Shown here piece after piece: positions 1-64,000 of a stretch of 64,000 nucleotides of DNA. Numbering within the stretch: the first letter of the stretch is position 1; each line of letters opens with the position of its first letter. Where the stretch lies: the NCBI RefSeq assembly GCF_900104955.1, contig NZ_FNSI01000001.1:2762001-2826000 (forward strand). The letters are read 5' to 3'. This stretch comes from Beijerinckia sp. 28-YEA-48. Its GTDB lineage: Bacteria > Pseudomonadota > Alphaproteobacteria > Rhizobiales > Beijerinckiaceae. A model generated the notes under the pieces. That model made no database searches and had not been told where the DNA came from. It worked only from the letters and a program-made list of their open reading frames with translations. The translations under genes and the position numbers were made by a program.

Positions 1-1186
1 GAATGAACGTGTAGTTGAAGAACGGCGGCCCGACCGAAATCTTGTCGCCGGTGAGTGCTTCGAGCGCCAGCGGATAGAGCGTGCCGACGAAGACCGTGGC
101 GCAGCTCGTGGTCAACAGCAGGTTGTTGAACACCAGCGCGCCCTCACGCGAGATCGGCGCAAAAATGCCGCCCGCTTTCAACAACGGACCGCGCAGCGCG
201 AACAGCGCCAGCGAACCACCGATGAAGAAAACGAGGATAGCGAGGATGAATACGCCGCGCTGTGGATCAGTGGCGAAGGCATGGACCGACGTCAGCACGC
301 CGGAGCGCACGAGGAAGGTACCAAGCAGAGAGAGCGAGAAGGCGAGGATGGCGAGGAAGATCGTCCAGATTTTCAGCGCGTCGCGCTTCTCCATCACCGT
401 CGCCGAATGCAAGAGCGCGGTGCCGGCGAGCCACGGCATGAGCGAAGCGTTCTCGACCGGATCCCAGAACCAGAAGCCGCCCCAGCCCAAGGTGTAATAG
501 GCCCAGTAGGAGCCCATGGCGATGCCGAGCGTGAGGAAGATCCAGGCGGTCAAGGTCCACGGCCGCACATAGCGCGCCCATTGCGCGTCGATGCGGCCAT
601 TGATGAGCGCGGCGGCGGCGAACGAGAAGGTGATCGAGAAGCCGACATAGCCGAGGTAGAGCATCGGCGGATGGATGGCGAGGCCGGGGTCTTGCAGGAT
701 CGGATTGAGATCATTGCCCTCGGCCGGCGGCGGCAGCATGCGGGCGAAGGGATTGGACGTCAGCAGGATGAAGAGCAGGAAGGCGGCGCTGATCCAGCCT
801 TGCACCGCCAGGGTCGTCGCCAACAGATCCTGTGGCGTGCGCCGTCCTCCAACAGCGACAAGCGCGCCAAAGAAGGCGAGGATCAGCACCCACAGCAGCA
901 TCGAGCCTTCGTGATTGCCCCAGACCCCGGAGAATTTGTAAATCAGCGGCTTCTGCGAATGAGAATTCTGCACCACATTGGCGAGCGAAAAATCAGACGA
1001 CAGATAGGCCCATGTCAGCGCACCGAAGGCGATGGCGACAAGAACGAATTGGATGATCGCCGCTGACGGCGCCATGGCCATCAAAGCCGGATCATTCTTG
1101 CGGCTGCCCCAGAGCGGCAGAGTTCCCTGCACCAGCGCCAGCGCCAGCGCGAGAACGAGAGCGTAATGTCCGGTTTCGACGATCAT
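1..1186 (-). CDS. ccmF: Cytochrome c maturation heme lyase subunit CcmF (partial, N-terminal part)
   Basis: This is the N-terminal ~395 residues of CcmF, the integral membrane protein that, with CcmH, ligates heme to apocytochrome c on the periplasmic side. The protein starts MIVETGHYAL and shows repeated hydrophobic segments. It has the tryptophan-rich heme-handling stretch WGGFWFWDPVENAS, which is the WWD signature of the family. The ATG at 1186 lies 10 bases after the ccmE stop, so the genes are co-transcribed in the order ccmI-ccmE-ccmF. The rest of the gene (a full CcmF is about 650 residues) is beyond the left edge. The assignment is secure. Confidence 0.95.
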   Translation of the reverse strand, partial: MIVETGHYALVLALALALVQGTLPLWGSRKNDPALMAMAPSAAIIQFVLVAIAFGALTWAYLSSDFSLANVVQNSHSQKPLIYKFSGVWGNHEGSMLLWVLILAFFGALVAVGGRRTPQDLLATTLAVQGWISAAFLLFILLTSNPFARMLPPPAEGNDLNPILQDPGLAIHPPMLYLGYVGFSITFSFAAAALINGRIDAQWARYVRPWTLTAWIFLTLGIAMGSYWAYYTLGWGGFWFWDPVENASLMPWLAGTALLHSATVMEKRDALKIWTIFLAILAFSLSLLGTFLVRSGVLTSVHAFATDPQRGVFILAILVFFIGGSLALFALRGPLLKAGGIFAPISREGALVFNNLLLTTSCATVFVGTLYPLALEALTGDKISVGPPFFNYTFI

Positions 1187-1196
1187 CGCGACGTGC

Positions 1197-1649
1197 TCAC
1201 TTCTTCGCCTCGGCGCCGTTCGCCTGCCAATGGCCTTGTTTCTTCAAAGCATCGGCGACTTCGCGCGGCATATAGTTCTCGTCATGCTTGGCCAGTACGG
1301 AATCGGCGCGAAAGCTCGTCGGGCTCACCAGCACGCCCTCGGCGACGACACCCTGCCCTTCGCGAAACAGATCCGGCAACATGCCAGTGTAAGTCACGCT
1401 GATCTCGCGCTCCACATCGGCGACGACAAAGGTGACGGTGCGATTTTCGCCCTTCATGATCGAGCCCGCCTTGATCAAACCACCCAAGCGCATGCGCGTG
1501 CCAGGCGCCGGCGCCTTGGCGGCGATCTCGGCCGGCGAATAGAAAAAAACGATATTGTCGCGCAGAGCGAACATGGTGAGTCCTGCGGCGACAAAGAGGA
1601 CGCTGAGCGCGCTGCCGATCAACACCAGCCGGCGTTGCTTGCGGGTCAT
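1197..1649 (-). CDS. ccmE: Cytochrome c maturation heme chaperone CcmE
   Basis: CcmE is a periplasmic heme chaperone that binds heme covalently and passes it to CcmF. The 150-residue protein has the typical length, an N-terminal membrane anchor (about residues 7-27, after MTRKQRRL) and an OB-fold domain. The heme-binding motif [10 protein letters not shown] at about residues 119-128 contains the covalent His and the axial Tyr. It sits two bases downstream of the ccmI stop and directly upstream of ccmF, the usual Hyphomicrobiales order. Confidence 0.97.
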
Positions 1650-1651
1650 GA

Positions 1652-2779
1652 TCAGCCTCCAAGTCCCAGTTCGCTTGCCAGGGCGTCGACGCGAGCCCGC
1701 CCTTCGCCATCGTCGGCCAGCGCCTTGCGCGCCTCAGCCAGCGCCGCACGGGCATCATCAGGCTGCTTCAAAACCATATAAGCCCTGATCAGCATCGCCC
1801 ACCCATTGCCGTCGCGCCCGTCCTTCGCCAGTTTGGCGGCCAGATTACCGACCATGGCACGAATGGCGCTGTCGCGCTCAGCCTCGGGCAGCGCGGCGAT
1901 CGCCTGCCCGGCTTCGCTGGCGGGGCGTGCATCGGCGGATGCTTCGGGCAATCCCAGTTCACGGATCCGGTCGCGCACGACGCCGGCCCATTCAGCATCG
2001 GCCGGTGCCTCAGCCACGAGCTTTGTCCAGATATCGCGGGCTTTTAGCTTGTCGCCCGCCTGGGCGGCAGAAAGGCCGATATAAAAACGCGCCTGCTGAA
2101 ACTGCGGCGCCAACGCCAACGCCCGTTCAAAGGCAGCCAAGGCCTCGGGTGTCACGTGGCCGTTCGCGGCAAAAACCAAGGCTTCGCCCAGTGAGGTCTC
2201 ACGCACCGGGGTCGCGCCGAGAACACGCAGCGCGTTGGCCCAGGCCTTGGCGGCGTCCTCGTAACGGCCCAAACGCAGATAGACCGGCGCGATCACTTCA
2301 TAGCCGCGGCCATCGTCCGGGTTCTTCGCCAAATGGGCTTCGATCTGGGCCACAGCCATCATGATGTCGGGCTGGCCCGGCGGCGCCTGACGGCGCGCTT
2401 CGAGCGGCAGGTCGGGAACCTCGGGATTGCCGATGCGTGCGTAAAGGCCGAGCGAAACGCCGCCGATGATGACGATGCTGGCCAGCGCCGCGACGCGCCG
2501 GCGCCAGGTAGCGGCAGAGGAAACAGTGGCTGCGGAGGTGGAAACAGTCCCCTCGCCTTTGGCCTCCGTGCGCATCAGACGACGGGCGGCTTCGGCACGC
2601 ATGGACTTGGCGTCAGCTTCACTGACAAGGCCACGCTGGAGGTCGGTGTCTATGCCGGCCAGCTCACTGCGATAAAAGGCGGTATCGCCATCGGATAGCG
2701 GCTGGCGCGCGCGCGATAGCGGCCACAAAACGCCGATAGCGGCAAGCCCGGTCAGAAGCGCGAAAACGACCCAGATCAT
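1652..2779 (-). CDS. ccmI: Cytochrome c biogenesis apocytochrome chaperone CcmI/CycH
   Basis: This protein (375 residues) begins [16 protein letters not shown], the first membrane helix. A short cytoplasmic segment follows with the heptad-like [17 protein letters not shown] stretch characteristic of CcmI. A second membrane helix is at about residues 93-112, and a C-terminal periplasmic TPR region contains repeated AxxxxxxAL patterns. CcmI holds apocytochrome c for the heme lyase. It is the first gene of the visible ccm operon and overlaps nothing. A gap of about 100 bases separates it from the upstream sensor kinase gene. Confidence 0.93.
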
Positions 2780-2875
2780 GGCGCGGGTTCTGTCACGGCT
2801 TGATGGCGAATGAAAGCCGCCACAAAGTCACATCCGCATTATGTCCGTAGGAAGCCATCGCTCAAACTGGATGTT

Positions 2876-4240
2876 TCAGCCCGCAGGCAGGCGCAAAACT
2901 GCCCGTAATCCACCCATCGACGCCTCTTCCAGGCGCAAAGTGCCGCCATAGACCCTTGCCAGATCAGCAACGATGGAGAGGCCGAGGCCCGAGCCCGGCT
3001 TGGTCTCGTCCAGGCGGCGACCGCGCGCCATGGCCTCCTCCCGCCGTTCCGGCGGCAGGCCCGGCCCGTCGTCTTCGACGCTGACCTCGATAAATCCGTC
3101 CGCCAGCCGGCGGGCGCGCACGGCGACCTGGCTCGTCGCCCATTTGCCGGCATTGTCGATGAGATTGCCGGTCATGTCCTCGAAATCCTGCCGTTCGCCG
3201 CGAAAGCGCAGGCCGGGGGCGCCGTCGAAATCGAAATCGACGCGGGTGTGGAGCTTTTCGAAGGTGCGCATCAGGGCATCGAGGGAGGGTTCGATTTCGG
3301 TGATGGCGCCGATGACACTGGAGCGGGCGGCGAGCCGGGCGCGATCGAGATAATAGGTCACCTGGTCGCGCATCACCTCGACCTGTTCAAGCACTTTGCC
3401 ACCAAGCGGCGAAGCGTCCGTCGCCGCCTCGTTGGAAATAACGCTGAGCGGCGTCTTCAGCGCATGGGCGAGATTGCCGACCTGCGTGCGCGAGCGTTCC
3501 ACCACTTCGCGGTTGGAGGCGATGAGCAGGTTGAGCTCTCCGGCCAGGGGCGCCAGATCCTGTGGATAGGCGCCGGCGATCTTTTCCCCGTCGCCCCGGC
3601 GAATGGCCGCGACCTCGCCACTCAACAGACGCAAGGGCCGGAGGCCGAAGCGCACTTGCAGCGCCGTCGTGCCGACGAGCGCCAGGGCCAAGATGGCGAA
3701 GGCCAAGGCCAGGGTCAGGGTGAACTTACGAATCTCGAGAAGAACATCCTCGTTGGTGGCGGCCACCTGAACCAGATAGGTGCCGTCATCACCGACATCG
3801 ATGACCCGTTCGATCATGCGCAGATTGCGACCATCGGGGCCTTCGATATAGCCCTTGCGCAGGCCGGTCTGATCGGCACGCACGCCGATGTCGGCTAAGC
3901 GCGGCAGGCGCGAGGCGAAAAGCGAGCGCGACGCGCGCATCTGCGGCGTGGCGCCATCCATGCGCGTCACCTGCCAATACCAGCCCGAGCGGGTAAGTTC
4001 GAACAGGGGCTCGCCCAACTGACCAGGGCTTGTCGGCGCTTCATCGCCGCTCAGCGCCACATCGGCGACCAGAGCCTTCAGGTAGACCGACAGGCGATCG
4101 TCGAAAGCCTGCTCCGTCGTTTGCCGGAACGCGGCCACCAGGCCAGCGCCGGCGATCAGCAGAAGCAGGATGCTCCAGAAAGCAGCGGACAGAAAAAGGC
4201 GGGTCGGGATCGACAGCGCATCGCGGCGTAGCAGAGCCAT
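2876..4240 (-). CDS. Two-component sensor histidine kinase, PhoQ/FeuQ-like
   Basis: The 454-residue membrane kinase has a transmembrane helix at about residues 17-37, a periplasmic sensor loop of roughly 125 residues, a second helix at about 171-193, and a HAMP-like linker. The phospho-acceptor segment is LAHALKTPLSVI: the HALKTPL form, rather than HELRTPL, is typical of PhoQ/FeuQ kinases. The ATPase domain shows LIDNAGKW (N box), EDDGPGLP (G1) and GSGLGLSIV (G2). It lies 5 bases downstream of its response regulator. FeuQ-type systems sense cell-envelope or osmotic conditions in rhizobia; the stimulus here is inferred only. Confidence 0.9.
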   Translation of the reverse strand: MALLRRDALSIPTRLFLSAAFWSILLLLIAGAGLVAAFRQTTEQAFDDRLSVYLKALVADVALSGDEAPTSPGQLGEPLFELTRSGWYWQVTRMDGATPQMRASRSLFASRLPRLADIGVRADQTGLRKGYIEGPDGRNLRMIERVIDVGDDGTYLVQVAATNEDVLLEIRKFTLTLALAFAILALALVGTTALQVRFGLRPLRLLSGEVAAIRRGDGEKIAGAYPQDLAPLAGELNLLIASNREVVERSRTQVGNLAHALKTPLSVISNEAATDASPLGGKVLEQVEVMRDQVTYYLDRARLAARSSVIGAITEIEPSLDALMRTFEKLHTRVDFDFDGAPGLRFRGERQDFEDMTGNLIDNAGKWATSQVAVRARRLADGFIEVSVEDDGPGLPPERREEAMARGRRLDETKPGSGLGLSIVADLARVYGGTLRLEEASMGGLRAVLRLPAG

Positions 4241-4245
4241 CGCGC

Positions 4246-4941
4246 CTATCTGCTCGATTTGGCCGGAGAGGCCGGCGGCTCGCCCGGCGGCGCGATCAGA
4301 TAGCCCAGGCCACGGATCGTCTGCAGAACTTCGACGCCAAGCTTTTTGCGCAGACGGCCGACGAAGACCTCGATCGTGTTCGAGTCGCGATCGAAATCCT
4401 GATCGTAAAGATGTTCGACCAGTTCGGTGCGCGAAACGATGCGGCCGGCGTGATGCATCAGATAGGCGAGCAGCCGATATTCATGGGAGGTGAGCCGGAT
4501 CGGATTGCCATCAACGACCACCCGGCCCGCCTTGGTGTCGAGCCGCACCGGGCCGCAGACCAGTTCGCTGGTCGCATGGCCAGCGGCGCGGCGCACCAGA
4601 GCGCGCAGACGCGCCAGCACTTCCTCCATATGGAAGGGCTTGGCGACATAATCGTCAGCGCCGGCATCGAAGCCTTCGACCTTGTCGCTCCAGCGGTCGC
4701 GCGCGGTCAGCATCAGCACTGGTGTCTTGCGGCCAGCGGCGCGCCACTCTTCCAGAATGGTGATGCCATCCTTCTTCGGCAGGCCGATGTCGAGGATGAT
4801 CGCGTCATAGGGCTCGCTCTCGCCAAGGAAATGGCCTTCCTCGCCGTCGAACGTCGTGTCGACCGCATAGCCCGCCTGTTCCAGGGCGGCGACAAGCTGA
4901 CGATTCAGATCCTTGTCGTCCTCAATAACAAGCAGTCGCAA
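4246..4941 (-). CDS. OmpR/PhoB-family response regulator, partner of the adjacent kinase
   Basis: This DNA-binding response regulator has an N-terminal receiver domain (LVIEDDKDLN acidic pair, phosphorylated Asp in LDIGLPKKDG, conserved Lys in YVAKPF). A C-terminal winged helix ends in the TIRGLGYLI motif of the OmpR family. I chose the TTG at 4941 (231 residues, starting LRLLVIEDD) because GGAG lies 8 bases upstream and the receiver fold begins there. An alternative upstream start at 4992 would add 17 unlikely residues. It is cotranscribed with the kinase at 2876-4240 and is FeuP/PhoP-like. Confidence 0.92.
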   Translation of the reverse strand: MRLLVIEDDKDLNRQLVAALEQAGYAVDTTFDGEEGHFLGESEPYDAIILDIGLPKKDGITILEEWRAAGRKTPVLMLTARDRWSDKVEGFDAGADDYVAKPFHMEEVLARLRALVRRAAGHATSELVCGPVRLDTKAGRVVVDGNPIRLTSHEYRLLAYLMHHAGRIVSRTELVEHLYDQDFDRDSNTIEVFVGRLRKKLGVEVLQTIRGLGYLIAPPGEPPASPAKSSR

Positions 4942-5011
4942 CAGACCCGCTCCTTCATGGCGTTTTGCGGTTTGGCGTGATCCAACCAACAAAGACGCGT
5001 CAAAATAAAAT

Positions 5012-5030
5012 CCTAGGCAGATTACCTAGG
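5012..5030 (-). terminator. Probable rho-independent terminator
   Basis: CCTAGG arms at 5012-5017 and 5025-5030 form a short hairpin, followed on the minus strand by ATTTTATTTT. It overlaps the stop codon of the 5026-5349 gene and would end that transcript ahead of the response-regulator operon. Confidence 0.5.
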
Positions 5031-5349
5031 GCTGCGAAACCGGCAGCTGAGAAACCGGTTTGCCGTCGACGGCATCCAGATAGACGCGAACGACTTTTCC
5101 GTCACGACGCAGCAGCGCCAGCTCATATACGTATTTGTCGTCCCAGCGACAAAGGCGAGAGCGCAGCGGCTCGCCCCCGCCGTTGCGGGCGGCATTGCGT
5201 AGCATGGGAAAAGGATCGGCGAGCTTGCGCTCCTGCACGGCGGCGCGCGTCTCGGAGGGCGACAGACAGGTGTGCACAGCGCGCTCCGCTCCAAGGGCGG
5301 GCGGCGCGGACATATGACCCATCATTGCCAAAACGAGCAGGAGTTGCAT
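5026..5349 (-). CDS. Small secreted PepSY-like protein
   Basis: A 107-residue protein with an N-terminal signal peptide (MQLLLVLAMMGHMS, likely cleavage after ALGA). The C-terminal half, YVYELALLRRDGKVVRVYLDA and DGKPV, resembles a PepSY domain, a small fold found in periplasmic protease inhibitors and sensor proteins. Two cysteines (HTCLSP and SRLCRW) could form a disulfide. The ATG at 5349 is preferred over an upstream TTG because the signal peptide starts there. It lies next to a PhoQ-like two-component system on the same strand. PepSY proteins often accompany such systems, but a functional link is inferred. Confidence 0.75.
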   Translation of the reverse strand: MQLLLVLAMMGHMSAPPALGAERAVHTCLSPSETRAAVQERKLADPFPMLRNAARNGGGEPLRSRLCRWDDKYVYELALLRRDGKVVRVYLDAVDGKPVSQLPVSQP

Positions 5350-5577
5350 GGCCCGATCCTGCCTCAATTCCGCTGAACCCTAGATGAACTCCCCCATCAC
5401 CACAAGAAATTCAAGATGTTAGAGCAGTTCTTCGCCGACTCGCCTGCCAGATTTTGGACAAAGCCCGACGACATAGGGCGAATCACACGGGCGACGGCAA
5501 GAATCTTTGCCATCGAATCAAAGCCATTTGGCACCCACGCCCCCTCGGGCTACACACCGGGCAAGGAGTGCCTGTCG

Positions 5578-6318
5578 ATGAAATCCGCCCGCCTGCTGCT
5601 GGCCGCCCTGTGCGTGCTCTCGATCCCCACGTCCAGCGAAGCGCTCGTCGGCCCCTCGCAGGACGGTGGTGTGCTGGCCGCCCATACCGTGATGCTGCTG
5701 AAACGCTCGGGCAAAGCATCCGGTTTCTGCACCGGCGTGGTGCTGACGCGCGACATCATCCTCACCGCCGGCCATTGCGCCCATGGCGCCAGCGACCTCG
5801 CGGCCTATGTCAACGAAGGCGGCACTCCGGCGGTCATTCCCGCCAATGGCTCGGTGATCCATCCGGAATTTCGCGCCGATGCGGTCAAGACGCGGCAGCG
5901 CTCCATCGATCTGGCGCTCGTGCGCCTGTCGAAGCCGCTGCCGGCGTCGTTCTCCCCCATCCAATTGTCGTCCCGGCAGTCGGTCTCGGTCGGCGATACA
6001 TTCCGCATCGCCGGCTTTGGCCTGACGCGTGAAGGCGACGGACGTTCAGCGGGCACGTTGCGCAGCGGCGTCATCGCCGCGCGCGCGCCACTGTCGTCGA
6101 TCCTGCTCTGGGCCGAGGACCCACGACGCGGCGGCTTCGGCGCCTGCACAGGCGATTCCGGCGGCCCGATCTTTTCAGACGACGGCAGCGAAGTCGTCGC
6201 CATCACCGTCTGGTCGCGCGGCAGCGGCGGCAAACAGTGCGGTGAACTCACGCAAGGCGCGCTTGTCGGCCCACAGCGCGCTTGGATCAATGAAGCTATG
6301 ACCCGGTTGGCACGCTGA
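5578..6318 (+). CDS. Secreted trypsin-like serine protease (S1 family)
   Basis: This exported protease of 246 residues has a signal peptide at residues 1-22 (MKSARLLLAALCVLS). The full chymotrypsin-fold triad is visible: His in ILTAGHCAHG, Asp in SIDLALVRL and Ser in CTGDSGGPIF. The paired cysteines around the His and Ser loops are present. The start at 5578 is supported by AAGGAG 11 bases upstream and by the signal peptide; a longer open frame from 5416 lacks both. The isomerase-like gene begins two bases downstream of its stop, so both are probably transcribed together. The substrate is unknown. Confidence 0.88.
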   Translation: MKSARLLLAALCVLSIPTSSEALVGPSQDGGVLAAHTVMLLKRSGKASGFCTGVVLTRDIILTAGHCAHGASDLAAYVNEGGTPAVIPANGSVIHPEFRADAVKTRQRSIDLALVRLSKPLPASFSPIQLSSRQSVSVGDTFRIAGFGLTREGDGRSAGTLRSGVIAARAPLSSILLWAEDPRRGGFGACTGDSGGPIFSDDGSEVVAITVWSRGSGGKQCGELTQGALVGPQRAWINEAMTRLAR

Positions 6319-6320
6319 AT

Positions 6321-7148
6321 ATGAACACTGACTCAAACGACCTTTCCCTTGCGGCGCTGACCATTCTCGACGCCGGCCCCATCGGCCATGTGCGCGCTGC
6401 CGCAGAATCCGGTTTCACCTCGGTTGGCCTGCGCCTGCAGCCGCTACTGCCAACCGACCTGGCCGTGGTTGGCGACGCGAAAGCCATGGACGAACTGGTG
6501 CAGTTGATCGCCCAGACACGGATGCGCGTGCTGGAGGTCGGCGTTTTCCCGCTCAAGGCCGGCATGGACCTGGAAGCCCTCGGCCCGGTTCTCAGCTTCA
6601 GCCACAAGCTCGGCGCGCGCTATATCGTTTGCCCGGTGGAGGATGACGACAAGACCCGCCGCGTCGAAACCTTCGCGGCCTTGTGCGACTTTGCAGAATC
6701 CTGTGCGCTCGAAGTGCTGGTGGAATTCAACCCCTATAGCGCCTGCCGTTCATTGGGCGAGGCTTACGAGCTTGTCGATCGGGCCAAACGACCGAACGGC
6801 AAATTGCTTATCGATGCGTTTCACCTGTCGCGTTCAGGCGCGCATCCGCTTGATCTGCGTTCGGTGCCGAAGGAGCTGCTGGCGCTGGTGCATCTGTGCG
6901 ATGCTGAGCCGCTGCCGTCGACACCGCGCAGCGTCGATGATCTGCGGCGGGAGTCGCGCACCGCCCGTCTGTTGCCGGGCGAAGGCAGTTTGTGGCTCGA
7001 CGAACTGCTTGATGTCCTCCCTGCCGGGATCCCTCTTAGCATCGAGGCGCCAGCGGCCAAGAACGCGCACCTGCCAGCGACCGAGCGCGCCCGCCTCGCG
7101 CTGGCGGCAACACAGCGCCTGATGGCGCGACGCAACCAAGGCAAATAG
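6321..7148 (+). CDS. Sugar phosphate isomerase/epimerase-like TIM-barrel protein
   Basis: The 275-residue protein matches the xylose isomerase-like/AP endonuclease 2 TIM-barrel family. It shows alternating beta-alpha units, a metal-binding-type Glu in LVEFNPYSAC, LLIDAFHLSRSG, and a late LSIEAPA strand. Relatives isomerise or dehydrate sugars and inositol derivatives. The substrate cannot be read from the sequence. It follows the serine protease gene with two bases between them and ends about 180 bases before a Crp/Fnr regulator gene on the same strand. Confidence 0.8.
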   Translation: MNTDSNDLSLAALTILDAGPIGHVRAAAESGFTSVGLRLQPLLPTDLAVVGDAKAMDELVQLIAQTRMRVLEVGVFPLKAGMDLEALGPVLSFSHKLGARYIVCPVEDDDKTRRVETFAALCDFAESCALEVLVEFNPYSACRSLGEAYELVDRAKRPNGKLLIDAFHLSRSGAHPLDLRSVPKELLALVHLCDAEPLPSTPRSVDDLRRESRTARLLPGEGSLWLDELLDVLPAGIPLSIEAPAAKNAHLPATERARLALAATQRLMARRNQGK

Positions 7149-7325
7149 GGATAGGACGGGAGATCAAGGGCAAGCGGTTCAAGGATAATAGATTTTAGAA
7201 TTGTTCTGATTTCTGGCTTTCCCCTTGACCTTCCCGCCCGCGCCGACAAGGCTCGTCAGACGGTTTTGCTATCACCATATCTTCCGTCCACCATTGTCGA
7301 GACTGATGAAAGTGCCACGAGCCTG
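7149..7325 (+). other. Intergenic leader of the Crp/Fnr gene
   Basis: There is no gene in these 177 bases. An upstream TTG at 7266 keeps the Crp/Fnr frame open, but the added 20 residues look non-conserved, so I treat this stretch as the regulator's promoter and leader. I saw no convincing operator palindrome. Confidence 0.4.
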
Positions 7326-8033
7326 ATGTCCGCCCCCCTGCCTTCATTGCCCAAGGAAATGGAAGTTTTGCACCAGGTGCCGTTGTTTGCGGCGCTGCTG
7401 CCGGAAACTTTCGCGCGGCTGGCACAGGCGGCGCGGATCGAGCGGCATGCCAAGGGCGACATCATTTTCCGCCAGGGCGACGTCGCCCAATCGGCGATTG
7501 TCGTGGTGGATGGCTTCGTCAAAGTGTCGCGCCTGTCGGCCAATGGCGATGAAACGCTGATCCATATTTTTGGGCGTGGCGAAAGCGTCGGCGAATCCGC
7601 CGTTGTTGCCCGTGATCGTTATTCGACGACGGCGGAGGCCGTGGGCCCGGCTGTTGTCGTGCGCGTGCCTGGCGCGCTCTTCATCCAGATGGCGCGGGAA
7701 TTTCCCGACCTGGCCTTTGCTATTATCAACGAGGCGCAGGCCAAGGTCATCTCGCTGATGGATGAAATCGAAATCCTGAAAGTGCAGACCGCCGACCAGC
7801 GCGTGCTGCGCTTCCTCCTGTCGCTGTGTCCGCCCGACACCGACAGCTGCACCATGCGCCTGCCCTATACCAAGGGCGACATCGCCGCTTCGCTCGGCCT
7901 GAAGCAAGAGACGTTGTCGCGCTCCTTCGCGCGGCTGAAGACGATCGGCATTGAGATTGACGCCCGCCAGGTAACTGTCGCCAGCGTGCGCCGCGTCGAA
8001 GACGAGATCGCGCGGCTCAACCAGCTCGTGTGA
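7326..8033 (+). CDS. Crp/Fnr-family transcriptional regulator
   Basis: A cytoplasmic regulator of 235 residues. The N-terminal cyclic-nucleotide-type sensor domain contains ADIIFRQGD-like and GRGESVGESAVV segments, followed by a dimerisation helix. The C-terminal winged helix has TKGDIAASLGLKQETLSRSF, a typical Crp/Fnr recognition helix. It lacks the N-terminal four-cysteine cluster of true FNR, so an oxygen-sensing [4Fe-4S] role is unlikely. The start at 7326 (MSAPLPSLPK) is preferred over an upstream TTG at 7266. It is convergent with the thiolase gene, 14 bases apart. Confidence 0.88.
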   Translation: MSAPLPSLPKEMEVLHQVPLFAALLPETFARLAQAARIERHAKGDIIFRQGDVAQSAIVVVDGFVKVSRLSANGDETLIHIFGRGESVGESAVVARDRYSTTAEAVGPAVVVRVPGALFIQMAREFPDLAFAIINEAQAKVISLMDEIEILKVQTADQRVLRFLLSLCPPDTDSCTMRLPYTKGDIAASLGLKQETLSRSFARLKTIGIEIDARQVTVASVRRVEDEIARLNQLV

Positions 8034-8047
8034 TCAGCTCAAGTCCC

Positions 8048-9238
8048 TTAGTGCACACGCTCGATCGCAATCGCGGTGGCTTCGCCACCCCCGATGCACA
8101 AAGCCGCGACGCCGCGCTTGAGATCACGCGCCGCCAAAGCATGCAGCAGCGTAACGATTAAGCGAGCACCAGTGGCGCCAATCGGATGCCCGAGCGCGCA
8201 AGCACCGCCATTCACGTTCAGCCGATCGCGCGCGATACTGAGATCCTTGGCAGCGGCCATGGCGACGACAGCGAAGGCCTCGTTGATCTCGAAGAGATCG
8301 ACATCGTCGACCGACCAGCCGGTCTTATCGAGCAGTTTGCGGATCGCCGGAATCGGCGCTGTCGTATACCAGGCCGGCTCCTGGCTATGGGTGGCATGGG
8401 CCTTGATCTCGGCGAGGACAGACAGATGCAGGCGATCGGCTTGCGAGCGCCGCATCAAGATCAATGCCGCCGCGCCATCGGCATTGGCCGAGGCGCTTGC
8501 GGCGGTGATCGTGCCATCGGCACGAAACGCCGGCTTGAGCGTTGGAATCTTCTCCGGTGACACTTTCAGCGGATGTTCATCGGTATCGACAAGGCGATCA
8601 CCGCCCTTGCCAGGCACCGCCACGGGCGTGATCTCGGACTTGAACGCGCCGCTTTCAACCGCATGGCGCGCCCGCGTCAATGTCTCGGTGGCATAAGCGT
8701 CCTGGTCGGCGCGGGTAAATTGATAGGCCTGCACAGCGGCCTCGCCAAAGTCGCCCATCGGACGACCGCGCTCATAAGCATCTTCCAGCCCATCGAGCAT
8801 CATGTGATCGAAGATGCGATCGTGGCCGACGCGATAGCCGCTGCGGCCCTTGGCCAGGAGATACGGCGCGTTGGACATGGATTCCATGCCGCCAGCCAGC
8901 GCGATATTCGCCGATCCCGCCAGAATGAGATCATGCGCCAGCATGGTGGCCTTCATGCCGGAGCCGCAGACCTTGTTGATGGTCGTGGCGCCCACCTGAT
9001 CGGGCAGATGCGCGCTGCGAGCCGCCTGCCGCGCCGGCGCCTGCCCCTGGCCTGCGGGCAAAACGCAGCCCATCAGCACTTCGTCGATCTGATCTGGCGC
9101 CAATGTGGCGCGTTCGAGCGCAGCCTTGATGGCCTGGGCGCCCAGGGCAGGCGCTTCGACAGGCGACAAGTCGCCGAGAAAACGGCCAAGAGGCGTGCGC
9201 ACGGCGGAAACAATGACGACCGGATCGGACGCGGACAT
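8048..9238 (-). CDS. Acetyl-CoA acetyltransferase-type thiolase
   Basis: A 396-residue thiolase that condenses or cleaves acyl-CoA thioesters. The catalytic residues are visible: nucleophile Cys in INKVCGSGMK (about residue 90), the His in GHPIGATGAR and the second Cys in LCIGGGEATA. The length and the MESMSNAPYL loop fit biosynthetic acetoacetyl-CoA thiolases (AtoB/PhaA type). No phaB or other beta-oxidation gene is adjacent, so the pathway is open. GGAG lies just upstream of the ATG, and a palindromic AT-rich element precedes the gene (9303-9316). Confidence 0.92.
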   Translation of the reverse strand: MSASDPVVIVSAVRTPLGRFLGDLSPVEAPALGAQAIKAALERATLAPDQIDEVLMGCVLPAGQGQAPARQAARSAHLPDQVGATTINKVCGSGMKATMLAHDLILAGSANIALAGGMESMSNAPYLLAKGRSGYRVGHDRIFDHMMLDGLEDAYERGRPMGDFGEAAVQAYQFTRADQDAYATETLTRARHAVESGAFKSEITPVAVPGKGGDRLVDTDEHPLKVSPEKIPTLKPAFRADGTITAASASANADGAAALILMRRSQADRLHLSVLAEIKAHATHSQEPAWYTTAPIPAIRKLLDKTGWSVDDVDLFEINEAFAVVAMAAAKDLSIARDRLNVNGGACALGHPIGATGARLIVTLLHALAARDLKRGVAALCIGGGEATAIAIERVH

Positions 9239-9302
9239 GAGTTTTCTCCGTATTGCAATCGGCGACGCACGGAAGCCCCTTCCGGAACGCTGTTACTATT
9301 AA

Positions 9303-9316
9303 ATTATGGTCATAAT
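9303..9316 (-). promoter_or_regulatory. Palindromic operator-like element upstream of the thiolase gene
   Basis: ATTATG-GT-CATAAT is a 6+2+6 inverted repeat in a short AT-rich patch (TATAATATAATATG nearby) about 65 bases upstream of the thiolase start. The position and symmetry suit a repressor site or promoter. The regulator is unknown. Confidence 0.4.
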
Positions 9317-9381
9317 ATAATATGTCAAGCGTTGTGGATCGCGAGCCGTAACGCCACGTTCCGATTCAAATCCTGGAGGGT

Positions 9382-9909
9382 CTAAAACTTCCGCGGTGGC
9401 GGCACTTTGCCGGGCCAGCGGACGATGTGGTCGAGCAGATCATCGTCCGACAAGTCGTCCTCAGACGGCCCAGCCCGGCCGCGCACCGAGACGCCGGCCG
9501 TGTGCACGGTCTCGCGCGATCCAGAAATCAGGTGATGCCAGGGATAGAGGTCCTTGCCCTCGTCGACCAGGCGATAGGCGCAGGTCGGCGGCAGCCATTT
9601 GATCTCGCGCAGCCGGGTCGGCGTCAGCTTGATGCAATCGGGCACCTTCGCCTTGCGGCCAGGATAATCTGAGCAGCGGCAGGACTTTTCCTCGAACAGC
9701 CGGCACACCACATCGGTGAAATGGATCTTACCGGTGTCCTCATCCTCAAGCTTGACGAGGCAACAACGACCACAGCCGTCGCAGAGGGACTCCCACTCGG
9801 CCCGGCTGAGGGCATCAAGGCCCTTTTTCCAAAATGGCTTGGTCGCCGCGGGCGCGGTTTTTGCAGCCATGGCAGACTTACGAACCGGTTTTGTGTCATT
9901 CTGGGGCAT
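9382..9909 (-). CDS. YcgN-family cysteine cluster protein (UPF0260)
   Basis: A protein of 175 residues with the YcgN/YkgJ cysteine arrangement: CDGCGRCC near residue 42, then VVCRLF, CRCSDY, CIKL and PTCAYR. The family is thought to bind a metal or iron-sulfur cluster through these cysteines, but the biochemical role is undefined. The N-terminal 25 residues are Ala/Lys/Thr-rich, and an alternative ATG at 9870 would remove 13 of them. The gene is divergent from pbp1A, with about 100 bases between the starts. Confidence 0.85.
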
Positions 9910-10009
9910 GGATCGGGCATGCGCCTCGGCAGGGCCATCGTCAAGAGGCTTACCAACGTGGTATATGGGGAACTGATCATTTTACGGGACCGGATCGGGA
10001 TCCCCGCAC

Positions 10010-12235
10010 GTGTTTGACGATTTTCAGACCACAGGCCTTGGCCAGAAGATTGCCCGCGCGCTTCTGGCCTTTGACGCGTGGATCAATTCGAGCCTCTACG
10101 AAAGTGGCCAGCAGGCGCGCCAGCGCTATGACACCTTTGTCGCCTTCATGGACCGGTTCCACGTCTCGGGCTGGCGCAAGGTTGGCGTTGAACTCGCTTG
10201 CGAGACCCTGACCTTGGGTCTGGCCGGCGCGGTGCTGATGCTGGCGCTCGCCGTCCCGGCCTTCAACGAGACCAGCGACGAGGATTGGCTGAAGAAGCAG
10301 GACCTCGCCGTCGTCTTCCTCGATCGCTATGGCGAGGAAGTCGGCCGACGCGGCATCAAGCACGACGACTCGCTGCCGCTCGAACAGGTGCCCGACTTCC
10401 TGATCCAGGCCGTGCTCGCCACCGAGGACCGGCGTTTCTTCGAACATTACGGCATCGACCCGATCGGCACTTTACGCGCCTTCACTGTCAACGCCCGTTC
10501 GTCCGGTGTCGTGCAGGGCGGCTCGACCATCACCCAGCAGCTGGCGAAGAATCTCTTCCTCAGCAATGAGCGTTCGATCGAGCGCAAGGTGAAGGAGGCT
10601 TTCCTGGCGCTGTGGCTGGAAACCCGCCTCACCAAGAACGAAATCCTCAAACTCTATCTCGATCGCGCCTATATGGGCGGCGGCGCATTCGGCGTGCAGG
10701 CAGCGGCTGATTTCTACTTCGGCAAGTCGCTGCGCGAGATCAATCTTGCTGAAGCCGCCATGCTGGCTGGCCTGTTCAAGGCGCCAACCAAATTCGCGCC
10801 GCACGTCAATTTGCCGGCAGCGCGGGCCCGCGCCAATGACGTTCTGCAGAATCTCGTCGACTCCGGCTTCATGACCGAAGGCCAGGTGTTCATCGCGCGC
10901 AAGAATCCCGCCACACCCGTCGATCGCCATCGCGCCGCCTCGCCCGACTGGTATCTCGATTGGGCCTTTGAAGAAGTGAAAAAGCTAGCGCAAGCCGGCA
11001 AGTTTGGCGACGATCGCGTGCTCACCGTGCGTACCGCGCTCGACAGCGGCATCCAGCACCAATCCGAGAAAGTGCTGGAAGACAATCTGCGCCAATTTGG
11101 CAAACAGTATCGCGTCAAGCAGGGCGCCATCGTCGTACTTGAGCCCAACGGCGCCGTGCGCGCCATCGTTGGCGGCCGCGACTATGGTGCCAGTCAGTTC
11201 AACCGCGCCACCGACGCGTTGCGCCAGCCCGGCTCTTCGTTCAAACCCTATGTCTATCTGGCGGCTTTGCTGACCAATAAATTTAAGCCCTCGACCATCG
11301 TCACCGATGGCCCAGTATGCATTGGCAATTGGTGCCCGAAGAATTACGGCGGCGGCTATGCCGGATCGATGCCGCTGATCTCGGCGCTGACACGCTCGAT
11401 CAATACGATCGCGGTGAAACTGTCGATCGCCATCGGCGACGGCTCGCCCAAGGCTGGCCGTGCCAAGATCGTCGAACTGGCGCGGCGCATGGGCATCACC
11501 TCGCCTTTGACCGACACACCGTCCCTGCCGATTGGCGCTGGCGAAGTGACGCCGCTCGAACATGCCAATGCCTATGCGGTGTTCGCCAATGGTGGTAAGC
11601 GCGCCCCGGCCTTCGCCATCGTCGATGTGCACAATTCGCGCGGCGACCTCATCTATCACCACGATGCGGAAGCGGCGATGACACAGGTGGTGCCACCGGC
11701 CAAGATCGCCGAAATGAATACGATGCTGATGTCGGTGGTGGAGAACGGCACGGGCCGTCGCGCCATCCTGCCGGGCATCAAGGTCGGCGGCAAGACCGGC
11801 ACCACCAATGGCTATAAGGACGCCTGGTTCATGGGCTTCACCGGCAATTACGTCGGCGCCGTCTGGTACGGCAACGACGAGCCGACCTCGATGAACAATA
11901 TGACGGGCGGCACCCTGCCGGCGCAAACCTGGCACGATGTGATGGAGTTCGCCCATCAGGGGATCGAGCTGAAGCCACTCTACAGCGCACCGCCGCCAAG
12001 CCCCGAAGCCATCGCCGCGGCGCTGTCGCGCGGCAGCGGTCAGGGTACCGCCCTTGGGCAACCGCAACGGCCGGTGACGCTATCGCGCAAATCAACCGAG
12101 ACGCTCGGCGCGCTGGAAAACCTTCTGCGCACCTCGGCTGAACGCCAGCGCAAGGTCGACGCAACGCCGGTGCACGACGATGGCACGATGCTGCGCCTCG
12201 GGTCGGCGAAACCACCGCAGATGCTGACCCGCTGA
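10010..12235 (+). CDS. Class A penicillin-binding protein, PBP1A family
   Basis: A bifunctional peptidoglycan synthase of 741 residues. After a short cytoplasmic segment and a membrane helix at about residues 64-83, the GT51 glycosyltransferase domain shows EDRRFFEHYGID, GGSTITQQLAKN and RKVKEAFLA. The transpeptidase domain shows the nucleophile motif QPGSSFKPY, the SxN motif in TRSINT and KTGTTNGYKDAW. The start is a GTG at 10010 (MFDDFQTT), about 100 bases from the divergent YcgN gene. The C-terminal tail is low-complexity and Pro/Ser-rich. It polymerises and crosslinks glycan strands in the periplasm. Confidence 0.94.
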   Translation: MFDDFQTTGLGQKIARALLAFDAWINSSLYESGQQARQRYDTFVAFMDRFHVSGWRKVGVELACETLTLGLAGAVLMLALAVPAFNETSDEDWLKKQDLAVVFLDRYGEEVGRRGIKHDDSLPLEQVPDFLIQAVLATEDRRFFEHYGIDPIGTLRAFTVNARSSGVVQGGSTITQQLAKNLFLSNERSIERKVKEAFLALWLETRLTKNEILKLYLDRAYMGGGAFGVQAAADFYFGKSLREINLAEAAMLAGLFKAPTKFAPHVNLPAARARANDVLQNLVDSGFMTEGQVFIARKNPATPVDRHRAASPDWYLDWAFEEVKKLAQAGKFGDDRVLTVRTALDSGIQHQSEKVLEDNLRQFGKQYRVKQGAIVVLEPNGAVRAIVGGRDYGASQFNRATDALRQPGSSFKPYVYLAALLTNKFKPSTIVTDGPVCIGNWCPKNYGGGYAGSMPLISALTRSINTIAVKLSIAIGDGSPKAGRAKIVELARRMGITSPLTDTPSLPIGAGEVTPLEHANAYAVFANGGKRAPAFAIVDVHNSRGDLIYHHDAEAAMTQVVPPAKIAEMNTMLMSVVENGTGRRAILPGIKVGGKTGTTNGYKDAWFMGFTGNYVGAVWYGNDEPTSMNNMTGGTLPAQTWHDVMEFAHQGIELKPLYSAPPPSPEAIAAALSRGSGQGTALGQPQRPVTLSRKSTETLGALENLLRTSAERQRKVDATPVHDDGTMLRLGSAKPPQMLTR

Positions 12236-12380
12236 ATGGGCGATATCCCAGAGAAAATCACGCTTCGATAGAAGCGCTATCGTGCATTGACTCAATCCCA
12301 GTGGATTGACTTGCGTGCGATGGGATGTTGCCATGATGCAAAGATCATCGGCAGCAAGATCATCATCGGGAGGAAGAGCC

Positions 12381-13841
12381 ATGACGGCCGCAGGCGGCGT
12401 CAGACAGGCGCTTATTATCGGCGCCGGTTTCGGCGGCATCGGCATGGCGATCCGCCTCAAACGCGCCGGCATCGACGATTTCGTCATCCTCGAACGCGCC
12501 GATGGCGTTGGTGGCGTCTGGCATGCCAATCGTTATCCGGGCGCGGCCTGCGATGTCGAATCGCATCTCTATTCCTATTCTTTTGAGACCAATTTCGATT
12601 GGGAACGGCCGCACGGCACACGCCGCGAGATCCTGCGCTATTTCGATCACTGCCTGCGCAAATACGCCATCCTGCCGCATATCCGCTTCAACACACCTGT
12701 CGAAACAGCGACCTTCGATGAAGAACAAAGCATCTGGAACGTGCGGACGCGAAACGGCGAAACCCTGCGCGCCCGATCACTGATCTCGGCTTGCGGTCTT
12801 TTCAACACGCCCGCGATTCCAAAACTCGCTGGCATCGAAGGGTTTGCAGGCGAGGTTTTCCACTCAGCTGCCTGGAACGAGGACTTCGTTTCCCACGGTC
12901 GCCGCATCGCCGTGATCGGCACGGGCTGCAGCACCGCGCAATTCGTTCCCGAAATCGTCGGGGATGCGGCGCGGCTGGTCGTCTTCCAACGCACGCCTGC
13001 CTTTGTCGGACCAAAGGCGGAGGCAGCCTACAGCGCCCGCCAGCGCCGCCTCTACCGACTGCTGCCGATCCTGCGACGTCTCGACCGGCTCAGCATTTTC
13101 CGCCGCTACGAGCAGCTCTATCGCATCCATGAAGATCCGGCGTTCCGCGCCGAACGCGGCAGGGACACGCGCGCTTTCGTCGAGCGCCAAGTCAGCAATC
13201 CGCAAAAGCGACAAAAACTCACCCCCACCTATGATGCCGGCTGCAAGAGAGGCGTGCGCTCAGGAAGCTTTCTGAAGGCGCTCGATCGCGATCATGTCGA
13301 CGTGGTCACGGAGCCAATCGAGCGCGTCCATGCCCATGCCATCGAAACCAGGGACGGCGCTCTCCATCCCGTCGACACAATCATCTATGGAACGGGTTTC
13401 ACACCTTCCAATTACCTTTCGACATTTGAGCTGCGCGGGCTCGGCGGCCTCACCCTGAGCGAGGCCTGGAAAGACGGTCCCGAAGCCTATTTGGGCATCA
13501 CCATGAACGGCTTTCCAAACTTCTTCATGATCTACGGCCCCAACACCAATGCGCCCGCCTCGATCATCTACATCATCGAATGCCAGATCGATTACATCTT
13601 GAAATGCGTTCAGGCCCTCGCGAAGGGCCAACTGCGCCAGATGCACGTCGATGCGCAAACCCAGGCGACCTTTAACGCAGATCTGCAAGCCCAGCTGCGA
13701 TCAACCGCCTGGGCCAGCGGCTGCATGAGCTATTTCATGACCGCCGCGGGCAAGATCGTCACGCAGTGGCCAGGGGCGAGCCGCAGTTATTGGATGCGCA
13801 CCCGCCGCCTGAAGATGAAAGACTACCAAACCACGCGCTGA
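12381..13841 (+). CDS. Flavin-containing monooxygenase, Baeyer-Villiger type
   Basis: A 486-residue FAD/NADPH monooxygenase. The FAD-binding Rossmann motif GAGFGGIGMA is near the N-terminus. The BVMO-like fingerprint FAGEVFHSAAW (FxGxxxHxxxW) is at about residue 157, followed by the NADPH Rossmann motif GTGCSTAQ and ATG-like YGTGF. Such enzymes insert oxygen next to ketones or oxidise soft heteroatoms; the substrate is unknown. I chose the ATG at 12381 because GGAGGAAG lies upstream and the flavin domain begins at once. It is convergent with the binding-protein gene, two bases apart. Confidence 0.9.
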   Translation: MTAAGGVRQALIIGAGFGGIGMAIRLKRAGIDDFVILERADGVGGVWHANRYPGAACDVESHLYSYSFETNFDWERPHGTRREILRYFDHCLRKYAILPHIRFNTPVETATFDEEQSIWNVRTRNGETLRARSLISACGLFNTPAIPKLAGIEGFAGEVFHSAAWNEDFVSHGRRIAVIGTGCSTAQFVPEIVGDAARLVVFQRTPAFVGPKAEAAYSARQRRLYRLLPILRRLDRLSIFRRYEQLYRIHEDPAFRAERGRDTRAFVERQVSNPQKRQKLTPTYDAGCKRGVRSGSFLKALDRDHVDVVTEPIERVHAHAIETRDGALHPVDTIIYGTGFTPSNYLSTFELRGLGGLTLSEAWKDGPEAYLGITMNGFPNFFMIYGPNTNAPASIIYIIECQIDYILKCVQALAKGQLRQMHVDAQTQATFNADLQAQLRSTAWASGCMSYFMTAAGKIVTQWPGASRSYWMRTRRLKMKDYQTTR

Positions 13842-13843
13842 AC

Positions 13844-14890
13844 CTACTGGCCCTTCATCACCACTTTGCGGATGCGCTCACGCTGCTCGGGCGTCACTGC
13901 ACCCAGCGCCTTAATGGCAAGATCGCGCGCCACTTCCGGCTCCTGGAAGGCAATATAACGCTGGCTCTTCTCGCCATCGGCGATCAACGCCGGATCGGTC
14001 AGCGCCCGTTTGACGGCGGCGCGCAGAAAAGCGAGCCGCGCCGGCGGCACGCCCTGGGTGGTGACGAGAATACGGCCGAGATCATTGATGGAATTGCGGA
14101 AGTCGAGCCACCAGACCTGCTCGTCATCGAGCTTGAACGCCTCAAAAACCGTCGGCACGTTGGGCAGCAGTTCGGAACGCTTGCGGCCCATCGAGAGGAA
14201 GGCACGCGCCTGGCCCGACTTGTCGATCTGCGCGGCTGAGGAATCGGACACATAGAGCGCGTCCTGTTCGCCGCGCTCCATCGCCAGGGCGATTTCGTTG
14301 CTGCCCTTGTAGCCAAGGATGATCTGGCAGTTGAGCCGCAGCGCCTCGCAGGTGATGGCAGCGCCGTCGCCAGGCCCATCGTTGAGGCCCGTCCCGCCCC
14401 AGCGGATGCGCGCTCCAGGCTTCAGCACGTCCTGCGGCGTCTTAAATGGCGAATCCTTGGCGACGAGCCAGATCCAGGGATAGGCGCTGACGATGCCCAG
14501 ATGTTCGAGCTTGGTCAGGTCGTAGCGGGCGTTCTGATTGTCGACGATCTGGCCGAGCGCCGCCGGTGTGCCGTTGGCGATATGCAGCTGCAGGCCATCG
14601 GGCGCGGCATTGGCGATGCGATTGAGCGCGACGATGCCGCCGGCGCCAACCTGATTTTCGACGACAACCGTCGCCTCGAGTTCACGGGCAAGATAGGGCG
14701 CGATCATCCGCGCATAGGTATCAAAGCCGCCGCCGGCGCCAACGCCGACAACGAATTTCACGATCTTGCCTTTATAGAAGGCGGCCTCGTCTTGGGCTGC
14801 GGCAGATTGGGCAGCGGCAGGTGATGCGGCCAGAGCAAAGGCGCAGGCGGCCACAGCCATGGTCGTGATGCGGATGATCTTGACGATCAT
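13844..14890 (-). CDS. Tripartite tricarboxylate transporter substrate-binding protein (Bug/TctC family)
   Basis: A periplasmic binding protein of 348 residues. A cleavable signal peptide (MIVKIIRITTMAVAACAFALA, cut near SPAAAQ) precedes the Bug fold. The N-terminal signature IVKFVVGVGAGGGFDTYAR and VVVENQVGAGG is the ligand-binding region of the TctC/Bug family. GGAGGAG lies 10 bases before the ATG at 14890; a much longer frame reaching 15307 is an artefact. No TctA/TctB permease gene is in view, which is common for orphan Bug proteins. The ligand is probably a small carboxylate, but this is inferred. Confidence 0.88.
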   Translation of the reverse strand: MIVKIIRITTMAVAACAFALAASPAAAQSAAAQDEAAFYKGKIVKFVVGVGAGGGFDTYARMIAPYLARELEATVVVENQVGAGGIVALNRIANAAPDGLQLHIANGTPAALGQIVDNQNARYDLTKLEHLGIVSAYPWIWLVAKDSPFKTPQDVLKPGARIRWGGTGLNDGPGDGAAITCEALRLNCQIILGYKGSNEIALAMERGEQDALYVSDSSAAQIDKSGQARAFLSMGRKRSELLPNVPTVFEAFKLDDEQVWWLDFRNSINDLGRILVTTQGVPPARLAFLRAAVKRALTDPALIADGEKSQRYIAFQEPEVARDLAIKALGAVTPEQRERIRKVVMKGQ

Positions 14891-15064
14891 AGAAATACTC
14901 CTCCCTCGAAGCTCGGCGCGTCTTGACGTGCACTCTTGGTGCGGCCGGGCAATTTCGGTCCTGCTCTTGCCATGGTTCGCGCCAACATGGCAATCGTAAC
15001 GGGGTTGAAGCCGACTCAAGCGGCAGGCGCGAGCAGGTTCTGCGGTCGTTCTGGAGCAAGCGCA

Positions 15065-15643
15065 TTGGCGACGTTTCTGAAATCGCTGTTGGCAGCCGCC
15101 ATCGGCGTCGCGCTTGGCCTCACCGCGACATGGCTGGCGGTCGAGCGCGGCTATGGTTTCGGCGCCGTCAGTTCGGGCCCCTGGACCGGCTGGCCAAAAA
15201 CCGGATCGGACAGCGCTGACCCCTATGCGCGCGCCGTGCTGGCGCGCACCGGCGAAGTGCCGCTCGGCCTCGCCGAAGGCCTCAGCTTCACCGCCCGCAC
15301 CGATCAAACCGGCGCCCAGCTCGATCCCAGCTGCGACTATGTCCTCACCGGGCCGATCCCGCCGGCGCGCTATTGGACACTCACGGCGCTGACACCGCGC
15401 GGTCTCATCATCGACAACAGCGCCGGCCGCACCGGCATGACATCGGCGGAAATCGTCCGCGCCATGGACGGGACCTTCGCCATCACAATTTCCAGGCAGG
15501 CCCGGGCCGGCAATTGGCTGCCGCTCGGCAATGCACCTGAATTCGTCCTGATGCTGCGGCTCTATGATACGCCACTCAGCTCGGCCAGTTCCTCCATCGG
15601 CACCACGCCGATGCCGGTGCTGCGCAAGGAGCGCTGCGCATGA
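15065..15643 (+). CDS. DUF1214-domain membrane-anchored protein
   Basis: A 192-residue protein with an N-terminal membrane helix (LKSLLAAAIGVALGLTATW) and a DUF1214 domain (WTLTALTPRG, SRQARAGNWLP). It precedes a DUF1254 protein in the same operon with ATGA overlap, a standing pair in Hyphomicrobiales. The start is uncertain: TTG at 15065 has GGAG at good spacing and begins right before the helix, while in-frame ATGs at 14972 and 14987 would add an implausible N-terminus. The function is unknown; the protein probably faces the periplasm. Confidence 0.8.
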   Translation: MATFLKSLLAAAIGVALGLTATWLAVERGYGFGAVSSGPWTGWPKTGSDSADPYARAVLARTGEVPLGLAEGLSFTARTDQTGAQLDPSCDYVLTGPIPPARYWTLTALTPRGLIIDNSAGRTGMTSAEIVRAMDGTFAITISRQARAGNWLPLGNAPEFVLMLRLYDTPLSSASSSIGTTPMPVLRKERCA

Positions 15644-16233
15644 AGCCGTTCACCAACTGGCGTGAAACGCTGATCAGCAATTCGCCCTGGATCGCCGGCG
15701 CTATCATCGTGGCCGGTATCGTTCACATCACCTCGATCATGGCGATGCCCTATCTGGCGCCGAAAGACGCTTTCGCGCGCCTGGAACAGGCCGCTCCTCT
15801 CAATCGACTGACCGTGTTGCCGCAGCCGGCGGCGGCAGCGGCGCTGATGCCGTTCGAGGATCCAGCGGCCGTGGTGGCCGTCTGCCGTTACGATCTCGAC
15901 GTCGCGGCGCTGCGCCTGCGCGGCCCTCTGTCAGGCGACGGCCTGCTGCTGTTTTCTTTCCACAACCGCTTCGGCACGACCTTCTATGCGATGACCGACA
16001 AGGGCGCGCTGCGCGGCCGGCTCGACGTGCTGGTGCTCAACCAGACCCAGCTCGAAGCGGTGGAAGCTTTCGATCCGGAAGACGAGCTACCGCAGGAATT
16101 GCGGCTGGTGAGCCCAACTCAAAAGGGATTTGTGATTGTCCGCTCGCTGGCGCCAGAGCCTGGCAGCCGCCCGCAGGCGCGGGCACGGATCGGACAAATC
16201 GGCTGCGAAGCGGAAGGCAACCGGCGGGATTAG
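15640..16233 (+). CDS. DUF1254-domain membrane-anchored protein
   Basis: A protein of 197 residues with one N-terminal membrane helix (WIAGAIIVAGIVHITSIMAM) and a DUF1254-like domain carrying FHNRFGTTFYAMTD. The start ATG overlaps the stop of the DUF1214 gene by four bases, so the two are translated together. In larger homologues DUF1254 and DUF1214 are fused in one polypeptide; here they are separate, with DUF1214 first. The biochemical role is not known. Confidence 0.82.
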   Translation: MKPFTNWRETLISNSPWIAGAIIVAGIVHITSIMAMPYLAPKDAFARLEQAAPLNRLTVLPQPAAAAALMPFEDPAAVVAVCRYDLDVAALRLRGPLSGDGLLLFSFHNRFGTTFYAMTDKGALRGRLDVLVLNQTQLEAVEAFDPEDELPQELRLVSPTQKGFVIVRSLAPEPGSRPQARARIGQIGCEAEGNRRD

Positions 16234-16245
16234 GCGCGACGCAGG

Positions 16246-16440
16246 TTAAGCTCGACGCTTACGCTTGCGCGAGCGTTGGCTTGAGGTCGACTGGCCAACC
16301 CCAGGGCGCTTTGCACCGGGATCGGGTGTGCGTTCGTAGCGGACTCCGGTGAAGAACAAAATCTCGGCCGCTACGCCGGATGTAGAAGCGCCCCCGGATA
16401 TCGGGCGCTTTTGAACTGGAAATTGAATCACTATCGCCAT
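16246..16440 (-). CDS. Small conserved protein with FFTGVRYER motif
   Basis: A 64-residue protein with an N-terminal VIQFPVQ segment, a disordered Gly/Ser stretch, the motif EILFFTGVRYER and a very basic C-terminus ending RSRKRKRRA. I recall small Hyphomicrobiales proteins with this pattern, but no function is known to me. The gene is convergent with the DUF1254 gene, 12 bases apart. About 170 bases of empty DNA lie upstream. Confidence 0.65.
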   Translation of the reverse strand: MAIVIQFPVQKRPISGGASTSGVAAEILFFTGVRYERTPDPGAKRPGVGQSTSSQRSRKRKRRA

Positions 16441-16607
16441 TGCGCCAGCTCCGGGACCAAACCGTTCCTTCAGCGAGCAGAAGCAGAACGATTTAATTAA
16501 AGGTTTCGGAAGTTAATAAATAGTCAACACCAGTTTCATTTCCGGACGGGTGCGGCGGCACATATGCCGCGCCGCCCGTTCCCGAAGCGAAATCGCCTGA
16601 TGGTGAA

Positions 16608-16955
16608 CTAAGCTCCCGGAGCTAAATCGAGGAAGTTGCGCCCGGCGCGATCCTCGACATCGACGATCCAGATGTCGGGATCAAAGGCCATTTCGCGCTG
16701 CAAGCGCGTGCTGACGGCGAGCCCATCCAGCCAATCTTCGGCATGCATGCGCGTCCACAGGCGATCGATGCCGTCGTCGCTGATTTCGCTCTGGGGGGCC
16801 GGACCAAACAGCGCCTGCCGGCCGTCGAGGCAATCGATCACGACGAAGATCGCCCCCGCCTCCTCGGCGCCGCGCCGGCGCAAGGTGGCGTAGGCACCTT
16901 CAACCGCGCAGCGGCGCAGATAGGCCGACACCCATATGCCAGCCTTTAATCGCAT
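16608..16955 (-). CDS. DUF1491 family protein
   Basis: A cytoplasmic-type protein of 115 residues starting MRLKAGIWVSAYLRRC, the DUF1491 hallmark, with GAIFVVID and DIWIVDVEDR in the second half. It lies two bases downstream of the peptidoglycan-binding gene and is transcribed with it and the PAS kinase. This three-gene order is common in the Hyphomicrobiales. The function is undefined. Confidence 0.87.
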   Translation of the reverse strand: MRLKAGIWVSAYLRRCAVEGAYATLRRRGAEEAGAIFVVIDCLDGRQALFGPAPQSEISDDGIDRLWTRMHAEDWLDGLAVSTRLQREMAFDPDIWIVDVEDRAGRNFLDLAPGA

Positions 16956-16957
16956 GG

Positions 16958-17683
16958 TCAGTTGATCTGAATGCCGGAACGCGTTGCAAGTTCACGCTGC
17001 GTGCGGCCGGTGATCTCTCCGGTCAGCGGCAGGTTGCGGTCGCGTTCGAACTTGTGGATCGCCTGTTTTGTGCCGCTACCGATAACGCCATCGACGCTGA
17101 CGGAGTAGCCGAGCTTGGCCAGCGCCTTCTGCGCCGCCATGACTCGCTTTGCCGCAGGGTCCACGGGCGCCGATGCGGCGACTGTCGAAACCTGCCCCGC
17201 TCCCACAGCACCCTTGAGGAGGGCTGCGATCGGGTCACTCCCCTTCGGCTCACTCGCCGCCGGCTTGGAATCTGTCTTGGGATCGATCAGGTCCGCGATG
17301 CCCCTTGGCGCCGCTGCAGGACGTAGCGGTGCCGTAGCCGCCATTTCCGTGGGGCGAGGCGCTGGAACCGGCGGTTCGGCCGCGGGAACCACGCGCGGTG
17401 CCGTGCCGACCATTTGTGGCGCCGGCGTCGCACCGCTGCCAGCGTGTGAAAACAGCGGCGCGGGATGGCGCGCGGTCTGGAAGAACAGCGCGTTGACGAT
17501 AACGGCGCCAAGCAAAGCCGCCGACGTGATGATGAGGAAACGACGCCAGTTCATCACCAGCAATCCACGCATGGATGATGCCTTACGAGCGGGCGCGGCT
17601 TTCGCCGTGGCGCGGCCATTGGCGCGAGTGCGGCGCGGCATCGCGTCGAAATCGGGCTCTTCGCGAAGGGCAAGATTACGCAA
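16958..17683 (-). CDS. Membrane-anchored peptidoglycan-binding protein
   Basis: A 241-residue protein: cytoplasmic basic tail, one membrane helix (FLIITSAALLGAVIVNALFF, about residues 49-68), a long Pro/Ala-rich linker, and a C-terminal PG_binding_1 domain (LAKLGYSVSVDGVIGSGTKQ, FERDRNLPLTGE). The domain should contact the cell wall in the periplasm. The start overlaps the end of the PAS kinase gene by eight bases, so it follows that gene in one operon with the DUF1491 gene. Confidence 0.86.
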   Translation of the reverse strand: MRNLALREEPDFDAMPRRTRANGRATAKAAPARKASSMRGLLVMNWRRFLIITSAALLGAVIVNALFFQTARHPAPLFSHAGSGATPAPQMVGTAPRVVPAAEPPVPAPRPTEMAATAPLRPAAAPRGIADLIDPKTDSKPAASEPKGSDPIAALLKGAVGAGQVSTVAASAPVDPAAKRVMAAQKALAKLGYSVSVDGVIGSGTKQAIHKFERDRNLPLTGEITGRTQRELATRSGIQIN

Positions 17684-19520
17684 TTTTCTTCACCTGTTGA
17701 TTGGAACTCAAGTGGGCGCGTGAATGTGTTGGAGCGGCATCTTGTGTCGAGGGACCCCGCGCGATCGTTTCGATCATGGCGAGCTTACCCTTGCGCGCCT
17801 CCGGCTCCTGCCGGCAATCGATCGGCAGTTTAACCGTTACGCGCGTGCCTTCTCCAAGGCCGCTTTCAATCGTCAATTCGCCGCCATGCAGACCGACAAG
17901 GCCGCGCACGACCGACAGGCCGAGGCCGGTGCCTTCATAAGGACGGTCATAGCTGTCGCGCGCCTGGAAGAAGGGATCGCCAAGGCGCACCAAATCCTTG
18001 GCCAGGATACCAATGCCGGTATCAGCCACCGAGATCGTCAGGGCATTGCCCTTCGGCCGCACCGAAATTGTCACCGTGCCACTGTTGGGCGTGAACTTGA
18101 CCGCGTTGGACAACAGATTGATGAGCACCTGCTTGATCGCGCGCTTATCGGCGACGAGTTCGTCGAGCCGCTGCGGCACATCCTGCACGATCGAGATATT
18201 GGCCTGCTGAGCCTTCAGCATAACCATCTTGGTGCATTGATCGATGAGCGGCGCCAGATCGAACGGCTCCGACACAATATCGAAACTGCCGGCCTGGATC
18301 TTCGAGATATCGAGGATCGAATTGACGACGGCCAGAAGATGCTCGCCCGAGGAATGGATGATGTTGGCGTATTCCTGCCGCTTCAACGGATCCCGCGGCG
18401 CCAATTCCTCGGTGCCGAGAATTTCGGAGAAGCCAATGATGGCGTTCAACGGCGTACGCAGTTCGTGGCTGACATTGGCGAGGAAGCGATCCTTCCAATG
18501 AGAAGCGCGCTCGGCCTTTTGCAGGGCATCGTCGAGCTGCTCAGCATGAAGTTTTGCCAGCGAGATGTCGCGCAGAACCGCCATCACGCTGCGATCACGC
18601 TTCAGATCAAGCCGGCGCAGCCGCATCTCAACCCAGGCAAAGGACGGATCGGTGGCGAGGCCGTGCTCATCCAGGGTTGCCGCCGCACGCACCCGCAGTT
18701 CGATCGGCGCCACGCCGCCGTTCGCCGCCGCGTCGGAAACGGCTTTGAGATAAGCCGGGCGGTCAGCGACATGGATGCGCTCGAACAGGGCGCGGCCGAT
18801 CACGTCGCGCGCGATCAGGCCCGGCCCCTCGAAACGTTCGCTTGAAACAAATGTCACGGCGCCGGAGCGATCAAGCCTGATCACAAAATCGCCAATGGCC
18901 TGCGTCAGCGCCTGATACTGCGCGGCGTTGCTGCGCTCGCTGTCGCGGCGCTCGCGCTGTATTTTCAAGCCCGCAAGCGCCACGGCCCCAGCATAGATGA
19001 CGGCAACGATCAGCAGCAGCGCCGCCATATGATCCTGGGACGGATTGGCTGCCCCCATCCAGTGATTGAGCCTGGCGACATGGAGACCGACGAGCGTGGC
19101 GATAGAGCCGATGCAGCTCGCAAGGATCAGCCGGGCGTGCGTGGCGAACATTGCTTCCAGCGGCACCAGGATGAGCCACACCGCCGCGACGCTGAAGAGC
19201 GAGCTGGATTTAAAACCGAGCAGAGCGGCGAAAGCGAGCATAGCCGCTGCCGAAATGACTTGGCACAACAGCAGTCGCCCCGTCGTCGAGACGATCATCG
19301 CAGTGAAAGGCGGCACCAGCAGCAACGCCAGCAACGCGGTGTCCCACAAGGACGGCGCACCATAAAGCGCCAAATAAACGGGCACGAAGGCAAGGCCCAT
19401 CGCGCCGAGCAGAAGACGGCTGGCAATGAAAAGGCGATGGCCGATGTGATCGATCGGCTGGGTCACACTTGCGTGCACCAGTCCACCGATCCGATCCCAC
19501 AATCCGTTGAGGAAGGACAC
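17676..19520 (-). CDS. PAS-domain sensor histidine kinase
   Basis: A kinase of 614 residues. The N-terminal third has several membrane helices (about residues 30-190), then a PAS-like domain (VIRLDRSGAVTFVSS, ARDVIGRALFERIH). The HisKA motif is FLANVSHELRTPLNAIIGF, and the ATPase domain shows NLLSNAVKF, VADTGIGI and GTGLGLSVV. There is no receiver domain, and no response regulator is adjacent. It resembles the DivJ/PleC-type kinases of alphaproteobacteria in the SHELRTPLNAIIGFSE region, but orthology is not claimed. Confidence 0.9.
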   Translation of the reverse strand: MSFLNGLWDRIGGLVHASVTQPIDHIGHRLFIASRLLLGAMGLAFVPVYLALYGAPSLWDTALLALLLVPPFTAMIVSTTGRLLLCQVISAAAMLAFAALLGFKSSSLFSVAAVWLILVPLEAMFATHARLILASCIGSIATLVGLHVARLNHWMGAANPSQDHMAALLLIVAVIYAGAVALAGLKIQRERRDSERSNAAQYQALTQAIGDFVIRLDRSGAVTFVSSERFEGPGLIARDVIGRALFERIHVADRPAYLKAVSDAAANGGVAPIELRVRAAATLDEHGLATDPSFAWVEMRLRRLDLKRDRSVMAVLRDISLAKLHAEQLDDALQKAERASHWKDRFLANVSHELRTPLNAIIGFSEILGTEELAPRDPLKRQEYANIIHSSGEHLLAVVNSILDISKIQAGSFDIVSEPFDLAPLIDQCTKMVMLKAQQANISIVQDVPQRLDELVADKRAIKQVLINLLSNAVKFTPNSGTVTISVRPKGNALTISVADTGIGILAKDLVRLGDPFFQARDSYDRPYEGTGLGLSVVRGLVGLHGGELTIESGLGEGTRVTVKLPIDCRQEPEARKGKLAMIETIARGPSTQDAAPTHSRAHLSSNQQVKKIA

Positions 19521-19831
19521 ACCGCTACTCGTAAGCCAACGCCGCCCCGATCGGCGGCATGGGGCACCTTCGCAAGGCGATCTTATTGAACCCTAAACCG
19601 CGACGGCCCCGACGGTCGAAAAGCCTTTCCAGCGACGGATTTTGGACGTCTGACGGCTGAAAACTGCCTGCATGGTTTAGAAGACGTTGCCGATTTAGCG
19701 CGGTTCCACGCCACCATGGTGAACAGAGCATTGCCGCGACGTATCGGATTTGCGCGAAGGATTTGACGTCAATTTGAAGTGTCCCCGCCATAGTCGCGAG
19801 GTCCGCTGTTGTGGCGGTGCAGAGAGCTCAA
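19521..19831. other. Divergent intergenic region
   Basis: Some 310 bases separate the kinase start from the DUF5330 gene. No coding frame, RNA gene or strong inverted repeat was seen. It presumably carries the two divergent promoters. Confidence 0.4.
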
Positions 19832-20116
19832 ATGTTCTTCCTTGCGCGCAGTGTATTCTGGCTTGGTCTGACCTTCTCCTGGATCCCCTGGAGCGGCGAC
19901 GGCGGCACCGTGACCGGCCCGCGCGAGGCCGCCACCGCCCTGGTGCGGCAGGCCGCGGACACGATCCCTGGCGAAATCAGCCGCTTCTGCCAATCCTCGC
20001 CGCGCTCCTGCCTCGATATGGCGGCCAAAGCCAGCAAAGTGCTGACCATCGAATCGCTGATCGAGGCCGATGCGGCACAACTGCTCGCCGATCAAACTGG
20101 GCGGCCACTGCGCTAA
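19832..20116 (+). CDS. DUF5330 family small membrane-associated protein
   Basis: A 94-residue protein that starts MFFLARSVFWLGLTFSW, a hydrophobic segment acting as signal or anchor, followed by a short soluble region with two cysteines (RFCQSSPRSC). This pattern matches the DUF5330 family of Hyphomicrobiales as I recall it. The ATG at 19832 is preferred over an upstream GTG. It lies upstream of a SufE-like gene on the same strand, about 110 bases apart. The role is unknown. Confidence 0.75.
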   Translation: MFFLARSVFWLGLTFSWIPWSGDGGTVTGPREAATALVRQAADTIPGEISRFCQSSPRSCLDMAAKASKVLTIESLIEADAAQLLADQTGRPLR

Positions 20117-20228
20117 AATCGGCCGCAAAGGCTCGTTTTGGCAAAAAATATCGAAAACCACCGCGATTTGTCGCTGGCGCCAGCCCGCCGGCTCTTCCAT
20201 ATAGGCCATGAAAGGACAATTCGTGCCC

Positions 20229-20657
20229 ATGGCCACCAGCCTGCAGACCATCATTGAGGATTTTGAGCTGATCGACGACTGGGAGGATCGCTACCGGTAC
20301 GTCATCGATCTAGGACGGACGCTCGATCCCCTGCCCGAAGACGCCCATAACGCAGCCAACAAGGTGCATGGCTGCGCCAGCCAGGTCTGGCTGCAGACAC
20401 ACCTCACCGACGGCGCCAACGGACCTGTGTTGAGTTTTCTGGCCGACAGCGACGCTCATATCGTGCGCGGTCTCGTTGCCATCATCCTGTCGATCTATTC
20501 GGGCCACAGCGCCCGCGACATCATCGGCACCGATGCTCTGGCGATTTTTCGTCAACTCGGCCTGATCGAACATCTCACCCCGCAGCGCTCCAACGGCGTG
20601 CGCGCCATGGTCGAGCGTATCCGGCGCGAAGCGACGGCAGCGCTGGCGGCGGCTTGA
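20229..20657 (+). CDS. SufE-family cysteine desulfuration protein
   Basis: SufE accepts sulfane sulfur from the desulfurase SufS for iron-sulfur cluster assembly. The protein of about 142 residues has the family landmarks: an N-terminal LIDDWEDRYRYVIDLG, and the active-site cysteine in KVHGCASQVWL. Start alternatives are ATG 20229, GTG 20223 and ATG 20208, all in frame; AAAGGA fits the GTG best, but all begin before the fold. The suf operon itself is not in the window. A bidirectional terminator follows. Confidence 0.92.
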   Translation: MATSLQTIIEDFELIDDWEDRYRYVIDLGRTLDPLPEDAHNAANKVHGCASQVWLQTHLTDGANGPVLSFLADSDAHIVRGLVAIILSIYSGHSARDIIGTDALAIFRQLGLIEHLTPQRSNGVRAMVERIRREATAALAAA

Positions 20658-20678
20658 TCCTGAATAGCCGCCAATAAA

Positions 20679-20705
20679 AAAGCCGCCGTGATCCACGGCG
20701 GCTTT
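20679..20705. terminator. Bidirectional rho-independent terminator
   Basis: AAAGCCGCCGTG / CACGGCGGCTTT form a 12-base-pair perfect stem with a three-base loop between the convergent sufE-like and mucR-like genes. An A-run on the left and TTT on the right allow use in both directions. Confidence 0.85.
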
Positions 20706-20727
20706 CGAAAGACAGTATAGCGAAGCT

Positions 20728-21141
20728 TTACCGAGCGCCGCGGCGCTGCTGACCGAGACCCATTTCCTTCGCCAACAGCGAGCGGGCCTTGGCATAATTG
20801 GGCGCAACCATCGGATAATCGTTCGGCAAACCCCATTTCTCGCGATATTGCTCGGGGCTCATGTTGTACTGCGAGCGCAAATGCCGCCGCAGCGATTTGA
20901 AGCGCTTTCCGTCCTCCAAGCAGATGATGTAATCATCATGGATGGAACGACGGGCCGAAACCGCCGGCTTGGGCGGCTCGACGACCTTGGCCACAGACGA
21001 ACCGCCAATGCGCTGCAGGGCAGCGTGAACTTCTGCAATTAGATTTGGCAATTCCGTCATCGGAACTGGATTATTACCGACATAAGCCGACACAATATCG
21101 GCTGCGAGCTCGATGAAATTGGAGCTATCGGAATCGTTCAT
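20728..21141 (-). CDS. MucR/Ros-family zinc-finger transcriptional regulator
   Basis: A regulator of 137 residues. The Ros/MucR C2H2-like finger is [16 protein letters not shown] (one Cys, one Asp and two His in the prokaryotic spacing), followed by [13 protein letters not shown] and YAKARS. MucR proteins control exopolysaccharide, motility and cell-cycle genes in alphaproteobacteria and are nucleoid-associated. I placed the start at the ATG at 21141 ([12 protein letters not shown]), which gives the usual length; the frame remains open to 21276. About 300 bases of AT-rich DNA lie upstream, as is usual for autoregulated mucR genes. Confidence 0.92.
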
Positions 21142-21444
21142 GAGACTTTCCACCTGAATAACATTCAAAGAATCAATGGGGCGCGTGTAATAGACTTGTA
21201 CTACCCAAAGCACAAACTGGCATTCATGGCAATATACTAAGCAAACAAGAGTGCAGTTTTTAGTCGCGTAACACAAATCTCAGCAATCCATCGTTATTCG
21301 ACACACTGTAAATGGCGCATTACTTTGATGATACATATACATACGTAGATTTATCAATCCAGTCTCGAGGTCGTGGATTACCAAAAGCGACAGCCGAAGA
21401 CGCGGCGCGCTTCTGCTATCAAGGATGGGACTCAAGGGTGGCCC
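21142..21444. other. AT-rich divergent control region between mucR-like and oligopeptidase genes
   Basis: About 300 bases that are richer in A and T than the host genes around them (for example the patch ATACATATACATACGTAG near 21331-21349). No coding frame was identified. MucR-family proteins bind AT-rich DNA and repress their own genes, so autoregulation here is plausible but inferred. Confidence 0.4.
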
Positions 21445-23628
21445 ATGAAGAAACCGTCAGATCAACAATCTAGCCGTAAATCGAACGCCCTCGGCGCCAA
21501 GGTCGCCAAAAAGGCTTCGAAAACCGAGCCCAAACGCAAGGCACGGCCGGCTCCCGCGCCACCACAGCGCGTGCCGCTGGCCCGAACCTTTCACGGCCAG
21601 ACGATCGCCGATGATTTTGCCTGGCTGCGCGCCGACAATTGGAAGGCCGTGCTGAAAACGCCAGCCAAATTGCCAAAGAAGATCCGCGCTTTTCTTGAGA
21701 CGGAAAACAAATATGCCGAGGCCGTACTGGCGCCGGTGAAGACGCTGCGCAAACAGCTCGTCAAGGAAATGCGCGGGCGTATCAAGGAAGACGACTCGCA
21801 GGTCCCCGCCCCCGACGGTCCTTGGCTTTACTACGATCGCTATCGCAAAGGCGGCCAACATCCGCTGGCCTGCCGTAGGCCCCGTGACGGCGGCAAGGAA
21901 CAGATTCTCATCGACGGCGAGAAACTCGGCAAAGGCAAGCCGTTCTTCGACATCGAAGCGACTGAACATTCGCCCGACCATAGCCGTATGGCCTGGTCGG
22001 CGGATACGAAGGGCTCGGAATATTTTGTCATTCGCATCCGCGAAGCCGGCAAAGATAAGGATCGGCGCGAGAAGATCACCGACACCGACGGCTCGATCGT
22101 GTGGAGCGCGGATTCAAAAACCCTCTATTACGTGCGCATGGACGAAAACCATCGTCCCTATCGCGTTTATCGCCATCGCCTCGGCACGCCGACTGACGCT
22201 GATGAACTGGTATTCGAGGAAAAGAATCCACGCTGGTTCATCCATCTGTCACAAACGCAATCGGGCCGCTTTGGCGAGATCGAAGTTGCCGATCACGAGA
22301 CTTCTGAGACACGCCTGATAGATCTGACTCAGGACGCGCCGAAACTGCGCCGAGTGGCGCAGCGGCGTGAACGCGTGCGCTTCGATGTCAGCGATCACGG
22401 TGACACGCTGTTCATCCTCACCAATGCGGATGGCGCGGTCGATTTCAAAATCGTGCAAGCGCCGCTCAAGAGCCGTTCTTCTGATCAGTGGCGCGATCTG
22501 ATCCCGCACAAGCCCGGTCGCCTGATTACCGGCATGACCGCCTTCGCGCGCCATCTGGTGCGCACCGAGCGCGAGGACGGCCTGCCGCGCATCATCATTC
22601 GCGATATCGCCAGTGGCGAAGAACATGCCATCGCCTTCGATGAAGAGGCTTATGACCTCGACCTTGGCGAAGTGCTGGAGTTCGACACGGACGTCATTCG
22701 CTTCAGCTATTCGTCGCTGACCACGCCGTGGGAGACGTGGGACTATAATATGGCGACACGCGAACGCACCTTGCGTAAACGCCAGGAAATTCCATCCGGG
22801 CACGATCCGAAAAAATATGTCACGCGACGCATCTACGCCACCTCGCACGACGGCGTCGAAGTGCCGATCTCGATCCTATATGCGCGCAAGACCAAGATCG
22901 ACGGCAAGGCGCCGCTGTTTCTCAATGGCTACGGCTCCTATGGTTATTCCTCAGATGCCGGCTTCCGCAGCAATGTGTTGTCGCTGGTCGATCGTGGTTT
23001 CGTCTATGCCATAGCTCATATTCGTGGCGGCACGGACAAGGGCTGGAACTGGTATCTCGACGGCAAGCTCGACAAGAAGACCAATACGTTCCACGATTTC
23101 ATCGCCAGCGCCAAACATCTGGCCCGCAAGAAGTTTACTTCGGAAGGCCACATCGTCGCCATCGGCGGCAGCGCCGGCGGCATGCTGATGGGGGCTGTCG
23201 CCAATATGGCGCCGCAGGTTTTCGCCGGCATCATCGCCGCTGTTCCCTTCGTCGACGTGCTCAACACCATGCTCGACGACAGCCTGCCGCTGACGCCGCC
23301 GGAATGGCTCGAGTGGGGCAATCCGATCGCAGACAAACAGGCTTTCGAGACGATCCGTTCCTATTCGCCCTATGACAACGTGCGGGCGCAATATTATCCG
23401 CCTATCCTCGCCGAGGGCGGCCTCACCGATCCGCGCGTCACCTATTGGGAGCCGGCGAAATGGGTCGCTAAACTGCGCAACGAAATGACCAGCGGCGGCC
23501 CTATCCTGCTGCGCACCAATATGGGCGCGGGACACGGCGGTGCACCAGGACGCTTCGCGCGGCTTGAAGAGGTCGCCGTCGAATATGCCTTCGCCATCAT
23601 GGCGGCACGGCGCCAATTGAAGGCCTAA
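21445..23628 (+). CDS. Prolyl oligopeptidase family (S9A), oligopeptidase B-like
   Basis: A serine oligopeptidase of 727 residues. The N-terminus is Lys/Ala/Pro-rich and disordered, followed by a beta-propeller and a C-terminal alpha/beta hydrolase domain. The nucleophile is in GGSAGGMLMG and the His in GAGHGGAPGR; YGSYGYSSD and HIRGGTDKGWNWY are typical of oligopeptidase B. The enzyme cuts short peptides after basic residues. The ATG at 21445 is preceded by AAGGGTGG; a GTG at 21373 would add 24 residues. A hairpin terminator follows the stop. Confidence 0.92.
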   Translation: MKKPSDQQSSRKSNALGAKVAKKASKTEPKRKARPAPAPPQRVPLARTFHGQTIADDFAWLRADNWKAVLKTPAKLPKKIRAFLETENKYAEAVLAPVKTLRKQLVKEMRGRIKEDDSQVPAPDGPWLYYDRYRKGGQHPLACRRPRDGGKEQILIDGEKLGKGKPFFDIEATEHSPDHSRMAWSADTKGSEYFVIRIREAGKDKDRREKITDTDGSIVWSADSKTLYYVRMDENHRPYRVYRHRLGTPTDADELVFEEKNPRWFIHLSQTQSGRFGEIEVADHETSETRLIDLTQDAPKLRRVAQRRERVRFDVSDHGDTLFILTNADGAVDFKIVQAPLKSRSSDQWRDLIPHKPGRLITGMTAFARHLVRTEREDGLPRIIIRDIASGEEHAIAFDEEAYDLDLGEVLEFDTDVIRFSYSSLTTPWETWDYNMATRERTLRKRQEIPSGHDPKKYVTRRIYATSHDGVEVPISILYARKTKIDGKAPLFLNGYGSYGYSSDAGFRSNVLSLVDRGFVYAIAHIRGGTDKGWNWYLDGKLDKKTNTFHDFIASAKHLARKKFTSEGHIVAIGGSAGGMLMGAVANMAPQVFAGIIAAVPFVDVLNTMLDDSLPLTPPEWLEWGNPIADKQAFETIRSYSPYDNVRAQYYPPILAEGGLTDPRVTYWEPAKWVAKLRNEMTSGGPILLRTNMGAGHGGAPGRFARLEEVAVEYAFAIMAARRQLKA

Positions 23629-23629
23629 A

Positions 23630-23661
23630 ACAAATCGCGTTTCGCCAGAAACGCGATTTGT
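23630..23661 (+). terminator. Terminator after the oligopeptidase gene
   Basis: ACAAATCGCGTTTC / GAAACGCGATTTGT make a perfect 14-base-pair stem with loop GCCA, one base after the oligopeptidase stop. It overlaps an upstream TTG (23658) in the frame of the next gene, which argues for the ATG at 23700 as that gene's start. Confidence 0.7.
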
Positions 23662-23699
23662 CGTTTGACAATTCCATCGAACCGCAAAACGCTATAGCC

Positions 23700-24257
23700 A
23701 TGCTGCTTGACCGTCATCAATCACAACTGCTGATCGTCGATATCCAGGAACGATTGCTGCCGGCCATGGTGGCGCCCGACTCATTGATCGCCAATGTACA
23801 AAGACTCTGCGTTGGCGCCCGCGAACTCGCCGTGCCGATCACCGTTTCGGAACAATATCCGAAGGGCATCGGCGCGACGGTTACCAGCGTGCGCGAGGCG
23901 GCGGGCGATGGCGCGCTGGTGCTCGACAAGCTGCATTTCTCCTGCGCCCGCGACGATAAGATCGCCATGCGCATCAACGAACTCGGCCAGGTGCACCAGC
24001 GCAAGCAACTCGTGGTCTGTGGCATAGAGAGCCATGTCTGCGTGCTGCAGAGCGCCATCGACTTCCAGACCAGAGGCTATCAGGTCGCGGTGATCGCCGA
24101 TGCGGTGTCCTCGCGCAGCGACAGTTCGAAGGCCACCGCGCTCGAACGCCTGCGCCAAAGCGGCGTCACTGTCGTGACGACCGAAATGGTTCTGTTCGAA
24201 TGGCTGGAGGTCGCCGGCACCGATCAGTTTCGAACGGTGTCGAAACTGATCAAGTAG
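23700..24257 (+). CDS. Isochorismatase-family cysteine hydrolase
   Basis: A hydrolase of 185 residues of the isochorismatase/nicotinamidase superfamily. The catalytic triad is visible: Asp in LLIVDIQERL, Lys in LDKLHFSC and Cys in GIESHVCVLQ, followed by ADAVSSRS. No second domain is present. Close relatives are often annotated simply as hydrolases, and the substrate is unknown. The ribosome-binding site is weak. It is convergent with the Pro/Ala-rich gene at 24266, eight bases apart. Confidence 0.88.
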   Translation: MLLDRHQSQLLIVDIQERLLPAMVAPDSLIANVQRLCVGARELAVPITVSEQYPKGIGATVTSVREAAGDGALVLDKLHFSCARDDKIAMRINELGQVHQRKQLVVCGIESHVCVLQSAIDFQTRGYQVAVIADAVSSRSDSSKATALERLRQSGVTVVTTEMVLFEWLEVAGTDQFRTVSKLIK

Positions 24258-24265
24258 CGCTTTCC

Positions 24266-26008
24266 TTACGCCGGCTTGGTCAGGAACTCGCGCAATTCGT
24301 CGAGCGACTTGAAGTGGAACAAGCCACTCGACGTTTCGGCATCGACTGAACCGTTGTCATAGAGCGTGTAGATGACGCCTTGCGATTCATAACGGCGCAC
24401 GATGGTCACTTCAGGTTCGGGATCCGGAGCAGGCGTCGGCTCGAGCGCAAGTTCTGGCTCGGGCTCGGGTGCCGGCTCGGATGTCCCTGGCGCGGGCTCC
24501 ACCGCCAGCGGCGACACTGGCTCTGGTTCGGCCTCAGCTTTGATCTCGGGCACCGGCAACGGTTCAGGCTCAGCAGCTTCGTGTGGCGCGGCTTCGTTCG
24601 GCGCGTCGTCGAGAAGCGTATGTTCCAGGCGCTCTTCGATCGTGCGCATGATGGCGGCGTGATCGCGTGGCGACACGGGCGCCGCCGGAGAAGCAGCTGG
24701 TGCGGCCGCAGGTGCAGGCTCTGCCGGTTCCGAACGCGTCACCCATTCGGGCTCCTTCGGCAGTTCGATGCCACGCAGGGCAGCATCAAGCCAGGCAAGT
24801 TCGTCCGCTTCCGTCGATTCTCCGGCCGGGCCGGCTTCAATCTGCTCAACGGCGGCGGCGGGAGCGATCTCCTCAGTGATCTCTTCTACGATCTCTTGCG
24901 AGCTTTCTTGCAAGCTTTCTTGAACGCTCTCTTGGCCCATCGGCGGGCTGGCGATATCCGCCGTCGCTGTTACGTCGTCATGCACATTGTCCTGACCAAC
25001 CGCTTCCGGTGCAGGCGGCAGCAGTGGCGACGTTTCGACAATGGGTTCGGCCAGGGGCCCTTCCGCGACCTTAGGCATCTGCGGAGGTTCGGGCGGCGGC
25101 GGCGCCGCACCGAAGAGCTTGCCTTCAATCTCAGCCTCTAGCCGTTTCAGGGTCTCCGTCGGATCAATGGACGCGGCCGGTTGGGGCGCAGGGGGCGCGA
25201 CGAGAATCGTGGGCTCAGGCGGCGCTTCAACGACCTTGGGCGGGGCTGGCGGCTCGACGGGCCGGGGCGTCGGTTCGGAGCGACGGCCGAAGATGGCAAC
25301 GCCCGCTGCGGCGGCGCTGGCGGCGCCAGCCAGCGCACCGATGGAAATACGTCCCTTCGGCGGGGGCGCAACCGGCGGCGGCGCGACGATAAAGGGCTCG
25401 GGCGCGAAAGGCTTCGGCACGGAAGGTTTGGGCGGCTCGGGCGCGTGAATGGGAGCTTCTGAGACCGCAGGCTCCGAGATCACGGGCTCAGGAATCGCAG
25501 GCGCGGCCATCACGGGCTTGGGGATCACCGGCTCATACGCCCGGATGTCCTTATGGATCTCTTGAGCCACGGTCTCGTGCAGAGAAGCGCTTTGCACGGC
25601 GGTCTCATGCACGGCGACATCAGGGGCCGGCTCCGCCTCGGCGGCAGGCACCGAGGGCACGAACGGCGGCAGCGGCGCCGGAATGGGCAGCGGCAACGGC
25701 ATGTCCTGCGGGCTCGGCAAGGCATTCTGCATGCCTTGCGGCGGCCTATCGGCAAGCGGCGGACGCGACGGCGTGGCCGGGCGCGACAGCCCTTCACTCT
25801 CTTCCGAATGCGTTCCTTGGATCACCGCATCGAGCTTTGCCACGACGGCCGAAATCGCCGTCAGGATGGCACCCGCCGAAAGCAGCATCGATCCCGCGAT
25901 GAATTGCGCCCAACCCCGCTCCACCAGAACGATCGACCAGCCATTCACCATGGCGGCGATGCCGATCACGATCAGGAGCAAGCCGGCAGCAAGAATGGCA
26001 AGCCGCAT
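24266..26008 (-). CDS. Large Pro/Ala/Glu-rich membrane protein of unknown function
   Basis: A protein of 580 residues. Two N-terminal membrane helices (about residues 2-24 and 35-58) precede some 470 residues of low complexity dominated by Pro, Ala and Glu. A short folded C-terminal module follows: VIYTLYDNGSVDAETSSG and FHFKSLDELREFL. The C-terminal piece looks like a small conserved domain displayed on a long extended linker, perhaps spanning the periplasm or cytoplasm. Start: a TTG and an ATG are adjacent, and I chose the ATG at 26008. It is the last host gene before the prophage. Confidence 0.75.
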   Translation of the reverse strand: MRLAILAAGLLLIVIGIAAMVNGWSIVLVERGWAQFIAGSMLLSAGAILTAISAVVAKLDAVIQGTHSEESEGLSRPATPSRPPLADRPPQGMQNALPSPQDMPLPLPIPAPLPPFVPSVPAAEAEPAPDVAVHETAVQSASLHETVAQEIHKDIRAYEPVIPKPVMAAPAIPEPVISEPAVSEAPIHAPEPPKPSVPKPFAPEPFIVAPPPVAPPPKGRISIGALAGAASAAAAGVAIFGRRSEPTPRPVEPPAPPKVVEAPPEPTILVAPPAPQPAASIDPTETLKRLEAEIEGKLFGAAPPPPEPPQMPKVAEGPLAEPIVETSPLLPPAPEAVGQDNVHDDVTATADIASPPMGQESVQESLQESSQEIVEEITEEIAPAAAVEQIEAGPAGESTEADELAWLDAALRGIELPKEPEWVTRSEPAEPAPAAAPAASPAAPVSPRDHAAIMRTIEERLEHTLLDDAPNEAAPHEAAEPEPLPVPEIKAEAEPEPVSPLAVEPAPGTSEPAPEPEPELALEPTPAPDPEPEVTIVRRYESQGVIYTLYDNGSVDAETSSGLFHFKSLDELREFLTKPA

Positions 26009-26192
26009 CAATTTCTGCCTTCTCTCTCAGCGAAACCCGAATCAAGGGCCTAACGCTTGAAAAACTCACAAGGTCACAAAAAGAGGTGGAAATACTTAAA
26101 ATTGCGTCAGAAATGACCAATCCGAAATTTTGGAACGATAACTAGCTGATTCTAAATAGCTTCACTCCACGCACCCGTACGGCGATTATATA
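26009..26192. other. Host-prophage junction (attL region)
   Basis: About 180 bases between the last host gene and the integrase stop, with a visible drop in GC content. The phage attachment core must lie here if the integrase is terminal, but the right end is outside the window, so no repeat can be matched. No tRNA or tmRNA end was recognised. Confidence 0.5.
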
Positions 26193-27257
26193 TTATTCCG
26201 TCAGCTGTGTGAGAAGTGTGTGCGGACTGTGTTTTTGCATCGACTCGGTGAGGGTCTCAATCGAGGCATATGCATAGCGAGAATGACTGTCCTCGCTGTT
26301 GTGTCCGATGATGTCCTTTCGGTCCTCCTTTGACATTCCCAGTTGGCGCGTCCAGGACGCAAACGTATGACGCAAATCATGAATTCGCTTCGTGGGCAAG
26401 CCCGCCTTCTTGCGAAGAACGCCCCAACCCTCGTTGATCGAGACCCAGGGTTTACCGGTGTACGGGCTGGCAAAAACGTAGCGTGAGTTTGTGCGGGTGC
26501 GGAGCACCGACAGCGTGCGTAAAGCTGTGTCCGAGAGCGGGATCAAACGCCCCCGTTTTGTCTTCTCGCGAAGGTGGTTCAGATCGATCACCCGCTTGCG
26601 GAAATCGATCTCATCCCACTCCAGGTGGAGTGCCTCAGATTTGCGCATCCCAGTCTCCAGGATGAGCATAATGAAGAACGGCCAGAACCGATGGTCCTTG
26701 GCTGCGACGAGCAGTTTCCGAACCTCCTCGGGGCGAAGCCATCGGGGTTGGTACTTGGACTTCTTGAGGTGCTTCTTGTTGATCAACTTTATGGGGTTGA
26801 ACTCAGGAGCCCCCTCCATTTCATCAGCGATACAAAACTCGATGACGGTGCTGATGGCGCTCAGTTGCAACCGTAGCTGAATGTCCGGAATTTTGTTCTC
26901 TTTACGGACGGTCTTGATGTGCAGTCGAAACCAGGCTGGCGTCATCTCAGCCAGAGCCGGATCGCCCGCTTCGTGGATGAAGCGAGCAATCAGTTTCCCG
27001 TATTGATCAAGGGTCGTCTCTCGCAATTCGTTCGGGTTCGCCGCTGCGAACACGGTCCAGGCTGTGCTGAAGCGGACGCTGTGCTGAATAACGATGTCGC
27101 TTACAGCTTTGCGTTCTCTCTCATCCGCAACTTGTTGAGCCTGTTTTCGAGTTCTTGAGCCCTTTGCGATACCTGTGGAGATGCGTTTGATCGTACCTCC
27201 GACTTGCACTTCTGCGTACCAGAAGGGCGAGTCTTCTCTACTGTACAGTTTTGACAT
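26193..27257 (-). CDS. Phage tyrosine recombinase (integrase)
   Basis: An integrase of 354 residues. The N-terminal SAM-like core-binding domain is at about residues 60-150 and the catalytic domain at about 165-340. Catalytic residues: Arg in LETGMRKSEALHLEW, His and Arg in HDLRHTFASW, then GHNSEDSHSRYAYAS with the late His position and the Tyr nucleophile. It would integrate and, with a directionality factor, excise the phage. The C-terminus faces the host junction. Its first 52 codons overlap the upstream HTH gene in another frame. Confidence 0.95.
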   Translation of the reverse strand: MSKLYSREDSPFWYAEVQVGGTIKRISTGIAKGSRTRKQAQQVADERERKAVSDIVIQHSVRFSTAWTVFAAANPNELRETTLDQYGKLIARFIHEAGDPALAEMTPAWFRLHIKTVRKENKIPDIQLRLQLSAISTVIEFCIADEMEGAPEFNPIKLINKKHLKKSKYQPRWLRPEEVRKLLVAAKDHRFWPFFIMLILETGMRKSEALHLEWDEIDFRKRVIDLNHLREKTKRGRLIPLSDTALRTLSVLRTRTNSRYVFASPYTGKPWVSINEGWGVLRKKAGLPTKRIHDLRHTFASWTRQLGMSKEDRKDIIGHNSEDSHSRYAYASIETLTESMQKHSPHTLLTQLTE

Positions 27258-27430
27258 GTTAAATGGCCTGTTTGGGTGGACTGCAGGTGAATCTTAAGCT
27301 GCTCGCGATTCACCAGCCAAACGCCATTTAGTTGAAAGGCCCCAGGTAGCATGCCATGCCGCGCCCAGTAATAAACGACCCTTCGAGACACCCCCAACAA
27401 ACCAACAACTTTAGATAACCTGACGACCAC
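27101..27430 (-). CDS. HTH DNA-binding protein, excisionase-like
   Basis: A protein of about 109 residues. The N-terminal half is a MerR/Xis-like winged helix: LSKVVGLLGVSRRVVYYWAR, then GAFQLNGVWLVNREQL. The C-terminal half is basic and partly coiled-coil, with two Cys (LTCQNC). It overlaps the integrase gene by 157 bases out of frame. The GTG at 27430 has GAGGGGG at good spacing; a GTG at 27451 is also possible. Its place directly upstream of int suggests a recombination directionality factor (Xis), which is inference. Confidence 0.72.
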   Translation of the reverse strand: MVVRLSKVVGLLGVSRRVVYYWARHGMLPGAFQLNGVWLVNREQLKIHLQSTQTGHLTCQNCTVEKTRPSGTQKCKSEVRSNASPQVSQRAQELENRLNKLRMRENAKL

Positions 27431-27440
27431 TATAGGCCCC

Positions 27441-27491
27441 CTCAACTGCACAACTTCCCGTCCCCCGGGAAGTAAATCGTTAACAGTTGAG
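27441..27491 (-). promoter_or_regulatory. Nested inverted repeats upstream of the xis-int genes
   Basis: Outer arms CTCAACTG (27441-27448) and CAGTTGAG (27484-27491) enclose inner arms ACTTCCCG (27453-27460) and CGGGAAGT (27466-27473). The inner arms carry the same TTCCCG/CGGGAA core as the palindromes of the replication region. The site may act as an RNA hairpin or a protein operator for the int-xis transcript. Confidence 0.55.
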
Positions 27492-27520
27492 ACTAATTTG
27501 AGAACTTAATATTGTGTTAA

Positions 27521-27751
27521 TTATGAATCTTGCTTCACCGCGTAATGGCGAATTACTTCTAGGACCGGGAATGGGGTTTCTAGACCACCTCGCTTGAGGA
27601 GGTCAGCCGAAATAATCAACCGGTCGACGCTCTTGGAAAGGTGCGGAAGTTCGTCTTTTGAAAAATTCCCTAACAGCTCAATTGCCAGATCCTCACTCAC
27701 AGCACCTAGGCACTCGAGTAATTCTCTACTGGTAGGCGTCGTCGTTCCCAT
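27521..27751 (-). CDS. Small phage protein of unknown function
   Basis: A protein of 76 residues, acidic and helical in appearance (SRELLECLGAVSEDLAIELL), without a recognisable domain. The ATG at 27751 is preceded by GGAGAG at 7 bases. It overlaps the end of the DUF7227 gene by 46 bases in another frame, so it is probably translated from the same transcript. Confidence 0.6.
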   Translation of the reverse strand: MGTTTPTSRELLECLGAVSEDLAIELLGNFSKDELPHLSKSVDRLIISADLLKRGGLETPFPVLEVIRHYAVKQDS

Positions 27752-28464
27752 ACGCGTAACTCTCCACTCATACTAAGTTTCTCACTGAGCCGACGTTTGC
27801 GCGTTCCGTGTGCAGGAAAGCCAATAATGGTTCCTCCTGCTCGTGGGAATGCACATGCACGACACAGCATGCAGTTGGTGTCGAGATAGCTCGCTGGACA
27901 CAGAGCCACCCGATTACCTCCCGGTGTTCCGAAGCTGAGACGGCCACCAATCCGATCCCGAAAAGCACGAAGGCTTTCATCAGGGCGTTTGCTGAAACTC
28001 TCATCGACAACGGTGACGACAGGAAGTCCTGTCTTCACCAACTCGTCAGCTTCGTTTATGTCGTTCGCGGATAGGTTCACGTTGAACCCCAACGAACGGA
28101 TTTCATTGAATACACCATAGAACCTATGGTGCGTGTAGACAATTGCCTTCCGGCCGCCGTTTGCCTTCGCCAACGCACGAATCTGATCGTGGTTATTGGG
28201 CAAATCACCAGCTTGTCCGTAACGCCACACCTGATCGCGAGGCAGCTTGCGGATCGCAGCGAGAAGCTGATCGAAACTCAAAAGGTTTACAGCCTCGCCG
28301 TTCGAGACCTTGTCCCAATGCAAACGTAGCGGCCCATGCTCGGCATAGCAGCCGTTGTTCAAGAACGCGCAGGAAGTGGGACATGTATCACGTGACGACG
28401 TGACGACAGGGATAGGACCGGTCTTCTTATTTCGCGAGACAGCGGTCATGACAAAGTTTGCCAT
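27706..28464 (-). CDS. DUF7227-like phage protein
   Basis: A protein of 252 residues. The N-terminus KKTGPIPVVTSSRDTCPTSC and then GCYAEHGPLRLHW form a Cys-containing signature I associate with the phage family DUF7227. Further conserved-looking stretches are LPRDQVWRYGQAGDLPNN and CPASYLDTNCMLCRACAF. Seven or more cysteines suggest metal binding; the arrangement recalls radical-SAM-like or zinc proteins, but no function is known. I chose the ATG at 28464 (MANFVMTAVSR). A rho-independent terminator lies directly upstream, so the gene should have its own control. Confidence 0.8.
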   Translation of the reverse strand: MANFVMTAVSRNKKTGPIPVVTSSRDTCPTSCAFLNNGCYAEHGPLRLHWDKVSNGEAVNLLSFDQLLAAIRKLPRDQVWRYGQAGDLPNNHDQIRALAKANGGRKAIVYTHHRFYGVFNEIRSLGFNVNLSANDINEADELVKTGLPVVTVVDESFSKRPDESLRAFRDRIGGRLSFGTPGGNRVALCPASYLDTNCMLCRACAFPRAGGTIIGFPAHGTRKRRLSEKLSMSGELRVWERRRLPVENYSSA

Positions 28465-28481
28465 TCTACGTTCCATTAAAA

Positions 28482-28505
28482 AACCCGCCGGAAAACCGGC
28501 GGGTT
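28482..28505 (-). terminator. Rho-independent terminator of the 28535-28906 gene
   Basis: AACCCGCCGG / CCGGCGGGTT form a 10-base-pair stem with a four-base loop, followed on the minus strand by six T. It sits about 30 bases after the upstream gene's stop and only 17 bases before the DUF7227 start. Confidence 0.85.
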
Positions 28506-28534
28506 GTGGCCTCTGATAAATTTGATGGTTGGAC

Positions 28535-28906
28535 CTAGAACACTGGGCGGAAGGTGAAGACGCCATCGTCGATGCGACAGTCGACAGCCTTCATGCTGAC
28601 CCGGATCTCACAGCCCTCCGGAACGATGTGACGGGAACAGAAATCCCCAACGCCGTTCTCTTCGATATGGATTTTGGCGTTGCCCGGAATAAAGGTGCCG
28701 CTTTTTCTCAAGGCGAGCCAGCCGGTATCCTCGTCTGTACCAACGAGAACCTCAATTTGGTCCTTGTCCTTCCACCCCAGTTCCGCAAGAACTTCTGGGG
28801 GGAAGCGAAGAAGTCCCGTGAGGCCCTCGGGTAGAGCCCGAATACCGTAGCGGGGTTCGGTGAGAATATGCCGAACGCGTCGGGTTTCCTTTTTCACAAA
28901 CGACAC
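28535..28906 (-). CDS. Phage protein of unknown function with SD-sequestering leader
   Basis: A protein of 123 residues. It is beta-rich in pattern (IEVLVGTDEDTGWLALR, AKIHIEENGVGDF), with one Cys-His pair (FCSRHIVPEGCEIRV). No family was recognised. The ribosome-binding site CAGGAG lies in the 3' arm of a 10-base-pair inverted repeat (28915-28945), suggesting regulated translation. A terminator closes the unit, making it a monocistronic gene between DUF7227 and the rII-like pair. Confidence 0.7.
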   Translation of the reverse strand: MSFVKKETRRVRHILTEPRYGIRALPEGLTGLLRFPPEVLAELGWKDKDQIEVLVGTDEDTGWLALRKSGTFIPGNAKIHIEENGVGDFCSRHIVPEGCEIRVSMKAVDCRIDDGVFTFRPVF

Positions 28907-28914
28907 ATGCGTCT

Positions 28915-28945
28915 CCTGACGTTAACTGGAATAGCTAACGTCAGG
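28915..28945 (-). promoter_or_regulatory. Inverted repeat covering the ribosome-binding site
   Basis: CCTGACGTTA and TAACGTCAGG (10 of 10 pairs, 11-base spacer) stand directly before the 123-residue gene. On its mRNA the second arm ends in CAGG of the SD sequence CAGGAG, so the hairpin would hide the SD. It could instead be a dimeric repressor operator. Confidence 0.65.
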
Positions 28946-28994
28946 TGATGTGCGTCGTTTGGATCAGCAACTAAGAGTCCTTAGACTCCTGTCG

Positions 28995-29906
28995 TTAGCG
29001 TCCTACGAGAAACTGGAAGAAGCGCGCGAGAAACGCTTGCTCTGCTGGATGCAGCTCCCGCTCCTTCATCACCTGGATCTCAACCCCGTCGATCTCCGGC
29101 TCATAGACTTTGTCCTCATCGATCCGGATCTCGTTCGTGCCCCAGTACTGGTTGATGGTGGTCTGATTGGCGTCGATGAAGTCGATGAGGTTCGCCTTGT
29201 CCATTTCCTGCAGAACCTCATAGCGGCAGACCCGCATCTTCTGACCGTGGTAGTCGCGAGGCACAGCGACCACGTCCTCTGGCCAGAAGGCACAGAGGAC
29301 CACGCGCTTGCCCGGGTCATGGAGTCCGTACGACGGCAGATAACGATAGGCGCCGAGGTGGAGACCTGTTGAGCACTCATGGTCTGGGTTCGGATCGACG
29401 TCCTGCCAGTCGACATGAACAATCTGACCCGGCGTATTGTCGAATGTCCCGGTGTAGACGTCCCGGAAGTTACCCCGGACAACCTTCAGCGCAGCGATAC
29501 GGCCATCCGGCAGGAAGCCGAGCTGGGATTGTTCGATGAAGATCGGCAGCCGTTCCCGCGCTTTCTCGGACGGATTGCGCATCAGGCTCGCCAGAGCCTC
29601 CACCAGGGCGCCAGTCGGAAGGTCTTTCTCGATGAAGCCGAAAAGCTTGTCGACCCAGACGTTGTGAATTTCGATGCCGTCGAAGGTGACGGCGTCGCCA
29701 AACACCGAGATGCGACCGTCAGTCGACTTGCTGAGCGCGATGCGAATGTCAGCCAGCTCGCACAACGTGTCGGCATCGAGATGACCTCGGAGCAGTCCTT
29801 CAGCGATCTTGGCGAAGTTGGCGTGATCCGACGCCACGGTGAAGACGCTCTTGTGAGCGAAGAACGTAAGGCTGTTGTCAGAAATCTGAAAGGGAATCTG
29901 GTTCAT
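28995..29906 (-). CDS. RIIB-like phage protein
   Basis: A protein of 303 residues resembling T4 rIIB: an N-terminal HTH-like part, VDKLFGFIEKDLPTGALVEAL, then FIEQSQLGFLPDGRIAALKVVRGNF-type core and the C-terminal hallmark CSTGLHLGAYRYLPSYG. The start ATG overlaps the stop of the RIIA-like gene by four bases, the same order and coupling as in T4. In T4, rIIA and rIIB affect lysis inhibition and exclusion by the RexAB system of lambda lysogens. The molecular function is unresolved. Confidence 0.85.
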   Translation of the reverse strand: MNQIPFQISDNSLTFFAHKSVFTVASDHANFAKIAEGLLRGHLDADTLCELADIRIALSKSTDGRISVFGDAVTFDGIEIHNVWVDKLFGFIEKDLPTGALVEALASLMRNPSEKARERLPIFIEQSQLGFLPDGRIAALKVVRGNFRDVYTGTFDNTPGQIVHVDWQDVDPNPDHECSTGLHLGAYRYLPSYGLHDPGKRVVLCAFWPEDVVAVPRDYHGQKMRVCRYEVLQEMDKANLIDFIDANQTTINQYWGTNEIRIDEDKVYEPEIDGVEIQVMKERELHPAEQAFLARFFQFLVGR

Positions 29907-32038
29907 TGATGCATGTTCTCCAGTTCAAAATAGCGGTTGAGGGCCGACATCAGAATGTCGTGGTCACGCTGATAGTACCCTCCGGCACTCCCTAGGGCGT
30001 GCGAGTATCTGCTGAGTAAGGCTGGGAGGACCGGGTACTTCTTCTCAATCGAGTCCCAGCGCTCATTGAGATCAATCGACGACTTTTTCTGAGCCAATGG
30101 ATGGCTGACGCCGAGTTCGCTATAGATGGTGATTAGCTTGCTCGTTGTCAGCTCCGCGACGGCGTCTTGCTTGTCTCGGCCCTTGAGGTACTTTTCATAG
30201 TCCCCGAACAACTTGAGCATCTCACTCGGCAGCGGTGCCGAGAACATCTTGTGGTGCTTGGCCATGTTGAGCAAGTTCGATCCGACACTGAACTTGCTGT
30301 TCAGAATGCGCTCGTATTCCCTCGCATCGAACTTTTTCTTCGCTTCCCCGATCAACCGATCCCCAAGCCACTCGAAGTGTGAAGGCACAGTATCGCTCGA
30401 TCGATAGACGAGGATCTTTTCATCTTCTGTGAGCAGACCCGTCTCCCGAGCCAACTGGAGCGCATAACCGATCCGGTTATCTGTAGGTCCGCCGTTGCGC
30501 AGTTTGTATCTGCGGGTCCGTCCTCCAGAGTAGCGTGTGTCAACAATGAACAGATGCTTCTCAGACAGGTCCAAATACTCAGTCCCATCGGGGTACACGT
30601 TCACCTTTGTCAGAGACTTATCCGGTCGAGCCCCTCGTTTGAGGACGGTCTTGGGTAGCACCACGTCGTCGAGACAGATAATGCCGGGGTTCTCGAACTC
30701 TTCGCGGAAAAGTGCCTTGAGTTGAGTCTTGAACGTGTCCAGGTCCGGGGGGCGGAGCCAAATGATGTTGGCCCCACTTTCCAGCGTCCCGTTGTCGACC
30801 AAGGCCTGGATCTTCTCGCCTGACCGATACGGCTTCAATTCATAGACGAAATATTTTATCCGACAGGACACTTCGTGTGGGTTGGTGTTGGGGCTCGAAA
30901 AACGGTTTCGGTTGTGGCGAAGCGCCCCGAATGTGTACCCACCTCCCTCGACCAGGGACTGCACGGTTGCCTTGGTGCCCACGGGGATCTTGTAGAACGC
31001 ATACCCCCCAACCGGCTTGCCTTCGAACGTCACCCTCTTCGCCAAGTATTCGGCAATCTTCCAATGCGTCGTTTTATGCACGTCCGAGAAGTACTCACGA
31101 ACCTCACGGAAGGTCTTGAGCTTGTCCACGGCGGCCTGCATCTTCTGGACATAGACCTGTTCGAACTCACCCAAGAGGCTCTTCAGCGTCGCCTTGGTCT
31201 TGTCGTCGTAGCCCAGCTCCTCTCGCGATGTCTGCACCATCACGCTGCCGATGGGAGCATCAAACAGGACGCTAAGGTTGTTCCAGGGCCAGTTCTCGAT
31301 GCCGAGCTGCTGCAAGTTGATAGGATAAGCGACGCAACCCATCCGCACCCAAGGCCCCGAGAAGGGCGCGTTCTCGAAGTGGGTCCAATTGTCTCCCGCC
31401 TTCGCAACCTTCGGCTCCTCCAGGAGGATCGGGGTCACTTTCGGGCGCGGGTTGAAGTGCCAAAGGATTGCCTGGGCCTTCTCCATGAACAGGGCGATAT
31501 CCGAGGACCGGACTGGGAATGACACTTCCAGTCCGGCCCTCTCTTCAGGCCCAGCCGCCCGAGTCAGCATCAGTTTGCATTGAGGCATGCCACCGTTGTT
31601 GAGTGACATGACGTAATGGTGGACCCTCCCTCCGTGGAACGACGTGACATTGAACGAAGCCACGCCGCTCTCGGTGATCAAGTATGCGAATGGCGACTTG
31701 GAGCCGAGCCCAAACCCACCGACATTGTCGTTGTCGTTACCCTTCGTGCCACCGAAGAAGGTCGCGTAGACGGTGACCATCTGATCGGGACTGAGCCCTG
31801 GGCCGTAGTCACGGACCCGGAACGTCGGAACCAGACGGGTCGGCAAATGCACTTCGAAGTCGCCACGAGCTGCATCCCAGGCGTTTGTGCAGATCTCACG
31901 GATCGGATACGCGATCTTATCCTTCGCGATACCCGACATGAGCTGGAACGCGGCTTTGGCGTTGAAATCGAACTTGAAGTTCGTGGTTTGTTCAGCGCCG
32001 GATGAAAAGTCGGTATAGTTGGGTTCAGCGAGCTGCAT
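29903..32038 (-). CDS. RIIA-like phage protein (GHKL ATPase)
   Basis: A protein of 711 residues with an N-terminal GHKL ATP-binding fold. The N box is REICTNAWDAARGD, the G1 box RDYGPGLSPDQM and the G2 box GGFGLGSKSPFAY. The long C-terminal part has no clear domain. The arrangement RIIA then RIIB with ATGA overlap matches T4 and related phages. I chose the ATG at 32038 (MQLAEPNYTD) over an upstream start at 32104. Ahead of it the 108-residue gene overlaps by 14 bases. Confidence 0.87.
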   Translation of the reverse strand: MQLAEPNYTDFSSGAEQTTNFKFDFNAKAAFQLMSGIAKDKIAYPIREICTNAWDAARGDFEVHLPTRLVPTFRVRDYGPGLSPDQMVTVYATFFGGTKGNDNDNVGGFGLGSKSPFAYLITESGVASFNVTSFHGGRVHHYVMSLNNGGMPQCKLMLTRAAGPEERAGLEVSFPVRSSDIALFMEKAQAILWHFNPRPKVTPILLEEPKVAKAGDNWTHFENAPFSGPWVRMGCVAYPINLQQLGIENWPWNNLSVLFDAPIGSVMVQTSREELGYDDKTKATLKSLLGEFEQVYVQKMQAAVDKLKTFREVREYFSDVHKTTHWKIAEYLAKRVTFEGKPVGGYAFYKIPVGTKATVQSLVEGGGYTFGALRHNRNRFSSPNTNPHEVSCRIKYFVYELKPYRSGEKIQALVDNGTLESGANIIWLRPPDLDTFKTQLKALFREEFENPGIICLDDVVLPKTVLKRGARPDKSLTKVNVYPDGTEYLDLSEKHLFIVDTRYSGGRTRRYKLRNGGPTDNRIGYALQLARETGLLTEDEKILVYRSSDTVPSHFEWLGDRLIGEAKKKFDAREYERILNSKFSVGSNLLNMAKHHKMFSAPLPSEMLKLFGDYEKYLKGRDKQDAVAELTTSKLITIYSELGVSHPLAQKKSSIDLNERWDSIEKKYPVLPALLSRYSHALGSAGGYYQRDHDILMSALNRYFELENMHQ

Positions 32039-32351
32039 TGAGTGCTTCCGCATAGATGTTTGGGTGATGCTGTTTGACGTGCGCGCAGATGCGCAGCGTC
32101 TCATCAGCGAGCTGATGTCGACGACGACGGAGAATGGTCAGGGCTTGGTGCTTGAGGCGGAGCGAGTAAGTCGCTTTGGTCCGCCAATCTTTGCCACGGT
32201 GTGGCTCTTCGAGCTGACCCTTGATGACCATAATCGAGTCCTCAAGGTAGATGAGTGCTTGGTCGCACTGCTCTATCGTCGTAACGTCATCAACCCGCCA
32301 TCCTTGGCTGTTGATGTACAGGGTCACGGATCGGTCTTCCTTTCGGTGCAA
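32025..32351 (-). CDS. Small phage protein, basic and helical
   Basis: A protein of 108 residues. After a beta-like start (VTLYINSQGWRVDD) it becomes Arg/Lys/Gln-rich and probably helical (SLRLKHQALTILRRRRHQLA). No family was recognised. It overlaps the RIIA start by 14 bases, so its translation probably feeds into the rII pair. Confidence 0.6.
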   Translation of the reverse strand: MHRKEDRSVTLYINSQGWRVDDVTTIEQCDQALIYLEDSIMVIKGQLEEPHRGKDWRTKATYSLRLKHQALTILRRRRHQLADETLRICAHVKQHHPNIYAEALNAAR

Positions 32352-32553
32352 ATGTGACTTCGCTCTCGAAGGGTCCAGCTTCGAGAGCGAGTTTTATCCA
32401 GGGGAGATATTTTTCAGGGACGCTGTGGAGACCTGGGTCGATGTCGAGCAACCAGTCGCCTGCATCTTTGGCGTGTCGACGGCTATCGGAATTGCGATAG
32501 AGCCAGTCTGCGAGGTCTTCGGCCTCCTGAGTGTCAGCGAGGCGAAGGATCAT
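32290..32553 (-). CDS. Small acidic phage protein of unknown function
   Basis: A protein of 87 residues starting MILRLADTQEAEDLADWLYRN. The start codon overlaps the stop of the upstream gene (ATGA). Its 3' end overlaps the next gene by 62 bases in another frame. No domain was recognised. Confidence 0.6.
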   Translation of the reverse strand: MILRLADTQEAEDLADWLYRNSDSRRHAKDAGDWLLDIDPGLHSVPEKYLPWIKLALEAGPFESEVTFAPKGRPIRDPVHQQPRMAG

Positions 32554-32969
32554 GCTGCCTGCTTGATCCGGAGCACCTTCCGCCACTCGGGCTTGCCGGT
32601 GTCGAGGAAGTTGGTGATGGCTTTGGCGGCTTGTTTAGGGGTTATCCGGCTGTAGGCATAATCATCGTTACCCCCATCACCCCCAAGCGGAAAGTACAGC
32701 TCCCCGAGCGGTCCCTCGGCATTGCAAACGTAGCTTCTAGGACTGAAGTTGTCACACAGATGGGCAACCCAGCCACCTATGCAACGCACTGTTCCGCAAT
32801 CGAACTCCCCCTCGAACTCCACCATGTTGAAGATGGGCTTCTTGCAGGGGACGTAGCGGTAGATGGGCTCCTTGACATGGACGTACTCACCCGCCTGCAA
32901 CCCATCACGCACCTTCACCAGGGCGTTACGCTCCTTGATCGAGATTCCCAGATCCTTCGGCTTCAGCAT
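32550..32969 (-). CDS. Phage protein with CGTVRCIGGW motif, distant relative of the 40.3-41.1 kb pair
   Basis: A protein of 139 residues. It contains FDCGTVRCIGGWVAHLC and, near the C-terminus, ITPKQAAKAITNFLDTG. The same layout (DCG-x3-C-x2-G, then an AA-K/R-I-x2-L segment) occurs in the two paralogues at 40348-41134. The three probably share a fold that uses the paired cysteines. The function is unknown. The SD-bearing ATG lies at 32969. Confidence 0.68.
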   Translation of the reverse strand: MLKPKDLGISIKERNALVKVRDGLQAGEYVHVKEPIYRYVPCKKPIFNMVEFEGEFDCGTVRCIGGWVAHLCDNFSPRSYVCNAEGPLGELYFPLGGDGGNDDYAYSRITPKQAAKAITNFLDTGKPEWRKVLRIKQAA

Positions 32970-33180
32970 GCTCTTCTCTCCTCACGTAATCGATTTCAAT
33001 TCGCCCCGTGATCTCCTTGCGAGCGTCCGCCATGACGTCGGAGATATTAGAAAAGCCGCTACGCCATTTGGCGTGCGGCTTGTTCAGTTTGTATGAGAGG
33101 GCGTCCTGGTAGATGGCGACGAAGACTGTGGTCACGACGGCGGGATCACCCACTGTGCGACCGGAAACGGCACGGAACAT
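32926..33180 (-). CDS. Small phage protein of unknown function
   Basis: A protein of 84 residues with no recognised domain. The C-terminal third is highly charged (DYVRREEHAEAEG). It overlaps both neighbours by 44-49 bases in other frames. GAGG stands close before the ATG at 33180. Support is mainly the continuous operon-like layout. Confidence 0.45.
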   Translation of the reverse strand: MFRAVSGRTVGDPAVVTTVFVAIYQDALSYKLNKPHAKWRSGFSNISDVMADARKEITGRIEIDYVRREEHAEAEGSGNLDQGA

Positions 33181-33374
33181 AGTGCCTCGACCCAGGCCCT
33201 ACCCTTCTCCGTGGGTCGAAACACGATCTTCCCCTCGAACATTTCGGGCTCTATCATCCCTTCGTCCCTCAAGTTCGAGGTGGTATTGATCACGGATGAG
33301 GTATTGGCTCGGGGATGCTCGGCAGCAGAATAATAGTAAAACAGCATCGTCTCGATGCAGACAGGACTAGCCAT
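33132..33374 (-). CDS. Small phage protein, winged-helix-like
   Basis: A protein of 80 residues. It starts MASPVCIETMLFYYYSAAEH and continues with INTTSNLRDEGMIE and VFRPTEKGRAWVEALCSV. The TEKGRAWVEAL ending recalls small winged-helix proteins that phages carry in early regions, but no DNA-binding role is shown. It overlaps the upstream 58-residue gene by eight bases. Confidence 0.62.
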   Translation of the reverse strand: MASPVCIETMLFYYYSAAEHPRANTSSVINTTSNLRDEGMIEPEMFEGKIVFRPTEKGRAWVEALCSVPFPVAQWVIPPS

Positions 33375-33543
33375 CCTGATATTCCTCCCTGGTTTCCTCA
33401 ATCTCGACTTCCGAAAACCACTCAGCGTCTTGGCTGAAATCAGCGCGAGGCATATTGAAATGCTCCCGCAACAACTCAAGCAACTGTTCGCGTTCGATCC
33501 TGACCCTTGTGGTGGTCACCGTTTTGATGCGCGTCTTTACCAT
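33367..33543 (-). CDS. Very small phage protein, Glu/Arg-rich
   Basis: A 58-residue protein (MVKTRIKTVTTTRVRIEREQ, then a helical, acidic tail rich in Glu). Its start lies inside the 3' part of the 76-residue gene (68-base overlap) and its end overlaps the next start by eight bases. No family is known. Confidence 0.5.
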   Translation of the reverse strand: MVKTRIKTVTTTRVRIEREQLLELLREHFNMPRADFSQDAEWFSEVEIEETREEYQDG

Positions 33544-33706
33544 CTGCTGCCATCTCGCATGTGATGCGCCCATGTCCTGCGAACAGGGCGTGATGAACGA
33601 CCCAGACCTTCTTGAAGCCGTCTCGTCGGAGTTCGAAGTGGCCGGTGCCAGCTTCCACGACGAGACCGCAGCGGTAGCAGAGGCCGGCTTGTCGGTTACG
33701 GGCCAT
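33476..33706 (-). CDS. Small Cys/His phage protein, probable zinc-binding
   Basis: A protein of 76 residues. GLCYRCGLVVEAGTGHFE and VWVVHHALFAGHGRITC carry a CxxC and a His/Cys pair, a pattern seen in small phage zinc-binding proteins. The last 20 residues are His/Asp/Lys-rich and overlap the next gene. The start abuts the stop of the upstream gene. Confidence 0.62.
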   Translation of the reverse strand: MARNRQAGLCYRCGLVVEAGTGHFELRRDGFKKVWVVHHALFAGHGRITCEMAADGKDAHQNGDHHKGQDRTRTVA

Positions 33707-34003
33707 CTAGGACTCAAACTCTCGTTTGAGCTGCTCATATTGTCTTCGACGCGTCTCTTGCCACACTGCTTCGCTCTGCAAACGCCGCGCCACTTCTGTG
33801 TCTGTTTCCGGTCGTGGTTTCTCTAGGCGTACCTCCACGGTAGCGCTGCCGTAATCGTCGTACGGCTCTATATCAATCCGGAGGTCACCATGCTGCTGCA
33901 TCGATTGCGTGAGGAAGTGGATTGCTTCCGAGATCTTGCGTCCATCCAGATCGTAGCGGATGTCGATGTACTCCATGATCTCTTTTCTAGGTGTGTCGTT
34001 CAT
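33707..34003 (-). CDS. Small phage protein of unknown function
   Basis: A protein of 98 residues with a mixed alpha/beta first half (MEYIDIRYDLDGRKISEAIH, LRIDIEPYDDYGSATVEVRL) and a long Arg/Glu-rich C-terminal helix. AAGGAG lies at good spacing before the ATG at 34003, which settles the start. It overlaps the previous gene by 17 bases. Confidence 0.65.
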   Translation of the reverse strand: MNDTPRKEIMEYIDIRYDLDGRKISEAIHFLTQSMQQHGDLRIDIEPYDDYGSATVEVRLEKPRPETDTEVARRLQSEAVWQETRRRQYEQLKREFES

Positions 34004-34418
34004 TGAGATACTCCTTCGCCTCACACATCGCTTGCAGGAACGCGATGCACGGGTTCATCCGCGATGGGCGGCTGTCGACGTCAAAGCCCGTGTCCAGCAC
34101 CCGGTCCTCCTGCAACCCCATGGGTGCGATCCAGGCATCGTCGCTGACAGAACATGTGCCGACTTTCCACATCCAGTTGGGGAAGACTTCGTGGAAAAGT
34201 TTGAGGCAGGAATCCATGGATATCTCCACCGAGGAATCGTACCATCGTCCTTCCCAGACCCGCTCTCCGTCATCCGCAATCACATAGGTCATGCAAAACT
34301 CGCGGTCCTCGCTGACCTCGTAAAGCTTCTTATCTTTGAGGAAACACAGGACCTCGCCCAGAAGCTGGTCGGGGAAATGTTTTCCTCTGAAGGCAGCGAT
34401 CTGTTCAGACAGCTTCAT
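33987..34418 (-). CDS. Phage protein of unknown function, related in its C-terminus to the 34671-35060 protein
   Basis: A protein of 143 residues starting MKLSEQIAAFRGKHFPDQ. The C-terminal segment NPCIAFLQAMCEAKEYLN resembles APCADAFLQACVFGEEKYA of the gene two positions upstream, suggesting two divergent members of one small phage family. No function is known. The start at 34418 is inside the 3' end of the upstream gene. Confidence 0.65.
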   Translation of the reverse strand: MKLSEQIAAFRGKHFPDQLLGEVLCFLKDKKLYEVSEDREFCMTYVIADDGERVWEGRWYDSSVEISMDSCLKLFHEVFPNWMWKVGTCSVSDDAWIAPMGLQEDRVLDTGFDVDSRPSRMNPCIAFLQAMCEAKEYLNERHT

Positions 34419-34674
34419 TGTGCTGCTCTTCCGTTCGGAGATATTCCAACCAATCGGCTTCGCAAGCGCCGTGGAAATAGCGACCTTCGTCTTCACTCGA
34501 CGGAACAGCAGCGTTGAGCCACCATCCCGCCTCGAACGCCTTCTGCTCCTCCACCCGCGCCTCTCCACAGAGCCGGAGCAGCTCCTTCGCCAGGGCGATG
34601 GCATCCTCCTTGCTCTCTTGGTCGAGGATGTAGCGAGCTTGGACGTGGATGAGGTGGTCGTGGAAGGAGGTCAT
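34405..34674 (-). CDS. Small helical phage protein
   Basis: An 89-residue protein, likely all-helical (DQESKEDAIALAKELLRLCG, EEQKAFEAGWWLNAA) with a conserved-looking SSEDEGRYFHGACEADWL tail. No domain was identified. It overlaps both neighbours: four bases with the upstream stop and 14 with the downstream start. Confidence 0.62.
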   Translation of the reverse strand: MTSFHDHLIHVQARYILDQESKEDAIALAKELLRLCGEARVEEQKAFEAGWWLNAAVPSSEDEGRYFHGACEADWLEYLRTEEQHNEAV

Positions 34675-35060
34675 GCGTATTTTTCCTCACCGAAGACGCA
34701 AGCCTGCAGGAAGGCATCGGCGCAGGGGGCATCAATGTTACCATCAAATATCTGCGCGAAACGGCCCGGGAATCTCTCAGCCATGGCTTTGAGACCGGTG
34801 GCGATACGGCGTTCATCCAATCGGTGCTTCATCTTGTGCCCGGTTTGCTCGTCGTCCACTTCGATGACGTCGATCAGGATGGCGCCAGCGAACGTCTCTG
34901 GTTCGGAATACCAATAGTCGCCGCGATGCTTGCGCCTCCGCCAGTAGATGCCGTCACACCACCCACCACGACTTGCCGTGGTTACGGGGTCGCCACCTTC
35001 GATGGCACTGGAGAACAGTTCTGACAGTGTAGCGGGTGAGATTTCGAGATTTACAATCAA
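34671..35060 (-). CDS. Phage protein of unknown function
   Basis: A protein of 129 residues: LEISPATLSELFSSAIEGGD, a Trp/Tyr/Arg-rich central part, then RFAQIFDGNIDAPCADAFLQ. The last part is similar to the 33987-34418 protein. ATGA overlap at both ends indicates tight translational coupling. Confidence 0.66.
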   Translation of the reverse strand: MIVNLEISPATLSELFSSAIEGGDPVTTASRGGWCDGIYWRRRKHRGDYWYSEPETFAGAILIDVIEVDDEQTGHKMKHRLDERRIATGLKAMAERFPGRFAQIFDGNIDAPCADAFLQACVFGEEKYA

Positions 35061-35275
35061 GACTTGGCTCCCTGCTGATCAGTGGTGGGCTCGCTGCACT
35101 GCGGAATTTCGTCGACATCCTCGCAGTGGCAACAGCACGACCATCCGCAGGTCTCGCACCCTGGACCGTTGTGATACCCGGCGCTGCGAAAGAACATGTC
35201 GATTTCGCCGTCGTCCATTCTTGGTGTATGTCCGCGAGCTTTCATGGCATCGAACCAATTTTCATCCATCGCCAT
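35057..35275 (-). CDS. Cysteine-rich small phage protein
   Basis: A protein of 72 residues. The centre carries CETCGWSCCCHCED and then EIPQC, seven cysteines within 24 residues; this is probably a metal-binding knuckle. The N-terminal half is ordinary (ENWFDAMKARGHTPRMDDGE). I chose the ATG at 35275 because GAGGG lies 6 bases upstream. The function is unknown. Confidence 0.66.
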   Translation of the reverse strand: MAMDENWFDAMKARGHTPRMDDGEIDMFFRSAGYHNGPGCETCGWSCCCHCEDVDEIPQCSEPTTDQQGAKS

Positions 35276-35291
35276 TTGGCGCCCTCCGAAC

Positions 35292-35684
35292 TCAGTTCCT
35301 GAAGTCGATATTCGGAACAATGGCCGCCGGCTTGAACGTCACCCGGTAGTGGTAGACGTTGGCGGCTGCCGCCTCCATCTGCTCCGAGAAATAGGTGACG
35401 TTGTCGCTCAGGCCGAGGAAGTGCTTCTTGTACTGGCCCGCGCCGGTCTTGCAGGTGACGGACAGCTTCTTGTCGGTCTGGGTCTGCGCGCAGAGGCCCT
35501 CGATAGTGAGGATGTAGTCGTTGGTGATCCCGTTGTAGAAAACGATCCGGCGGTTAATCTCGAAATTGTCGGCAGCCTGCGAGAGGTTGCGTGATGCAAC
35601 ATCGGCGTCATTTGAGCAGGCGGCCAGGCCGAGCGTGATCGCTGCGACGAGCAGCATGCCCGTCACCTTGTGTATATTCGTCAT
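35292..35684 (-). CDS. Phage beta-sandwich-type lipoprotein
   Basis: A lipoprotein of 130 residues. The signal peptide and lipobox are LLVAAITLGLAAC, with Cys22 to be lipidated. The mature part matches the beta-sandwich lipoproteins found in many phages (RRIVFYNGITNDYILTIEG, LSVTCKTGAGQYKKHF). It should sit on the periplasmic face of a membrane. Such phage lipoproteins are candidates for superinfection exclusion, which is inference. AAAGGAAA precedes the ATG. Confidence 0.78.
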   Translation of the reverse strand: MTNIHKVTGMLLVAAITLGLAACSNDADVASRNLSQAADNFEINRRIVFYNGITNDYILTIEGLCAQTQTDKKLSVTCKTGAGQYKKHFLGLSDNVTYFSEQMEAAAANVYHYRVTFKPAAIVPNIDFRN

Positions 35685-35699
35685 GTTTTCGATTTCCTT

Positions 35700-35918
35700 T
35701 TAAACGTCCTGGCCGTCGACCATAGTCAACGTAGGATAGCCTTGCAGTGAACACTCACCGGAGACGGAGTCTCCCCACTCTTCGGGTCTTTCGTATGCGG
35801 TAAACGAGGCGGCATCATCGAGCACGCCCTTGACGATGCGCTCTGCCTCCTCTGCGCTTTCGGCCTCGACTGTGACTGCAGCCTTGAGGCTCATGTCGAA
35901 TGTGTAATGTTTGGTCAT
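35700..35918 (-). CDS. Small acidic phage protein of unknown function
   Basis: A protein of 72 residues (MTKHYTFDMSLKAAVTVEAE start). The beta-alpha pattern with ESAEEAERIVKGVLDD suggests a small ferredoxin-like fold of the kind seen in DpnD/PcfM-like phage proteins. The ATG overlaps the stop of the MazG-like gene. No function is known. Confidence 0.65.
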   Translation of the reverse strand: MTKHYTFDMSLKAAVTVEAESAEEAERIVKGVLDDAASFTAYERPEEWGDSVSGECSLQGYPTLTMVDGQDV

Positions 35919-36229
35919 GTCGCCGACGCCTCCTCGATCATGGCGTGCCATTTCACGTACCCCTGCTCCTTCGCGCTGACGCGCAATGGGTCGGGATACG
36001 TCGCAAAAAGGAATGATGTGGTGTTGATGCAAGCGATGACATCGGCCATTTCCCGAGCCAGTTCCTCCAGATTGGTGAGGCCGCTCTTCGGGTCCAGCTC
36101 GCCCGCACCCTGCATGAGACAGCGCGAGGCTCGGCCTGCCAGCTCGTTGCATTCCTCACCCAGCTTGGCGAGGACGGCGATGCGGATCGGGTTCGTCTCC
36201 GGTATCCACGGTGAGATGGTGTCGGTCAT
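35915..36229 (-). CDS. MazG-like nucleotide pyrophosphohydrolase
   Basis: A protein of 104 residues with an all-alpha NTP-PPase pattern: AVLAKLGEECNELAGRASRC, then TNLEELAREMADVIACIN. The E-x2-E and later E-x3-D acidic positions fit the metal-binding helices of the MazG/DUF550 group. Phage MazG-like proteins hydrolyse (d)NTPs or alarmones. I chose the ATG at 36229, overlapping the upstream membrane-protein gene by four bases. Confidence 0.75.
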   Translation of the reverse strand: MTDTISPWIPETNPIRIAVLAKLGEECNELAGRASRCLMQGAGELDPKSGLTNLEELAREMADVIACINTTSFLFATYPDPLRVSAKEQGYVKWHAMIEEASAT

Positions 36230-36408
36230 GTAGGCACCTGCCACAGAAGGGAGTAGACGGCGTAAAAACTGGAGGGAACCCACAGCACCAGCATCGTCCG
36301 CTCCAGTTTCGACCAGGCCTTCCAGCTGTCGAAGCTGGCAAACGAGACGCCGATGCCCATCACCAAGAGGATGATGGCCGCTAGGAGATTAAGGAGAGCC
36401 AGGACCAT
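36226..36408 (-). CDS. Small two-helix membrane protein
   Basis: A protein of 60 residues with two hydrophobic helices: LALLNLLAAIILLVMGIGVS and TMLVLWVPSSFYAVYSLLW. It overlaps the next membrane-protein gene by 20 bases and the MazG-like gene by four. It is holin-sized, but its place among early genes makes a lysis role doubtful. Confidence 0.62.
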   Translation of the reverse strand: MVLALLNLLAAIILLVMGIGVSFASFDSWKAWSKLERTMLVLWVPSSFYAVYSLLWQVPT

Positions 36409-36586
36409 CTGAGTCCTCCCATGGTGGGGACAGCTTGACTGCCGCGACGAGTGATGAGGCGCCCGCAACGAGAGCGGCTGTGATAATGTGAGCCGGCCAA
36501 CTGTCTCCGAACGTCACAAGAACAACGAAGATGAACAGTGACTGGAGGAGCTGACAGAGGCCGACTAGGTTCAGGATGACACTCAT
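36389..36586 (-). CDS. Small two-helix membrane protein
   Basis: A protein of 65 residues with helices at about 4-26 (LNLVGLCQLLQSLFIFVVLV) and 32-51 (HIITAALVAGASSLVAAVKL), and an acidic Pro-rich tail. It is not related in sequence to the adjacent membrane protein. Its start overlaps the upstream stop by four bases. Confidence 0.62.
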   Translation of the reverse strand: MSVILNLVGLCQLLQSLFIFVVLVTFGDSWPAHIITAALVAGASSLVAAVKLSPPWEDSDGPGSP

Positions 36587-36777
36587 GGGCGCAGGCCTTT
36601 CACACCACGACGCTTGGCCGTGTTGAGGTGACGACGAAGACCGCGTGTCATGTTCGGAAGCACGACTGTTTCCTGAAGCTCCTTCGCATAGCGGACGTGG
36701 GCCTGCTTCTTCATCTCGAGCATGGCCGCTTCGGCTAGTTCTGCCTGCACGAGGAAGTTGGTCACTTTGCTCTCCAC
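36583..36777 (-). CDS. Small basic helical phage protein
   Basis: A protein of 64 residues: an acidic first helix (QAELAEAAMLEMKKQAHV) and a very basic C-terminus (RGLRRHLNTAKRRGVKGLRP). Nucleic acid binding is possible. No family was recognised. Confidence 0.6.
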   Translation of the reverse strand: MESKVTNFLVQAELAEAAMLEMKKQAHVRYAKELQETVVLPNMTRGLRRHLNTAKRRGVKGLRP

Positions 36778-36780
36778 TGG

Positions 36781-36999
36781 CTAATGCTCCTGTCTGAAAA
36801 GGCCGACGTAGAACGTGCCGGTGATATCTAGGAGTTCACTGATGTAATGGTGACCCCTTCCATCGGGACATCTGATGAAGAGTCCGTACGAGTCCTCTTC
36901 AATTTTGAGTACCGCGTTGGCCGGCAGGCAGTCGAACCGGTCGTCGGCTCGAACATAGTCGCCTTTTCCGCAGTCGCAGACCTTGATAAATTCGCTCAT
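36781..36999 (-). CDS. Small beta-rich phage protein
   Basis: A protein of 72 residues starting MSEFIKVCDCGKGDYVRADD. The strand-like segments and a CxC motif suggest a small barrel-like fold. The ATG at 36999 overlaps the stop of the 52-residue gene (ATGA), which fixes the start. Confidence 0.62.
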   Translation of the reverse strand: MSEFIKVCDCGKGDYVRADDRFDCLPANAVLKIEEDSYGLFIRCPDGRGHHYISELLDITGTFYVGLFRQEH

Positions 37000-37154
37000 T
37001 CCGAACGAGGCTCGGCCAGGTGAGCCTTCACCTGCTCTCGGAATCCTGCGAACCACTCCACTAGGTCGGCGCCGTTGACCGGCGTTTCATCGTCATCGAA
37101 CTCGGGCCAGGCTTCGACAAGATCGTGCAACAAGTCCCGGTCAGTCGTTGGCAT
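36996..37154 (-). CDS. Tiny acidic phage protein (52 residues)
   Basis: A short gene running from ATG 37154 to a TGA that overlaps the ATG of the next gene. The 52-residue product begins MPTTDRDLLHDLVEAWPEFD, is strongly acidic (DDDETPV) and ends with QVKAHLAEPRSE. It fills the only gap between two phage genes and uses overlapping codons at both ends, which supports it. Confidence 0.62.
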   Translation of the reverse strand: MPTTDRDLLHDLVEAWPEFDDDETPVNGADLVEWFAGFREQVKAHLAEPRSE

Positions 37155-37320
37155 AGGTCACCACCCATTGTGCAATGTGAATCAGACAGAAGATCGGCAT
37201 CAGGACCCAGGCAAGAGCGAGTATCCACATGAAGTCTCCGGCTGTGGTTCGCTTGCCTTCAAACGCTCGAACTCCGCAAGAGAGGCAGGTCCATAGTGCA
37301 ACCCAGAGGATGAAAGACAT
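37141..37320 (-). CDS. Small two-helix membrane protein
   Basis: A protein of 59 residues with helices at about 2-16 (SFILWVALWTCLSCGV) and 29-52 (FMWILALAWVLMPIFCLIHI). GGAG stands 11 bases ahead of the ATG. It overlaps the 119-residue gene by 121 bases in a different frame, so one of the two may be translated weakly. Confidence 0.55.
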   Translation of the reverse strand: MSFILWVALWTCLSCGVRAFEGKRTTAGDFMWILALAWVLMPIFCLIHIAQWVVTYAND

Positions 37321-37559
37321 CGATGAAGGTGCTCCAGCAGATTGTCGGGAAGCGGAGATTGGAAGGCTGGATAAAGAACGGGCCCACCTTGGTTCAGATG
37401 GGCCTGTATGGTGTAGAGGCTCAGATCGAGCAGCCACTTGAAGTGCTCGATGTCCGTCTCATCAAACGGTACGTTGCGCCCCTTCATTGTGTAGATGATG
37501 CACGTTTGAGGCTGGGCTTGGGTCCCCAGATGACCCTCGATAACCTGAAGGAGTTTCAT
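37200..37559 (-). CDS. Phage protein of unknown function
   Basis: A protein of 119 residues: MKLLQVIEGHLG, IIYTMKGRNVPFDETDIEHF and PLPDNLLEHLHRCLSSSG. The composition is protein-like, with no frame bias against it. It overlaps the upstream gene by 98 bases and the downstream membrane-protein gene by 121 bases. No domain was recognised. Confidence 0.55.
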   Translation of the reverse strand: MKLLQVIEGHLGTQAQPQTCIIYTMKGRNVPFDETDIEHFKWLLDLSLYTIQAHLNQGGPVLYPAFQSPLPDNLLEHLHRCLSSSGLHYGPASLAEFERLKASEPQPETSCGYSLLPGS

Positions 37560-37698
37560 CTTCGCGCTCCCGATGGATCAGTACCCAGACACCCGTCCCC
37601 GGAATGAGTGCGAACGTGTCGATGTAGGTTCCGGGGAATGTGGGGTTGCCGAAACGATCGACAAGTTCGGGGAAGGCCCTACGCCGGTGCCAGAGCAT
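37462..37698 (-). CDS. Small phage protein of unknown function
   Basis: A protein of 78 residues. The first half looks folded (ELVDRFGNPTFPGTYIDTFA, GTGVWVLIHREREDE) and the second, overlapping the next gene, is low-complexity. GAGG stands 9 bases before the ATG at 37698, and the start overlaps the metallophosphoesterase stop by 20 bases. Confidence 0.5.
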   Translation of the reverse strand: MLWHRRRAFPELVDRFGNPTFPGTYIDTFALIPGTGVWVLIHREREDETPSGYRGSSGDPSPASNVHHLHNEGAQRTV

Positions 37699-38191
37699 AG
37701 GACGCAGCCTCTATCAGAGTGAGAGGACGGAAATCGGCCACGCCATCGACACCAACGTCGAGACTTCCTGGAATGCGATCAGGAAGAGTGGCGTGACAGT
37801 GGCCATGGAGGTGGATGCCACCACGACGCTGACCTGCCCAGGTTCGAAGCGGGTAGTGGCAAAGCGTGAGGTGGAAGTCCCCCAGCTGGACTTCCAAGAA
37901 CTGGATAACCTGCTCCCATTGGGGGAGCTTGCGGGTCATGCTGTGGTCGTGGTTCCCCCAGATCAGGATCTTCTTGCCATGCAGCTGGGTGAGCAGAGAC
38001 TGCATATCTCGAGGCTTGCTGTGGAAGGCGAAGTCCCCAAGGTGGAAGACCGTGTCCTCGGGTTGGACGTAGTAATTCCACCGTTGGATGAGAGCAGCAT
38101 TCATCTCCTCAACCGAGGCGAATGGCCTTCGGCAGTAGTTGATAATGTTGGCGTGCCCGAAGTGGGTGTCGGCGGTGAACCAGACGGTCAT
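37679..38191 (-). CDS. Metallophosphoesterase
   Basis: A phage calcineurin-like phosphoesterase of 170 residues with every metal-binding motif: FTADTHFGHANI, HLGDFAFHS, IWGNHDHSM, LCHYPL and HLHGHCH. The start ATG at 38191 overlaps the stop of the phosphoribosyltransferase-like gene. Phage enzymes of this kind may act in nucleotide or RNA-end metabolism; the substrate is not predictable. Confidence 0.88.
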   Translation of the reverse strand: MTVWFTADTHFGHANIINYCRRPFASVEEMNAALIQRWNYYVQPEDTVFHLGDFAFHSKPRDMQSLLTQLHGKKILIWGNHDHSMTRKLPQWEQVIQFLEVQLGDFHLTLCHYPLRTWAGQRRGGIHLHGHCHATLPDRIPGSLDVGVDGVADFRPLTLIEAASYALAPA

Positions 38192-38547
38192 GCGGCCCTC
38201 TCGTGTCGGAAATGTTGGGGTTTGGTTGCCTCGTACCAAAAGGCCACTCGGGGTGGCTCTTCGTAGACGGTGATGATCAGTGGGGTTTCTTCGAGATACT
38301 TCCGCTCGGCCTTCCTAAGGGTGGCCCCGCTCTCCCTGGCCGTGTCGATGATCAGAAGTCGACCGAGGTGGCGAGGGTGGCGGGCACCGTAGGGAATGAA
38401 CGGAATGCCGAGCAGGTGGGAGGTGTAGACGCTTGCTAGCGCTCCTGATCTCCCCGGTCCTGTTACGGCACCGAGGTCGTCTGTTGTGTAGGTGGTAAGG
38501 ATTTCTCGCAGACGAGCCGAGAACTCGGTCTCCGAGACTATCCTCAA
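38188..38547 (-). CDS. Phosphoribosyltransferase-like protein
   Basis: A protein of 119 residues. The type I PRTase motifs are VTGPGRSGALASVY (upstream loop) and RLLIIDTARESGATLRKA, the PRPP-binding region, here with Asp-Thr in place of the usual Asp-Asp. It is shorter than most PRTases. A TTG start at 38547 forms a TTGA overlap with the upstream stop, mimicking the ATGA couplings nearby; a GTG at 38553 is an alternative. The link to nucleotide salvage, together with the MazG-like and phosphoesterase genes, is inferred. Confidence 0.78.
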   Translation of the reverse strand: MRIVSETEFSARLREILTTYTTDDLGAVTGPGRSGALASVYTSHLLGIPFIPYGARHPRHLGRLLIIDTARESGATLRKAERKYLEETPLIITVYEEPPRVAFWYEATKPQHFRHERAA

Positions 38548-38744
38548 AGCCACCCCACAACAGCACCCACGGGTAGCAGGCCGATCCCCAGGAGGCGGAG
38601 TACTTCCATCAACCCCCACTGCGACAACGGCACAGCCGTCTGGGCTAAGAGGAATAGCTTGTACAGATTCATGACCCAGCCAACAGCACCCATCAGGGCA
38701 ACGCCAAAGCCGAACGCCCACAAACCTGCGGTGAATTTGCTCAT
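38544..38744 (-). CDS. Small two-helix membrane protein
   Basis: A protein of 66 residues with helices at about 4-24 (FTAGLWAFGFGVALMGAVGW) and 46-66 (EVLRLLGIGLLPVGAVVGWL). The stop is inside the start of the PRTase-like gene. No family was recognised. Confidence 0.6.
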   Translation of the reverse strand: MSKFTAGLWAFGFGVALMGAVGWVMNLYKLFLLAQTAVPLSQWGLMEVLRLLGIGLLPVGAVVGWL

Positions 38745-38760
38745 AGTGTATTTTCCTGGG

Positions 38761-39018
38761 TTAGATAAGGATCAGCTGTTCAGCCACGTCCCGGCTGACC
38801 TGGATCGGCTTGGGTGCGGGTCGTACGAAGGCTATAGCCTTCACGACCACCAGCTCGGCCGCCGGTCGATCAGTATGGGAGAGCAAGGTCTCCGCATGCT
38901 TGATGGCCTCGTCTTCGGTGGCCTTCCACTTGCGATGCGAGGTGTGAACAAGAGGGGCGATGACGCAGTAACGCTCTTCGGTCTGCACGACCTGGGTGGG
39001 CTTCGGACGACGAGCCAT
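38761..39018 (-). CDS. Small phage protein of unknown function
   Basis: A protein of 85 residues starting MARRPKPTQVVQTEERYCVI. It has a basic N-terminus and an alternating strand-helix-strand pattern (EDEAIKHAETLLSHTD, ELVVVKAIAFVRP). TAGGAG stands 9 bases before the ATG. It follows a large inverted repeat (39048-39093). Confidence 0.63.
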   Translation of the reverse strand: MARRPKPTQVVQTEERYCVIAPLVHTSHRKWKATEDEAIKHAETLLSHTDRPAAELVVVKAIAFVRPAPKPIQVSRDVAEQLILI

Positions 39019-39047
39019 GGGTATCTCCTAATAAAATGGGGGCAGCT

Positions 39048-39093
39048 TCCCCAGGGGTGCTGATGCAGTCCCCTCATCTCTCACCCCTGGGGA
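39048..39093 (-). promoter_or_regulatory. Large inverted repeat with self-complementary arms
   Basis: TCCCCAGGGGTG (39048-39059) and CACCCCTGGGGA (39082-39093) are perfectly complementary over 12 bases, with a 22-base loop. Each arm also contains its own palindrome (CCCCAGGGG, CCCCTGGGG). It occupies the 128-base gap between two leftward genes and could be a terminator, an attenuator with two foldings, or paired operators. Confidence 0.6.
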
Positions 39094-39146
39094 TTACGGT
39101 CCGCCGTAAGACCCATCGAAAACCAGAGATAAGGGGATCTGTGTTG

Positions 39147-39374
39147 TCAGCGGTCGACCACTGCCAGCTCGCAATGGATCACGTGTTTGAGGTTGAGGTA
39201 CCAAGAGGAATCGTCGATGGACCGAATTCTGGCCCAGCCATCTCCGCTGATGCTCAGCACTTCCCAAGCCTTGGACTCGACGTGACCATTGATGAGACCA
39301 ACGTTGGAGATCATGACCTTCTTGGCGGGGTCTAGGCCGTTGACCTGGTTAAACAACGTGATTGGTGTGTTCAT
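39147..39374 (-). CDS. Small beta-rich phage protein
   Basis: A protein of 75 residues (MNTPITLFNQVNGLDPAKKV) with several short strands (AWEVLSISGDGWARI, YLNLKHVIHCELAVV). AAGGTG stands 7 bases before the ATG at 39374. It overlaps the upstream paralogue gene by 26 bases. Confidence 0.62.
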   Translation of the reverse strand: MNTPITLFNQVNGLDPAKKVMISNVGLINGHVESKAWEVLSISGDGWARIRSIDDSSWYLNLKHVIHCELAVVDR

Positions 39375-39735
39375 CAATCACCTTCGTGTTGAGACCATTC
39401 TCCCCGGCGAACTTCGCAAAATGAGCCGGCCACTCCGATACCTGTGACTTGTCGTGAACCTTTTGCAGGTCCCGGAAGAAGTCAAAATTCTCGAGCCCGA
39501 CACCGAGGCCTTCTGTGAGCACAGCCTCAAGCATGACGTCGTCGCCATTGTCGAACTTGGGGCTGTATTTATCGTCGGGGATCAGCATCCCTACCGCGCA
39601 CTTGTGGCCTTGCGGGCTCCGGTACATACAGAAGATGTCGTCCTCGTCCTTCTTCCGCAACGACCGGGTGCCCTGCTTCAGCAACCCACCGACTGCGCGA
39701 TCGAAATAATCCTGCTTCTGTTCTTGGGTAAGCAT
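39349..39735 (-). CDS. Phage protein, paralogue of the 44162-44548 protein
   Basis: A protein of 128 residues. CMYRSPQGHKCAVGMLIPDD matches CRYRGPNGTKCALGILITDD of the gene at 44162-44548, and both are followed by FFRDLQKVHD / EFLAAIQDAHD and a similar C-terminus (FAGENGLNTKVID / IAAQYGLNPQVLD). The two copies lie on either side of the DUF6197-like array. The paired Cys residues suggest a small metal or disulfide site; the function is unknown. Confidence 0.72.
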   Translation of the reverse strand: MLTQEQKQDYFDRAVGGLLKQGTRSLRKKDEDDIFCMYRSPQGHKCAVGMLIPDDKYSPKFDNGDDVMLEAVLTEGLGVGLENFDFFRDLQKVHDKSQVSEWPAHFAKFAGENGLNTKVIDEHTNHVV

Positions 39736-39917
39736 CGACGAACCTTTCTAAGTTTCTCGTGGAAGTTCTTCCGAAGGCGTTGCTCTTCGGTTCGAGGTTT
39801 GGGGCGAAGCACCTGATGGACGCGCGCCTTCGACACGCCGACTGCTCTTGCAATCTGCGCGTAGGAAAGGTTATGCGTGTCTCGGAGGTGCTTGGCCTGG
39901 GTGGACCAAGTGGGCAT
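39678..39917 (-). CDS. Small HTH DNA-binding protein
   Basis: A protein of 79 residues. HNLSYAQIARAVGVSKARVHQVL is a clear helix-turn-helix, and the rest is very basic (RLRKNFHEKLRKVRRCLPKN). It could regulate the early region. No SD is visible before the ATG at 39917, and the start is only 11 bases from a rightward GTG, so control here is unusual. It overlaps the next gene by 58 bases. Confidence 0.65.
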   Translation of the reverse strand: MPTWSTQAKHLRDTHNLSYAQIARAVGVSKARVHQVLRPKPRTEEQRLRKNFHEKLRKVRRCLPKNRSRIISIAQSVGC

Positions 39918-39928
39918 GGGGGGATGCG

Positions 39929-40183
39929 GTGGCCTGGGTTCTAAAAGAATTGAATGACAAGCAGCTGGAATTAGCGCTTGAAAGTTTCAACAGCCGTCGG
40001 ACGAGCCTTCAAGGTGAACAGGCGAGTATCCGAGCATCGCAAGAGTCCTTGCTAAGGGCCCGTCTGCCTAATCAGGACCAAATCGACGCGCTCCAGGTAA
40101 GCCTTGAGGTACTTATCAATATTGAGCTTCATACCTCTCGTGAGATTGAAAAGCTTGAAGCTGAGATAGAGAGCCGGAAGTAG
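39929..40183 (+). CDS. Coiled-coil small protein on the opposite strand
   Basis: The only rightward gene candidate between 26 and 51 kb. From a GTG at 39929 (GGGGGG upstream) it encodes 84 residues with a heptad-like, Glu/Leu/Ser-rich pattern (LNDKQLELALESFNSRRTSL, EVLINIELHTSREIEKLEAE), likely a coiled coil. It is divergent from the HTH gene and convergent with the 55-residue gene. An antisense artefact is possible, but the composition is protein-like. Confidence 0.5.
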   Translation: MAWVLKELNDKQLELALESFNSRRTSLQGEQASIRASQESLLRARLPNQDQIDALQVSLEVLINIELHTSREIEKLEAEIESRK

Positions 40184-40187
40184 CCAG

Positions 40188-40355
40188 TTACGCCCTGACG
40201 AGCAGTTCTTTAACCTCGTCCTTGAGCGTGGCTTCGTCCTCCCAAAGGCGCGGTGGACGGTCCCAGTCGTTGAGATCACACTTGAGTGCCCGGATCGCAT
40301 TGTCGATCCGGTCGTCGATGAGACGTACGAGAGCCTCGAACTGTTCCTCAGACAT
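40188..40355 (-). CDS. Very small acidic phage protein
   Basis: A protein of 55 residues, helical and acidic (MSEEQFEALVRLIDDRIDNA, EDEATLKDEVKELLVRA). The start at 40355 overlaps the end of the upstream paralogue gene by eight bases. No family was recognised. Confidence 0.6.
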   Translation of the reverse strand: MSEEQFEALVRLIDDRIDNAIRALKCDLNDWDRPPRLWEDEATLKDEVKELLVRA

Positions 40356-40746
40356 AGCAAAGGGGCTCCTCGCCGCTCTGCTGCTCAGCCCAGTTCTTAG
40401 GCAGACCATGCTCGAGCAGCCAGTAGATGCGCTTGGCAGCTCCCTGTGGAGTATTGTCTAGGTAACTCCACCCTGGTCCGAAGGCCCAGTCCCACTCGTC
40501 CGAGTAGTGGGCGAGGTCGAACTGATTGCGTGAATAGCTCTGCCACGAGTAGCAATCCGCGCTGGGCTCAATACCCGCTGCGGGGCCATGACCAAGAGCA
40601 CACGCAATTGCGCCGCAATCGTGCTTCGCCGGGCTGTATTCGTGATCCCGGTAAGCGCTAACGCAGTACCATTTCATGTCAAACTCGTACTCCACACGGC
40701 CGGTGATGAGATAGTCTGCGAGTTTTCTGAGGTTGTCTCTATTCAT
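40348..40746 (-). CDS. Phage protein, first of a tandem paralogue pair (CGxxAC-GHGPAAG family)
   Basis: A protein of 132 residues. It shares with its upstream neighbour the N-terminus NLRKLADYLITG, the core DCGAIACALGHGPAAGIEP and the C-terminus TPQGAAKRIYWLLEHGLPKN followed by EPLCY. A more distant relative is at 32550-32969. The two cysteines and the His of the core may bind metal. The function is unknown. It arose by tandem duplication with its neighbour. Confidence 0.72.
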   Translation of the reverse strand: MNRDNLRKLADYLITGRVEYEFDMKWYCVSAYRDHEYSPAKHDCGAIACALGHGPAAGIEPSADCYSWQSYSRNQFDLAHYSDEWDWAFGPGWSYLDNTPQGAAKRIYWLLEHGLPKNWAEQQSGEEPLCYV

Positions 40747-41134
40747 AGCAGAGAGGCTCCGTACGCATCATCTGTTTGTGCCAGTTCGACGGTAGTCCCT
40801 CGTCGAGGAGCCAATAGATGCGCCTCGCGGCCCCCTCCGGCGTGTTATCCGATCTTTCCCAGCTACCGGAGAAGAGCCACATACCCTCGTCGCTGAATAA
40901 CGAGAGGCCGAAATGGCGTCTCACATAGGTCGTCCAGGACTCATCCTTCTTGATAGGTTCGATCCCGGCGGCGGGTCCATGCCCAGCTGCGCAGGCGACG
41001 GTACCGCACTCATGGACCAACGGGGCGAGATCATCGCCGTACTCGTCGCGGCAGAAGGACCCCATATCGAAACGGCACGCGGTGGTGCCCGTTGCGAGGT
41101 AGTCGGCCAGCTTCTTGAGGTTTTCACGATGCAT
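40739..41134 (-). CDS. Phage protein, second of the tandem paralogue pair
   Basis: A protein of 131 residues: NLKKLADYLATG, ECGTVACAAGHGPAAGIEP and TPEGAARRIYWLLDEGLPSN. It is colinear with the neighbour over its whole length; the stop overlaps the neighbour's ATG by eight bases. I chose the ATG at 41134, which overlaps the first member of the DUF6197-like array by 11 bases. Confidence 0.72.
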   Translation of the reverse strand: MHRENLKKLADYLATGTTACRFDMGSFCRDEYGDDLAPLVHECGTVACAAGHGPAAGIEPIKKDESWTTYVRRHFGLSLFSDEGMWLFSGSWERSDNTPEGAARRIYWLLDEGLPSNWHKQMMRTEPLCYE

Positions 41135-41477
41135 TGGCGATAGCCTTATCCAAGAGTGCGAGTACTTCCCCGTGTTTACGGTTGTCTGCATCGTTGAACG
41201 CGATGACGATATCCGCTGCCACACCGTTGTTGTGGAGGTCTTTGGCCTCGGGTTCGATCAGCTTTGCGAGCGTCGACACCACTGCTGCCCGTGACCAGTG
41301 CGGTAGTTCGACCGCTCGGAGGGCGCCGAAGAGACACCAGCAGACCGCAGCTCCGCTCTCCGGAAGGAGCCCTGACATTCCGTCAGCGTTACGGGCGAGG
41401 CTATGTTGCGTCCACCGATCCGGGGTCGCCAGGTGGTTGCGGACAGCTTTGAGATTTTCAAGAAGCTGATTTGACAT
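41124..41477 (-). CDS. DUF6197-like array member 1
   Basis: A protein of 117 residues: LENLKAVRNHLATPDRWTQH, AAVCWCLFGALRAVEL and FNDADNRKHGEVLALLDKAI. All three family blocks are present. The signature matches my recollection of DUF6197, a small family of phages and actinobacteria without known function. The ATG is at 41477; its stop region overlaps the start of the CGxxAC paralogue. Confidence 0.75.
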   Translation of the reverse strand: MSNQLLENLKAVRNHLATPDRWTQHSLARNADGMSGLLPESGAAVCWCLFGALRAVELPHWSRAAVVSTLAKLIEPEAKDLHNNGVAADIVIAFNDADNRKHGEVLALLDKAIANAS

Positions 41478-41835
41478 TGGCGATGGCCTCATCGAGTACG
41501 TTCAGGACGTCGTCGTGAGTGGTTCTCCGGTCGTCATTGAAGGTCGGGATGTCGCTGTGCGTGCGGGTCACGACGATCTGGATCGCGCCCTCCAACGCTT
41601 TCCAGCGAGGGTTTTTCTCGCTGGTGTCGTATGTCAGTTCATCGAGTTGGTTGGGAAACTCACCCTCGGCCACCACCTTATTCATGGCACCGAGCATGCA
41701 GTAGCAGGTGGCATACGTCGACCAGGGCTCAATCTGGGATTGCTCCTCGTCCATAGCATAGTAGTCCCGTGTCCACTTCGCGGGCGGCGTCAGCAGGGTG
41801 CGGACAGCCTTCAGATCTTCAAGAAGCTGTGACAT
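41458..41835 (-). CDS. DUF6197-like array member 2
   Basis: A protein of 125 residues, the longest member, with an insertion between the blocks. LEDLKAVRTLLTPPAKWTRD, YATCYCMLGAMNKV and FNDDRRTTHDDVLNVLDEAI are present; Tyr replaces the usual Trp in CWC, as in member 7. It overlaps member 1 by 20 bases and the 46-residue basic gene by 17. Confidence 0.75.
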   Translation of the reverse strand: MSQLLEDLKAVRTLLTPPAKWTRDYYAMDEEQSQIEPWSTYATCYCMLGAMNKVVAEGEFPNQLDELTYDTSEKNPRWKALEGAIQIVVTRTHSDIPTFNDDRRTTHDDVLNVLDEAIANVKSAS

Positions 41836-41959
41836 GCTGAAACACCCTCTTCCCTGAGTTGCGATAGGTCTTGCCCTTGGCAAATGTGGGCTTGACCCGC
41901 GTGATGACAGACGTTTTCTTCGCGCGACGGAGGGCCGCGCGTTTGACTTGGCGTGACAT
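41819..41959 (-). CDS. Tiny, very basic phage protein (46 residues)
   Basis: A short gene from ATG 41959 to a TGA at 41819 encodes MSRQVKRAALRRAKKTSVIT and ends with SGKRVFQHVTAS. About a third of the residues are Lys or Arg, with almost no acidic residue, suggesting nucleic acid binding. Its 3' end overlaps array member 2 by 17 bases, and it fills the gap between members 2 and 3. Confidence 0.6.
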   Translation of the reverse strand: MSRQVKRAALRRAKKTSVITRVKPTFAKGKTYRNSGKRVFQHVTAS

Positions 41960-41972
41960 GTGGGAAGTCTCT

Positions 41973-42293
41973 CTACTTAGAAAACATGATGGCGAGGTCG
42001 ATGACGCTCATGACGTCGCGATGCGTGGTGTTGGGGTGGTCATGCCAATGAAGAAGGCTATCGTGGCGCCAATGGACGTGCCCCTGGAGAGCGTTCCATA
42101 ACGCTCGCCCACGTGGTTTGTCCCCGTCGGCAATCGCGTGCACCGCAAGTGGTACGCAATACCTGCCGGCTTCGGTGCGATAGGAAAGCGGAATACCATT
42201 GATGTCGAAGTGGATCATGTTCTTGGTCCACTTTTCTGGCAAGTCGACGAGGCTGCGCAGGGTGTGGAGATCAGCGAGGAGCTGACTATTCAC
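41973..42293 (-). CDS. DUF6197-like array member 3 (diverged)
   Basis: A protein of 106 residues from a GTG at 42293. The N-terminal LRSLVDLPEKWTKN and the C-terminal HDHPNTTHRDVMSVIDLAI identify it as a family member. The central CWCL-x-GA block has become RYCVPLAVHAI, losing one cysteine and the Gly-Ala. It may have a changed or lost activity. The GTG overlaps the stop of the upstream gene by eight bases. Confidence 0.68.
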   Translation of the reverse strand: MNSQLLADLHTLRSLVDLPEKWTKNMIHFDINGIPLSYRTEAGRYCVPLAVHAIADGDKPRGRALWNALQGHVHWRHDSLLHWHDHPNTTHRDVMSVIDLAIMFSK

Positions 42294-42567
42294 CCCTGCC
42301 AAAATAATCCTCGATCGCCTGCTGGACCTCAACATAGAACGGGCCGGTCCAGTCTTTCACCCACTGCGGCGCGTTCGGATGGTTTCGTAAGTCGTCAGTT
42401 GCATACTGGTCATCGACCAGTGCGAGGGCAGCATACTCCCCCATTGCAACAATCTGGTCAGTGACATCCCAGGTCGTAGGTCCATAGGGATCGACTTCGA
42501 CCGCGTAGTCGCGTACCCACGCCTGGGGGACGAAACGGGCGACGATGCGGTGGGTATCCTCAGGCAT
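42286..42567 (-). CDS. Small acidic phage protein inside the array
   Basis: A protein of 93 residues (MPEDTHRIVARFVPQAWVRD) that lacks the family blocks. It has a Trp/Asp-rich core (YGPTTWDVTDQIVAMGEYAA) and a WTGPFYVEVQQAIEDYFG end. It is inserted between members 3 and 4 and overlaps both by eight bases. No function is known. Confidence 0.65.
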   Translation of the reverse strand: MPEDTHRIVARFVPQAWVRDYAVEVDPYGPTTWDVTDQIVAMGEYAALALVDDQYATDDLRNHPNAPQWVKDWTGPFYVEVQQAIEDYFGRGE

Positions 42568-42865
42568 TGGCGATGGCCTTATCCAAGAGTGCAAGCACGT
42601 CGGAGTGCCTGGTGTTGGGGTGGTCGTTGAAATTAGCAATGCTCCGACCGTCCCCGATGGCGTGGTAGAGGGCAGAATTGACCTCATTTTCCCGATCGAA
42701 GGGCAGAAGCTTTCGGCCAGCACCGACGAGACACCAGCACGTTGCGCTCTCATTCTGAGGGTGGACATGAAGGCGATGCTTGTTCATCGCCAACCAACCC
42801 TGCGTCCACCGGTTCGGGTCCGAGAGCAGGTCGCGGACAGCGGTGAGGTCCTGTTTGAGGGTCAT
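42560..42865 (-). CDS. DUF6197-like array member 4
   Basis: A protein of 101 residues with clean family blocks: LTAVRDLLSDPNRWTQG, SATCWCLVGAGRKL and FNDHPNTRHSDVLALLDKAI. The DNA around its end (TTGGCGATGGCCTTATCC on the plus strand) is nearly identical to the end of member 1, indicating recent duplication or gene conversion. Confidence 0.77.
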   Translation of the reverse strand: MTLKQDLTAVRDLLSDPNRWTQGWLAMNKHRLHVHPQNESATCWCLVGAGRKLLPFDRENEVNSALYHAIGDGRSIANFNDHPNTRHSDVLALLDKAIANA

Positions 42866-43182
42866 GGGTTGGCCTCGATCACTTTATCAAGGAAGGCCAT
42901 GACACCCGGGTGAGTACCGTTGTCGTTAAGGGTGAGGTACGAACCTGGTTCTGTGGCAGCCGCCGTAAGAGCCTTGTCCACGGCGTGGAAGCGGGACCAG
43001 TGTTGTCTGGCGTGGAGCTTGGCGTTCGCTCCGTTCAGGCACCAACACGTAGCTGCGGGATGGTTAAATGTTACGCCACAACCCTCGTGGTCGCGAGCAT
43101 TCTCGCCCTTGGTCCATTTGGCGGGATCGGAGAGGAGTGTGCGGATTGCTCGGAGGTCAGTGTTGAGTTGGGATGCGGACAT
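42862..43182 (-). CDS. DUF6197-like array member 5
   Basis: A protein of 106 residues: LRAIRTLLSDPAKWTKGENA, AATCWCLNGANAKL and a shortened ending LNDNGTHPGVMAFLDKVIEA. AAGGAG precedes the ATG at 43182. It is coupled to member 4 by ATGA overlap. Confidence 0.77.
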   Translation of the reverse strand: MSASQLNTDLRAIRTLLSDPAKWTKGENARDHEGCGVTFNHPAATCWCLNGANAKLHARQHWSRFHAVDKALTAAATEPGSYLTLNDNGTHPGVMAFLDKVIEANP

Positions 43183-43233
43183 GCGTTATCGCTCCTTCCC
43201 TGGGCGGGAGAACGGACGTGATTGTGGGTGGTG

Positions 43234-43554
43234 CTAGGGCGCGGCGGCTATCGCTTGGTCGAGCAGGTTCAGGACGTCGTCGTGCCTGGTCGAACCGTTG
43301 TCGTTGAAGGTAATGAAGCCCGTCCGCCCTGGTACCGCTGCATTCAACGCGCTATCAAGAGCATCGTACCGTCTGGTGTAGCGGGCATCCGTGATCTTAA
43401 TCATTGCACCATTCAGGCACCAACAGGTGGCGTTGTCGTCATCGGGGAGTGCCTGCCGACCGAGTGCGTCACGGGCATTGAAGTTTTTCGTCCATCTGTC
43501 AGGCGTATCGAGGAGCTGGCGGATAGCCTGAAGATCAGCCTTGAGCTGAGACAT
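43234..43554 (-). CDS. DUF6197-like array member 6
   Basis: A protein of 106 residues: LQAIRQLLDTPDRWTKNFNA, NATCWCLNGAMIKI and FNDNGSTRHDDVLNLLDQAI. It overlaps member 7 by 20 bases, and a gap of 51 bases separates it from member 5. It is very close in layout to members 5 and 7. Confidence 0.77.
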   Translation of the reverse strand: MSQLKADLQAIRQLLDTPDRWTKNFNARDALGRQALPDDDNATCWCLNGAMIKITDARYTRRYDALDSALNAAVPGRTGFITFNDNGSTRHDDVLNLLDQAIAAAP

Positions 43555-43855
43555 GTGCGATGGTCCTGTCCAAGAGGTTGAGGACGTCGTGGTGATTTGT
43601 GTTGGGGTCGTCGTTGAAGTCAGCGATGCTCTTGTCATAGGTGGGGATATGAAACCGCACAGCGTTCTTCACATCGCGTTGTTCTTCAGGAGATGCAACG
43701 GAGTTGATCGCGCCCAACATGCAGTAGCAGGCGGCATTGCTGCTTTCGGCAAACGTAGGGTTTCCGCTCTCATCTTTAGCAAGATACCCCTTCGTCCACT
43801 TCGTCGGGTCCGCGAGGAGTGCGCGGACCTTGGTGAGGTTCTCGAGCAGGGTCAT
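43535..43855 (-). CDS. DUF6197-like array member 7
   Basis: A protein of 106 residues: LTKVRALLADPTKWTKGYLA, NAACYCMLGAINSV and FNDDPNTNHHDVLNLLDRTI. The CYCML variant is shared with member 2. It is coupled to member 8 by ATGA overlap. Confidence 0.77.
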   Translation of the reverse strand: MTLLENLTKVRALLADPTKWTKGYLAKDESGNPTFAESSNAACYCMLGAINSVASPEEQRDVKNAVRFHIPTYDKSIADFNDDPNTNHHDVLNLLDRTIAHVSAQG

Positions 43856-44187
43856 TGGGCTGCCTCGATTGCTTTGTTGAGCAATGACATGACGTCATCG
43901 TGGGTGGTGTTCGGGTCGTCGTTGAAGCCGACATAACCCCCATGGTTCGTAGGCACCGACCGGGTCAGGATGACTCTGATTGCCGCGTAACGGCCCTCAT
44001 CATCATCATCTAACAGACCTACCTTGGCCGCAGCCCCATCCAGGCACCAGCACACTGCCGTGGGGTGATCCGAAGTGCAGATGTCGCCATCGCGATCCCT
44101 CGCAAAGGCATCCTGTGTCCACGCTGAGGGCGTGGACAGCAGGTCTCGCATGGCGATGAGGTCAGTTTTGAGTTGGGACTGGGACAT
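43852..44187 (-). CDS. DUF6197-like array member 8
   Basis: A protein of 111 residues: LIAMRDLLSTPSAWTQDAFA, TAVCWCLDGAAAKV and FNDDPNTTHDDVMSLLNKAI, with an acidic loop DDDDEGRYAA before the last block. The ATG at 44187 lies inside the 3' end of the 44162-44548 gene. Confidence 0.77.
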   Translation of the reverse strand: MSQSQLKTDLIAMRDLLSTPSAWTQDAFARDRDGDICTSDHPTAVCWCLDGAAAKVGLLDDDDEGRYAAIRVILTRSVPTNHGGYVGFNDDPNTTHDDVMSLLNKAIEAAQ

Positions 44188-44548
44188 TGTCGAGCACCTG
44201 AGGGTTGAGGCCGTACTGGGCTGCGATGTTGCGCATTTCCTGGAGCCACGCGGTGAGCGGGCCACCTTTTGTTTCGGGCATATGGTTGTCGTGCGCGTCT
44301 TGGATCGCGGCGAGAAACTCCACGTGGTTGTTGAAACGGACCAGCTCGAAGGCCGGGATCGCGCTCCAAGCGCTGTGTCCTTCCATCTCCCTCACGTACT
44401 CGTCGTCAGTTATGAGGATGCCGAGCGCACACTTGGTACCGTTGGGGCCGCGATATCGACAATCGTTGTTGTGATTGATTGACCGAACACCCTGAGCGAC
44501 GAGACCCGTGGCCACAGTGTCGAAGATTTCCTGCTTGGTGAGAGACAT
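44162..44548 (-). CDS. Phage protein, paralogue of the 39349-39735 protein
   Basis: A protein of 128 residues with the motif CRYRGPNGTKCALGILITDD and helical C-terminal half (FLAAIQDAHDNHMPETKGGP). The closest relative in view is the 39349-39735 protein on the other side of the array. AAGGAG precedes the ATG. It separates array members 8 and 9 together with the membrane-protein gene. Confidence 0.72.
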   Translation of the reverse strand: MSLTKQEIFDTVATGLVAQGVRSINHNNDCRYRGPNGTKCALGILITDDEYVREMEGHSAWSAIPAFELVRFNNHVEFLAAIQDAHDNHMPETKGGPLTAWLQEMRNIAAQYGLNPQVLDNVPVPTQN

Positions 44549-44606
44549 GCGTCCTCCTTCACGCTGTGGTTCAGCGTGTTGTAGTGGGCTTGGGTTGTGG
44601 GAATGG

Positions 44607-44807
44607 TTAGGGAAGGTGGCGCATCACCAGCCAGTAGAGACTGTTGTAGTCATCACCTGTTGGTGCTTGCTCCATGTTATTCAGGCGGGTGTCGTACACC
44701 GCGACACGGGTCCGAATGTCTTGCATGGTTTGGTGCAGTTTAAGGTACTGACGCGCGATATAACCCGCGAGCAGTACCCCTGGGAGAAGGCCGAGAAGGA
44801 ACCCCAT
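44607..44807 (-). CDS. Small single-helix membrane protein with coiled coil
   Basis: A protein of 66 residues: one N-terminal helix (MGFLLGLLPGVLLAGYIARQ) and a polar helix with heptad character (YLKLHQTMQDIRTRVAVYDT). The ATG shares one base with the stop of array member 9 (TGATG). Spanin- or Rz-like topology is conceivable but unsupported. Confidence 0.6.
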   Translation of the reverse strand: MGFLLGLLPGVLLAGYIARQYLKLHQTMQDIRTRVAVYDTRLNNMEQAPTGDDYNSLYWLVMRHLP

Positions 44808-45109
44808 CAGGGTGTGGCCGCGATGGTGCGGTCGATCAGGTCAAGGACCATGGGGTGAGTGGTGTTGGGGTCGTCGTTGAAGACGGAAATCCTATGGTCA
44901 CCGAGTTGTGCTCTCAGTGCGAGAACGCATGCAGTGTATGCAGGCCCGTCGGGGTTTGTGCGGCCAATTGCACCATACAGGCACCAGGACTTCGCCAGGG
45001 TGGGATCATAGGTTTGATTACCATCGATATCCCGTGCACCTGCGTTCTGGGTCCAGTTCTCTGGAGGCGTCAGGAGAGTGCGGACAGCCTGAAGGTGAGC
45101 TTTGAGCAT
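44807..45109 (-). CDS. DUF6197-like array member 9
   Basis: A protein of 100 residues: LQAVRTLLTPPENWTQNAGA, LAKSWCLYGAIGRT and FNDDPNTTHPMVLDLIDRTI. The first cysteine of CWC is replaced by Ser (SWCL), so strict conservation of two cysteines is not needed. It is separated from members 1-8 by two genes. The first gene in transcription order of the whole array. Confidence 0.76.
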   Translation of the reverse strand: MLKAHLQAVRTLLTPPENWTQNAGARDIDGNQTYDPTLAKSWCLYGAIGRTNPDGPAYTACVLALRAQLGDHRISVFNDDPNTTHPMVLDLIDRTIAATP

Positions 45110-45164
45110 GACGGTGCATTCCCTAGGTGAGAGGGTTGTGGTGGGTGTGAAATGTGGGAGTGAG

Positions 45165-45650
45165 TTAGTAGGCTTCGGTGGCCACGTACTGTCGCTGCTG
45201 CGCAGGTGGGAGACCCTTACGGTTCCTAGCCTGCTCACGAAGCTCACGTGCTAACCGTCGAGATTCAGGCTCTCTAGGGTGTTCACCTCTCATTACCTCA
45301 ATGAAGTGCAGAGGGTTGATGCATAGCGAATTGGTGCACTCACCGTTGGTCTGCAGTGGGAGCAGACTCTCAACCGGTATGCCGTTGTGACGCGCGAATA
45401 GCTCGCGTCTGGGGTTCACCCTCTTTCGGTTGAGGGTAGCAACAGGTCGAAGGCTCTCACGTTTGGCACGAGGGGCCCTGATCGGCTGGTCAGGTCTACC
45501 ACCGTTGTACGGGGTGTATTTGTAGACTTTGTCAGGGTTGGTTGTGGCACCAGTCCAGACCCAGCAGCGGGTTTTAGGTGGGTTGTTCGGGTACCCCGTA
45601 GGGGTTTTGATGTGCTTACGCCAGAGGTGCAGTTTGATCGCCATGGGCAT
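45165..45650 (-). CDS. HNH endonuclease-like protein
   Basis: A protein of 161 residues. It opens with TRCWVWTGATTNPDKVYKYT, then LFARHNGIPVESLLPLQTNG and ends the core with ECTNSLCINPLHFIEV, the C-x4-C-x2-P-x-H signature of phage HNH homing-type nucleases. The usual catalytic His pair is only partly recognisable (ARHNGIP). The C-terminus is Arg/Glu-rich. It may be a homing endonuclease inserted in the early region. A start at 45650 or 45644 is possible. Confidence 0.7.
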   Translation of the reverse strand: MPMAIKLHLWRKHIKTPTGYPNNPPKTRCWVWTGATTNPDKVYKYTPYNGGRPDQPIRAPRAKRESLRPVATLNRKRVNPRRELFARHNGIPVESLLPLQTNGECTNSLCINPLHFIEVMRGEHPREPESRRLARELREQARNRKGLPPAQQRQYVATEAY

Positions 45651-45931
45651 TATTTCACTAGTTGACTGAAACAATTACAAAAATTGAAAAACTCTTGTTC
45701 CACTCACTGTCCTGAAGGCTATTCAATTCTCTAACCTACTCCTATGGACTCCTTTTGGACTGGCGGACTCTTTGGGGAATGTAGTGGGATAACTGATTTA
45801 GAAATATCCTATTAATATCAATAAGATAAAATAATAATAAAGTAATAAACAGAATATATAAACAGTGGGGGCTTAAAAAGAAAAAAGAAAGTAATAGGGA
45901 TATAAGGGTTTTACTGCCCCGCAAAAAATCT
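45651..45931. other. AT-rich gene-free region
   Basis: About 280 bases, strongly A/T-rich between 45790 and 45910 (for example TAAAATAATAATAAAGTAAT). No convincing gene: a leftward frame here (45742-46005) is a low-complexity Leu/Ile/Phe product of the AT bias. The region lies between the early block and the replication genes, and could hold an origin or a strong promoter. I found no iterons or clear DnaA boxes. Confidence 0.5.
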
Positions 45932-46117
45932 CTACCTGCCGATGGCTTTCCGGGCGGTGCTGGCGATATCGGTTTCCAGCTGATGTAAAGTAAAATAGTG
46001 ATCAAAGCTCAGAGCTGGCAGTTTCACGCGAGCTTCTCCGTTGCTCAGCGTGTAGGTGCCATCAGGGTGGCGAGTGAGCACAATGACGCGATCCTGGTAG
46101 ATCACCTTGTCGTCCAT
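45932..46117 (-). CDS. Very small phage protein controlled by palindrome 1
   Basis: A protein of 61 residues (MDDKVIYQDRVIVLTRHPDG) with a beta-rich first half. GGAGG stands 6-10 bases before the ATG at 46117, directly after the TTTCCCG-TT-CGGGAAA palindrome. The frame stays open upstream, but that part is not conserved-looking. Function unknown. Confidence 0.65.
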   Translation of the reverse strand: MDDKVIYQDRVIVLTRHPDGTYTLSNGEARVKLPALSFDHYFTLHQLETDIASTARKAIGR

Positions 46118-46129
46118 GAAAGCCTCCGT

Positions 46130-46145
46130 TTTCCCGTTCGGGAAA
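46130..46145 (-). promoter_or_regulatory. Repeated palindrome, copy 1
   Basis: TTTCCCG-TT-CGGGAAA, 7+2+7, located immediately before the GGAGG of the 61-residue gene. The 14-base core TTCCCGTTCGGGAA is shared exactly with copies at 46733 and 47707. Confidence 0.75.
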
Positions 46146-46222
46146 CTGAAATCCGCGCAAGCGGAAACGTCCAGGCTGGAGATCCAACCCGGAGTAAAGC
46201 CCGCGCGCGAGATTTGAAAAGA

Positions 46223-46239
46223 TGTTGATATTATCAACA
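46223..46239. promoter_or_regulatory. 17-base perfect palindrome
   Basis: TGTTGATA-T-TATCAACA, an 8+1+8 symmetrical site in an otherwise GC-rich interval. It is a typical shape for a dimeric repressor operator, and its TTGAT/ATCAA halves resemble Fnr/Crp-type sites with a one-base-shorter spacer. The regulator is not known. Confidence 0.65.
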
Positions 46240-46372
46240 CCGATTTTGTTTGCTGCGCCCGCCAAGCGGGAGACAATTCTCTCCCGAACCTCGCCCCGAC
46301 CCCGGCCCACAAAAACGAACAACTGTTACGCATCCGAAATGATATTCACCGCCGGCCACGGTCACGGCCCCG

Positions 46373-46714
46373 TCAGCGACGTCCGCACACATGGCCCCGA
46401 GCTGGCACCCAAGCCCGCGTCTTAGGCGGAATGCGGACCGTGCGCGCGCGCTGGCTGTGAGACGCTTCCCCAAGCCCTTGCGTGGTGAATACGTTTCGGC
46501 CGCCATGCTCGTCCAGGAGGTGAGCTTGCGCCTGCGCCAGGTCCGCGTCGGCCAAATCGGCTTCCCGCGCGATCTCTTGAGCCCGTCCCAGGATCGCAGC
46601 CCGCCGCGATACCTCGCGGTGACTCAGAATGGGCCGCTGAGCCGGCTCCGCCCAGTCCGCGCTACCTGTGGGGCGCAAAACCCGTTTGCCCGTCAGTGAG
46701 TCAATGTGAGTCAT
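46373..46714 (-). CDS. Small phage protein of unknown function, preceded by palindrome 2
   Basis: A protein of 113 residues (MTHIDSLTGKRVLRPTGSAD). The central segment is Ala/Asp/Glu-rich and helical (AAILGRAQEIAREADLADAD), and the C-terminus basic. The palindrome TTCCCG-TT-CGGGAA lies about 20 bases before the ATG at 46714, with GGGGGG between them. No domain was recognised. Confidence 0.58.
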   Translation of the reverse strand: MTHIDSLTGKRVLRPTGSADWAEPAQRPILSHREVSRRAAILGRAQEIAREADLADADLAQAQAHLLDEHGGRNVFTTQGLGEASHSQRARTVRIPPKTRAWVPARGHVCGRR

Positions 46715-46732
46715 TGTGAGGCCCCCCGTGTT

Positions 46733-46746
46733 TTCCCGTTCGGGAA
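46733..46746 (-). promoter_or_regulatory. Repeated palindrome, copy 2
   Basis: TTCCCG-TT-CGGGAA. It sits two bases after the stop of the 38-residue gene and about 20 bases before the start of the 113-residue gene. Confidence 0.75.
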
Positions 46747-46747
46747 T

Positions 46748-46864
46748 TCAAAATCGGCGCATGCGTCGCCAGTTCAGATACGACTGAACCAAGAACGCTA
46801 TGGCCAAGCCCACAATCGCGGTTAGGGCGGGCGTATAAATCGTAATCAACGCATCGCTATCCAC
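46748..46864 (-). CDS. Tiny single-helix membrane protein (38 residues)
   Basis: A short gene from a GTG at 46864 to TGA at 46748. GGAGG stands 5-9 bases before the GTG. The product starts MDSDALITIYTPALTAIVGL, continues with a hydrophobic AIAFLV segment and ends with WRRMRRF: one membrane helix with a positively charged end. It resembles small phage membrane peptides; its role is unknown. Confidence 0.6.
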   Translation of the reverse strand: MDSDALITIYTPALTAIVGLAIAFLVQSYLNWRRMRRF

Positions 46865-46883
46865 GTGCGCCTCCGTTGGTGTC

Positions 46884-46908
46884 GGTCCCGCCTCGCACAG
46901 GCGGGACC
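46884..46908 (-). terminator. Hairpin after the 46922-47689 gene
   Basis: GGTCCCGCCT / AGGCGGGACC form a 10-base-pair stem with a five-base loop, 13 bases after the gene's stop. There is no T-run, so termination would be partial; it might instead protect the mRNA end. Confidence 0.45.
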
Positions 46909-46921
46909 GTCCGGGGGAAGG

Positions 46922-47689
46922 TTAGGCCGCTTGGGCCTGTTCAGTTGAGGACAGGGCGAAGAGGCGCGCATTGGCTGCCTTGATGACGTTGGTAACGTCG
47001 TCGACGTCCATTTCACCAATGAAGCTGATCAGATCAGCAACCGTAATGCGCAGTGTCATCTGTTCAGCGTCGGGATTGTCGCTAATGACGTTCTCCGCCA
47101 TGGGAATGCCCGCCGCCTGCGCCGTGGCGGCGGCCTGCGCTGGCGTTGCGGTGGCTGCATCGCGCAGTTCCTGCAATTGTTGTTCAAGCTTGGCCAGCTT
47201 GTCGGCTGCCACCTGTTCAGCGGCGGCCTTGGCCTTGGCGGCCCTGTCATCCGTGCGCAGTTCCTCGCGCATTTCCTGAGTAAGCGCCACGCCAACCTTG
47301 GCGAAGCGATTGGCATCGGCCAACCCCTCGACATTCATGTCAGCCAGAAAGCCCGTGATCGCTGTTTCCTTAGCGTCCTCGCTGTTGGCTTGCTGGAATT
47401 CCTTGACGCGCACATGCTCGAAATATTTCTCCCGCATCGTGGCCAGCACGCGGGTTGCGCAATCGACGCGATTGTAAGCCGTCGTCTTGGCCATTTCCGC
47501 ATTCAAGAGCGCCGCAACAATGCGGCTCTTGGCGTCCTTCACTACATTGGCGTGCACCTTGACGTGGCCAATATGGAAGTTTGTCTTGACGGCCAGGCAC
47601 GTGACGATGGCCGCCAGATTGGCATGCTCTGCGCTGTTAACTTCGATGGCCGTTTCAGAAACCCGATTGATGTAATGTTGAATGCTCAT
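46922..47689 (-). CDS. Phage protein of unknown function with central coiled coil
   Basis: A protein of 255 residues. The first half is helical (EVNSAEHANLAAIVTCLAV, VVKDAKSRIVAALLNAEMAK). The centre is a strong coiled coil (AAEQVAADKLAKLEQQLQEL) followed by an Ala/Thr linker, and the C-terminus is acidic (GEMDVDDVTNVIKAANA). TAGGAG precedes the ATG, with palindrome copy 3 directly upstream. No family was recognised; a role as a DNA-recombination accessory or scaffold-like factor is only a guess. Confidence 0.68.
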   Translation of the reverse strand: MSIQHYINRVSETAIEVNSAEHANLAAIVTCLAVKTNFHIGHVKVHANVVKDAKSRIVAALLNAEMAKTTAYNRVDCATRVLATMREKYFEHVRVKEFQQANSEDAKETAITGFLADMNVEGLADANRFAKVGVALTQEMREELRTDDRAAKAKAAAEQVAADKLAKLEQQLQELRDAATATPAQAAATAQAAGIPMAENVISDNPDAEQMTLRITVADLISFIGEMDVDDVTNVIKAANARLFALSSTEQAQAA

Positions 47690-47704
47690 TTTCGTTTACT
47701 CCTA

Positions 47705-47720
47705 TTTCCCGTTCGGGAAA
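47705..47720 (-). promoter_or_regulatory. Repeated palindrome, copy 3
   Basis: TTTCCCG-TT-CGGGAAA, ahead of the TAGGAG ribosome-binding site of the 255-residue gene (ATG at 47689). Identical in core and in relative position to copies 1 and 2. Confidence 0.75.
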
Positions 47721-47934
47721 GTGAAGATTAGACATAGTAATGGCGTTCACTCGTTAGAGTGTCTTGAAGTACTGGAGGGGGAAGGCCCCTGTTCACGAAC
47801 TGAATATGACAGTGAGGATGGGGAGTTGGAAGGAGAACGTCAGATTGGATAAGTATATGATTTTATTGTATTATTTTTACATATAGTGGGGAACCGTCGC
47901 GCATTTATTCTCGCCAAATTTTTCGATTTTTGGA

Positions 47935-47948
47935 TGCTAGTACTAGCA
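47935..47948. promoter_or_regulatory. 14-base perfect palindrome
   Basis: TGCTAGTACTAGCA reads the same on both strands. It lies in the gene-free control region next to AT-rich DNA. Possible operator; no regulator assigned. Confidence 0.5.
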
Positions 47949-47974
47949 ACTTCCGCCAACAATACTTGGCAGAA

Positions 47975-47992
47975 GGGAGTCCAAGGACTCCC
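47975..47992. promoter_or_regulatory. Inverted repeat GGGAGTCC-AA-GGACTCCC
   Basis: An 8+2+8 perfect inverted repeat without a T-run, so more likely an operator or structured RNA element than a terminator. Confidence 0.45.
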
Positions 47993-48018
47993 TCCGAATG
48001 AGCCAGGTGCAAAAGAAA

Positions 48019-48036
48019 AGGGGCCCGAAGGCCCCT
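48019..48036 (-). terminator. Rho-independent terminator downstream of the primase-helicase gene
   Basis: AGGGGCC / GGCCCCT with loop CGAA, followed on the minus strand by TTTTCTTTTGC. It should end the leftward helicase transcript. Confidence 0.8.
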
Positions 48037-48100
48037 CAATTCCCGTTCAGCGCTAGTTCCCGCTCCATTTCGTAAAGCGCGCGGTCCCACCAATCCGCGT

Positions 48101-50620
48101 CTACTTCGACGGCTTCGTCGGCTTCGTCGGATCGACAATCGTGAGGAACCTGTACGCTGAGTCCCCCGACCCGGCTCTGGAAGTCTTGCCCAGACCGTCC
48201 AACACTTCCTTGAAGCCGAACTCCTTCTGCAACTGGCGCATACGATCGATAAAGGTCTCGTATGCCGCAGGCTGCACATTCGCCTCGCTGACGCAGAACA
48301 AGCGGTAGGCGAGATAAACCTGCCGGGCGGGTGTGGTAGCCTCGCTCGATGCCCCGTTCTCGCCAACCCCCAGCTTCAGGTGTCCCCGATGATGAGAGTT
48401 GGCGAGGAAAAAACGGACAGGGTTCGTCCGATTTTCAACGCGTTTACATAGCTCCAAGCTGCTGGCGGGCACGCAATACTCCGCGCGATCCTTCAATGTG
48501 ATCAGCCCCTGCACTGCCCATGCCGCGATGGCCTCCCGTTCCTGCTCCAAGATCAGCTGATCGATGTTGACGATGCGATCTTTCGTCTCGATGGAGTTGG
48601 AGAACTCCAAGAACAACCAGCGACGGGTGAAGCCTGCCGATGAGTCATCGGTACGAGGCAGAACGTTGGAGGCGAACCAGTGAGCAGCGATCGGATTGAA
48701 CTTGTAGAGGGGTTGGTACTTACGTTGAGCCTGAATAGTGGAACCTTCCACCACCAGCTTGAAGATATCACCCGAGATGAGGTCCCGCTCCGATAGCTCA
48801 CCTGCAACATTGAGCACCTTGTCGGTCAGCTCCGCGACCGAGAACTGGTTGTTCCAGAACTTCGGAGCCACCGCTGCTGCACAACCATCAGGCATCAGGC
48901 CCTGCATAATGCGTAGAATACGTGATTTACCCGTATCAGCTGGGCCATAGAGACAGAACACGCGGAAGTACTGTGGCGCCACACCAAACAGGGTGGCTGC
49001 AAAAGCCTCCTGCAGAGCCTCAACCTTGTCGGCAAAGTCAGGATCGGTGCCCCAATAACGCACCAGAAGCTCCGAAAACATCGTCGCTTTGCCCGCCAAC
49101 TCCGGCTGGTAGGGGTAGGGAAGCACATAAGTGCAGCCAAAGTCCTTGTTATGGGGCTGTAACGTCAGATCTTCGGTCAGATAGCCATTGACGAAGTTTA
49201 TGCCCCGGATATCGCGTTGTTTGAGGTCAGCACGCGTCAACGTCGCCATAACCTTCACGACAGCGCGATAGTCGTTGTCCTTCTTGCATGCCGGGAAGTT
49301 GCCATACTCCGTGGCCACGATCTTCTGCAGGTCAGCGGCCTCCATTGGCACCCAATGCGCGCCTTGCCATTGGTAAAACATCTCATTGGAGAAGCGTAGC
49401 TCCCCTGTCCGCTCGACATTGTCGATGACAGCACGCGCGATCTCGGTCTGATCGTTGCCCGCAATGTCGCCCTTCTGAAATTCGCGAATTTGCCGAAGGA
49501 TGCTTGCGGCGGTGAGGTTGTTCGCCGTCGCACCCTGGAGCACTTTCACAATATGCTGCTGCTCGAGCGGTGTGATGCCTGGATTACCGGCCACGCGCGC
49601 GCACATAATCCCAACCAACTCGGTCATCTTCGGGTTGGTGTGGTCGAGACCGTCTGACTGGATCTTCGCATGGAAGTCGTCGATGATCTCCTGATACGAG
49701 AAACGCCGGTTTTCACTGGTGATGTCGTCGAGGCCCAGCTCTTTCAGCTGGTCTACGGTCATACCCTCATCCCAACCAGCTGGAAGCGTCAGCTTTTTCG
49801 GGCCAAAAAGGTCCTTCCGCAGCCATTCGACGATCTTTTCCGTCATCTTTGCAGGCGGGAGTTCGTCTCCCGGAACCTTTTCGACACGGTCCTGCACCCA
49901 CTGAAAACCGACGTCCAGACCCTCTTTCAGGGTGATATTGCCCTTGATGATGTCGGAAACGATGCCACCGGCGAAGCGGACGAGCGCATTATCGCGCCCA
50001 CCAGCCGGAACCCAGTTCACAAAGCCGACGCGCGCAGCACCTGAAGCCACCTCGTAGCCGTTCTGACGCAGCGCATCGCGGGCCAGCTCGCCAAACGACG
50101 TCGGCAAGGTGCCAATCTGGCCTAGCACGTCCAGCAGATCGCAGTTGGCGGTGTAGGGCGCCATCAATCCCGGATGGATCGAGGGCGGCAACAACACCTG
50201 AGCACCCGTCGACAGGAAGTCGAGGACGTTGGTGCCGTCCGCGAGCTTCACGTGGAAGGTGTTCTGGCCCTGATACTTGAACAGCTTGACGTAGCCCTTG
50301 CGCCCACGACGCAGCCACGGCGATTTCGGTGTGATGCTGTCGATAGCATTCAGTATGCCCGGTTCGTCACTATCGACGTCGAGCGCAACAAGGCCAGAAG
50401 CCTGCCCCAGAACCAGGCCCATGTTGTGGTCCGGAAACATCTGCAGCCAACCGGCTTGCTCGGCATCCCCAACGGGCACGGCCGAGTAACGCTGCCAGGT
50501 AGAAATCGCAGGACGCTTGCCGGCCGCCTTGTCGGCCCCGGACGGGTCGGGTCGTGTGATCGGGATAACCGATAGTCCAGCAGCCCAATAGCCTGGCGCG
50601 TTCTCACTAAAAATACCCAT
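48101..50620 (-). CDS. Phage primase-helicase (PrimPol plus D5-type SF3 helicase)
   Basis: A replication protein of 839 residues. The N-terminal part has a bifunctional primase/polymerase (AEP) pattern: MGLVLGQASGLVALDVDSDE (metal-binding Asp pair) and STGAQVLLPPSIHPG. Residues from about 480 form the D5/DUF5906 and SF3-type helicase: Walker A CLYGPADTGKSRILR, then NVAGELSERDLISGD and HWFASNVLPRTDD with sensor Asn. It should prime and unwind phage DNA. The C-terminus ends VDPTKPTKPSK; a downstream frame shows 30 further protein-like residues. Confidence 0.9.
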   Translation of the reverse strand: MGIFSENAPGYWAAGLSVIPITRPDPSGADKAAGKRPAISTWQRYSAVPVGDAEQAGWLQMFPDHNMGLVLGQASGLVALDVDSDEPGILNAIDSITPKSPWLRRGRKGYVKLFKYQGQNTFHVKLADGTNVLDFLSTGAQVLLPPSIHPGLMAPYTANCDLLDVLGQIGTLPTSFGELARDALRQNGYEVASGAARVGFVNWVPAGGRDNALVRFAGGIVSDIIKGNITLKEGLDVGFQWVQDRVEKVPGDELPPAKMTEKIVEWLRKDLFGPKKLTLPAGWDEGMTVDQLKELGLDDITSENRRFSYQEIIDDFHAKIQSDGLDHTNPKMTELVGIMCARVAGNPGITPLEQQHIVKVLQGATANNLTAASILRQIREFQKGDIAGNDQTEIARAVIDNVERTGELRFSNEMFYQWQGAHWVPMEAADLQKIVATEYGNFPACKKDNDYRAVVKVMATLTRADLKQRDIRGINFVNGYLTEDLTLQPHNKDFGCTYVLPYPYQPELAGKATMFSELLVRYWGTDPDFADKVEALQEAFAATLFGVAPQYFRVFCLYGPADTGKSRILRIMQGLMPDGCAAAVAPKFWNNQFSVAELTDKVLNVAGELSERDLISGDIFKLVVEGSTIQAQRKYQPLYKFNPIAAHWFASNVLPRTDDSSAGFTRRWLFLEFSNSIETKDRIVNIDQLILEQEREAIAAWAVQGLITLKDRAEYCVPASSLELCKRVENRTNPVRFFLANSHHRGHLKLGVGENGASSEATTPARQVYLAYRLFCVSEANVQPAAYETFIDRMRQLQKEFGFKEVLDGLGKTSRAGSGDSAYRFLTIVDPTKPTKPSK

Positions 50621-50626
50621 AACCCC

Positions 50627-51211
50627 TTAAGCCTCCAATTTCGATTCAGCGCCCGCGCCCAGCTTCAAATCAGCGACCGACTGCAGGTTCCGCAACCGAT
50701 TGCGAAACTGCGTGCGGCCATTGACGTCGAGCATGTCGTCCATGACGCCGAAAACGATTTGCTGAAATTCCACGGTCTCTCGAAGCGTGTAGACGCGCTC
50801 CTTCAGGCTCACCCACTTCTCCAGAAGCGAGGTCTTGGCCTTTACGAGCTGAATACGGTCGCTGGGGTCAGTGTCCGTAGACATCGACACATCCAACTCG
50901 ATCTTCTTCATCATCTCGATGGTGGCTTCCACCTCTTCGAGGACGACTTCGAACTTGTCCTTCGCGCCCTCAAACACCGGAACACGGTCGCCACCCGAAA
51001 CGGGCCCCTCACTGAGGAAACGGTTGAGGTAGACCCTCAACTCACGGGGGTAAGGGCAACTTGTCTGGCCCAGGTACTCATCTACGGACATACCGCTTTC
51101 ACTATGAGCCAGCTTCAATGCTCTCAATCGTATGTCTAGGTCCTTGGGCAACAGAGGATAGGTCACTCGCAATCCCTTAAAAGTGAGGTGGACGACGGAG
51201 ATCGTGGCCAT
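50627..51211 (-). CDS. Phage protein of unknown function upstream of the primase-helicase
   Basis: A protein of 194 residues starting MATISVVHLTFKGLRVTYPL. The central part is an acidic coiled coil (DKFEVVLEEVEATIEMMKKI) and the C-terminus is basic and polar. It lies six bases upstream of the helicase gene and is the first gene of the leftward early transcript, divergent from terminase. It might be a replication accessory or a small terminase-like factor; no family was recognised. Confidence 0.65.
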   Translation of the reverse strand: MATISVVHLTFKGLRVTYPLLPKDLDIRLRALKLAHSESGMSVDEYLGQTSCPYPRELRVYLNRFLSEGPVSGGDRVPVFEGAKDKFEVVLEEVEATIEMMKKIELDVSMSTDTDPSDRIQLVKAKTSLLEKWVSLKERVYTLRETVEFQQIVFGVMDDMLDVNGRTQFRNRLRNLQSVADLKLGAGAESKLEA

Positions 51212-51324
51212 ACCAGCGATCAGCAAGGGGAAGTCGCGCGACTCCCTTCTTAAAAACCCGCGTGCTGCAGGGCTTTCTAGCGGCTCTTTTGCAGCTGGGG
51301 TGTCGTCCCCATATTTGCAAACGC
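51212..51324. promoter_or_regulatory. Divergent early/late promoter region
   Basis: This is the 113-base interval where leftward (early/replication) and rightward (late) transcription diverge. It must hold at least one start for each direction. No clear -35/-10 pair or palindrome could be named by eye. Confidence 0.5.
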
Positions 51325-53073
51325 ATGAACCCGTTGCTCAGTGAGTTCATTTCCACTGCGGACACTCGTTACGATGACGACTCGTCCGAAACTTCAATGT
51401 CCGAATGGGTCATCAAAAACACGCGTCTCAAGCGCAAGCCCTACAGCTTCAGAGGCTATGAGTTCCAGCAGAAGATCATCGACGACCTGCACCAGAACCT
51501 GTGCTGCATCAAATGCTCACAGGTCGGCCTCACCGAGAGCCAGCTGCGCAAGTACCTAGGTTGGCTGCGACGCAACCCTGGCACCACCGGCATCTACACG
51601 ATGCCCGACGACAAAATGCGGGACCGTGTTTCGCAGACGCGCGTCAAGCCGCTGATCACGACGGAACCGGTGTTCAACCCTCCGCGCGGAGACAGCCCTG
51701 TCAGGCAGAAGGGCATCTATCAGATCGACGATTCCTTCGCCTATTTCACCGGAAATACCGAGGGTGACGCGACCTCGATCCCTGCCGACATCCTCGTTCA
51801 CGACGAACTGGACCTCTCGGACCAGGAGAACATCGGCCTCTTTCAATCCCGCCTGCAGAACTCCGACTTCAAGATCCGCCAGACTTTCTCGACCCCAACC
51901 TTTCTCGGGTTCGGGATCGATGCCATGTTCAACCTGTCGGACCAGTGGGAGTTTTTCACGCGCTGCCCCGGCTGCAGGCAGCATCAATTGCCAGAATTCC
52001 ACCTCCGCCACATGCACCTTCCAGGTCTCCTCAAGAAGGAAGACGACCTGACCAAGCTGACGGCCGAGGACATTGGCCGGATCGACATATCCCAAACCTA
52101 TTGGCGCTGCGAGAAGTGCTCGACCCAGCTCCATCTTGGTGACACCAGCATCCGTGAGTGGGTCGCCAAGCATCCGAGCCGCACCCAGAACCGTGGATAT
52201 CGCGTCCGACCGACGTCCATCGATCGCATCACGATCCCTTACATATTCCAGCGTCTGGTGGAGCATCAGCGCCTCGACAATATGAAGGGCTTCTTCAACA
52301 CGGTGCTGGGCGAGGCCTATAACGATTCCAACGCTCGGATCAGCGAGGCTGACATCAAGGCCTGCATGGACAGCCCCGGCGAGCCCTCCGACAACATCAA
52401 TGAGCCCTGCACCATTGGTATCGACCAAGGCAACATCTGTCATATCACGGTCGGGACGCCAACGCGCACCCTGCTCCACACCCAGGTCCCGCGCAACGAA
52501 CTGAAGGATAAAGTCCTCTATCTCTTGAAGCGCTTCAACATCGTCAGCGGCGCGATGGACCGTTATCCCGACACAACGCTGGCGGAGTCGATCCGCGACC
52601 TTGAAGGATACAAGGGCATCATTTGGCCAATTCACTACGGAACAGCAGCCAATAGTCCCTTCCTGAAGGAGACCAAGGATGAGTTCGACGAGATCACCCA
52701 CTGGGTAGCCCATCGTACCAAGACCCTGGATCAAGTCGCTACTATCATCCGCAACCATAAGCTTTCGCTCAATGGCTTCGGTCATCACCAGTCTCTGCTG
52801 ATCAACCACCTGCGTGGCATGTTCCGTAAGGAAGCACCCGACATCCTTCCGGTGTGGGAGAAGCTCACCGAGGAAGATCACTTCTTTCACTCACTGGGTT
52901 ACATGCTGCTCGCACGTCGCCTTGTCGACGTCATCTTTCACAATAGCGAGCCTGAACTCAGGTCCAACGCATTGCTGATCGGCGGTACGACTTCAATCGT
53001 ACCCGACCTCTCCCCAAATTCGCTGAACAGACGCACCCCCCGGTCGTCATTAGGAATGCTGACGGTTGCTTGA
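51325..53073 (+). CDS. Terminase large subunit, GpA family
   Basis: The DNA-packaging motor, 582 residues. ATPase: Walker A-like CIKCSQVGLTES, Walker B ILVHDELDL. Two Cys pairs form a zinc knuckle as in GpA proteins (CPGCRQHQLPEF, CEKCSTQLH). The nuclease domain has RNase H-like Asp residues in TIGIDQGNIC and GAMDRYPD. The ATG at 51325 (MNPLLSEFIS) is preferred over an upstream start at 51262. No small subunit gene is adjacent on the same strand. Confidence 0.93.
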   Translation: MNPLLSEFISTADTRYDDDSSETSMSEWVIKNTRLKRKPYSFRGYEFQQKIIDDLHQNLCCIKCSQVGLTESQLRKYLGWLRRNPGTTGIYTMPDDKMRDRVSQTRVKPLITTEPVFNPPRGDSPVRQKGIYQIDDSFAYFTGNTEGDATSIPADILVHDELDLSDQENIGLFQSRLQNSDFKIRQTFSTPTFLGFGIDAMFNLSDQWEFFTRCPGCRQHQLPEFHLRHMHLPGLLKKEDDLTKLTAEDIGRIDISQTYWRCEKCSTQLHLGDTSIREWVAKHPSRTQNRGYRVRPTSIDRITIPYIFQRLVEHQRLDNMKGFFNTVLGEAYNDSNARISEADIKACMDSPGEPSDNINEPCTIGIDQGNICHITVGTPTRTLLHTQVPRNELKDKVLYLLKRFNIVSGAMDRYPDTTLAESIRDLEGYKGIIWPIHYGTAANSPFLKETKDEFDEITHWVAHRTKTLDQVATIIRNHKLSLNGFGHHQSLLINHLRGMFRKEAPDILPVWEKLTEEDHFFHSLGYMLLARRLVDVIFHNSEPELRSNALLIGGTTSIVPDLSPNSLNRRTPRSSLGMLTVA

Positions 53074-54532
53074 CGGCCTGCTGAACATCATTCTACCCAA
53101 GAAGAAAGCCCCGAATGGGGGCGTCAGCAACACTCCGACTTTCCAACCCGACCAAAAAGACCAGGTGCTTACCGTCCCGCAGTACCGGGACCATCTGACC
53201 GATCTCTTCACGTCCCGTCAGGCGAACAACAGCCAGGACCTTCTCAAGGCGCTGTTCCGCCAGGACCCCGACGTATCCGCGACCGTCAACGGCTACTTGA
53301 CGCTCGCGAACACCGAAATGGTGATGTGGGCGACTGACGCTCAGGGCGCTGTCGACCGCGACGCGAGCAATGCTCTCGCCACGCTGGTCACGCGCCTCAC
53401 GCGACAGGTCGACTACACACTCGGCTTCCAGCTCAAGCAATCGATTTACCAGCTCAACGCCGACCTTCGATACATGCTTCTCCTTCGCGGTGGTATCGGC
53501 GCGGAGTTGGTATTTGATAAGGCCCAGCTCCCTGACAGCATTCGTCAGGTCGACCTGGCATCAATCCGTTGGTACGAGAAGGCCTCGGGTGTCTATAAGC
53601 CGGGGCAGTCCGTCCAGGGTCGGGGCGACCCTGTGATGCTCGATACCCCGGCTTTCTTCGTCTCGTTCTACCGCCGGGACCCGACGACGATCTACACCGA
53701 CTCCACGTTCATCGCCGCGATCAATACCATTGCTGCGCGTCAGCAGGTCATCAACGACCTGTACCGGATCATGCAGATCACCGGCTTTCCTCGCATGGAC
53801 ATCAAAGTCCTTGAGGAAGTGATCATCAATCGGGCACCGGCAAACATCAAAGCCGACCCAACCAAGCTGCGTGAGTTCGTCAACAACCAGGTTGCTGCGA
53901 TCCAGTCGACGTTCCAGAGCCTGCGTGCCGACCAGTCGGTGGTCCACACGGATTCCGTCGAATTCGATATCCTGAATGGCAGCTCGGCCGCTGTGGCTCT
54001 CGACGTAACGAACGTTGTCGAGACCCTAAACGCTCAGAACCAAGCTGCGCTCAAGACGATGGCAACCGTCCTCGGTCGTGGCAGTGCCGGCGTCAACACC
54101 GGCTCAGTCGAAGCCCGGCTGGCCGCCATGTACGCCGACGAGTTGAACGAGCCGTTGGCTGAGATGTACGAGAAGATGTTCTCGTTCTGCCTCCACCAGC
54201 AGGGATTCCAGGGCTTCGCCAACGTCAAGTTCCGTCAGGCTGAGCTACGCCCGGACCTTGAGCTGGAGACAATGCGCCAGATCAAGACCGCTCGTATGCG
54301 ACAGGACCTGTCGGACGGCATCATCACCGACATTGAATACGCGCTCGAGATGTACGGGCGCCTACCGAATCCAACCGCGCCTGAGCTGTCGGGCACTGGC
54401 TTCATGACGCCAACGCCCACGGCCGCTCCCAACGCTGCTGACATCTCCCCGAACACCGACCCACTCGGTCGCTCGCTAACCCCGGGCAAAACCGGCGCGA
54501 CGAAGACTAACCTGCCTAAGAGGAAGTCCTGA
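53066..54532 (+). CDS. Phage portal protein
   Basis: A portal protein of 488 residues that forms the dodecameric ring at the capsid vertex. Evidence is the position after terminase, the length, and portal-like segments: LLKALFRQDPDVSATVNGYL, RQQVINDLYRIMQITGFPRM, ALKTMATVLGRGSAGVNTGS. A TTG start at 53066 overlaps the terminase end by eight bases. The C-terminal 40 residues are Pro/Thr-rich and likely disordered. Confidence 0.85.
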   Translation: MLDGLLNIILPKKKAPNGGVSNTPTFQPDQKDQVLTVPQYRDHLTDLFTSRQANNSQDLLKALFRQDPDVSATVNGYLTLANTEMVMWATDAQGAVDRDASNALATLVTRLTRQVDYTLGFQLKQSIYQLNADLRYMLLLRGGIGAELVFDKAQLPDSIRQVDLASIRWYEKASGVYKPGQSVQGRGDPVMLDTPAFFVSFYRRDPTTIYTDSTFIAAINTIAARQQVINDLYRIMQITGFPRMDIKVLEEVIINRAPANIKADPTKLREFVNNQVAAIQSTFQSLRADQSVVHTDSVEFDILNGSSAAVALDVTNVVETLNAQNQAALKTMATVLGRGSAGVNTGSVEARLAAMYADELNEPLAEMYEKMFSFCLHQQGFQGFANVKFRQAELRPDLELETMRQIKTARMRQDLSDGIITDIEYALEMYGRLPNPTAPELSGTGFMTPTPTAAPNAADISPNTDPLGRSLTPGKTGATKTNLPKRKS

Positions 54533-54858
54533 TGCCGATATTTCGCGACGCGGCCTGGGGGCAACGTCTCATCCTGCAGGATCTCACCGGCGACCCAATC
54601 AACCTAACGGGCGTCCCGCTGCGGATGCAGTTTCGCGAGTATCCGGATCACCCCACCGCTTTGATCGACATGTCGACCGCGAACGGGCTGTTGAGTACGA
54701 GCGCCAACCCAACGGGAGGCGTTGTCGACGTTCATCTCGGCCCCAGCGATACGGCGACTCTCCCCAAGATCAGCTTGTATTGGGACCTCATCCGCACGGA
54801 CACCAACGTCCCACTTTGCGGAGGTCGCGTTCTCGTTGACCAGGTGGTGACGCGATGA
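54532..54858 (+). CDS. BppU-like small baseplate/fibre-associated protein
   Basis: A protein of 108 residues with a beta-sandwich pattern: GQRLILQDLTGDPINLTGVP, LRMQFREYPD, VVDVHLGPSD, YWDLIRTDTN. The layout recalls the N-terminal domain of baseplate upper proteins and similar phage receptor-complex proteins. It is coupled to portal (one base overlap) and to the fibre gene (ATGA overlap). The role is inferred from its neighbours. Confidence 0.6.
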   Translation: MPIFRDAAWGQRLILQDLTGDPINLTGVPLRMQFREYPDHPTALIDMSTANGLLSTSANPTGGVVDVHLGPSDTATLPKISLYWDLIRTDTNVPLCGGRVLVDQVVTR

Positions 54859-56723
54859 GCGATCTCGTTGTCACTTATACCACGAACAATGTCGTCGTCA
54901 CCGGCATCTACGGCGCCGCCGTTGGCATCCAGGGCCCGGCGGGTCGAGCCGCAATCTACGGCGCGGGAGCACCCGGTCCAACTGTTGGCGAAAACGGGCT
55001 GTTCTACATCGACCACACCAACTGGCGGATGTACGGCCCGAAAGCCGGAGGTGTTTGGCCAGCTCCGGTTTCGTTAATCGGTCCAGCGCACTGGTTAGGG
55101 GCGTCCGCTACGGCCCCAACCGTCAACCTTGCTGGGGCCCCGCTCGTCGCTGGCGACATGTACTGGAGCACTGCCACCAGCAAATGGCGATCGTGGACGG
55201 GTACCGCTTGGGTCGACATAGATGCGGGCGCAGTAGCAGCTCGCAACGCGGCTGAAGGCTTTGCGACTAACGCCGCCGCCAGCGCTTCCCAAGCGGCGAC
55301 TGATAGAACTGCAGCCGCTGGTTCTGCATCGTCCGCGTCCACCTCGGCAACAACCGCCACGAACGCAGCTACAACCACATCCGCTGACCGTGTTGCCGTC
55401 GCGGCAGACAAATCGACGGTGGCTGCTGATAAGGCAACAGTCGCCGCTGATAAGGCCACGGTCGCGGCCGACAAGGCCACCGTCGCGGGCGACAAGACCG
55501 CTGCAGCAAACTCTGCGACCGCCTCGGCCAATTCTGCAACCGCCTCGGCCGGTTCTGCAACCGCGTCCCAGAACAGTGCGACAGCCGCCGCCGGTTCAGC
55601 GACGGCTGCGAACACTTCATGGTTGCAGATAGATAAGCGCAATCTGGGTGCCAAAAGCTCCGCCCCCACGCTCGATAACCAAGGCCAGGCCCTCGTCGCG
55701 GGCACGGTTTATTTCGACAGCCCCACAAGTACGACCAAGGTCTGGACTGGATCAGCTTGGATACTTGCTGCGTCAGCAACTGCTTTGGACCGGTCAGCAA
55801 ATCTCAGTGATCTTTCCAATGCAGACACTGCACTCACCAATCTGGGTGCCACCACTGTAGGCAAGGCGCTTCTCAAGGCTGCAACCGTAGCCGCCCAGCG
55901 GGTAGCGTTGGGCTTCACTACTGCCGGCTCGACCCTAGTCCAGGCGGCCGACACAGCCGCTCAACGGGCTGTTCTGGGCTTTTCGACGATCGGCTCCACC
56001 TTCATTCAAGCTGCTGATGCGGCAGCGGCGCGTGTCGTACTCGGCATCACTTCCGTTGGCTCAGCACTAGTCACGGCGGCCGACGCGGCAGCGGCGCGTG
56101 TCGTACTCGGCATCACTTCCGCCGGCTCGGCCATAGTCACAGCGGCTGACGCAGCCGCGCAACGTACCGCGCTGGGCATTTCCGCTGCTAACACCCCATC
56201 CACCGCCACCGGCAACATTGCCGCGACTAACGTGCAAGCAGCGCTTGCAGAATTGGACAGCGAAAAGCAGAATCTTCATAACAATTTGACGGCGCTGGCT
56301 GGGCTCACGCTAGCTGCCAATAAGTTGCCCTACGCAACTGGCGCTGGTGCACTATCTTTGGTCGATCTCACGGCTTTCGTTCGCACACTGTTGGATGACG
56401 CCGACTCCGCCGCGTTTCTGACAACACTTGGTTTCGTATTCTCGATGGGGGCAAACGGATATGTCAAGTTCCCGAATGGCCTTCTCATCCAGTGGGGATC
56501 GCAGAGCGGCGGCACAGGACTGGTCGATACCTACTACCCCATCGCATCCCCAAACGTCATGGCGATATTCACGACGATTACAGGTGCCACCGCCTCAACC
56601 GTAACGGCGAACGTTTATGACCGATTCGCCACATACTTTCGCTGCTATCGTCGCGTCCAGACCTCGGGAGCCATGGGCGACGCTAGCGAAACGTTCTTCT
56701 TCCTCGTAATTGGAAGTACATGA
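54855..56723 (+). CDS. Tail fibre / receptor-binding protein
   Basis: A fibre protein of 622 residues. After a collagen-like start (GIQGPAGRAAIYGAGAPGPT) comes a long Ala/Ser/Thr segment with VAADKATVAADKATVAADKA repeats, likely a trimeric coiled coil. Then come five copies of a 22-residue unit A-AA-R-VLGITS-GSALVTAAD. The C-terminal domain NGYVKFPNGLLIQWGSQSGG is the gp53-like fibre tip that recognises the host surface. A chaperone-like gene follows with ATGA overlap. Confidence 0.87.
   Translation: MSDLVVTYTTNNVVVTGIYGAAVGIQGPAGRAAIYGAGAPGPTVGENGLFYIDHTNWRMYGPKAGGVWPAPVSLIGPAHWLGASATAPTVNLAGAPLVAGDMYWSTATSKWRSWTGTAWVDIDAGAVAARNAAEGFATNAAASASQAATDRTAAAGSASSASTSATTATNAATTTSADRVAVAADKSTVAADKATVAADKATVAADKATVAGDKTAAANSATASANSATASAGSATASQNSATAAAGSATAANTSWLQIDKRNLGAKSSAPTLDNQGQALVAGTVYFDSPTSTTKVWTGSAWILAASATALDRSANLSDLSNADTALTNLGATTVGKALLKAATVAAQRVALGFTTAGSTLVQAADTAAQRAVLGFSTIGSTFIQAADAAAARVVLGITSVGSALVTAADAAAARVVLGITSAGSAIVTAADAAAQRTALGISAANTPSTATGNIAATNVQAALAELDSEKQNLHNNLTALAGLTLAANKLPYATGAGALSLVDLTAFVRTLLDDADSAAFLTTLGFVFSMGANGYVKFPNGLLIQWGSQSGGTGLVDTYYPIASPNVMAIFTTITGATASTVTANVYDRFATYFRCYRRVQTSGAMGDASETFFFLVIGST
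56019..56120 (+). repeat. Exact 36-base direct repeat inside the tail fibre gene
   Basis: Positions 56019-56054 and 56085-56120 are identical, 66 bases (22 codons) apart. They encode the unit AAAARVVLGITS. Other copies of the unit in the fibre are diverged, so this pair is a recent duplication or is kept uniform by recombination. Confidence 0.8.
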
Positions 56724-57208
56724 CCGTGCTGATGACGATCGACGCCGAAGGGCGACCAACCGGCTTCTACGTTCCCGAAATTCATGGTAACGCCATCCCT
56801 TCGGGCGCTATTGAGATTACCGAAGCACAGTGGCGAGAGGCACTGAGTAATCAAGGCCGACGTTTATGGAACGGCTCCGCTCTCATTGAGTGTGATCTAC
56901 CTCCATCGACCCCCTTACCCATTGAACTGATCGGGGCCATTTCACGCCGCCAGTTCGCAAAAGGGCTCGCGCACCATGAGTTCGTGGCACAGGAAGAGGC
57001 CGAAGCATTCCTAACTGTTGGCACGTTGCCAGCAGCGTTTGCTACCATGGTCGCTTCATTGCCACCCGAAGAGCAGTTCGACGCGCGAATGGATTTGCAG
57101 GCAGCAACCTTCGAACGCAATCACCCTTTGGTCTCAGTGTTCGGTTCTGCTCAGGGCATGACTGAAGTGCAGATAGACGATTTCTGGCATTACTGCTGGA
57201 TGCTCTGA
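56720..57208 (+). CDS. Tail fibre assembly protein-like chaperone
   Basis: A protein of 162 residues: DAEGRPTGFYVPEIHGNAIP, GAIEITEAQWREAL and a C-terminal helical part (AISRRQFAKGLAHHEFVAQE). The EIT-x-AQWREAL segment, where the protein refers to the tail-fibre polymer, resembles tail fibre assembly proteins. It is coupled to the fibre gene by ATGA overlap. Confidence 0.7.
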   Translation: MTVLMTIDAEGRPTGFYVPEIHGNAIPSGAIEITEAQWREALSNQGRRLWNGSALIECDLPPSTPLPIELIGAISRRQFAKGLAHHEFVAQEEAEAFLTVGTLPAAFATMVASLPPEEQFDARMDLQAATFERNHPLVSVFGSAQGMTEVQIDDFWHYCWML

Positions 57209-57220
57209 TCTCAGCACATT

Positions 57221-57237
57221 ATAACACGGCATAACAC
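57221..57237 (+). promoter_or_regulatory. Direct-repeat operator upstream of the capsid operon
   Basis: ATAACAC-GGC-ATAACAC: two ATAACAC half-sites ten bases apart. The 16 bases TAACACGGCATAACAC (57222-57237) recur exactly at 63305-63320, directly upstream of the RHH regulator gene. Tandem direct half-sites about one helical turn apart fit RHH (Arc/MetJ) binding. Confidence 0.7.
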
Positions 57238-57258
57238 AGCACTGATTGATAGCCCCAG

Positions 57259-57303
57259 TCCTGATCCTACGTGAGCAGCAGCCCGTAGTTTCAGGATTTT
57301 TCT
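57259..57303 (+). terminator. Terminator hairpin that also holds the capsid-operon ribosome-binding site
   Basis: TCCTGA-TC-CTACG pairs with CGTAG-TT-TCAGGA (11 pairs, two mismatches, 12-base loop), followed by TTTTTCTTT. This is a terminator or attenuator after the fibre operon. The AGGA of the second arm is the only SD in reach of the TTG at 57304, so an intact hairpin would also block translation. Confidence 0.7.
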
Positions 57304-58395
57304 TTGAAGCAGATTCCGATTACCGATGCCATTCGAACACAGCTGATCGCAGCTGTTGGCGATGATGACATCGAAGTCAATAACCTTGCCGTGTACGAGG
57401 CGACTGCCCTCAACACGAAGCCCATTCGGAAGAACCACCCGCTCTATAAGGGTGCGCATCACTCCACACAGTTCCTGCACGAAATGTCGAACCAGCTCGC
57501 TCTAGAGAGCTTGCCGCTCCATATCATGCACAACACGTACACCGGCGAGCTGCCTCTCGGTCGCGTATTTCACAGCGAAGTGCTCAACGGCGACGAGCTT
57601 CGCGTTCTCTTCTGGGTCGACAAGACGAATGAAGACGTCGTCAAGCTGATCGACAACAGCACGGTCGATCAGGTGTCCGTCTCGGTTCTGCCGAAGGCGG
57701 CCACCTGCAACATGTGTGGTTTCGACTTTCTCGGCTCGGAAGCGACGCTCGACCACTTCTACTCAGGAACGGACCCGAAGGGTCACGTGATGGGTGAGAA
57801 CGGCGCGCACGTCAACCTGCACAACCTCGATCAGTGGTTCGAGATGAGCCTCGTCAATCGAGGTGGCGCCACCGGTGCGCGCATCGCGAACCGCAAGTCC
57901 TCCCACTTCAGCGAAGCACGCCTGGCCGCAAGCGGCCCGGCAGCCTTGCTGGCGACTTTGAACCTCTCTGAAAGCGATTTGGAGACCCCCGGCATGGATA
58001 TGGAAAAATTTCTGGAAGGCCTGACGAAGACGACTGCCGATCTGGCACTCGCCCAGGCCTCCAACACGAGCAAAGACGGCGAGATCACCGTTCTAAAGGC
58101 GAAGGTCACGGAGCTTGAAGCGAAGCTCTCCGATGCCGCGAAGGGCGAAGACTTCAAGAAGACCGCCGAGAGCCTCGTTGCTGCTCTGACGTCCGCCGTC
58201 AAGAAGGCGCTGACCCTGACTGGTGATGCCACCACGCAGATCCCGACCGAAGTCCCTGCACTCATCACGCTCGCCGCCGAGAAGATCGAAGGCCTGAAGC
58301 TGAACGTCGCCGGGGCGCAGTCTGAATCCGCTGACGCCAACGACGGTGACAAAGCCGTCCGTATGAATTTCGCCGCTTTCAAGCGTCGCTCGTAA
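57304..58395 (+). CDS. Probable prohead protease/scaffold protein
   Basis: A protein of 363 residues from a TTG. The N-terminal 200 residues are globular (NHPLYKGAHHSTQFLHEMSN, TVDQVSVSVLPKAATCNMCG, FEMSLVNRGGATGARI) and the C-terminal part a charged coiled coil (EITVLKAKVTELEAKLSDAA). Protease plus scaffold in one chain, just upstream of decoration and major capsid genes, is a common arrangement. The catalytic residues cannot be named with confidence: His and Ser candidates exist in the first half. Confidence 0.7.
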   Translation: MKQIPITDAIRTQLIAAVGDDDIEVNNLAVYEATALNTKPIRKNHPLYKGAHHSTQFLHEMSNQLALESLPLHIMHNTYTGELPLGRVFHSEVLNGDELRVLFWVDKTNEDVVKLIDNSTVDQVSVSVLPKAATCNMCGFDFLGSEATLDHFYSGTDPKGHVMGENGAHVNLHNLDQWFEMSLVNRGGATGARIANRKSSHFSEARLAASGPAALLATLNLSESDLETPGMDMEKFLEGLTKTTADLALAQASNTSKDGEITVLKAKVTELEAKLSDAAKGEDFKKTAESLVAALTSAVKKALTLTGDATTQIPTEVPALITLAAEKIEGLKLNVAGAQSESADANDGDKAVRMNFAAFKRRS

Positions 58396-58412
58396 TCCAA
58401 GGAGCTTCATAG

Positions 58413-58859
58413 ATGTCTACGGCTTTTCACACCGGCGTCAAAACTGAATCGTTCTTCGATGAGGTTTGGATTCGAACGATGAATTTGGCTGCGGCGATCA
58501 CCGTTGCCGACGTCGGCAAGGCGCTCGCGATCGACGCGAGCGCAGCCAACACCGCGAAGCTCGCCGGCACCGACGATCACGTGATCGGTCGCCTCGAAAC
58601 CTTTGAGGATCGCCAGACGGGCAAGGTTGGTGCCGTTTCTCGCAAGGGCCAGTTCAGTCTGCCGAAAACCGGCACCGTCAACGTTGGCGATTCTGTCGTT
58701 GGCAATGGCTCAGGCGTCGTCAAAGCCGCCGTCGTTGTGACCCCCACCACCGCCACCCCTTTCACCGCCGCGCAGACGAACAACCTGCGCGCCGTCGCGA
58801 CGAACATCGTCCTCGAGGTCAACAACACGGCCAACACCGTCGTTGTTGAACTCAAGTAA
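58413..58859 (+). CDS. Capsid decoration protein-like
   Basis: A protein of 148 residues, Ala/Val/Thr-rich and beta-rich (AITVADVGKALAIDASAANT, VGAVSRKGQFSLPKTGTVNV). The size, composition and position between protease/scaffold and major capsid fit head decoration (gpD/DUF2190-like) proteins. AAGGAG precedes the ATG. Confidence 0.72.
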   Translation: MSTAFHTGVKTESFFDEVWIRTMNLAAAITVADVGKALAIDASAANTAKLAGTDDHVIGRLETFEDRQTGKVGAVSRKGQFSLPKTGTVNVGDSVVGNGSGVVKAAVVVTPTTATPFTAAQTNNLRAVATNIVLEVNNTANTVVVELK

Positions 58860-58876
58860 TCTGGAGACAACATCTT

Positions 58877-60076
58877 ATGGCTTCGATCATCCACCCGCTG
58901 ACTTCGATCCAGCGCGTTGCTCCGGAAGAACTCCTGGGCGGTTTGCGTGTCGACAACGCCCATAACTCCCGAGACGCCGGCCAGAAGCTGCTCTCGGAAG
59001 CGGCCAAGTACGGTCTCGCGATGCGCGACTACCTCCGCCTCGCCATCGACCCGTCCAAGTCGAACGAAAAAGACAAGTACGAAGGCCTGAATGGCTACGA
59101 GGCCGCGCTGGCTTACCTCCAGTTGCCGCTGAACGACGACTTCGACGGCGGCATTGTGCTCGACCTTGCGTCGGACACGTTCAACACCTATCCGGGCACC
59201 CGCGCGCTGTTCCCGGAAGTCGTCGACGATCTCGTCCAGTGGAAATACCGCCAGGACAACATCGAGAACGTCGGCGCCCTCGTCGCTTCGTCTCGCACGA
59301 TTAACGGTACCGAATTGATCACGACAGTGGTCGATGACAAGCCGGGTGACTACCAGGGTACAGGCGTCATCGCGGAAATGGCCAACATTCCGGTTCGCTC
59401 CATCCGTACAAGCGATCACAGCGTTAAGATGTACAAGATCGGTGGCGGCTATCGTACCTCGTACGAATTCAGCCGTCGCGCCCGTCTTGACCTCCTGACG
59501 CCGTACGCCAACCGCATTGCGCGCGAACTCGAAATGTCGAAGGTCGGACATGCGACCAACCTGCTCATCAACGGTGATGGCGTTCAAGCCGCCGCCCCCG
59601 TCGTGAACCAGTCGGCCTTCAACGGTGTCAACATCGGCAACTCCACGAACAGTCAGCTGAGCTACAAGCACCTGCTGAAGTGGTTTGTGGCCCGTGCCAA
59701 GGCCGGCGTTCCACTGGACACGGTCGTCGGTAACTGGGACGCGTATGTGGACTGGCTGCTCATGTTCGCCCTGCCGATCTCCGACAATCGGGATCGGACG
59801 GCAGCCGAAAACCTCGCGCGTTCCGGCTTCCAAATCGGCGGCGTACCGATCCTCAACGGTCAGGTGAACTTTGCCTTGTCCTCGACGGCCGCCAACACCC
59901 AGCTGATCGGCATGACCAAGGGTGAGACCTTGGAAGAGCTGAAGGAAGCGGGCTCCATGATCCAAGAAGCAGACCGCGCGGTCGGCAACCAGACGGTCTC
60001 CTACTACAAGACCGAAGTCACCGGCTACCGACTGGTCTTTGGTGATACCCGCGAAATCTTCAACTACGCCGCCTAA
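58877..60076 (+). CDS. Major capsid protein
   Basis: A protein of 399 residues, the main shell subunit. HK97-like features are an N-terminal helical arm (AAKYGLAMRDYLRLAIDPSK), a central stretch with MANIPVRSIRTSDHSVKMYK, YRTSYEFSRRARLDLLTPYA, and VVGNWDAYVDWLLMFALPIS. GGAGA precedes the ATG. A strong terminator follows, consistent with high expression. Confidence 0.86.
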   Translation: MASIIHPLTSIQRVAPEELLGGLRVDNAHNSRDAGQKLLSEAAKYGLAMRDYLRLAIDPSKSNEKDKYEGLNGYEAALAYLQLPLNDDFDGGIVLDLASDTFNTYPGTRALFPEVVDDLVQWKYRQDNIENVGALVASSRTINGTELITTVVDDKPGDYQGTGVIAEMANIPVRSIRTSDHSVKMYKIGGGYRTSYEFSRRARLDLLTPYANRIARELEMSKVGHATNLLINGDGVQAAAPVVNQSAFNGVNIGNSTNSQLSYKHLLKWFVARAKAGVPLDTVVGNWDAYVDWLLMFALPISDNRDRTAAENLARSGFQIGGVPILNGQVNFALSSTAANTQLIGMTKGETLEELKEAGSMIQEADRAVGNQTVSYYKTEVTGYRLVFGDTREIFNYAA

Positions 60077-60087
60077 AGGCAACATTG

Positions 60088-60111
60088 AGCCCCGGCGAGC
60101 CGGGGCTCTTT
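60088..60111 (+). terminator. Terminator after the major capsid gene
   Basis: AGCCCCGG / CCGGGGCT with loop CGAG, followed by CTTTC, 12 bases after the capsid stop. Partial readthrough would still feed the following genes. Confidence 0.75.
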
Positions 60112-60126
60112 CATATGGAGCGAACT

Positions 60127-60552
60127 ATGATTTTGGTGGAAACCGCCGGCAACTTCCAGCTTATGGACCCCATGACGGGGGCGGTCATTCGGCACGAAGG
60201 CTACACCTGCGTACCCAATTCGTCCTTCATCGGTCAGAGGATTGCCCTCAATCAGGCCCATGTTGTGGCAGAGGTCAACAACGACGCCACGGATGCGGAC
60301 TGGCGCGACACTGTCGAACAGAGCAAGGGCGACATCGAGTTGGCCATCGCAGCGTTTGTGGCTGAATTCCCCGTTCAGGGTAAAACGGAGGAAGCTGCCA
60401 AACTGAAGGCTGAGGCTGATGAGGCTGCAGAGGCCGCCCGCCTCAAGGCCGAAGCTGATGAAGCTGCCCGCCTCAAGGCTGAGGCTGAGACGAAGGCTAA
60501 AGCCGAGGCGGAAGCCAAGGGTCGAGGCAAACTCAGCCTCCCGAAGGGTTGA
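60127..60552 (+). CDS. Small head protein with Lys-Ala-Glu repeat tail
   Basis: A protein of 141 residues. A folded N-terminal part (FQLMDPMTGAVIRHEGYTCV, SFIGQRIALNQAHVVAEVNN) is followed by a long repetitive helix: LKAEADEAAEAARLKAEADE. GGAG stands six bases before the ATG at 60127. Position after major capsid suggests a head-completion or scaffold-like role. Function unknown. Confidence 0.7.
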   Translation: MILVETAGNFQLMDPMTGAVIRHEGYTCVPNSSFIGQRIALNQAHVVAEVNNDATDADWRDTVEQSKGDIELAIAAFVAEFPVQGKTEEAAKLKAEADEAAEAARLKAEADEAARLKAEAETKAKAEAEAKGRGKLSLPKG

Positions 60553-61277
60553 TTAGCGTGGATGTGTTGGTCGGTACCGCCGCATCCATCTCCTTCCTCT
60601 TGCAGAGCCCGACTGGGGCTCTGCCTGCCGATGTCGGCAGCGTCACATGGTCTCTGTATGGCGGCAATGGCGCGCGGATATCTGGTCCAACTGCCATCAC
60701 CACGGCGGCGATGCAGTCGGAAGTAATCGTTCCGCTCGCGCCCAGTGACCATACGATTACTGCTCCTGCACGTTTCGAGCGCCGCACAGTCGTCCTCGAC
60801 TGGCAGACCGATGGTGTTTCCCACACCTCCCGGCAGACTTACCGTGTCCTCCCCTTCCTGAATACCTCCGCCAACGCGGATGCTGTCCGCACCCTGCTGG
60901 CGTTGACGCCAGACGAGCTTCGGGATGAGGAGGTCGATATTGTCCGTGCTTATTTCCAGATTGAGAGTGAGGTTACTCAGGCCGTTCTGGACGTTGGCCT
61001 GTCCTCTGGCACTCTCATAGAGTTCTCGCTCAATCAGGCAATTGTCTGCGAAGCTGCTCTACCCTGCCTGAACACGATTGAGCTACGTGCCGCAGCTGTG
61101 AACACGGATGGTGTCCAGAAGTTTGAGCGTTACAAAAGTGGCATCGACTTCGATGCCCTGCGCGCTCGGGTCCAAGGTATGAAGTTAGAAGCCCTCGATA
61201 GTGCCGCTGGCATCGAGATCGACGACCCGACCCTGGTCGTCCTGACCCAACCAACGGATGTGATCACAGGTGCGTAG
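60549..61277 (+). CDS. Head-tail connector-like protein
   Basis: A protein of 242 residues: a beta-rich first half (SVTWSLYGGNGARISGPTAI, RRTVVLDWQTDGVSHTSRQT) and helical second half (LLALTPDELRDEEVDIVRAY, RARVQGMKLEALDSAAGIEI). The helical part, with a DEL/REEVD motif, resembles gp6-like adaptors. A TTG at 60549 overlaps the previous stop; a GTG at 60558 is also possible. Confidence 0.62.
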   Translation: MISVDVLVGTAASISFLLQSPTGALPADVGSVTWSLYGGNGARISGPTAITTAAMQSEVIVPLAPSDHTITAPARFERRTVVLDWQTDGVSHTSRQTYRVLPFLNTSANADAVRTLLALTPDELRDEEVDIVRAYFQIESEVTQAVLDVGLSSGTLIEFSLNQAIVCEAALPCLNTIELRAAAVNTDGVQKFERYKSGIDFDALRARVQGMKLEALDSAAGIEIDDPTLVVLTQPTDVITGA

Positions 61278-61794
61278 TACTTCGGCCCGCTTCCGCGAAT
61301 GGCTGACTTCCGAAACCGGTCTCAAGTTTGAGGGGACGTTGATGCCCCTCGACGACGGGGCAGCCAATACCACAACCTTTCTGGAACCCCGGTTCGTCCT
61401 CCATACCAAGCCCAAGGAGCGAGTCTCGGTCGGGCAGACCTTCACCGACGCTCAAAAGCGGACCTTCCTCCTGGCTCAACATGACCAGCGGGCCGATCTC
61501 CGGCGCAGCTTCCGTTTATTCCAGATGACCGCAAAGGTAGCCTGGGGCCGCATGTCGGAAGTCACGGACCTCATCACAGGCTTAAAGAAGGGGGAGAAGG
61601 TTGATCCGCTTGGCAATATCTGGGTCAGCTTCGAACTCTATGGTCGAGAAGAGGTCGATCGTGTCCTCCACATTGGCATCGACCGGGTCCGGGTGGTTAC
61701 CGGTGCGCCCGTCCAGCTGAACGACTACGTCGATGGCAAGCGTGTGTCCCGTCTAACCAAGGTCTTCGGGGTGTCCGTCCTGGAGATCACCTGA
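61270..61794 (+). CDS. Head closure/neck-type protein
   Basis: A protein of 174 residues from a GTG overlapping the previous gene by eight bases. VSVGQTFTDAQKRTFLLAQH and YGREEVDRVLHIGIDRVRVV show a small beta-barrel pattern common to head-closure proteins. The position between connector and tail completion genes supports this. Function inferred. Confidence 0.6.
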   Translation: MRSTSARFREWLTSETGLKFEGTLMPLDDGAANTTTFLEPRFVLHTKPKERVSVGQTFTDAQKRTFLLAQHDQRADLRRSFRLFQMTAKVAWGRMSEVTDLITGLKKGEKVDPLGNIWVSFELYGREEVDRVLHIGIDRVRVVTGAPVQLNDYVDGKRVSRLTKVFGVSVLEIT

Positions 61795-62687
61795 TGGCTG
61801 TCAACATCAGGTTCAGTCTCCGTGTTGGCCGTCGAGGAGCGGGCAACACGAACCCTGCTGACAACGCGGCCATCAAGGCCATGCAACAGAGATTGTCCAG
61901 CTACCAGATCTCAGCCGACAAGCCCTCTGAGAACAAGAAGGTGCAGCAGGAACTGCAGAACTGGATGATGACGATCGCTGGGGGGATAGCAAGCCAGAAG
62001 GTGCGCAGTGCCATCATGGCCTCCAGGGATCAGATCGTTGCCGATCTGAACAACGACTTGGAGGAATACACCAGGAAGGCAATCCAGTTCTTCACCAGTC
62101 GCCAGTCCTCCCACGTCGCCAACCGAAATATGGCCGCTCGTGATCTGCATCTGAGCCTCGATGATGTCGCCCCCTCTGGCTTCACCTCCTCGCTCCTGGA
62201 CAAACGCCGCAGCGTGGTGTCCTGGAAGCCGCTACAACCCAAGACGATCAAGAAGAAGAGTGGAGACACGACATTCTATGTCTTCTCCGGGGATCTGAAG
62301 AAGACCCTGAACTCCCGCCTACCGGGTATGTTCAAGGACATCCTCCATCCAGGCATCAAGCTATCGTTCGACAAGAACAATGTCCTGAACGTTTCACCGA
62401 CTTTGGCCACCACTGGCAAGGTCAGCGGACGGGCTGCCTTCATCCAGGGCCAGGTTTTCGATGGCAAGGACATCAACAATGTCCTGATCCGAAACTACCT
62501 CAAGAACCGTGTCGAGGAGCTAGGGGCAGACGTCGCCTACAAGCTTGGTGTCGGCAAAGGACAGAAGGAGGAGCCCAAGCGCCCTTGGGTCGACGCCACC
62601 GTCTCCTATTGGGCTTTGCGACGCTACCCCCATGTAATGGTCACCAGCGTCCGCAAACGAGTCAGCGAGGCCCTCAAAAATGTATAA
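61794..62687 (+). CDS. Phage neck or tail completion protein
   Basis: A protein of 297 residues, basic (RFSLRVGRRGAGNTNPADNA, WKPLQPKTIKKKSGDTTFYV, RLPGMFKDILHPG). It shares one base with the previous gene. The basic character and the location correspond to tail completion proteins (HK97 gp10/gpS-like group), but no signature was seen. Confidence 0.6.
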   Translation: MAVNIRFSLRVGRRGAGNTNPADNAAIKAMQQRLSSYQISADKPSENKKVQQELQNWMMTIAGGIASQKVRSAIMASRDQIVADLNNDLEEYTRKAIQFFTSRQSSHVANRNMAARDLHLSLDDVAPSGFTSSLLDKRRSVVSWKPLQPKTIKKKSGDTTFYVFSGDLKKTLNSRLPGMFKDILHPGIKLSFDKNNVLNVSPTLATTGKVSGRAAFIQGQVFDGKDINNVLIRNYLKNRVEELGADVAYKLGVGKGQKEEPKRPWVDATVSYWALRRYPHVMVTSVRKRVSEALKNV

Positions 62688-63114
62688 GACCTGTCGCCTC
62701 TCCCTGATCCGTGCGGTCATGGACGCAGTATCTGGTCTCCAGAACCCAACCGGGAACCCACTCGAGTACATCGATTGGGACGGACACACCGATTTTCAGA
62801 AACTACCCGCTTCGGACCTGATTGGCATCAGCGGCTTCGGCATGACTGAGAACGGTGGGCTCTACGATATCGTCTTTGGTATCTCGGTCTCGACGATCAA
62901 TGACCCCAACATGTTCCGCACGACGGATTTCGTCGACGTTTTGCTCAAGCGGCTCAAGGGGGGAATGCAATTCGATCTTTTGGACGCCAACGCGGACAAG
63001 ATCGGAGTAGCTACTATGGTGGAAGGCACCTCAGCAATGCCGGTAGTTCGGGCCGAGGTCAGGAATGTCTTTACGGTGTCGGGGACAGCGGTGACTGGTG
63101 ACCTTCCTGATTGA
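62680..63114 (+). CDS. Tail terminator-like protein
   Basis: A protein of 144 residues: CRLSLIRAVMDAVSGLQNPT, LYDIVFGISVSTINDPNMFR, DFVDVLLKRLKGG. The size and position immediately before the tail tube gene fit the tail terminator family. It overlaps the previous gene by eight bases and the opposite-strand RHH gene by 44 bases. Confidence 0.62.
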   Translation: MYKTCRLSLIRAVMDAVSGLQNPTGNPLEYIDWDGHTDFQKLPASDLIGISGFGMTENGGLYDIVFGISVSTINDPNMFRTTDFVDVLLKRLKGGMQFDLLDANADKIGVATMVEGTSAMPVVRAEVRNVFTVSGTAVTGDLPD

Positions 63115-63295
63115 TAAACTCGGCCAGCTTCACCAGCCGTCGCATATCCTCATCCCCAGCCGTCAGACCCAACTCGATCAAGAAGAGTGCTTCAGCTGAG
63201 CTGGTGCGCAGGTTCTGCTGAGCCCGTGCCCGGATAATCTCCCGGAGCTGAACGGGCACCCTGATCGACATAAACACGGTCTCTTCCGTCACCAT
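63071..63295 (-). CDS. Ribbon-helix-helix (Arc-like) transcriptional regulator
   Basis: A regulator of about 74 residues: VFMSIRVPVQLREIIRARAQ is the RHH strand and first helix, followed by LRTSSAEALFLIELGLTAGD. It stands alone on the minus strand between two rightward structural genes. Starts at 63298, 63295 and GTG 63292 are possible; AGGAG spacing favours the later two. The 16-base TAACACGGCATAACAC lies just upstream and again before the capsid operon. Confidence 0.8.
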   Translation of the reverse strand: MVTEETVFMSIRVPVQLREIIRARAQQNLRTSSAEALFLIELGLTAGDEDMRRLVKLAEFINQEGHQSPLSPTP

Positions 63296-63303
63296 CATCT
63301 CCT

Positions 63304-63320
63304 GTAACACGGCATAACAC
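63304..63320 (-). promoter_or_regulatory. Operator-like repeat upstream of the RHH regulator
   Basis: GTAACAC-GGC-ATAACAC, matching the site at 57221-57237 over 16 bases. It abuts the ribosome-binding site of the RHH gene and lies about 80 bases upstream of the tail tube gene, so it could control both. Confidence 0.7.
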
Positions 63321-63398
63321 GCCACTCGTTGTAGGTGGGAATCCACGATTCCATTTGCAAGCCAGCGAATTCTTTGCCCTTTCCTTCGGAGTGGCTAC

Positions 63399-64000
63399 AT
63401 GGCTGGTACAGCAAAAACCGAACAGTTTATGTTTTCTGTCGCGACCCTAATGGTGGGTCCGCAGACTGATCTTCTGAAGCTCAACGTCAATGACAACTCT
63501 CTCGGCCTCGTCAAGAACGTGTCCTGCGAGTCCAGCCCGCAGCTGGTCGAGCTGACCCAGGGCATCCAGAACGACGTGGCTTTCTCCGCCGCCAACGATA
63601 TGCAGATCAAATGCTCGGCCGAAGTCTACGAGTTCACCGCGCGCAACATCGCCTATGGTCTTTCGCTGGACGCCAGCTCCCCGACCTCGTTCGCCACCCA
63701 GCCGGCGCCGCTTCCGCTGCAGGCCCCCGTGGCCGCTGCAGCGACGACCTTCATCCTAACCGGTGATCAGACGACCACTTTCCAGGCGGGAAAATGGGGC
63801 TACCTGCAGGAAGGCACCGACGATTACTTGCATATCTTCAAGGTGCTCTCGTCTGCGTACTCGACGAACACCACGGTCACGATTACCGGCTATGCTGTCC
63901 CCACGGGGATGTCGTTTTCGACGGCCAATGGCCGCGCGGGCATCTTCAACAAGATCGACGCAAACCCTGATGCTGCCAACGCCCCGCTTGCGTGCCGCAT
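63399..64000 (+). CDS. Phage tail tube protein (partial)
   Basis: The first 200 residues of a beta-rich protein starting MAGTAKTEQFMFSVATLMVG. DLLKLNVNDNSLGLVKNVSC and VELTQGIQNDVAFSAANDMQ are typical of long-tailed phage tail tube subunits. CGGAG precedes the ATG. The gene runs off the right edge. Confidence 0.75.
   Translation, partial: MAGTAKTEQFMFSVATLMVGPQTDLLKLNVNDNSLGLVKNVSCESSPQLVELTQGIQNDVAFSAANDMQIKCSAEVYEFTARNIAYGLSLDASSPTSFATQPAPLPLQAPVAAAATTFILTGDQTTTFQAGKWGYLQEGTDDYLHIFKVLSSAYSTNTTVTITGYAVPTGMSFSTANGRAGIFNKIDANPDAANAPLACR

Follow-up and report, generated by a model that had tools for sequence, protein, structure and literature searches.

DUF6197 (PF19698, phrog_762) is a protein family of unknown function, and a search of the literature under the family's names found none proposed. 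Gordonia phages of cluster A15, e.g., Nebulosus, are reported to have an additional DUF6197 gene as well as proteins in which two DUF6197 domains stand in tandem (PMC10586128). Whereas those phages have two genes or two fused domains, the locus analyzed here has nine separate genes. A similar arrangement is found in four rudiviruses, where homologues of AcrID1 are clustered among the early genes, a pattern that the authors describe as duplication with possible functional diversification (PMC11065993). These are likewise clustered paralogues of viral early genes, but AcrID1 is an anti-CRISPR, whereas DUF6197 has no known function.

The window, a 64,000-nucleotide stretch of the Beijerinckia sp. 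28-YEA-48 genome, contains nine intact DUF6197-like ORFs of 100-125 aa on the minus strand (41124-45109). The first-pass annotation described them as a nine-member tandem array; the nine copies are there, but the run is broken by three small genes outside the family. The first copy, m1 (44807-45109, 100 aa, SWCL variant), has its stop overlapped by 1 base by an interleaved 66-aa gene with a hydrophobic N-terminus (44607-44807), for which Pfam gave no match and PHROG none better than E 0.028. It is followed by an interleaved 128-aa gene of KCAVG type (44162-44548; phrog_17693, E 1.1e-30; AlphaFold pLDDT 93.6) and by m2 (43852-44187, 111 aa, CWCL), m3 (43535-43855, 106 aa, CYCM), m4 (43234-43554, 106 aa, CWCL), m5 (42862-43182, 106 aa, CWCL) and m6 (42560-42865, 101 aa, CWCL). 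The third interleaved gene (42286-42567, 93 aa, acidic, pI 4.2, no Pfam match) overlaps both m6 and m7. The YCVP variant m7 (41973-42293, 106 aa) probably starts with GTG at 42293, and the run ends with m8 (41458-41835, 125 aa, CYCM) and m9 (41124-41477, 117 aa, CWCL). After it, on the same strand, come two overlapping CG(T/A)xxCA genes with 54% identity to each other, H1 (40739-41134, 131 aa, CGTVACAAGHG), which has relatives in Agrobacterium phages OLIVR5/6, and H2 (40348-40746, 132 aa, CGAIACALGHG). A second KCAVG-type gene of 128 aa lies at 39349-39735 on the minus strand (phrog_17693, E 6.4e-22). Taken together, this is a tightly packed leftward cluster in which the nine diverged copies of DUF6197 stand alongside members of two further families of small Cys-motif proteins; 10 of 13 junctions overlap.

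The nine genes are one family, DUF6197. Eight copies passed the PF19698 gathering score of 24.6 bits, with m1 at 57 bits (E 2.8e-15), m2 at 62.4, m3 at 63.6, m4 at 49.8, m6 at 58.7, m7 at 38.7 (on 41973-42287), m8 at 65 and m9 at 63.9 bits, and the same eight matched phrog_762. On its own, m5 had no Pfam match at E<=1, but a profile of the other eight copies recovered it at 91.6 bits (E 2.2e-25). In leave-one-out comparisons the nine copies scored 67.6-120.7 bits (m1, 81.6; m7, the lowest, 67.6), whereas 500 shuffles per protein reached at most 11.5 bits, so that chance is excluded as an explanation of family membership. The earlier grouping of the nine genes, the name DUF6197 and their alignment as a single family are thereby confirmed. 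The PF19698 model does not see m5, nor the N-terminal third of m7.

Among the aligned copies the mean column identity was 43%, and 13 columns were identical in all nine: L2, L6, R10, P16, W19, T20, A39, C43, A47, D79, H85, V88 and I96 (m1 numbering, 44807-45109). From alignments, we took Trp, Cys-x-x-Gly-Ala and Asn-Asp as the core motif of DUF6197. Its Trp, Cys and Asp are present in 9/9 copies; m7 is without the core Gly, and His replaces its Asn. In m3 numbering (43535-43855), the near-invariant core consists of W20, C45, G48-A49 and N81-D82. We modeled one copy, m3, with AlphaFold (pLDDT 97.6, pTM 0.89), and the predicted structure is compact and mostly helical. A Foldseek search with this model returned no solved structure resembling the fold, while predicted phage proteins, e.g., one from Motura, matched the single modeled copy with TM scores of 0.86/0.78.

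The loops and the central Cys motif differ between copies, which had been read as a sign that each recognizes a different target. This argument was not borne out. In the middle segment, pairs of the nine had an identity of 0.17, and pairs of 22 rows taken from other contigs one of 0.12; three of these rows (L017, L042 and L043) are from records with a second copy. Since the segment is equally variable in other contigs, its variation is no pointer to diversifying targets. At matched end-segment identity, pooled paralogue pairs were similar to pairs from different records. Around the hairpin and Cys motif, identity of window pairs versus others was 0.29 versus 0.37 and 0.34 versus 0.38 in the two best-filled bins, which is descriptive, the pairs being non-independent. 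Mean residuals there were -0.036 (window) and -0.047 (L014), and near or above zero for L018, L030, L027 and L011, again as a description of non-independent pairs. On these segment identities and matched pairs, array-specific divergence was set aside. Third-position identity among the nine was 0.27-0.46 by segment. The copies are thus old, yet every one of them has retained the same 13 residues, C45 and D82 included, which implies selection on each.

Copies were counted in 48 distinct records reached via DUF6197 matches, in which some single copies are fragments. One copy was present in 30 records and two to six in 18. The statement that most phage genomes carry one copy thus fits 30 of the 48 records and overlooks the other 18, and copy number does vary between phages. 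Motura, Mx1, BUCT-ZZ01, pf16 and RHph_I1_18 likewise have adjoining DUF6197 genes amid small hypothetical genes, in runs of two to four copies versus nine here. The nine-copy array is the largest among many DUF6197 runs found in this analysis, in unrelated phages. The hosts of the five phages range from Achromobacter and Pseudomonas to Myxococcus and Synechococcus, and the family as a whole occurs in phages of alpha-, beta- and gammaproteobacteria, myxobacteria, cyanobacteria and actinobacteria. A scan of genome contigs gave two loci. A structural role was seen in no relative; close relatives were few, and Seuss is without a copy.

We built a tree of 80 rows after dropping the duplicate loci (L019, L020) and any row that scored below 35 bits. 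Copies from pf16 and Mx1 (starred) and from Motura and L027 (unstarred) grouped by phage, which suggests several separate expansions. The nine copies were not resolved as one clade, six changes versus other groups being needed, with 48 of the 77 inner branches open; a forced single clade of the nine was not rejected (p-AU 0.171). Fused domains were discarded as a clue, as the three rows that exceed the Pfam cut-off within a 973-aa frame look like chance. One of these three (L075) is presumably an M16-type peptidase, judging from its motifs, and L009, below the Pfam cut-off, we likewise take from motifs to be MotA/TolQ-like.

The element carrying the array is a JWF/Seuss-like siphovirus prophage, with the array on the primase side. 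An integrase gene lies close to the left prophage end (26193-27257, minus strand; PF00589, E 1.9e-21), and the window is part of a 5.9-Mb contig of a bacterial genome. Upstream of the array, on the same strand, is a phage DNA primase gene (48101-50620; phrog_1156, E 2e-76; 38.9% identity to the Seuss primase), and the same arm has genes for an HTH-like protein and RIIA/RIIB-like genes. The surroundings are of an early or DNA-metabolism kind, in agreement with the earlier label of a phage early region, which is corrected in that the element is a prophage. Where DUF6197 neighbors in other contigs are named, recombination, replication and methylase genes are among them; most are unnamed. Promoter-like sites were no more frequent than in shuffled sequence, and exact words at the prophage ends gave no convincing att repeat (the longest, 14 bases, is of low complexity; another has 13 bases). 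A primase scan found no close relatives of the prophage, and a terminase scan found one 5.4-kb contig; the terminase is present in 2 of 385 genomes, its own included.

We infer that the DUF6197 copies are most likely small, early, host-binding proteins. In a fuller version, which we offer tentatively, these small soluble proteins would be made early and bind host components; the constant core would keep up the fold or bind a ligand common to all, the choice of partner would fall to the variable helix and loop in the middle, and the run would supply the phage with several related inhibitors or adaptors with which to take over the host or counter its defences. The intact membership of all nine, the confident fold, the early-type setting, the recurring runs with their apparently separate expansions, the selection implied for each copy and the AcrID1 parallel count for this reading; the middle segment, no less variable in other contigs, the PADLOC and NCBIfam searches and the promoter scan count against it. 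Unlikely, in our view, is a shared biochemical activity or ligand, each copy being a small-molecule binder or an enzyme that works through the invariant Cys and Asp (in the nine, also His88), with copies differing in substrate preference only. C45 and D82 are invariant in 60/60 alignment rows, N81 is kept in 95% and H88 in 68%, and none of the nine copies has lost C45, D82 or H88, which counts in favor of such an activity. However, relatives replace H88 by Y (15%) or Q (8%), the fold resembles no solved structure, and the conserved residues lie near helix starts and ends in the m3 model, where capping alone could account for them. The array could also have arisen as a side effect of an accessory region in which genes are readily gained and lost in tandem, under weak or changing selection and with no special joint function. 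A copy number ranging from 0 (Seuss) to 9, a middle segment equally variable outside arrays, and the failure of the nine to resolve as one clade, which fits mixing and exchange, all agree with this, but 9/9 ORFs are open and have kept the core although their third positions are far diverged, and we consider it unlikely. Assembly of the copies into a mixed oligomer, or a gain in dose, in place of separate targets is distinctly unlikely: the overlapping junctions would favor coupled, balanced synthesis, but the 30 records with a single copy, some of them fragments, show no need of a second one there, and with 32-43% identity to m1 the other copies have drifted too far for a plain dosage effect.

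A partnership of DUF6197 with phage NAD+ salvage, as a NARP2-like counter to NADase defences, is highly improbable. In the Myxococcus phage Mx1, three DUF6197 genes are directly 5' of a NAMPT gene, which an NMNAT gene follows at some distance; in the Synechococcus phage BUCT-ZZ01, three adjoin NMNAT and NAMPT genes; and in contig G093 a NAPRTase match lies ~6.5 kb from a single DUF6197 gene. Against this, DUF6197 was found in the flanks (up to 5 kb, some shorter) of 0/49 viral NAMPT loci. NAPRTase occurred in 6/43 records of the DUF6197 set and 4/16 found via phrog_17693, and among records of at least 110 kb in 6/9 and 4/6, respectively; its presence thus tracks genome size. In the genome that contains the window, no NAPRTase match was obtained. 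As a general rule the link is rejected by the 49 NAMPT loci, the 59 whole records and this genome.

Returning to host-binding proteins, a putative anti-defence role is possible. PADLOC, which holds defence proteins and not inhibitors, gave single-member matches only among 60 (best E 0.0097), NCBIfam gave no matches, and no known anti-defence family was among the neighbor families listed (25 of 47 Pfam, 25 of 104 PHROG). DNA mimicry was rejected as a general mode, since the pI of the nine copies spreads from 4.4 to 7.15. Host-interacting proteins are well worth seeking in a family that has multiplied time and again in phages, and with nine natural variants a single genome supplies a set ready to be screened for binding and for effects on defence. 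Should every copy bind a different host partner, the array would point at one stroke to several targets of defence or takeover that are so far unknown.

We also considered mixed, expandable cassettes of DUF6197, phrog_17693 and CG(T/A)xxCA genes in phages of diverse hosts, which would share one common unsolved fold and provide modular inhibitors, one target per copy, exchanged gene by gene via overlapping junctions; this proposal strikes us as very doubtful. The KCAVG family (phrog_17693) is interleaved with DUF6197 in some phages and, like it, is small, its Cys-x-x-Gly marking the start of a helix and its conserved Asp lying just ahead of the C-terminal one. One scan for relatives of H1 and H2 returned none. 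The hhalign match between DUF6197 and phrog_17693 (E 0.061) spans 22 columns about the Cys motif. Deeper alignments scored 16.2 (global) and 22.0 (local), above all 60 column-permuted controls (best 9.1 and 15.9), but were out of register, pairing the last helix with the first. A superfamily of DUF6197 with phrog_17693 or CG(T/A)xxCA was set aside, as hhalign did not show it and, for phrog_17693, no profile alignment brought the Cys and Asp motifs into register. The DUF6197 and phrog_17693 models have a similar order of elements and four common Foldseek targets among the matches listed, with weaker E values of 0.62-3.6.

The DUF6197 array is genuine. It is an unusually large instance of something that this uncharacterised family does repeatedly and that has been little described. 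All nine open reading frames lie on the minus strand between 41124 and 45109, where the first-pass annotation had placed them, and the name DUF6197, which it had given them, is correct. Eight of the nine copies score above the Pfam cut-off for PF19698 (DUF6197). The same eight match phrog_762, a family of unknown function. The ninth, m5 (42862-43182), had no phrog_762 match and, when searched singly, no Pfam match at E ≤ 1. The nine copies form one family, in which each was recovered by the profile of its eight siblings in a leave-one-out search (67.6 to 120.7 bits; maximum of 11.5 bits with 500 shuffles per copy).

The window belongs to a 5.9-Mb contig of a genome of 6.4 Mb in total. A primase gene (phrog_1156) lies upstream of the array on the same strand, with divergent terminase and portal genes beyond it, a gene order common to Caulobacter phage Seuss, and DNA similarity extends to Achromobacter phages JWF and 2-1 and Xylophilus phage Lumi. 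Judging by these relatives of the phage, the host would be an alphaproteobacterium. The array's arm of the integrated phage also holds adjacent RIIB-like (28995-29906; phrog_609, E 1.6e-55) and RIIA-like genes (29903-32104; phrog_612, E 1.1e-88). The integrase gene is at 26193-27257, and no right prophage end was detected within 40 kb past the window. Beside the integrase end, 27706-28566 encodes a DUF7227 protein (PF23872, E 2.3e-78). A small protein with CGTVRCIGGW, encoded at 32550-32969, resembles by eye the products of H1 (40739-41134) and H2 (40348-40746); it had no Pfam match and a best PHROG E no better than 0.078.

In transcript order, the cluster comprises m1 (44807-45109), a 66-aa gene (44607-44807), a KCAVG gene (phrog_17693), m2 to m6 (42560-44187), an acidic 93-aa gene, m7 to m9 (41124-42293), H1 and H2. 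Genes overlap by 1 to 26 bases at 10 of the 13 junctions, and the remaining gaps are 58, 51 and 137 bases. Seven DUF6197 genes overlap the start of the next gene; in six of these, m1 being the exception, we noticed by eye a purine-rich stretch (GAGG, AAGG or AGGA) in the last-helix codons, which stops 7 to 9 bases upstream of the next ATG. The 3′ ends of both m6 and m9 contain an exact 17-base repeat (42576-42592 and 41143-41159); the unrelated genes 42286-42567 and H1 start just after it, and the AAGG inside it could be a ribosome site for both. This arrangement looks like ordinary translational coupling, and coupled junctions would allow copies and foreign genes to be inserted as units.

DUF6197 exceeded the cut-off in one of 61 genomes, namely the window's own, which is included in the 61. 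Phylum-wide, 5 of 398 genomes exceeded it: the window's own, G437 and three of one genus. Judged by sequence, G437 holds a genuine single copy (locus L074, 1098-1433) with small genes around it. In the three loci of one genus (L075-L077), the cut-off was barely exceeded by a stretch of a 973-aa frame; the one that we read, L075, appears to be an M16-type peptidase, so that the three look like chance matches. In viral contigs, three scans with overlapping results found 35, 22 and 25 loci. Using the DUF6197 alignment A5, we counted copies over 42 whole records and nine more, 51 in all. Seuss, included for comparison, had zero copies, and the other 50 records became 48 after three contigs of identical arrays were counted once. 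Among these 48, a non-random sample found by pattern and with many fragmentary records, 30 carry one copy, seven two, four three, four four, two five and one six. The six matches of Motura were entered as five, two being in one gene, and G089 and G090 were counted separately despite a near-identical shared copy. The window's nine copies exceed every one of these records. A doubled DUF6197 has already been noted in Gordonia A15 phages (PMC10586128), and a search by the name DUF6197 returned nothing else in the portions of the literature available.

The predicted model of m3 (43535-43855) is a confident one, with a mean pLDDT of 97.6 and a pTM of 0.89, and has helices at residues 3-13, 46-53, 56-67, 77-82 and 88-105. 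Over 60 rows, C45 and D82 are invariant, and W20, A41, G48, A49 and N81 are changed in at most 5%. At E ≤ 0.001, Foldseek matched this model to ten predicted proteins of viruses, all lacking a stated function, and its best PDB match was no better than E 3.4; the sequence profile matched none of the PDB chains at E ≤ 1.

The first-pass annotation had read the varying loops as a sign of different targets. The evidence does not bear this out, the middle segment being about as variable in rows from other contigs. By m3 segments, identities among the nine were 0.49, 0.34, 0.17 and 0.51, versus 0.31, 0.42, 0.12 and 0.32 for 22 rows from other contigs; therefore, the end segments are more similar within the nine than among the other rows, the middle segments vary to about the same degree, and the hairpin-Cys segment shows somewhat lower similarity in the nine. 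At matched end identity, hairpin-Cys identity was 0.29 (9 pairs), 0.34 (18) and 0.42 (8) for window pairs, and 0.37, 0.38 and 0.40 in the same bins for pairs from different records. This small deficit would be the sole hint favouring different targets, and other runs differ in sign.

Third codon positions among the nine are 27-46% identical by segment, versus about 50% amino-acid identity at the protein ends; judging by this comparison, the nine are old copies under constraint. In a tree of 80 DUF6197 rows, the copies of pf16 and of Mx1 form starred groups, and the groups formed by the Motura and the L027 copies are unstarred. The L030 copies are together only relative to other runs, with five single rows within the fork, and those of the window, L018, L014, L011, L066 and L012 are intermixed with other phages' copies. 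A single clade for the window's nine was neither supported nor rejected (p-AU 0.171). Taken together, this grouping pattern and p-AU value make it likely that both within-phage expansion and older or exchanged lineages are involved.

In two unrelated phages, Myxococcus phage Mx1 (L069, 4263-8639) and BUCT-ZZ01 (L088, 10280-14388), three DUF6197 genes adjoin NAMPT and NMNAT genes, and in G093 the distance between a NAPRTase match and the DUF6197 gene is about 6.5 kb. As a general explanation of DUF6197, NAD salvage was dropped because DUF6197 occurred in the available flanks (up to 5 kb) of 0 of 49 viral NAMPT loci, NAPRTase was similarly frequent in large records (at least 110 kb: 6/9 in the DUF6197 set vs 4/6 others; 6/43 vs 4/16 at all sizes), and the window's own genome had no NAPRTase match. 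What the data show is the family, the array, its recurrence, the constraint and the predicted fold of a single copy. The best-supported reading is that the array encodes, as a set, small host-binding proteins, probably early ones, that are multiplied and shuffled by phages. Such proteins would be made early, would bind separate partners and may counter host defences. The AcrID1 clusters of archaeal viruses (PMC11065993) are a parallel by analogy, not by membership. The array is worth a screen, with counter-defence as a candidate function only.

Two phrog_17693 genes lie in the window (39349-39735 and 44162-44548). This was also the commonest PHROG among 148 viral-contig neighbour ORFs (from 183 listed, which include named phages), with five ORFs on four contigs, by position L011, L014, L018 (two) and L024. 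It stands directly after or amid DUF6197 genes in L011, L014, L027, L037 and the window, and in L011 a DUF6197 gene has an H-type gene, with the CG(T/A)xxCA motif of H1 and H2, at a distance of about 0.3 kb. In Synechococcus phage BUCT-ZZ01, a stretch of 14 kb contains three DUF6197 genes together with one phrog_17693 gene and one gene of the H type. Eight of 38 whole DUF6197 records have phrog_17693, Mx1 weakly (E 1.2e-4), and the ninth match in that record set is Seuss, which lacks DUF6197; in the reverse direction, DUF6197 was found in 0 of 16 contigs reached through phrog_17693. The three families have the same order of predicted elements, and in each a helix begins at a Cys-x-x-Gly. Their common descent is not shown by profile comparison, and the Foldseek matches listed for the DUF6197 and phrog_17693 models overlap only weakly. 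We also observed that phrog_17693 is itself multicopy, with four copies in pf16, three each in L048 and L060, and two each in L050, L051, L058 and Seuss.
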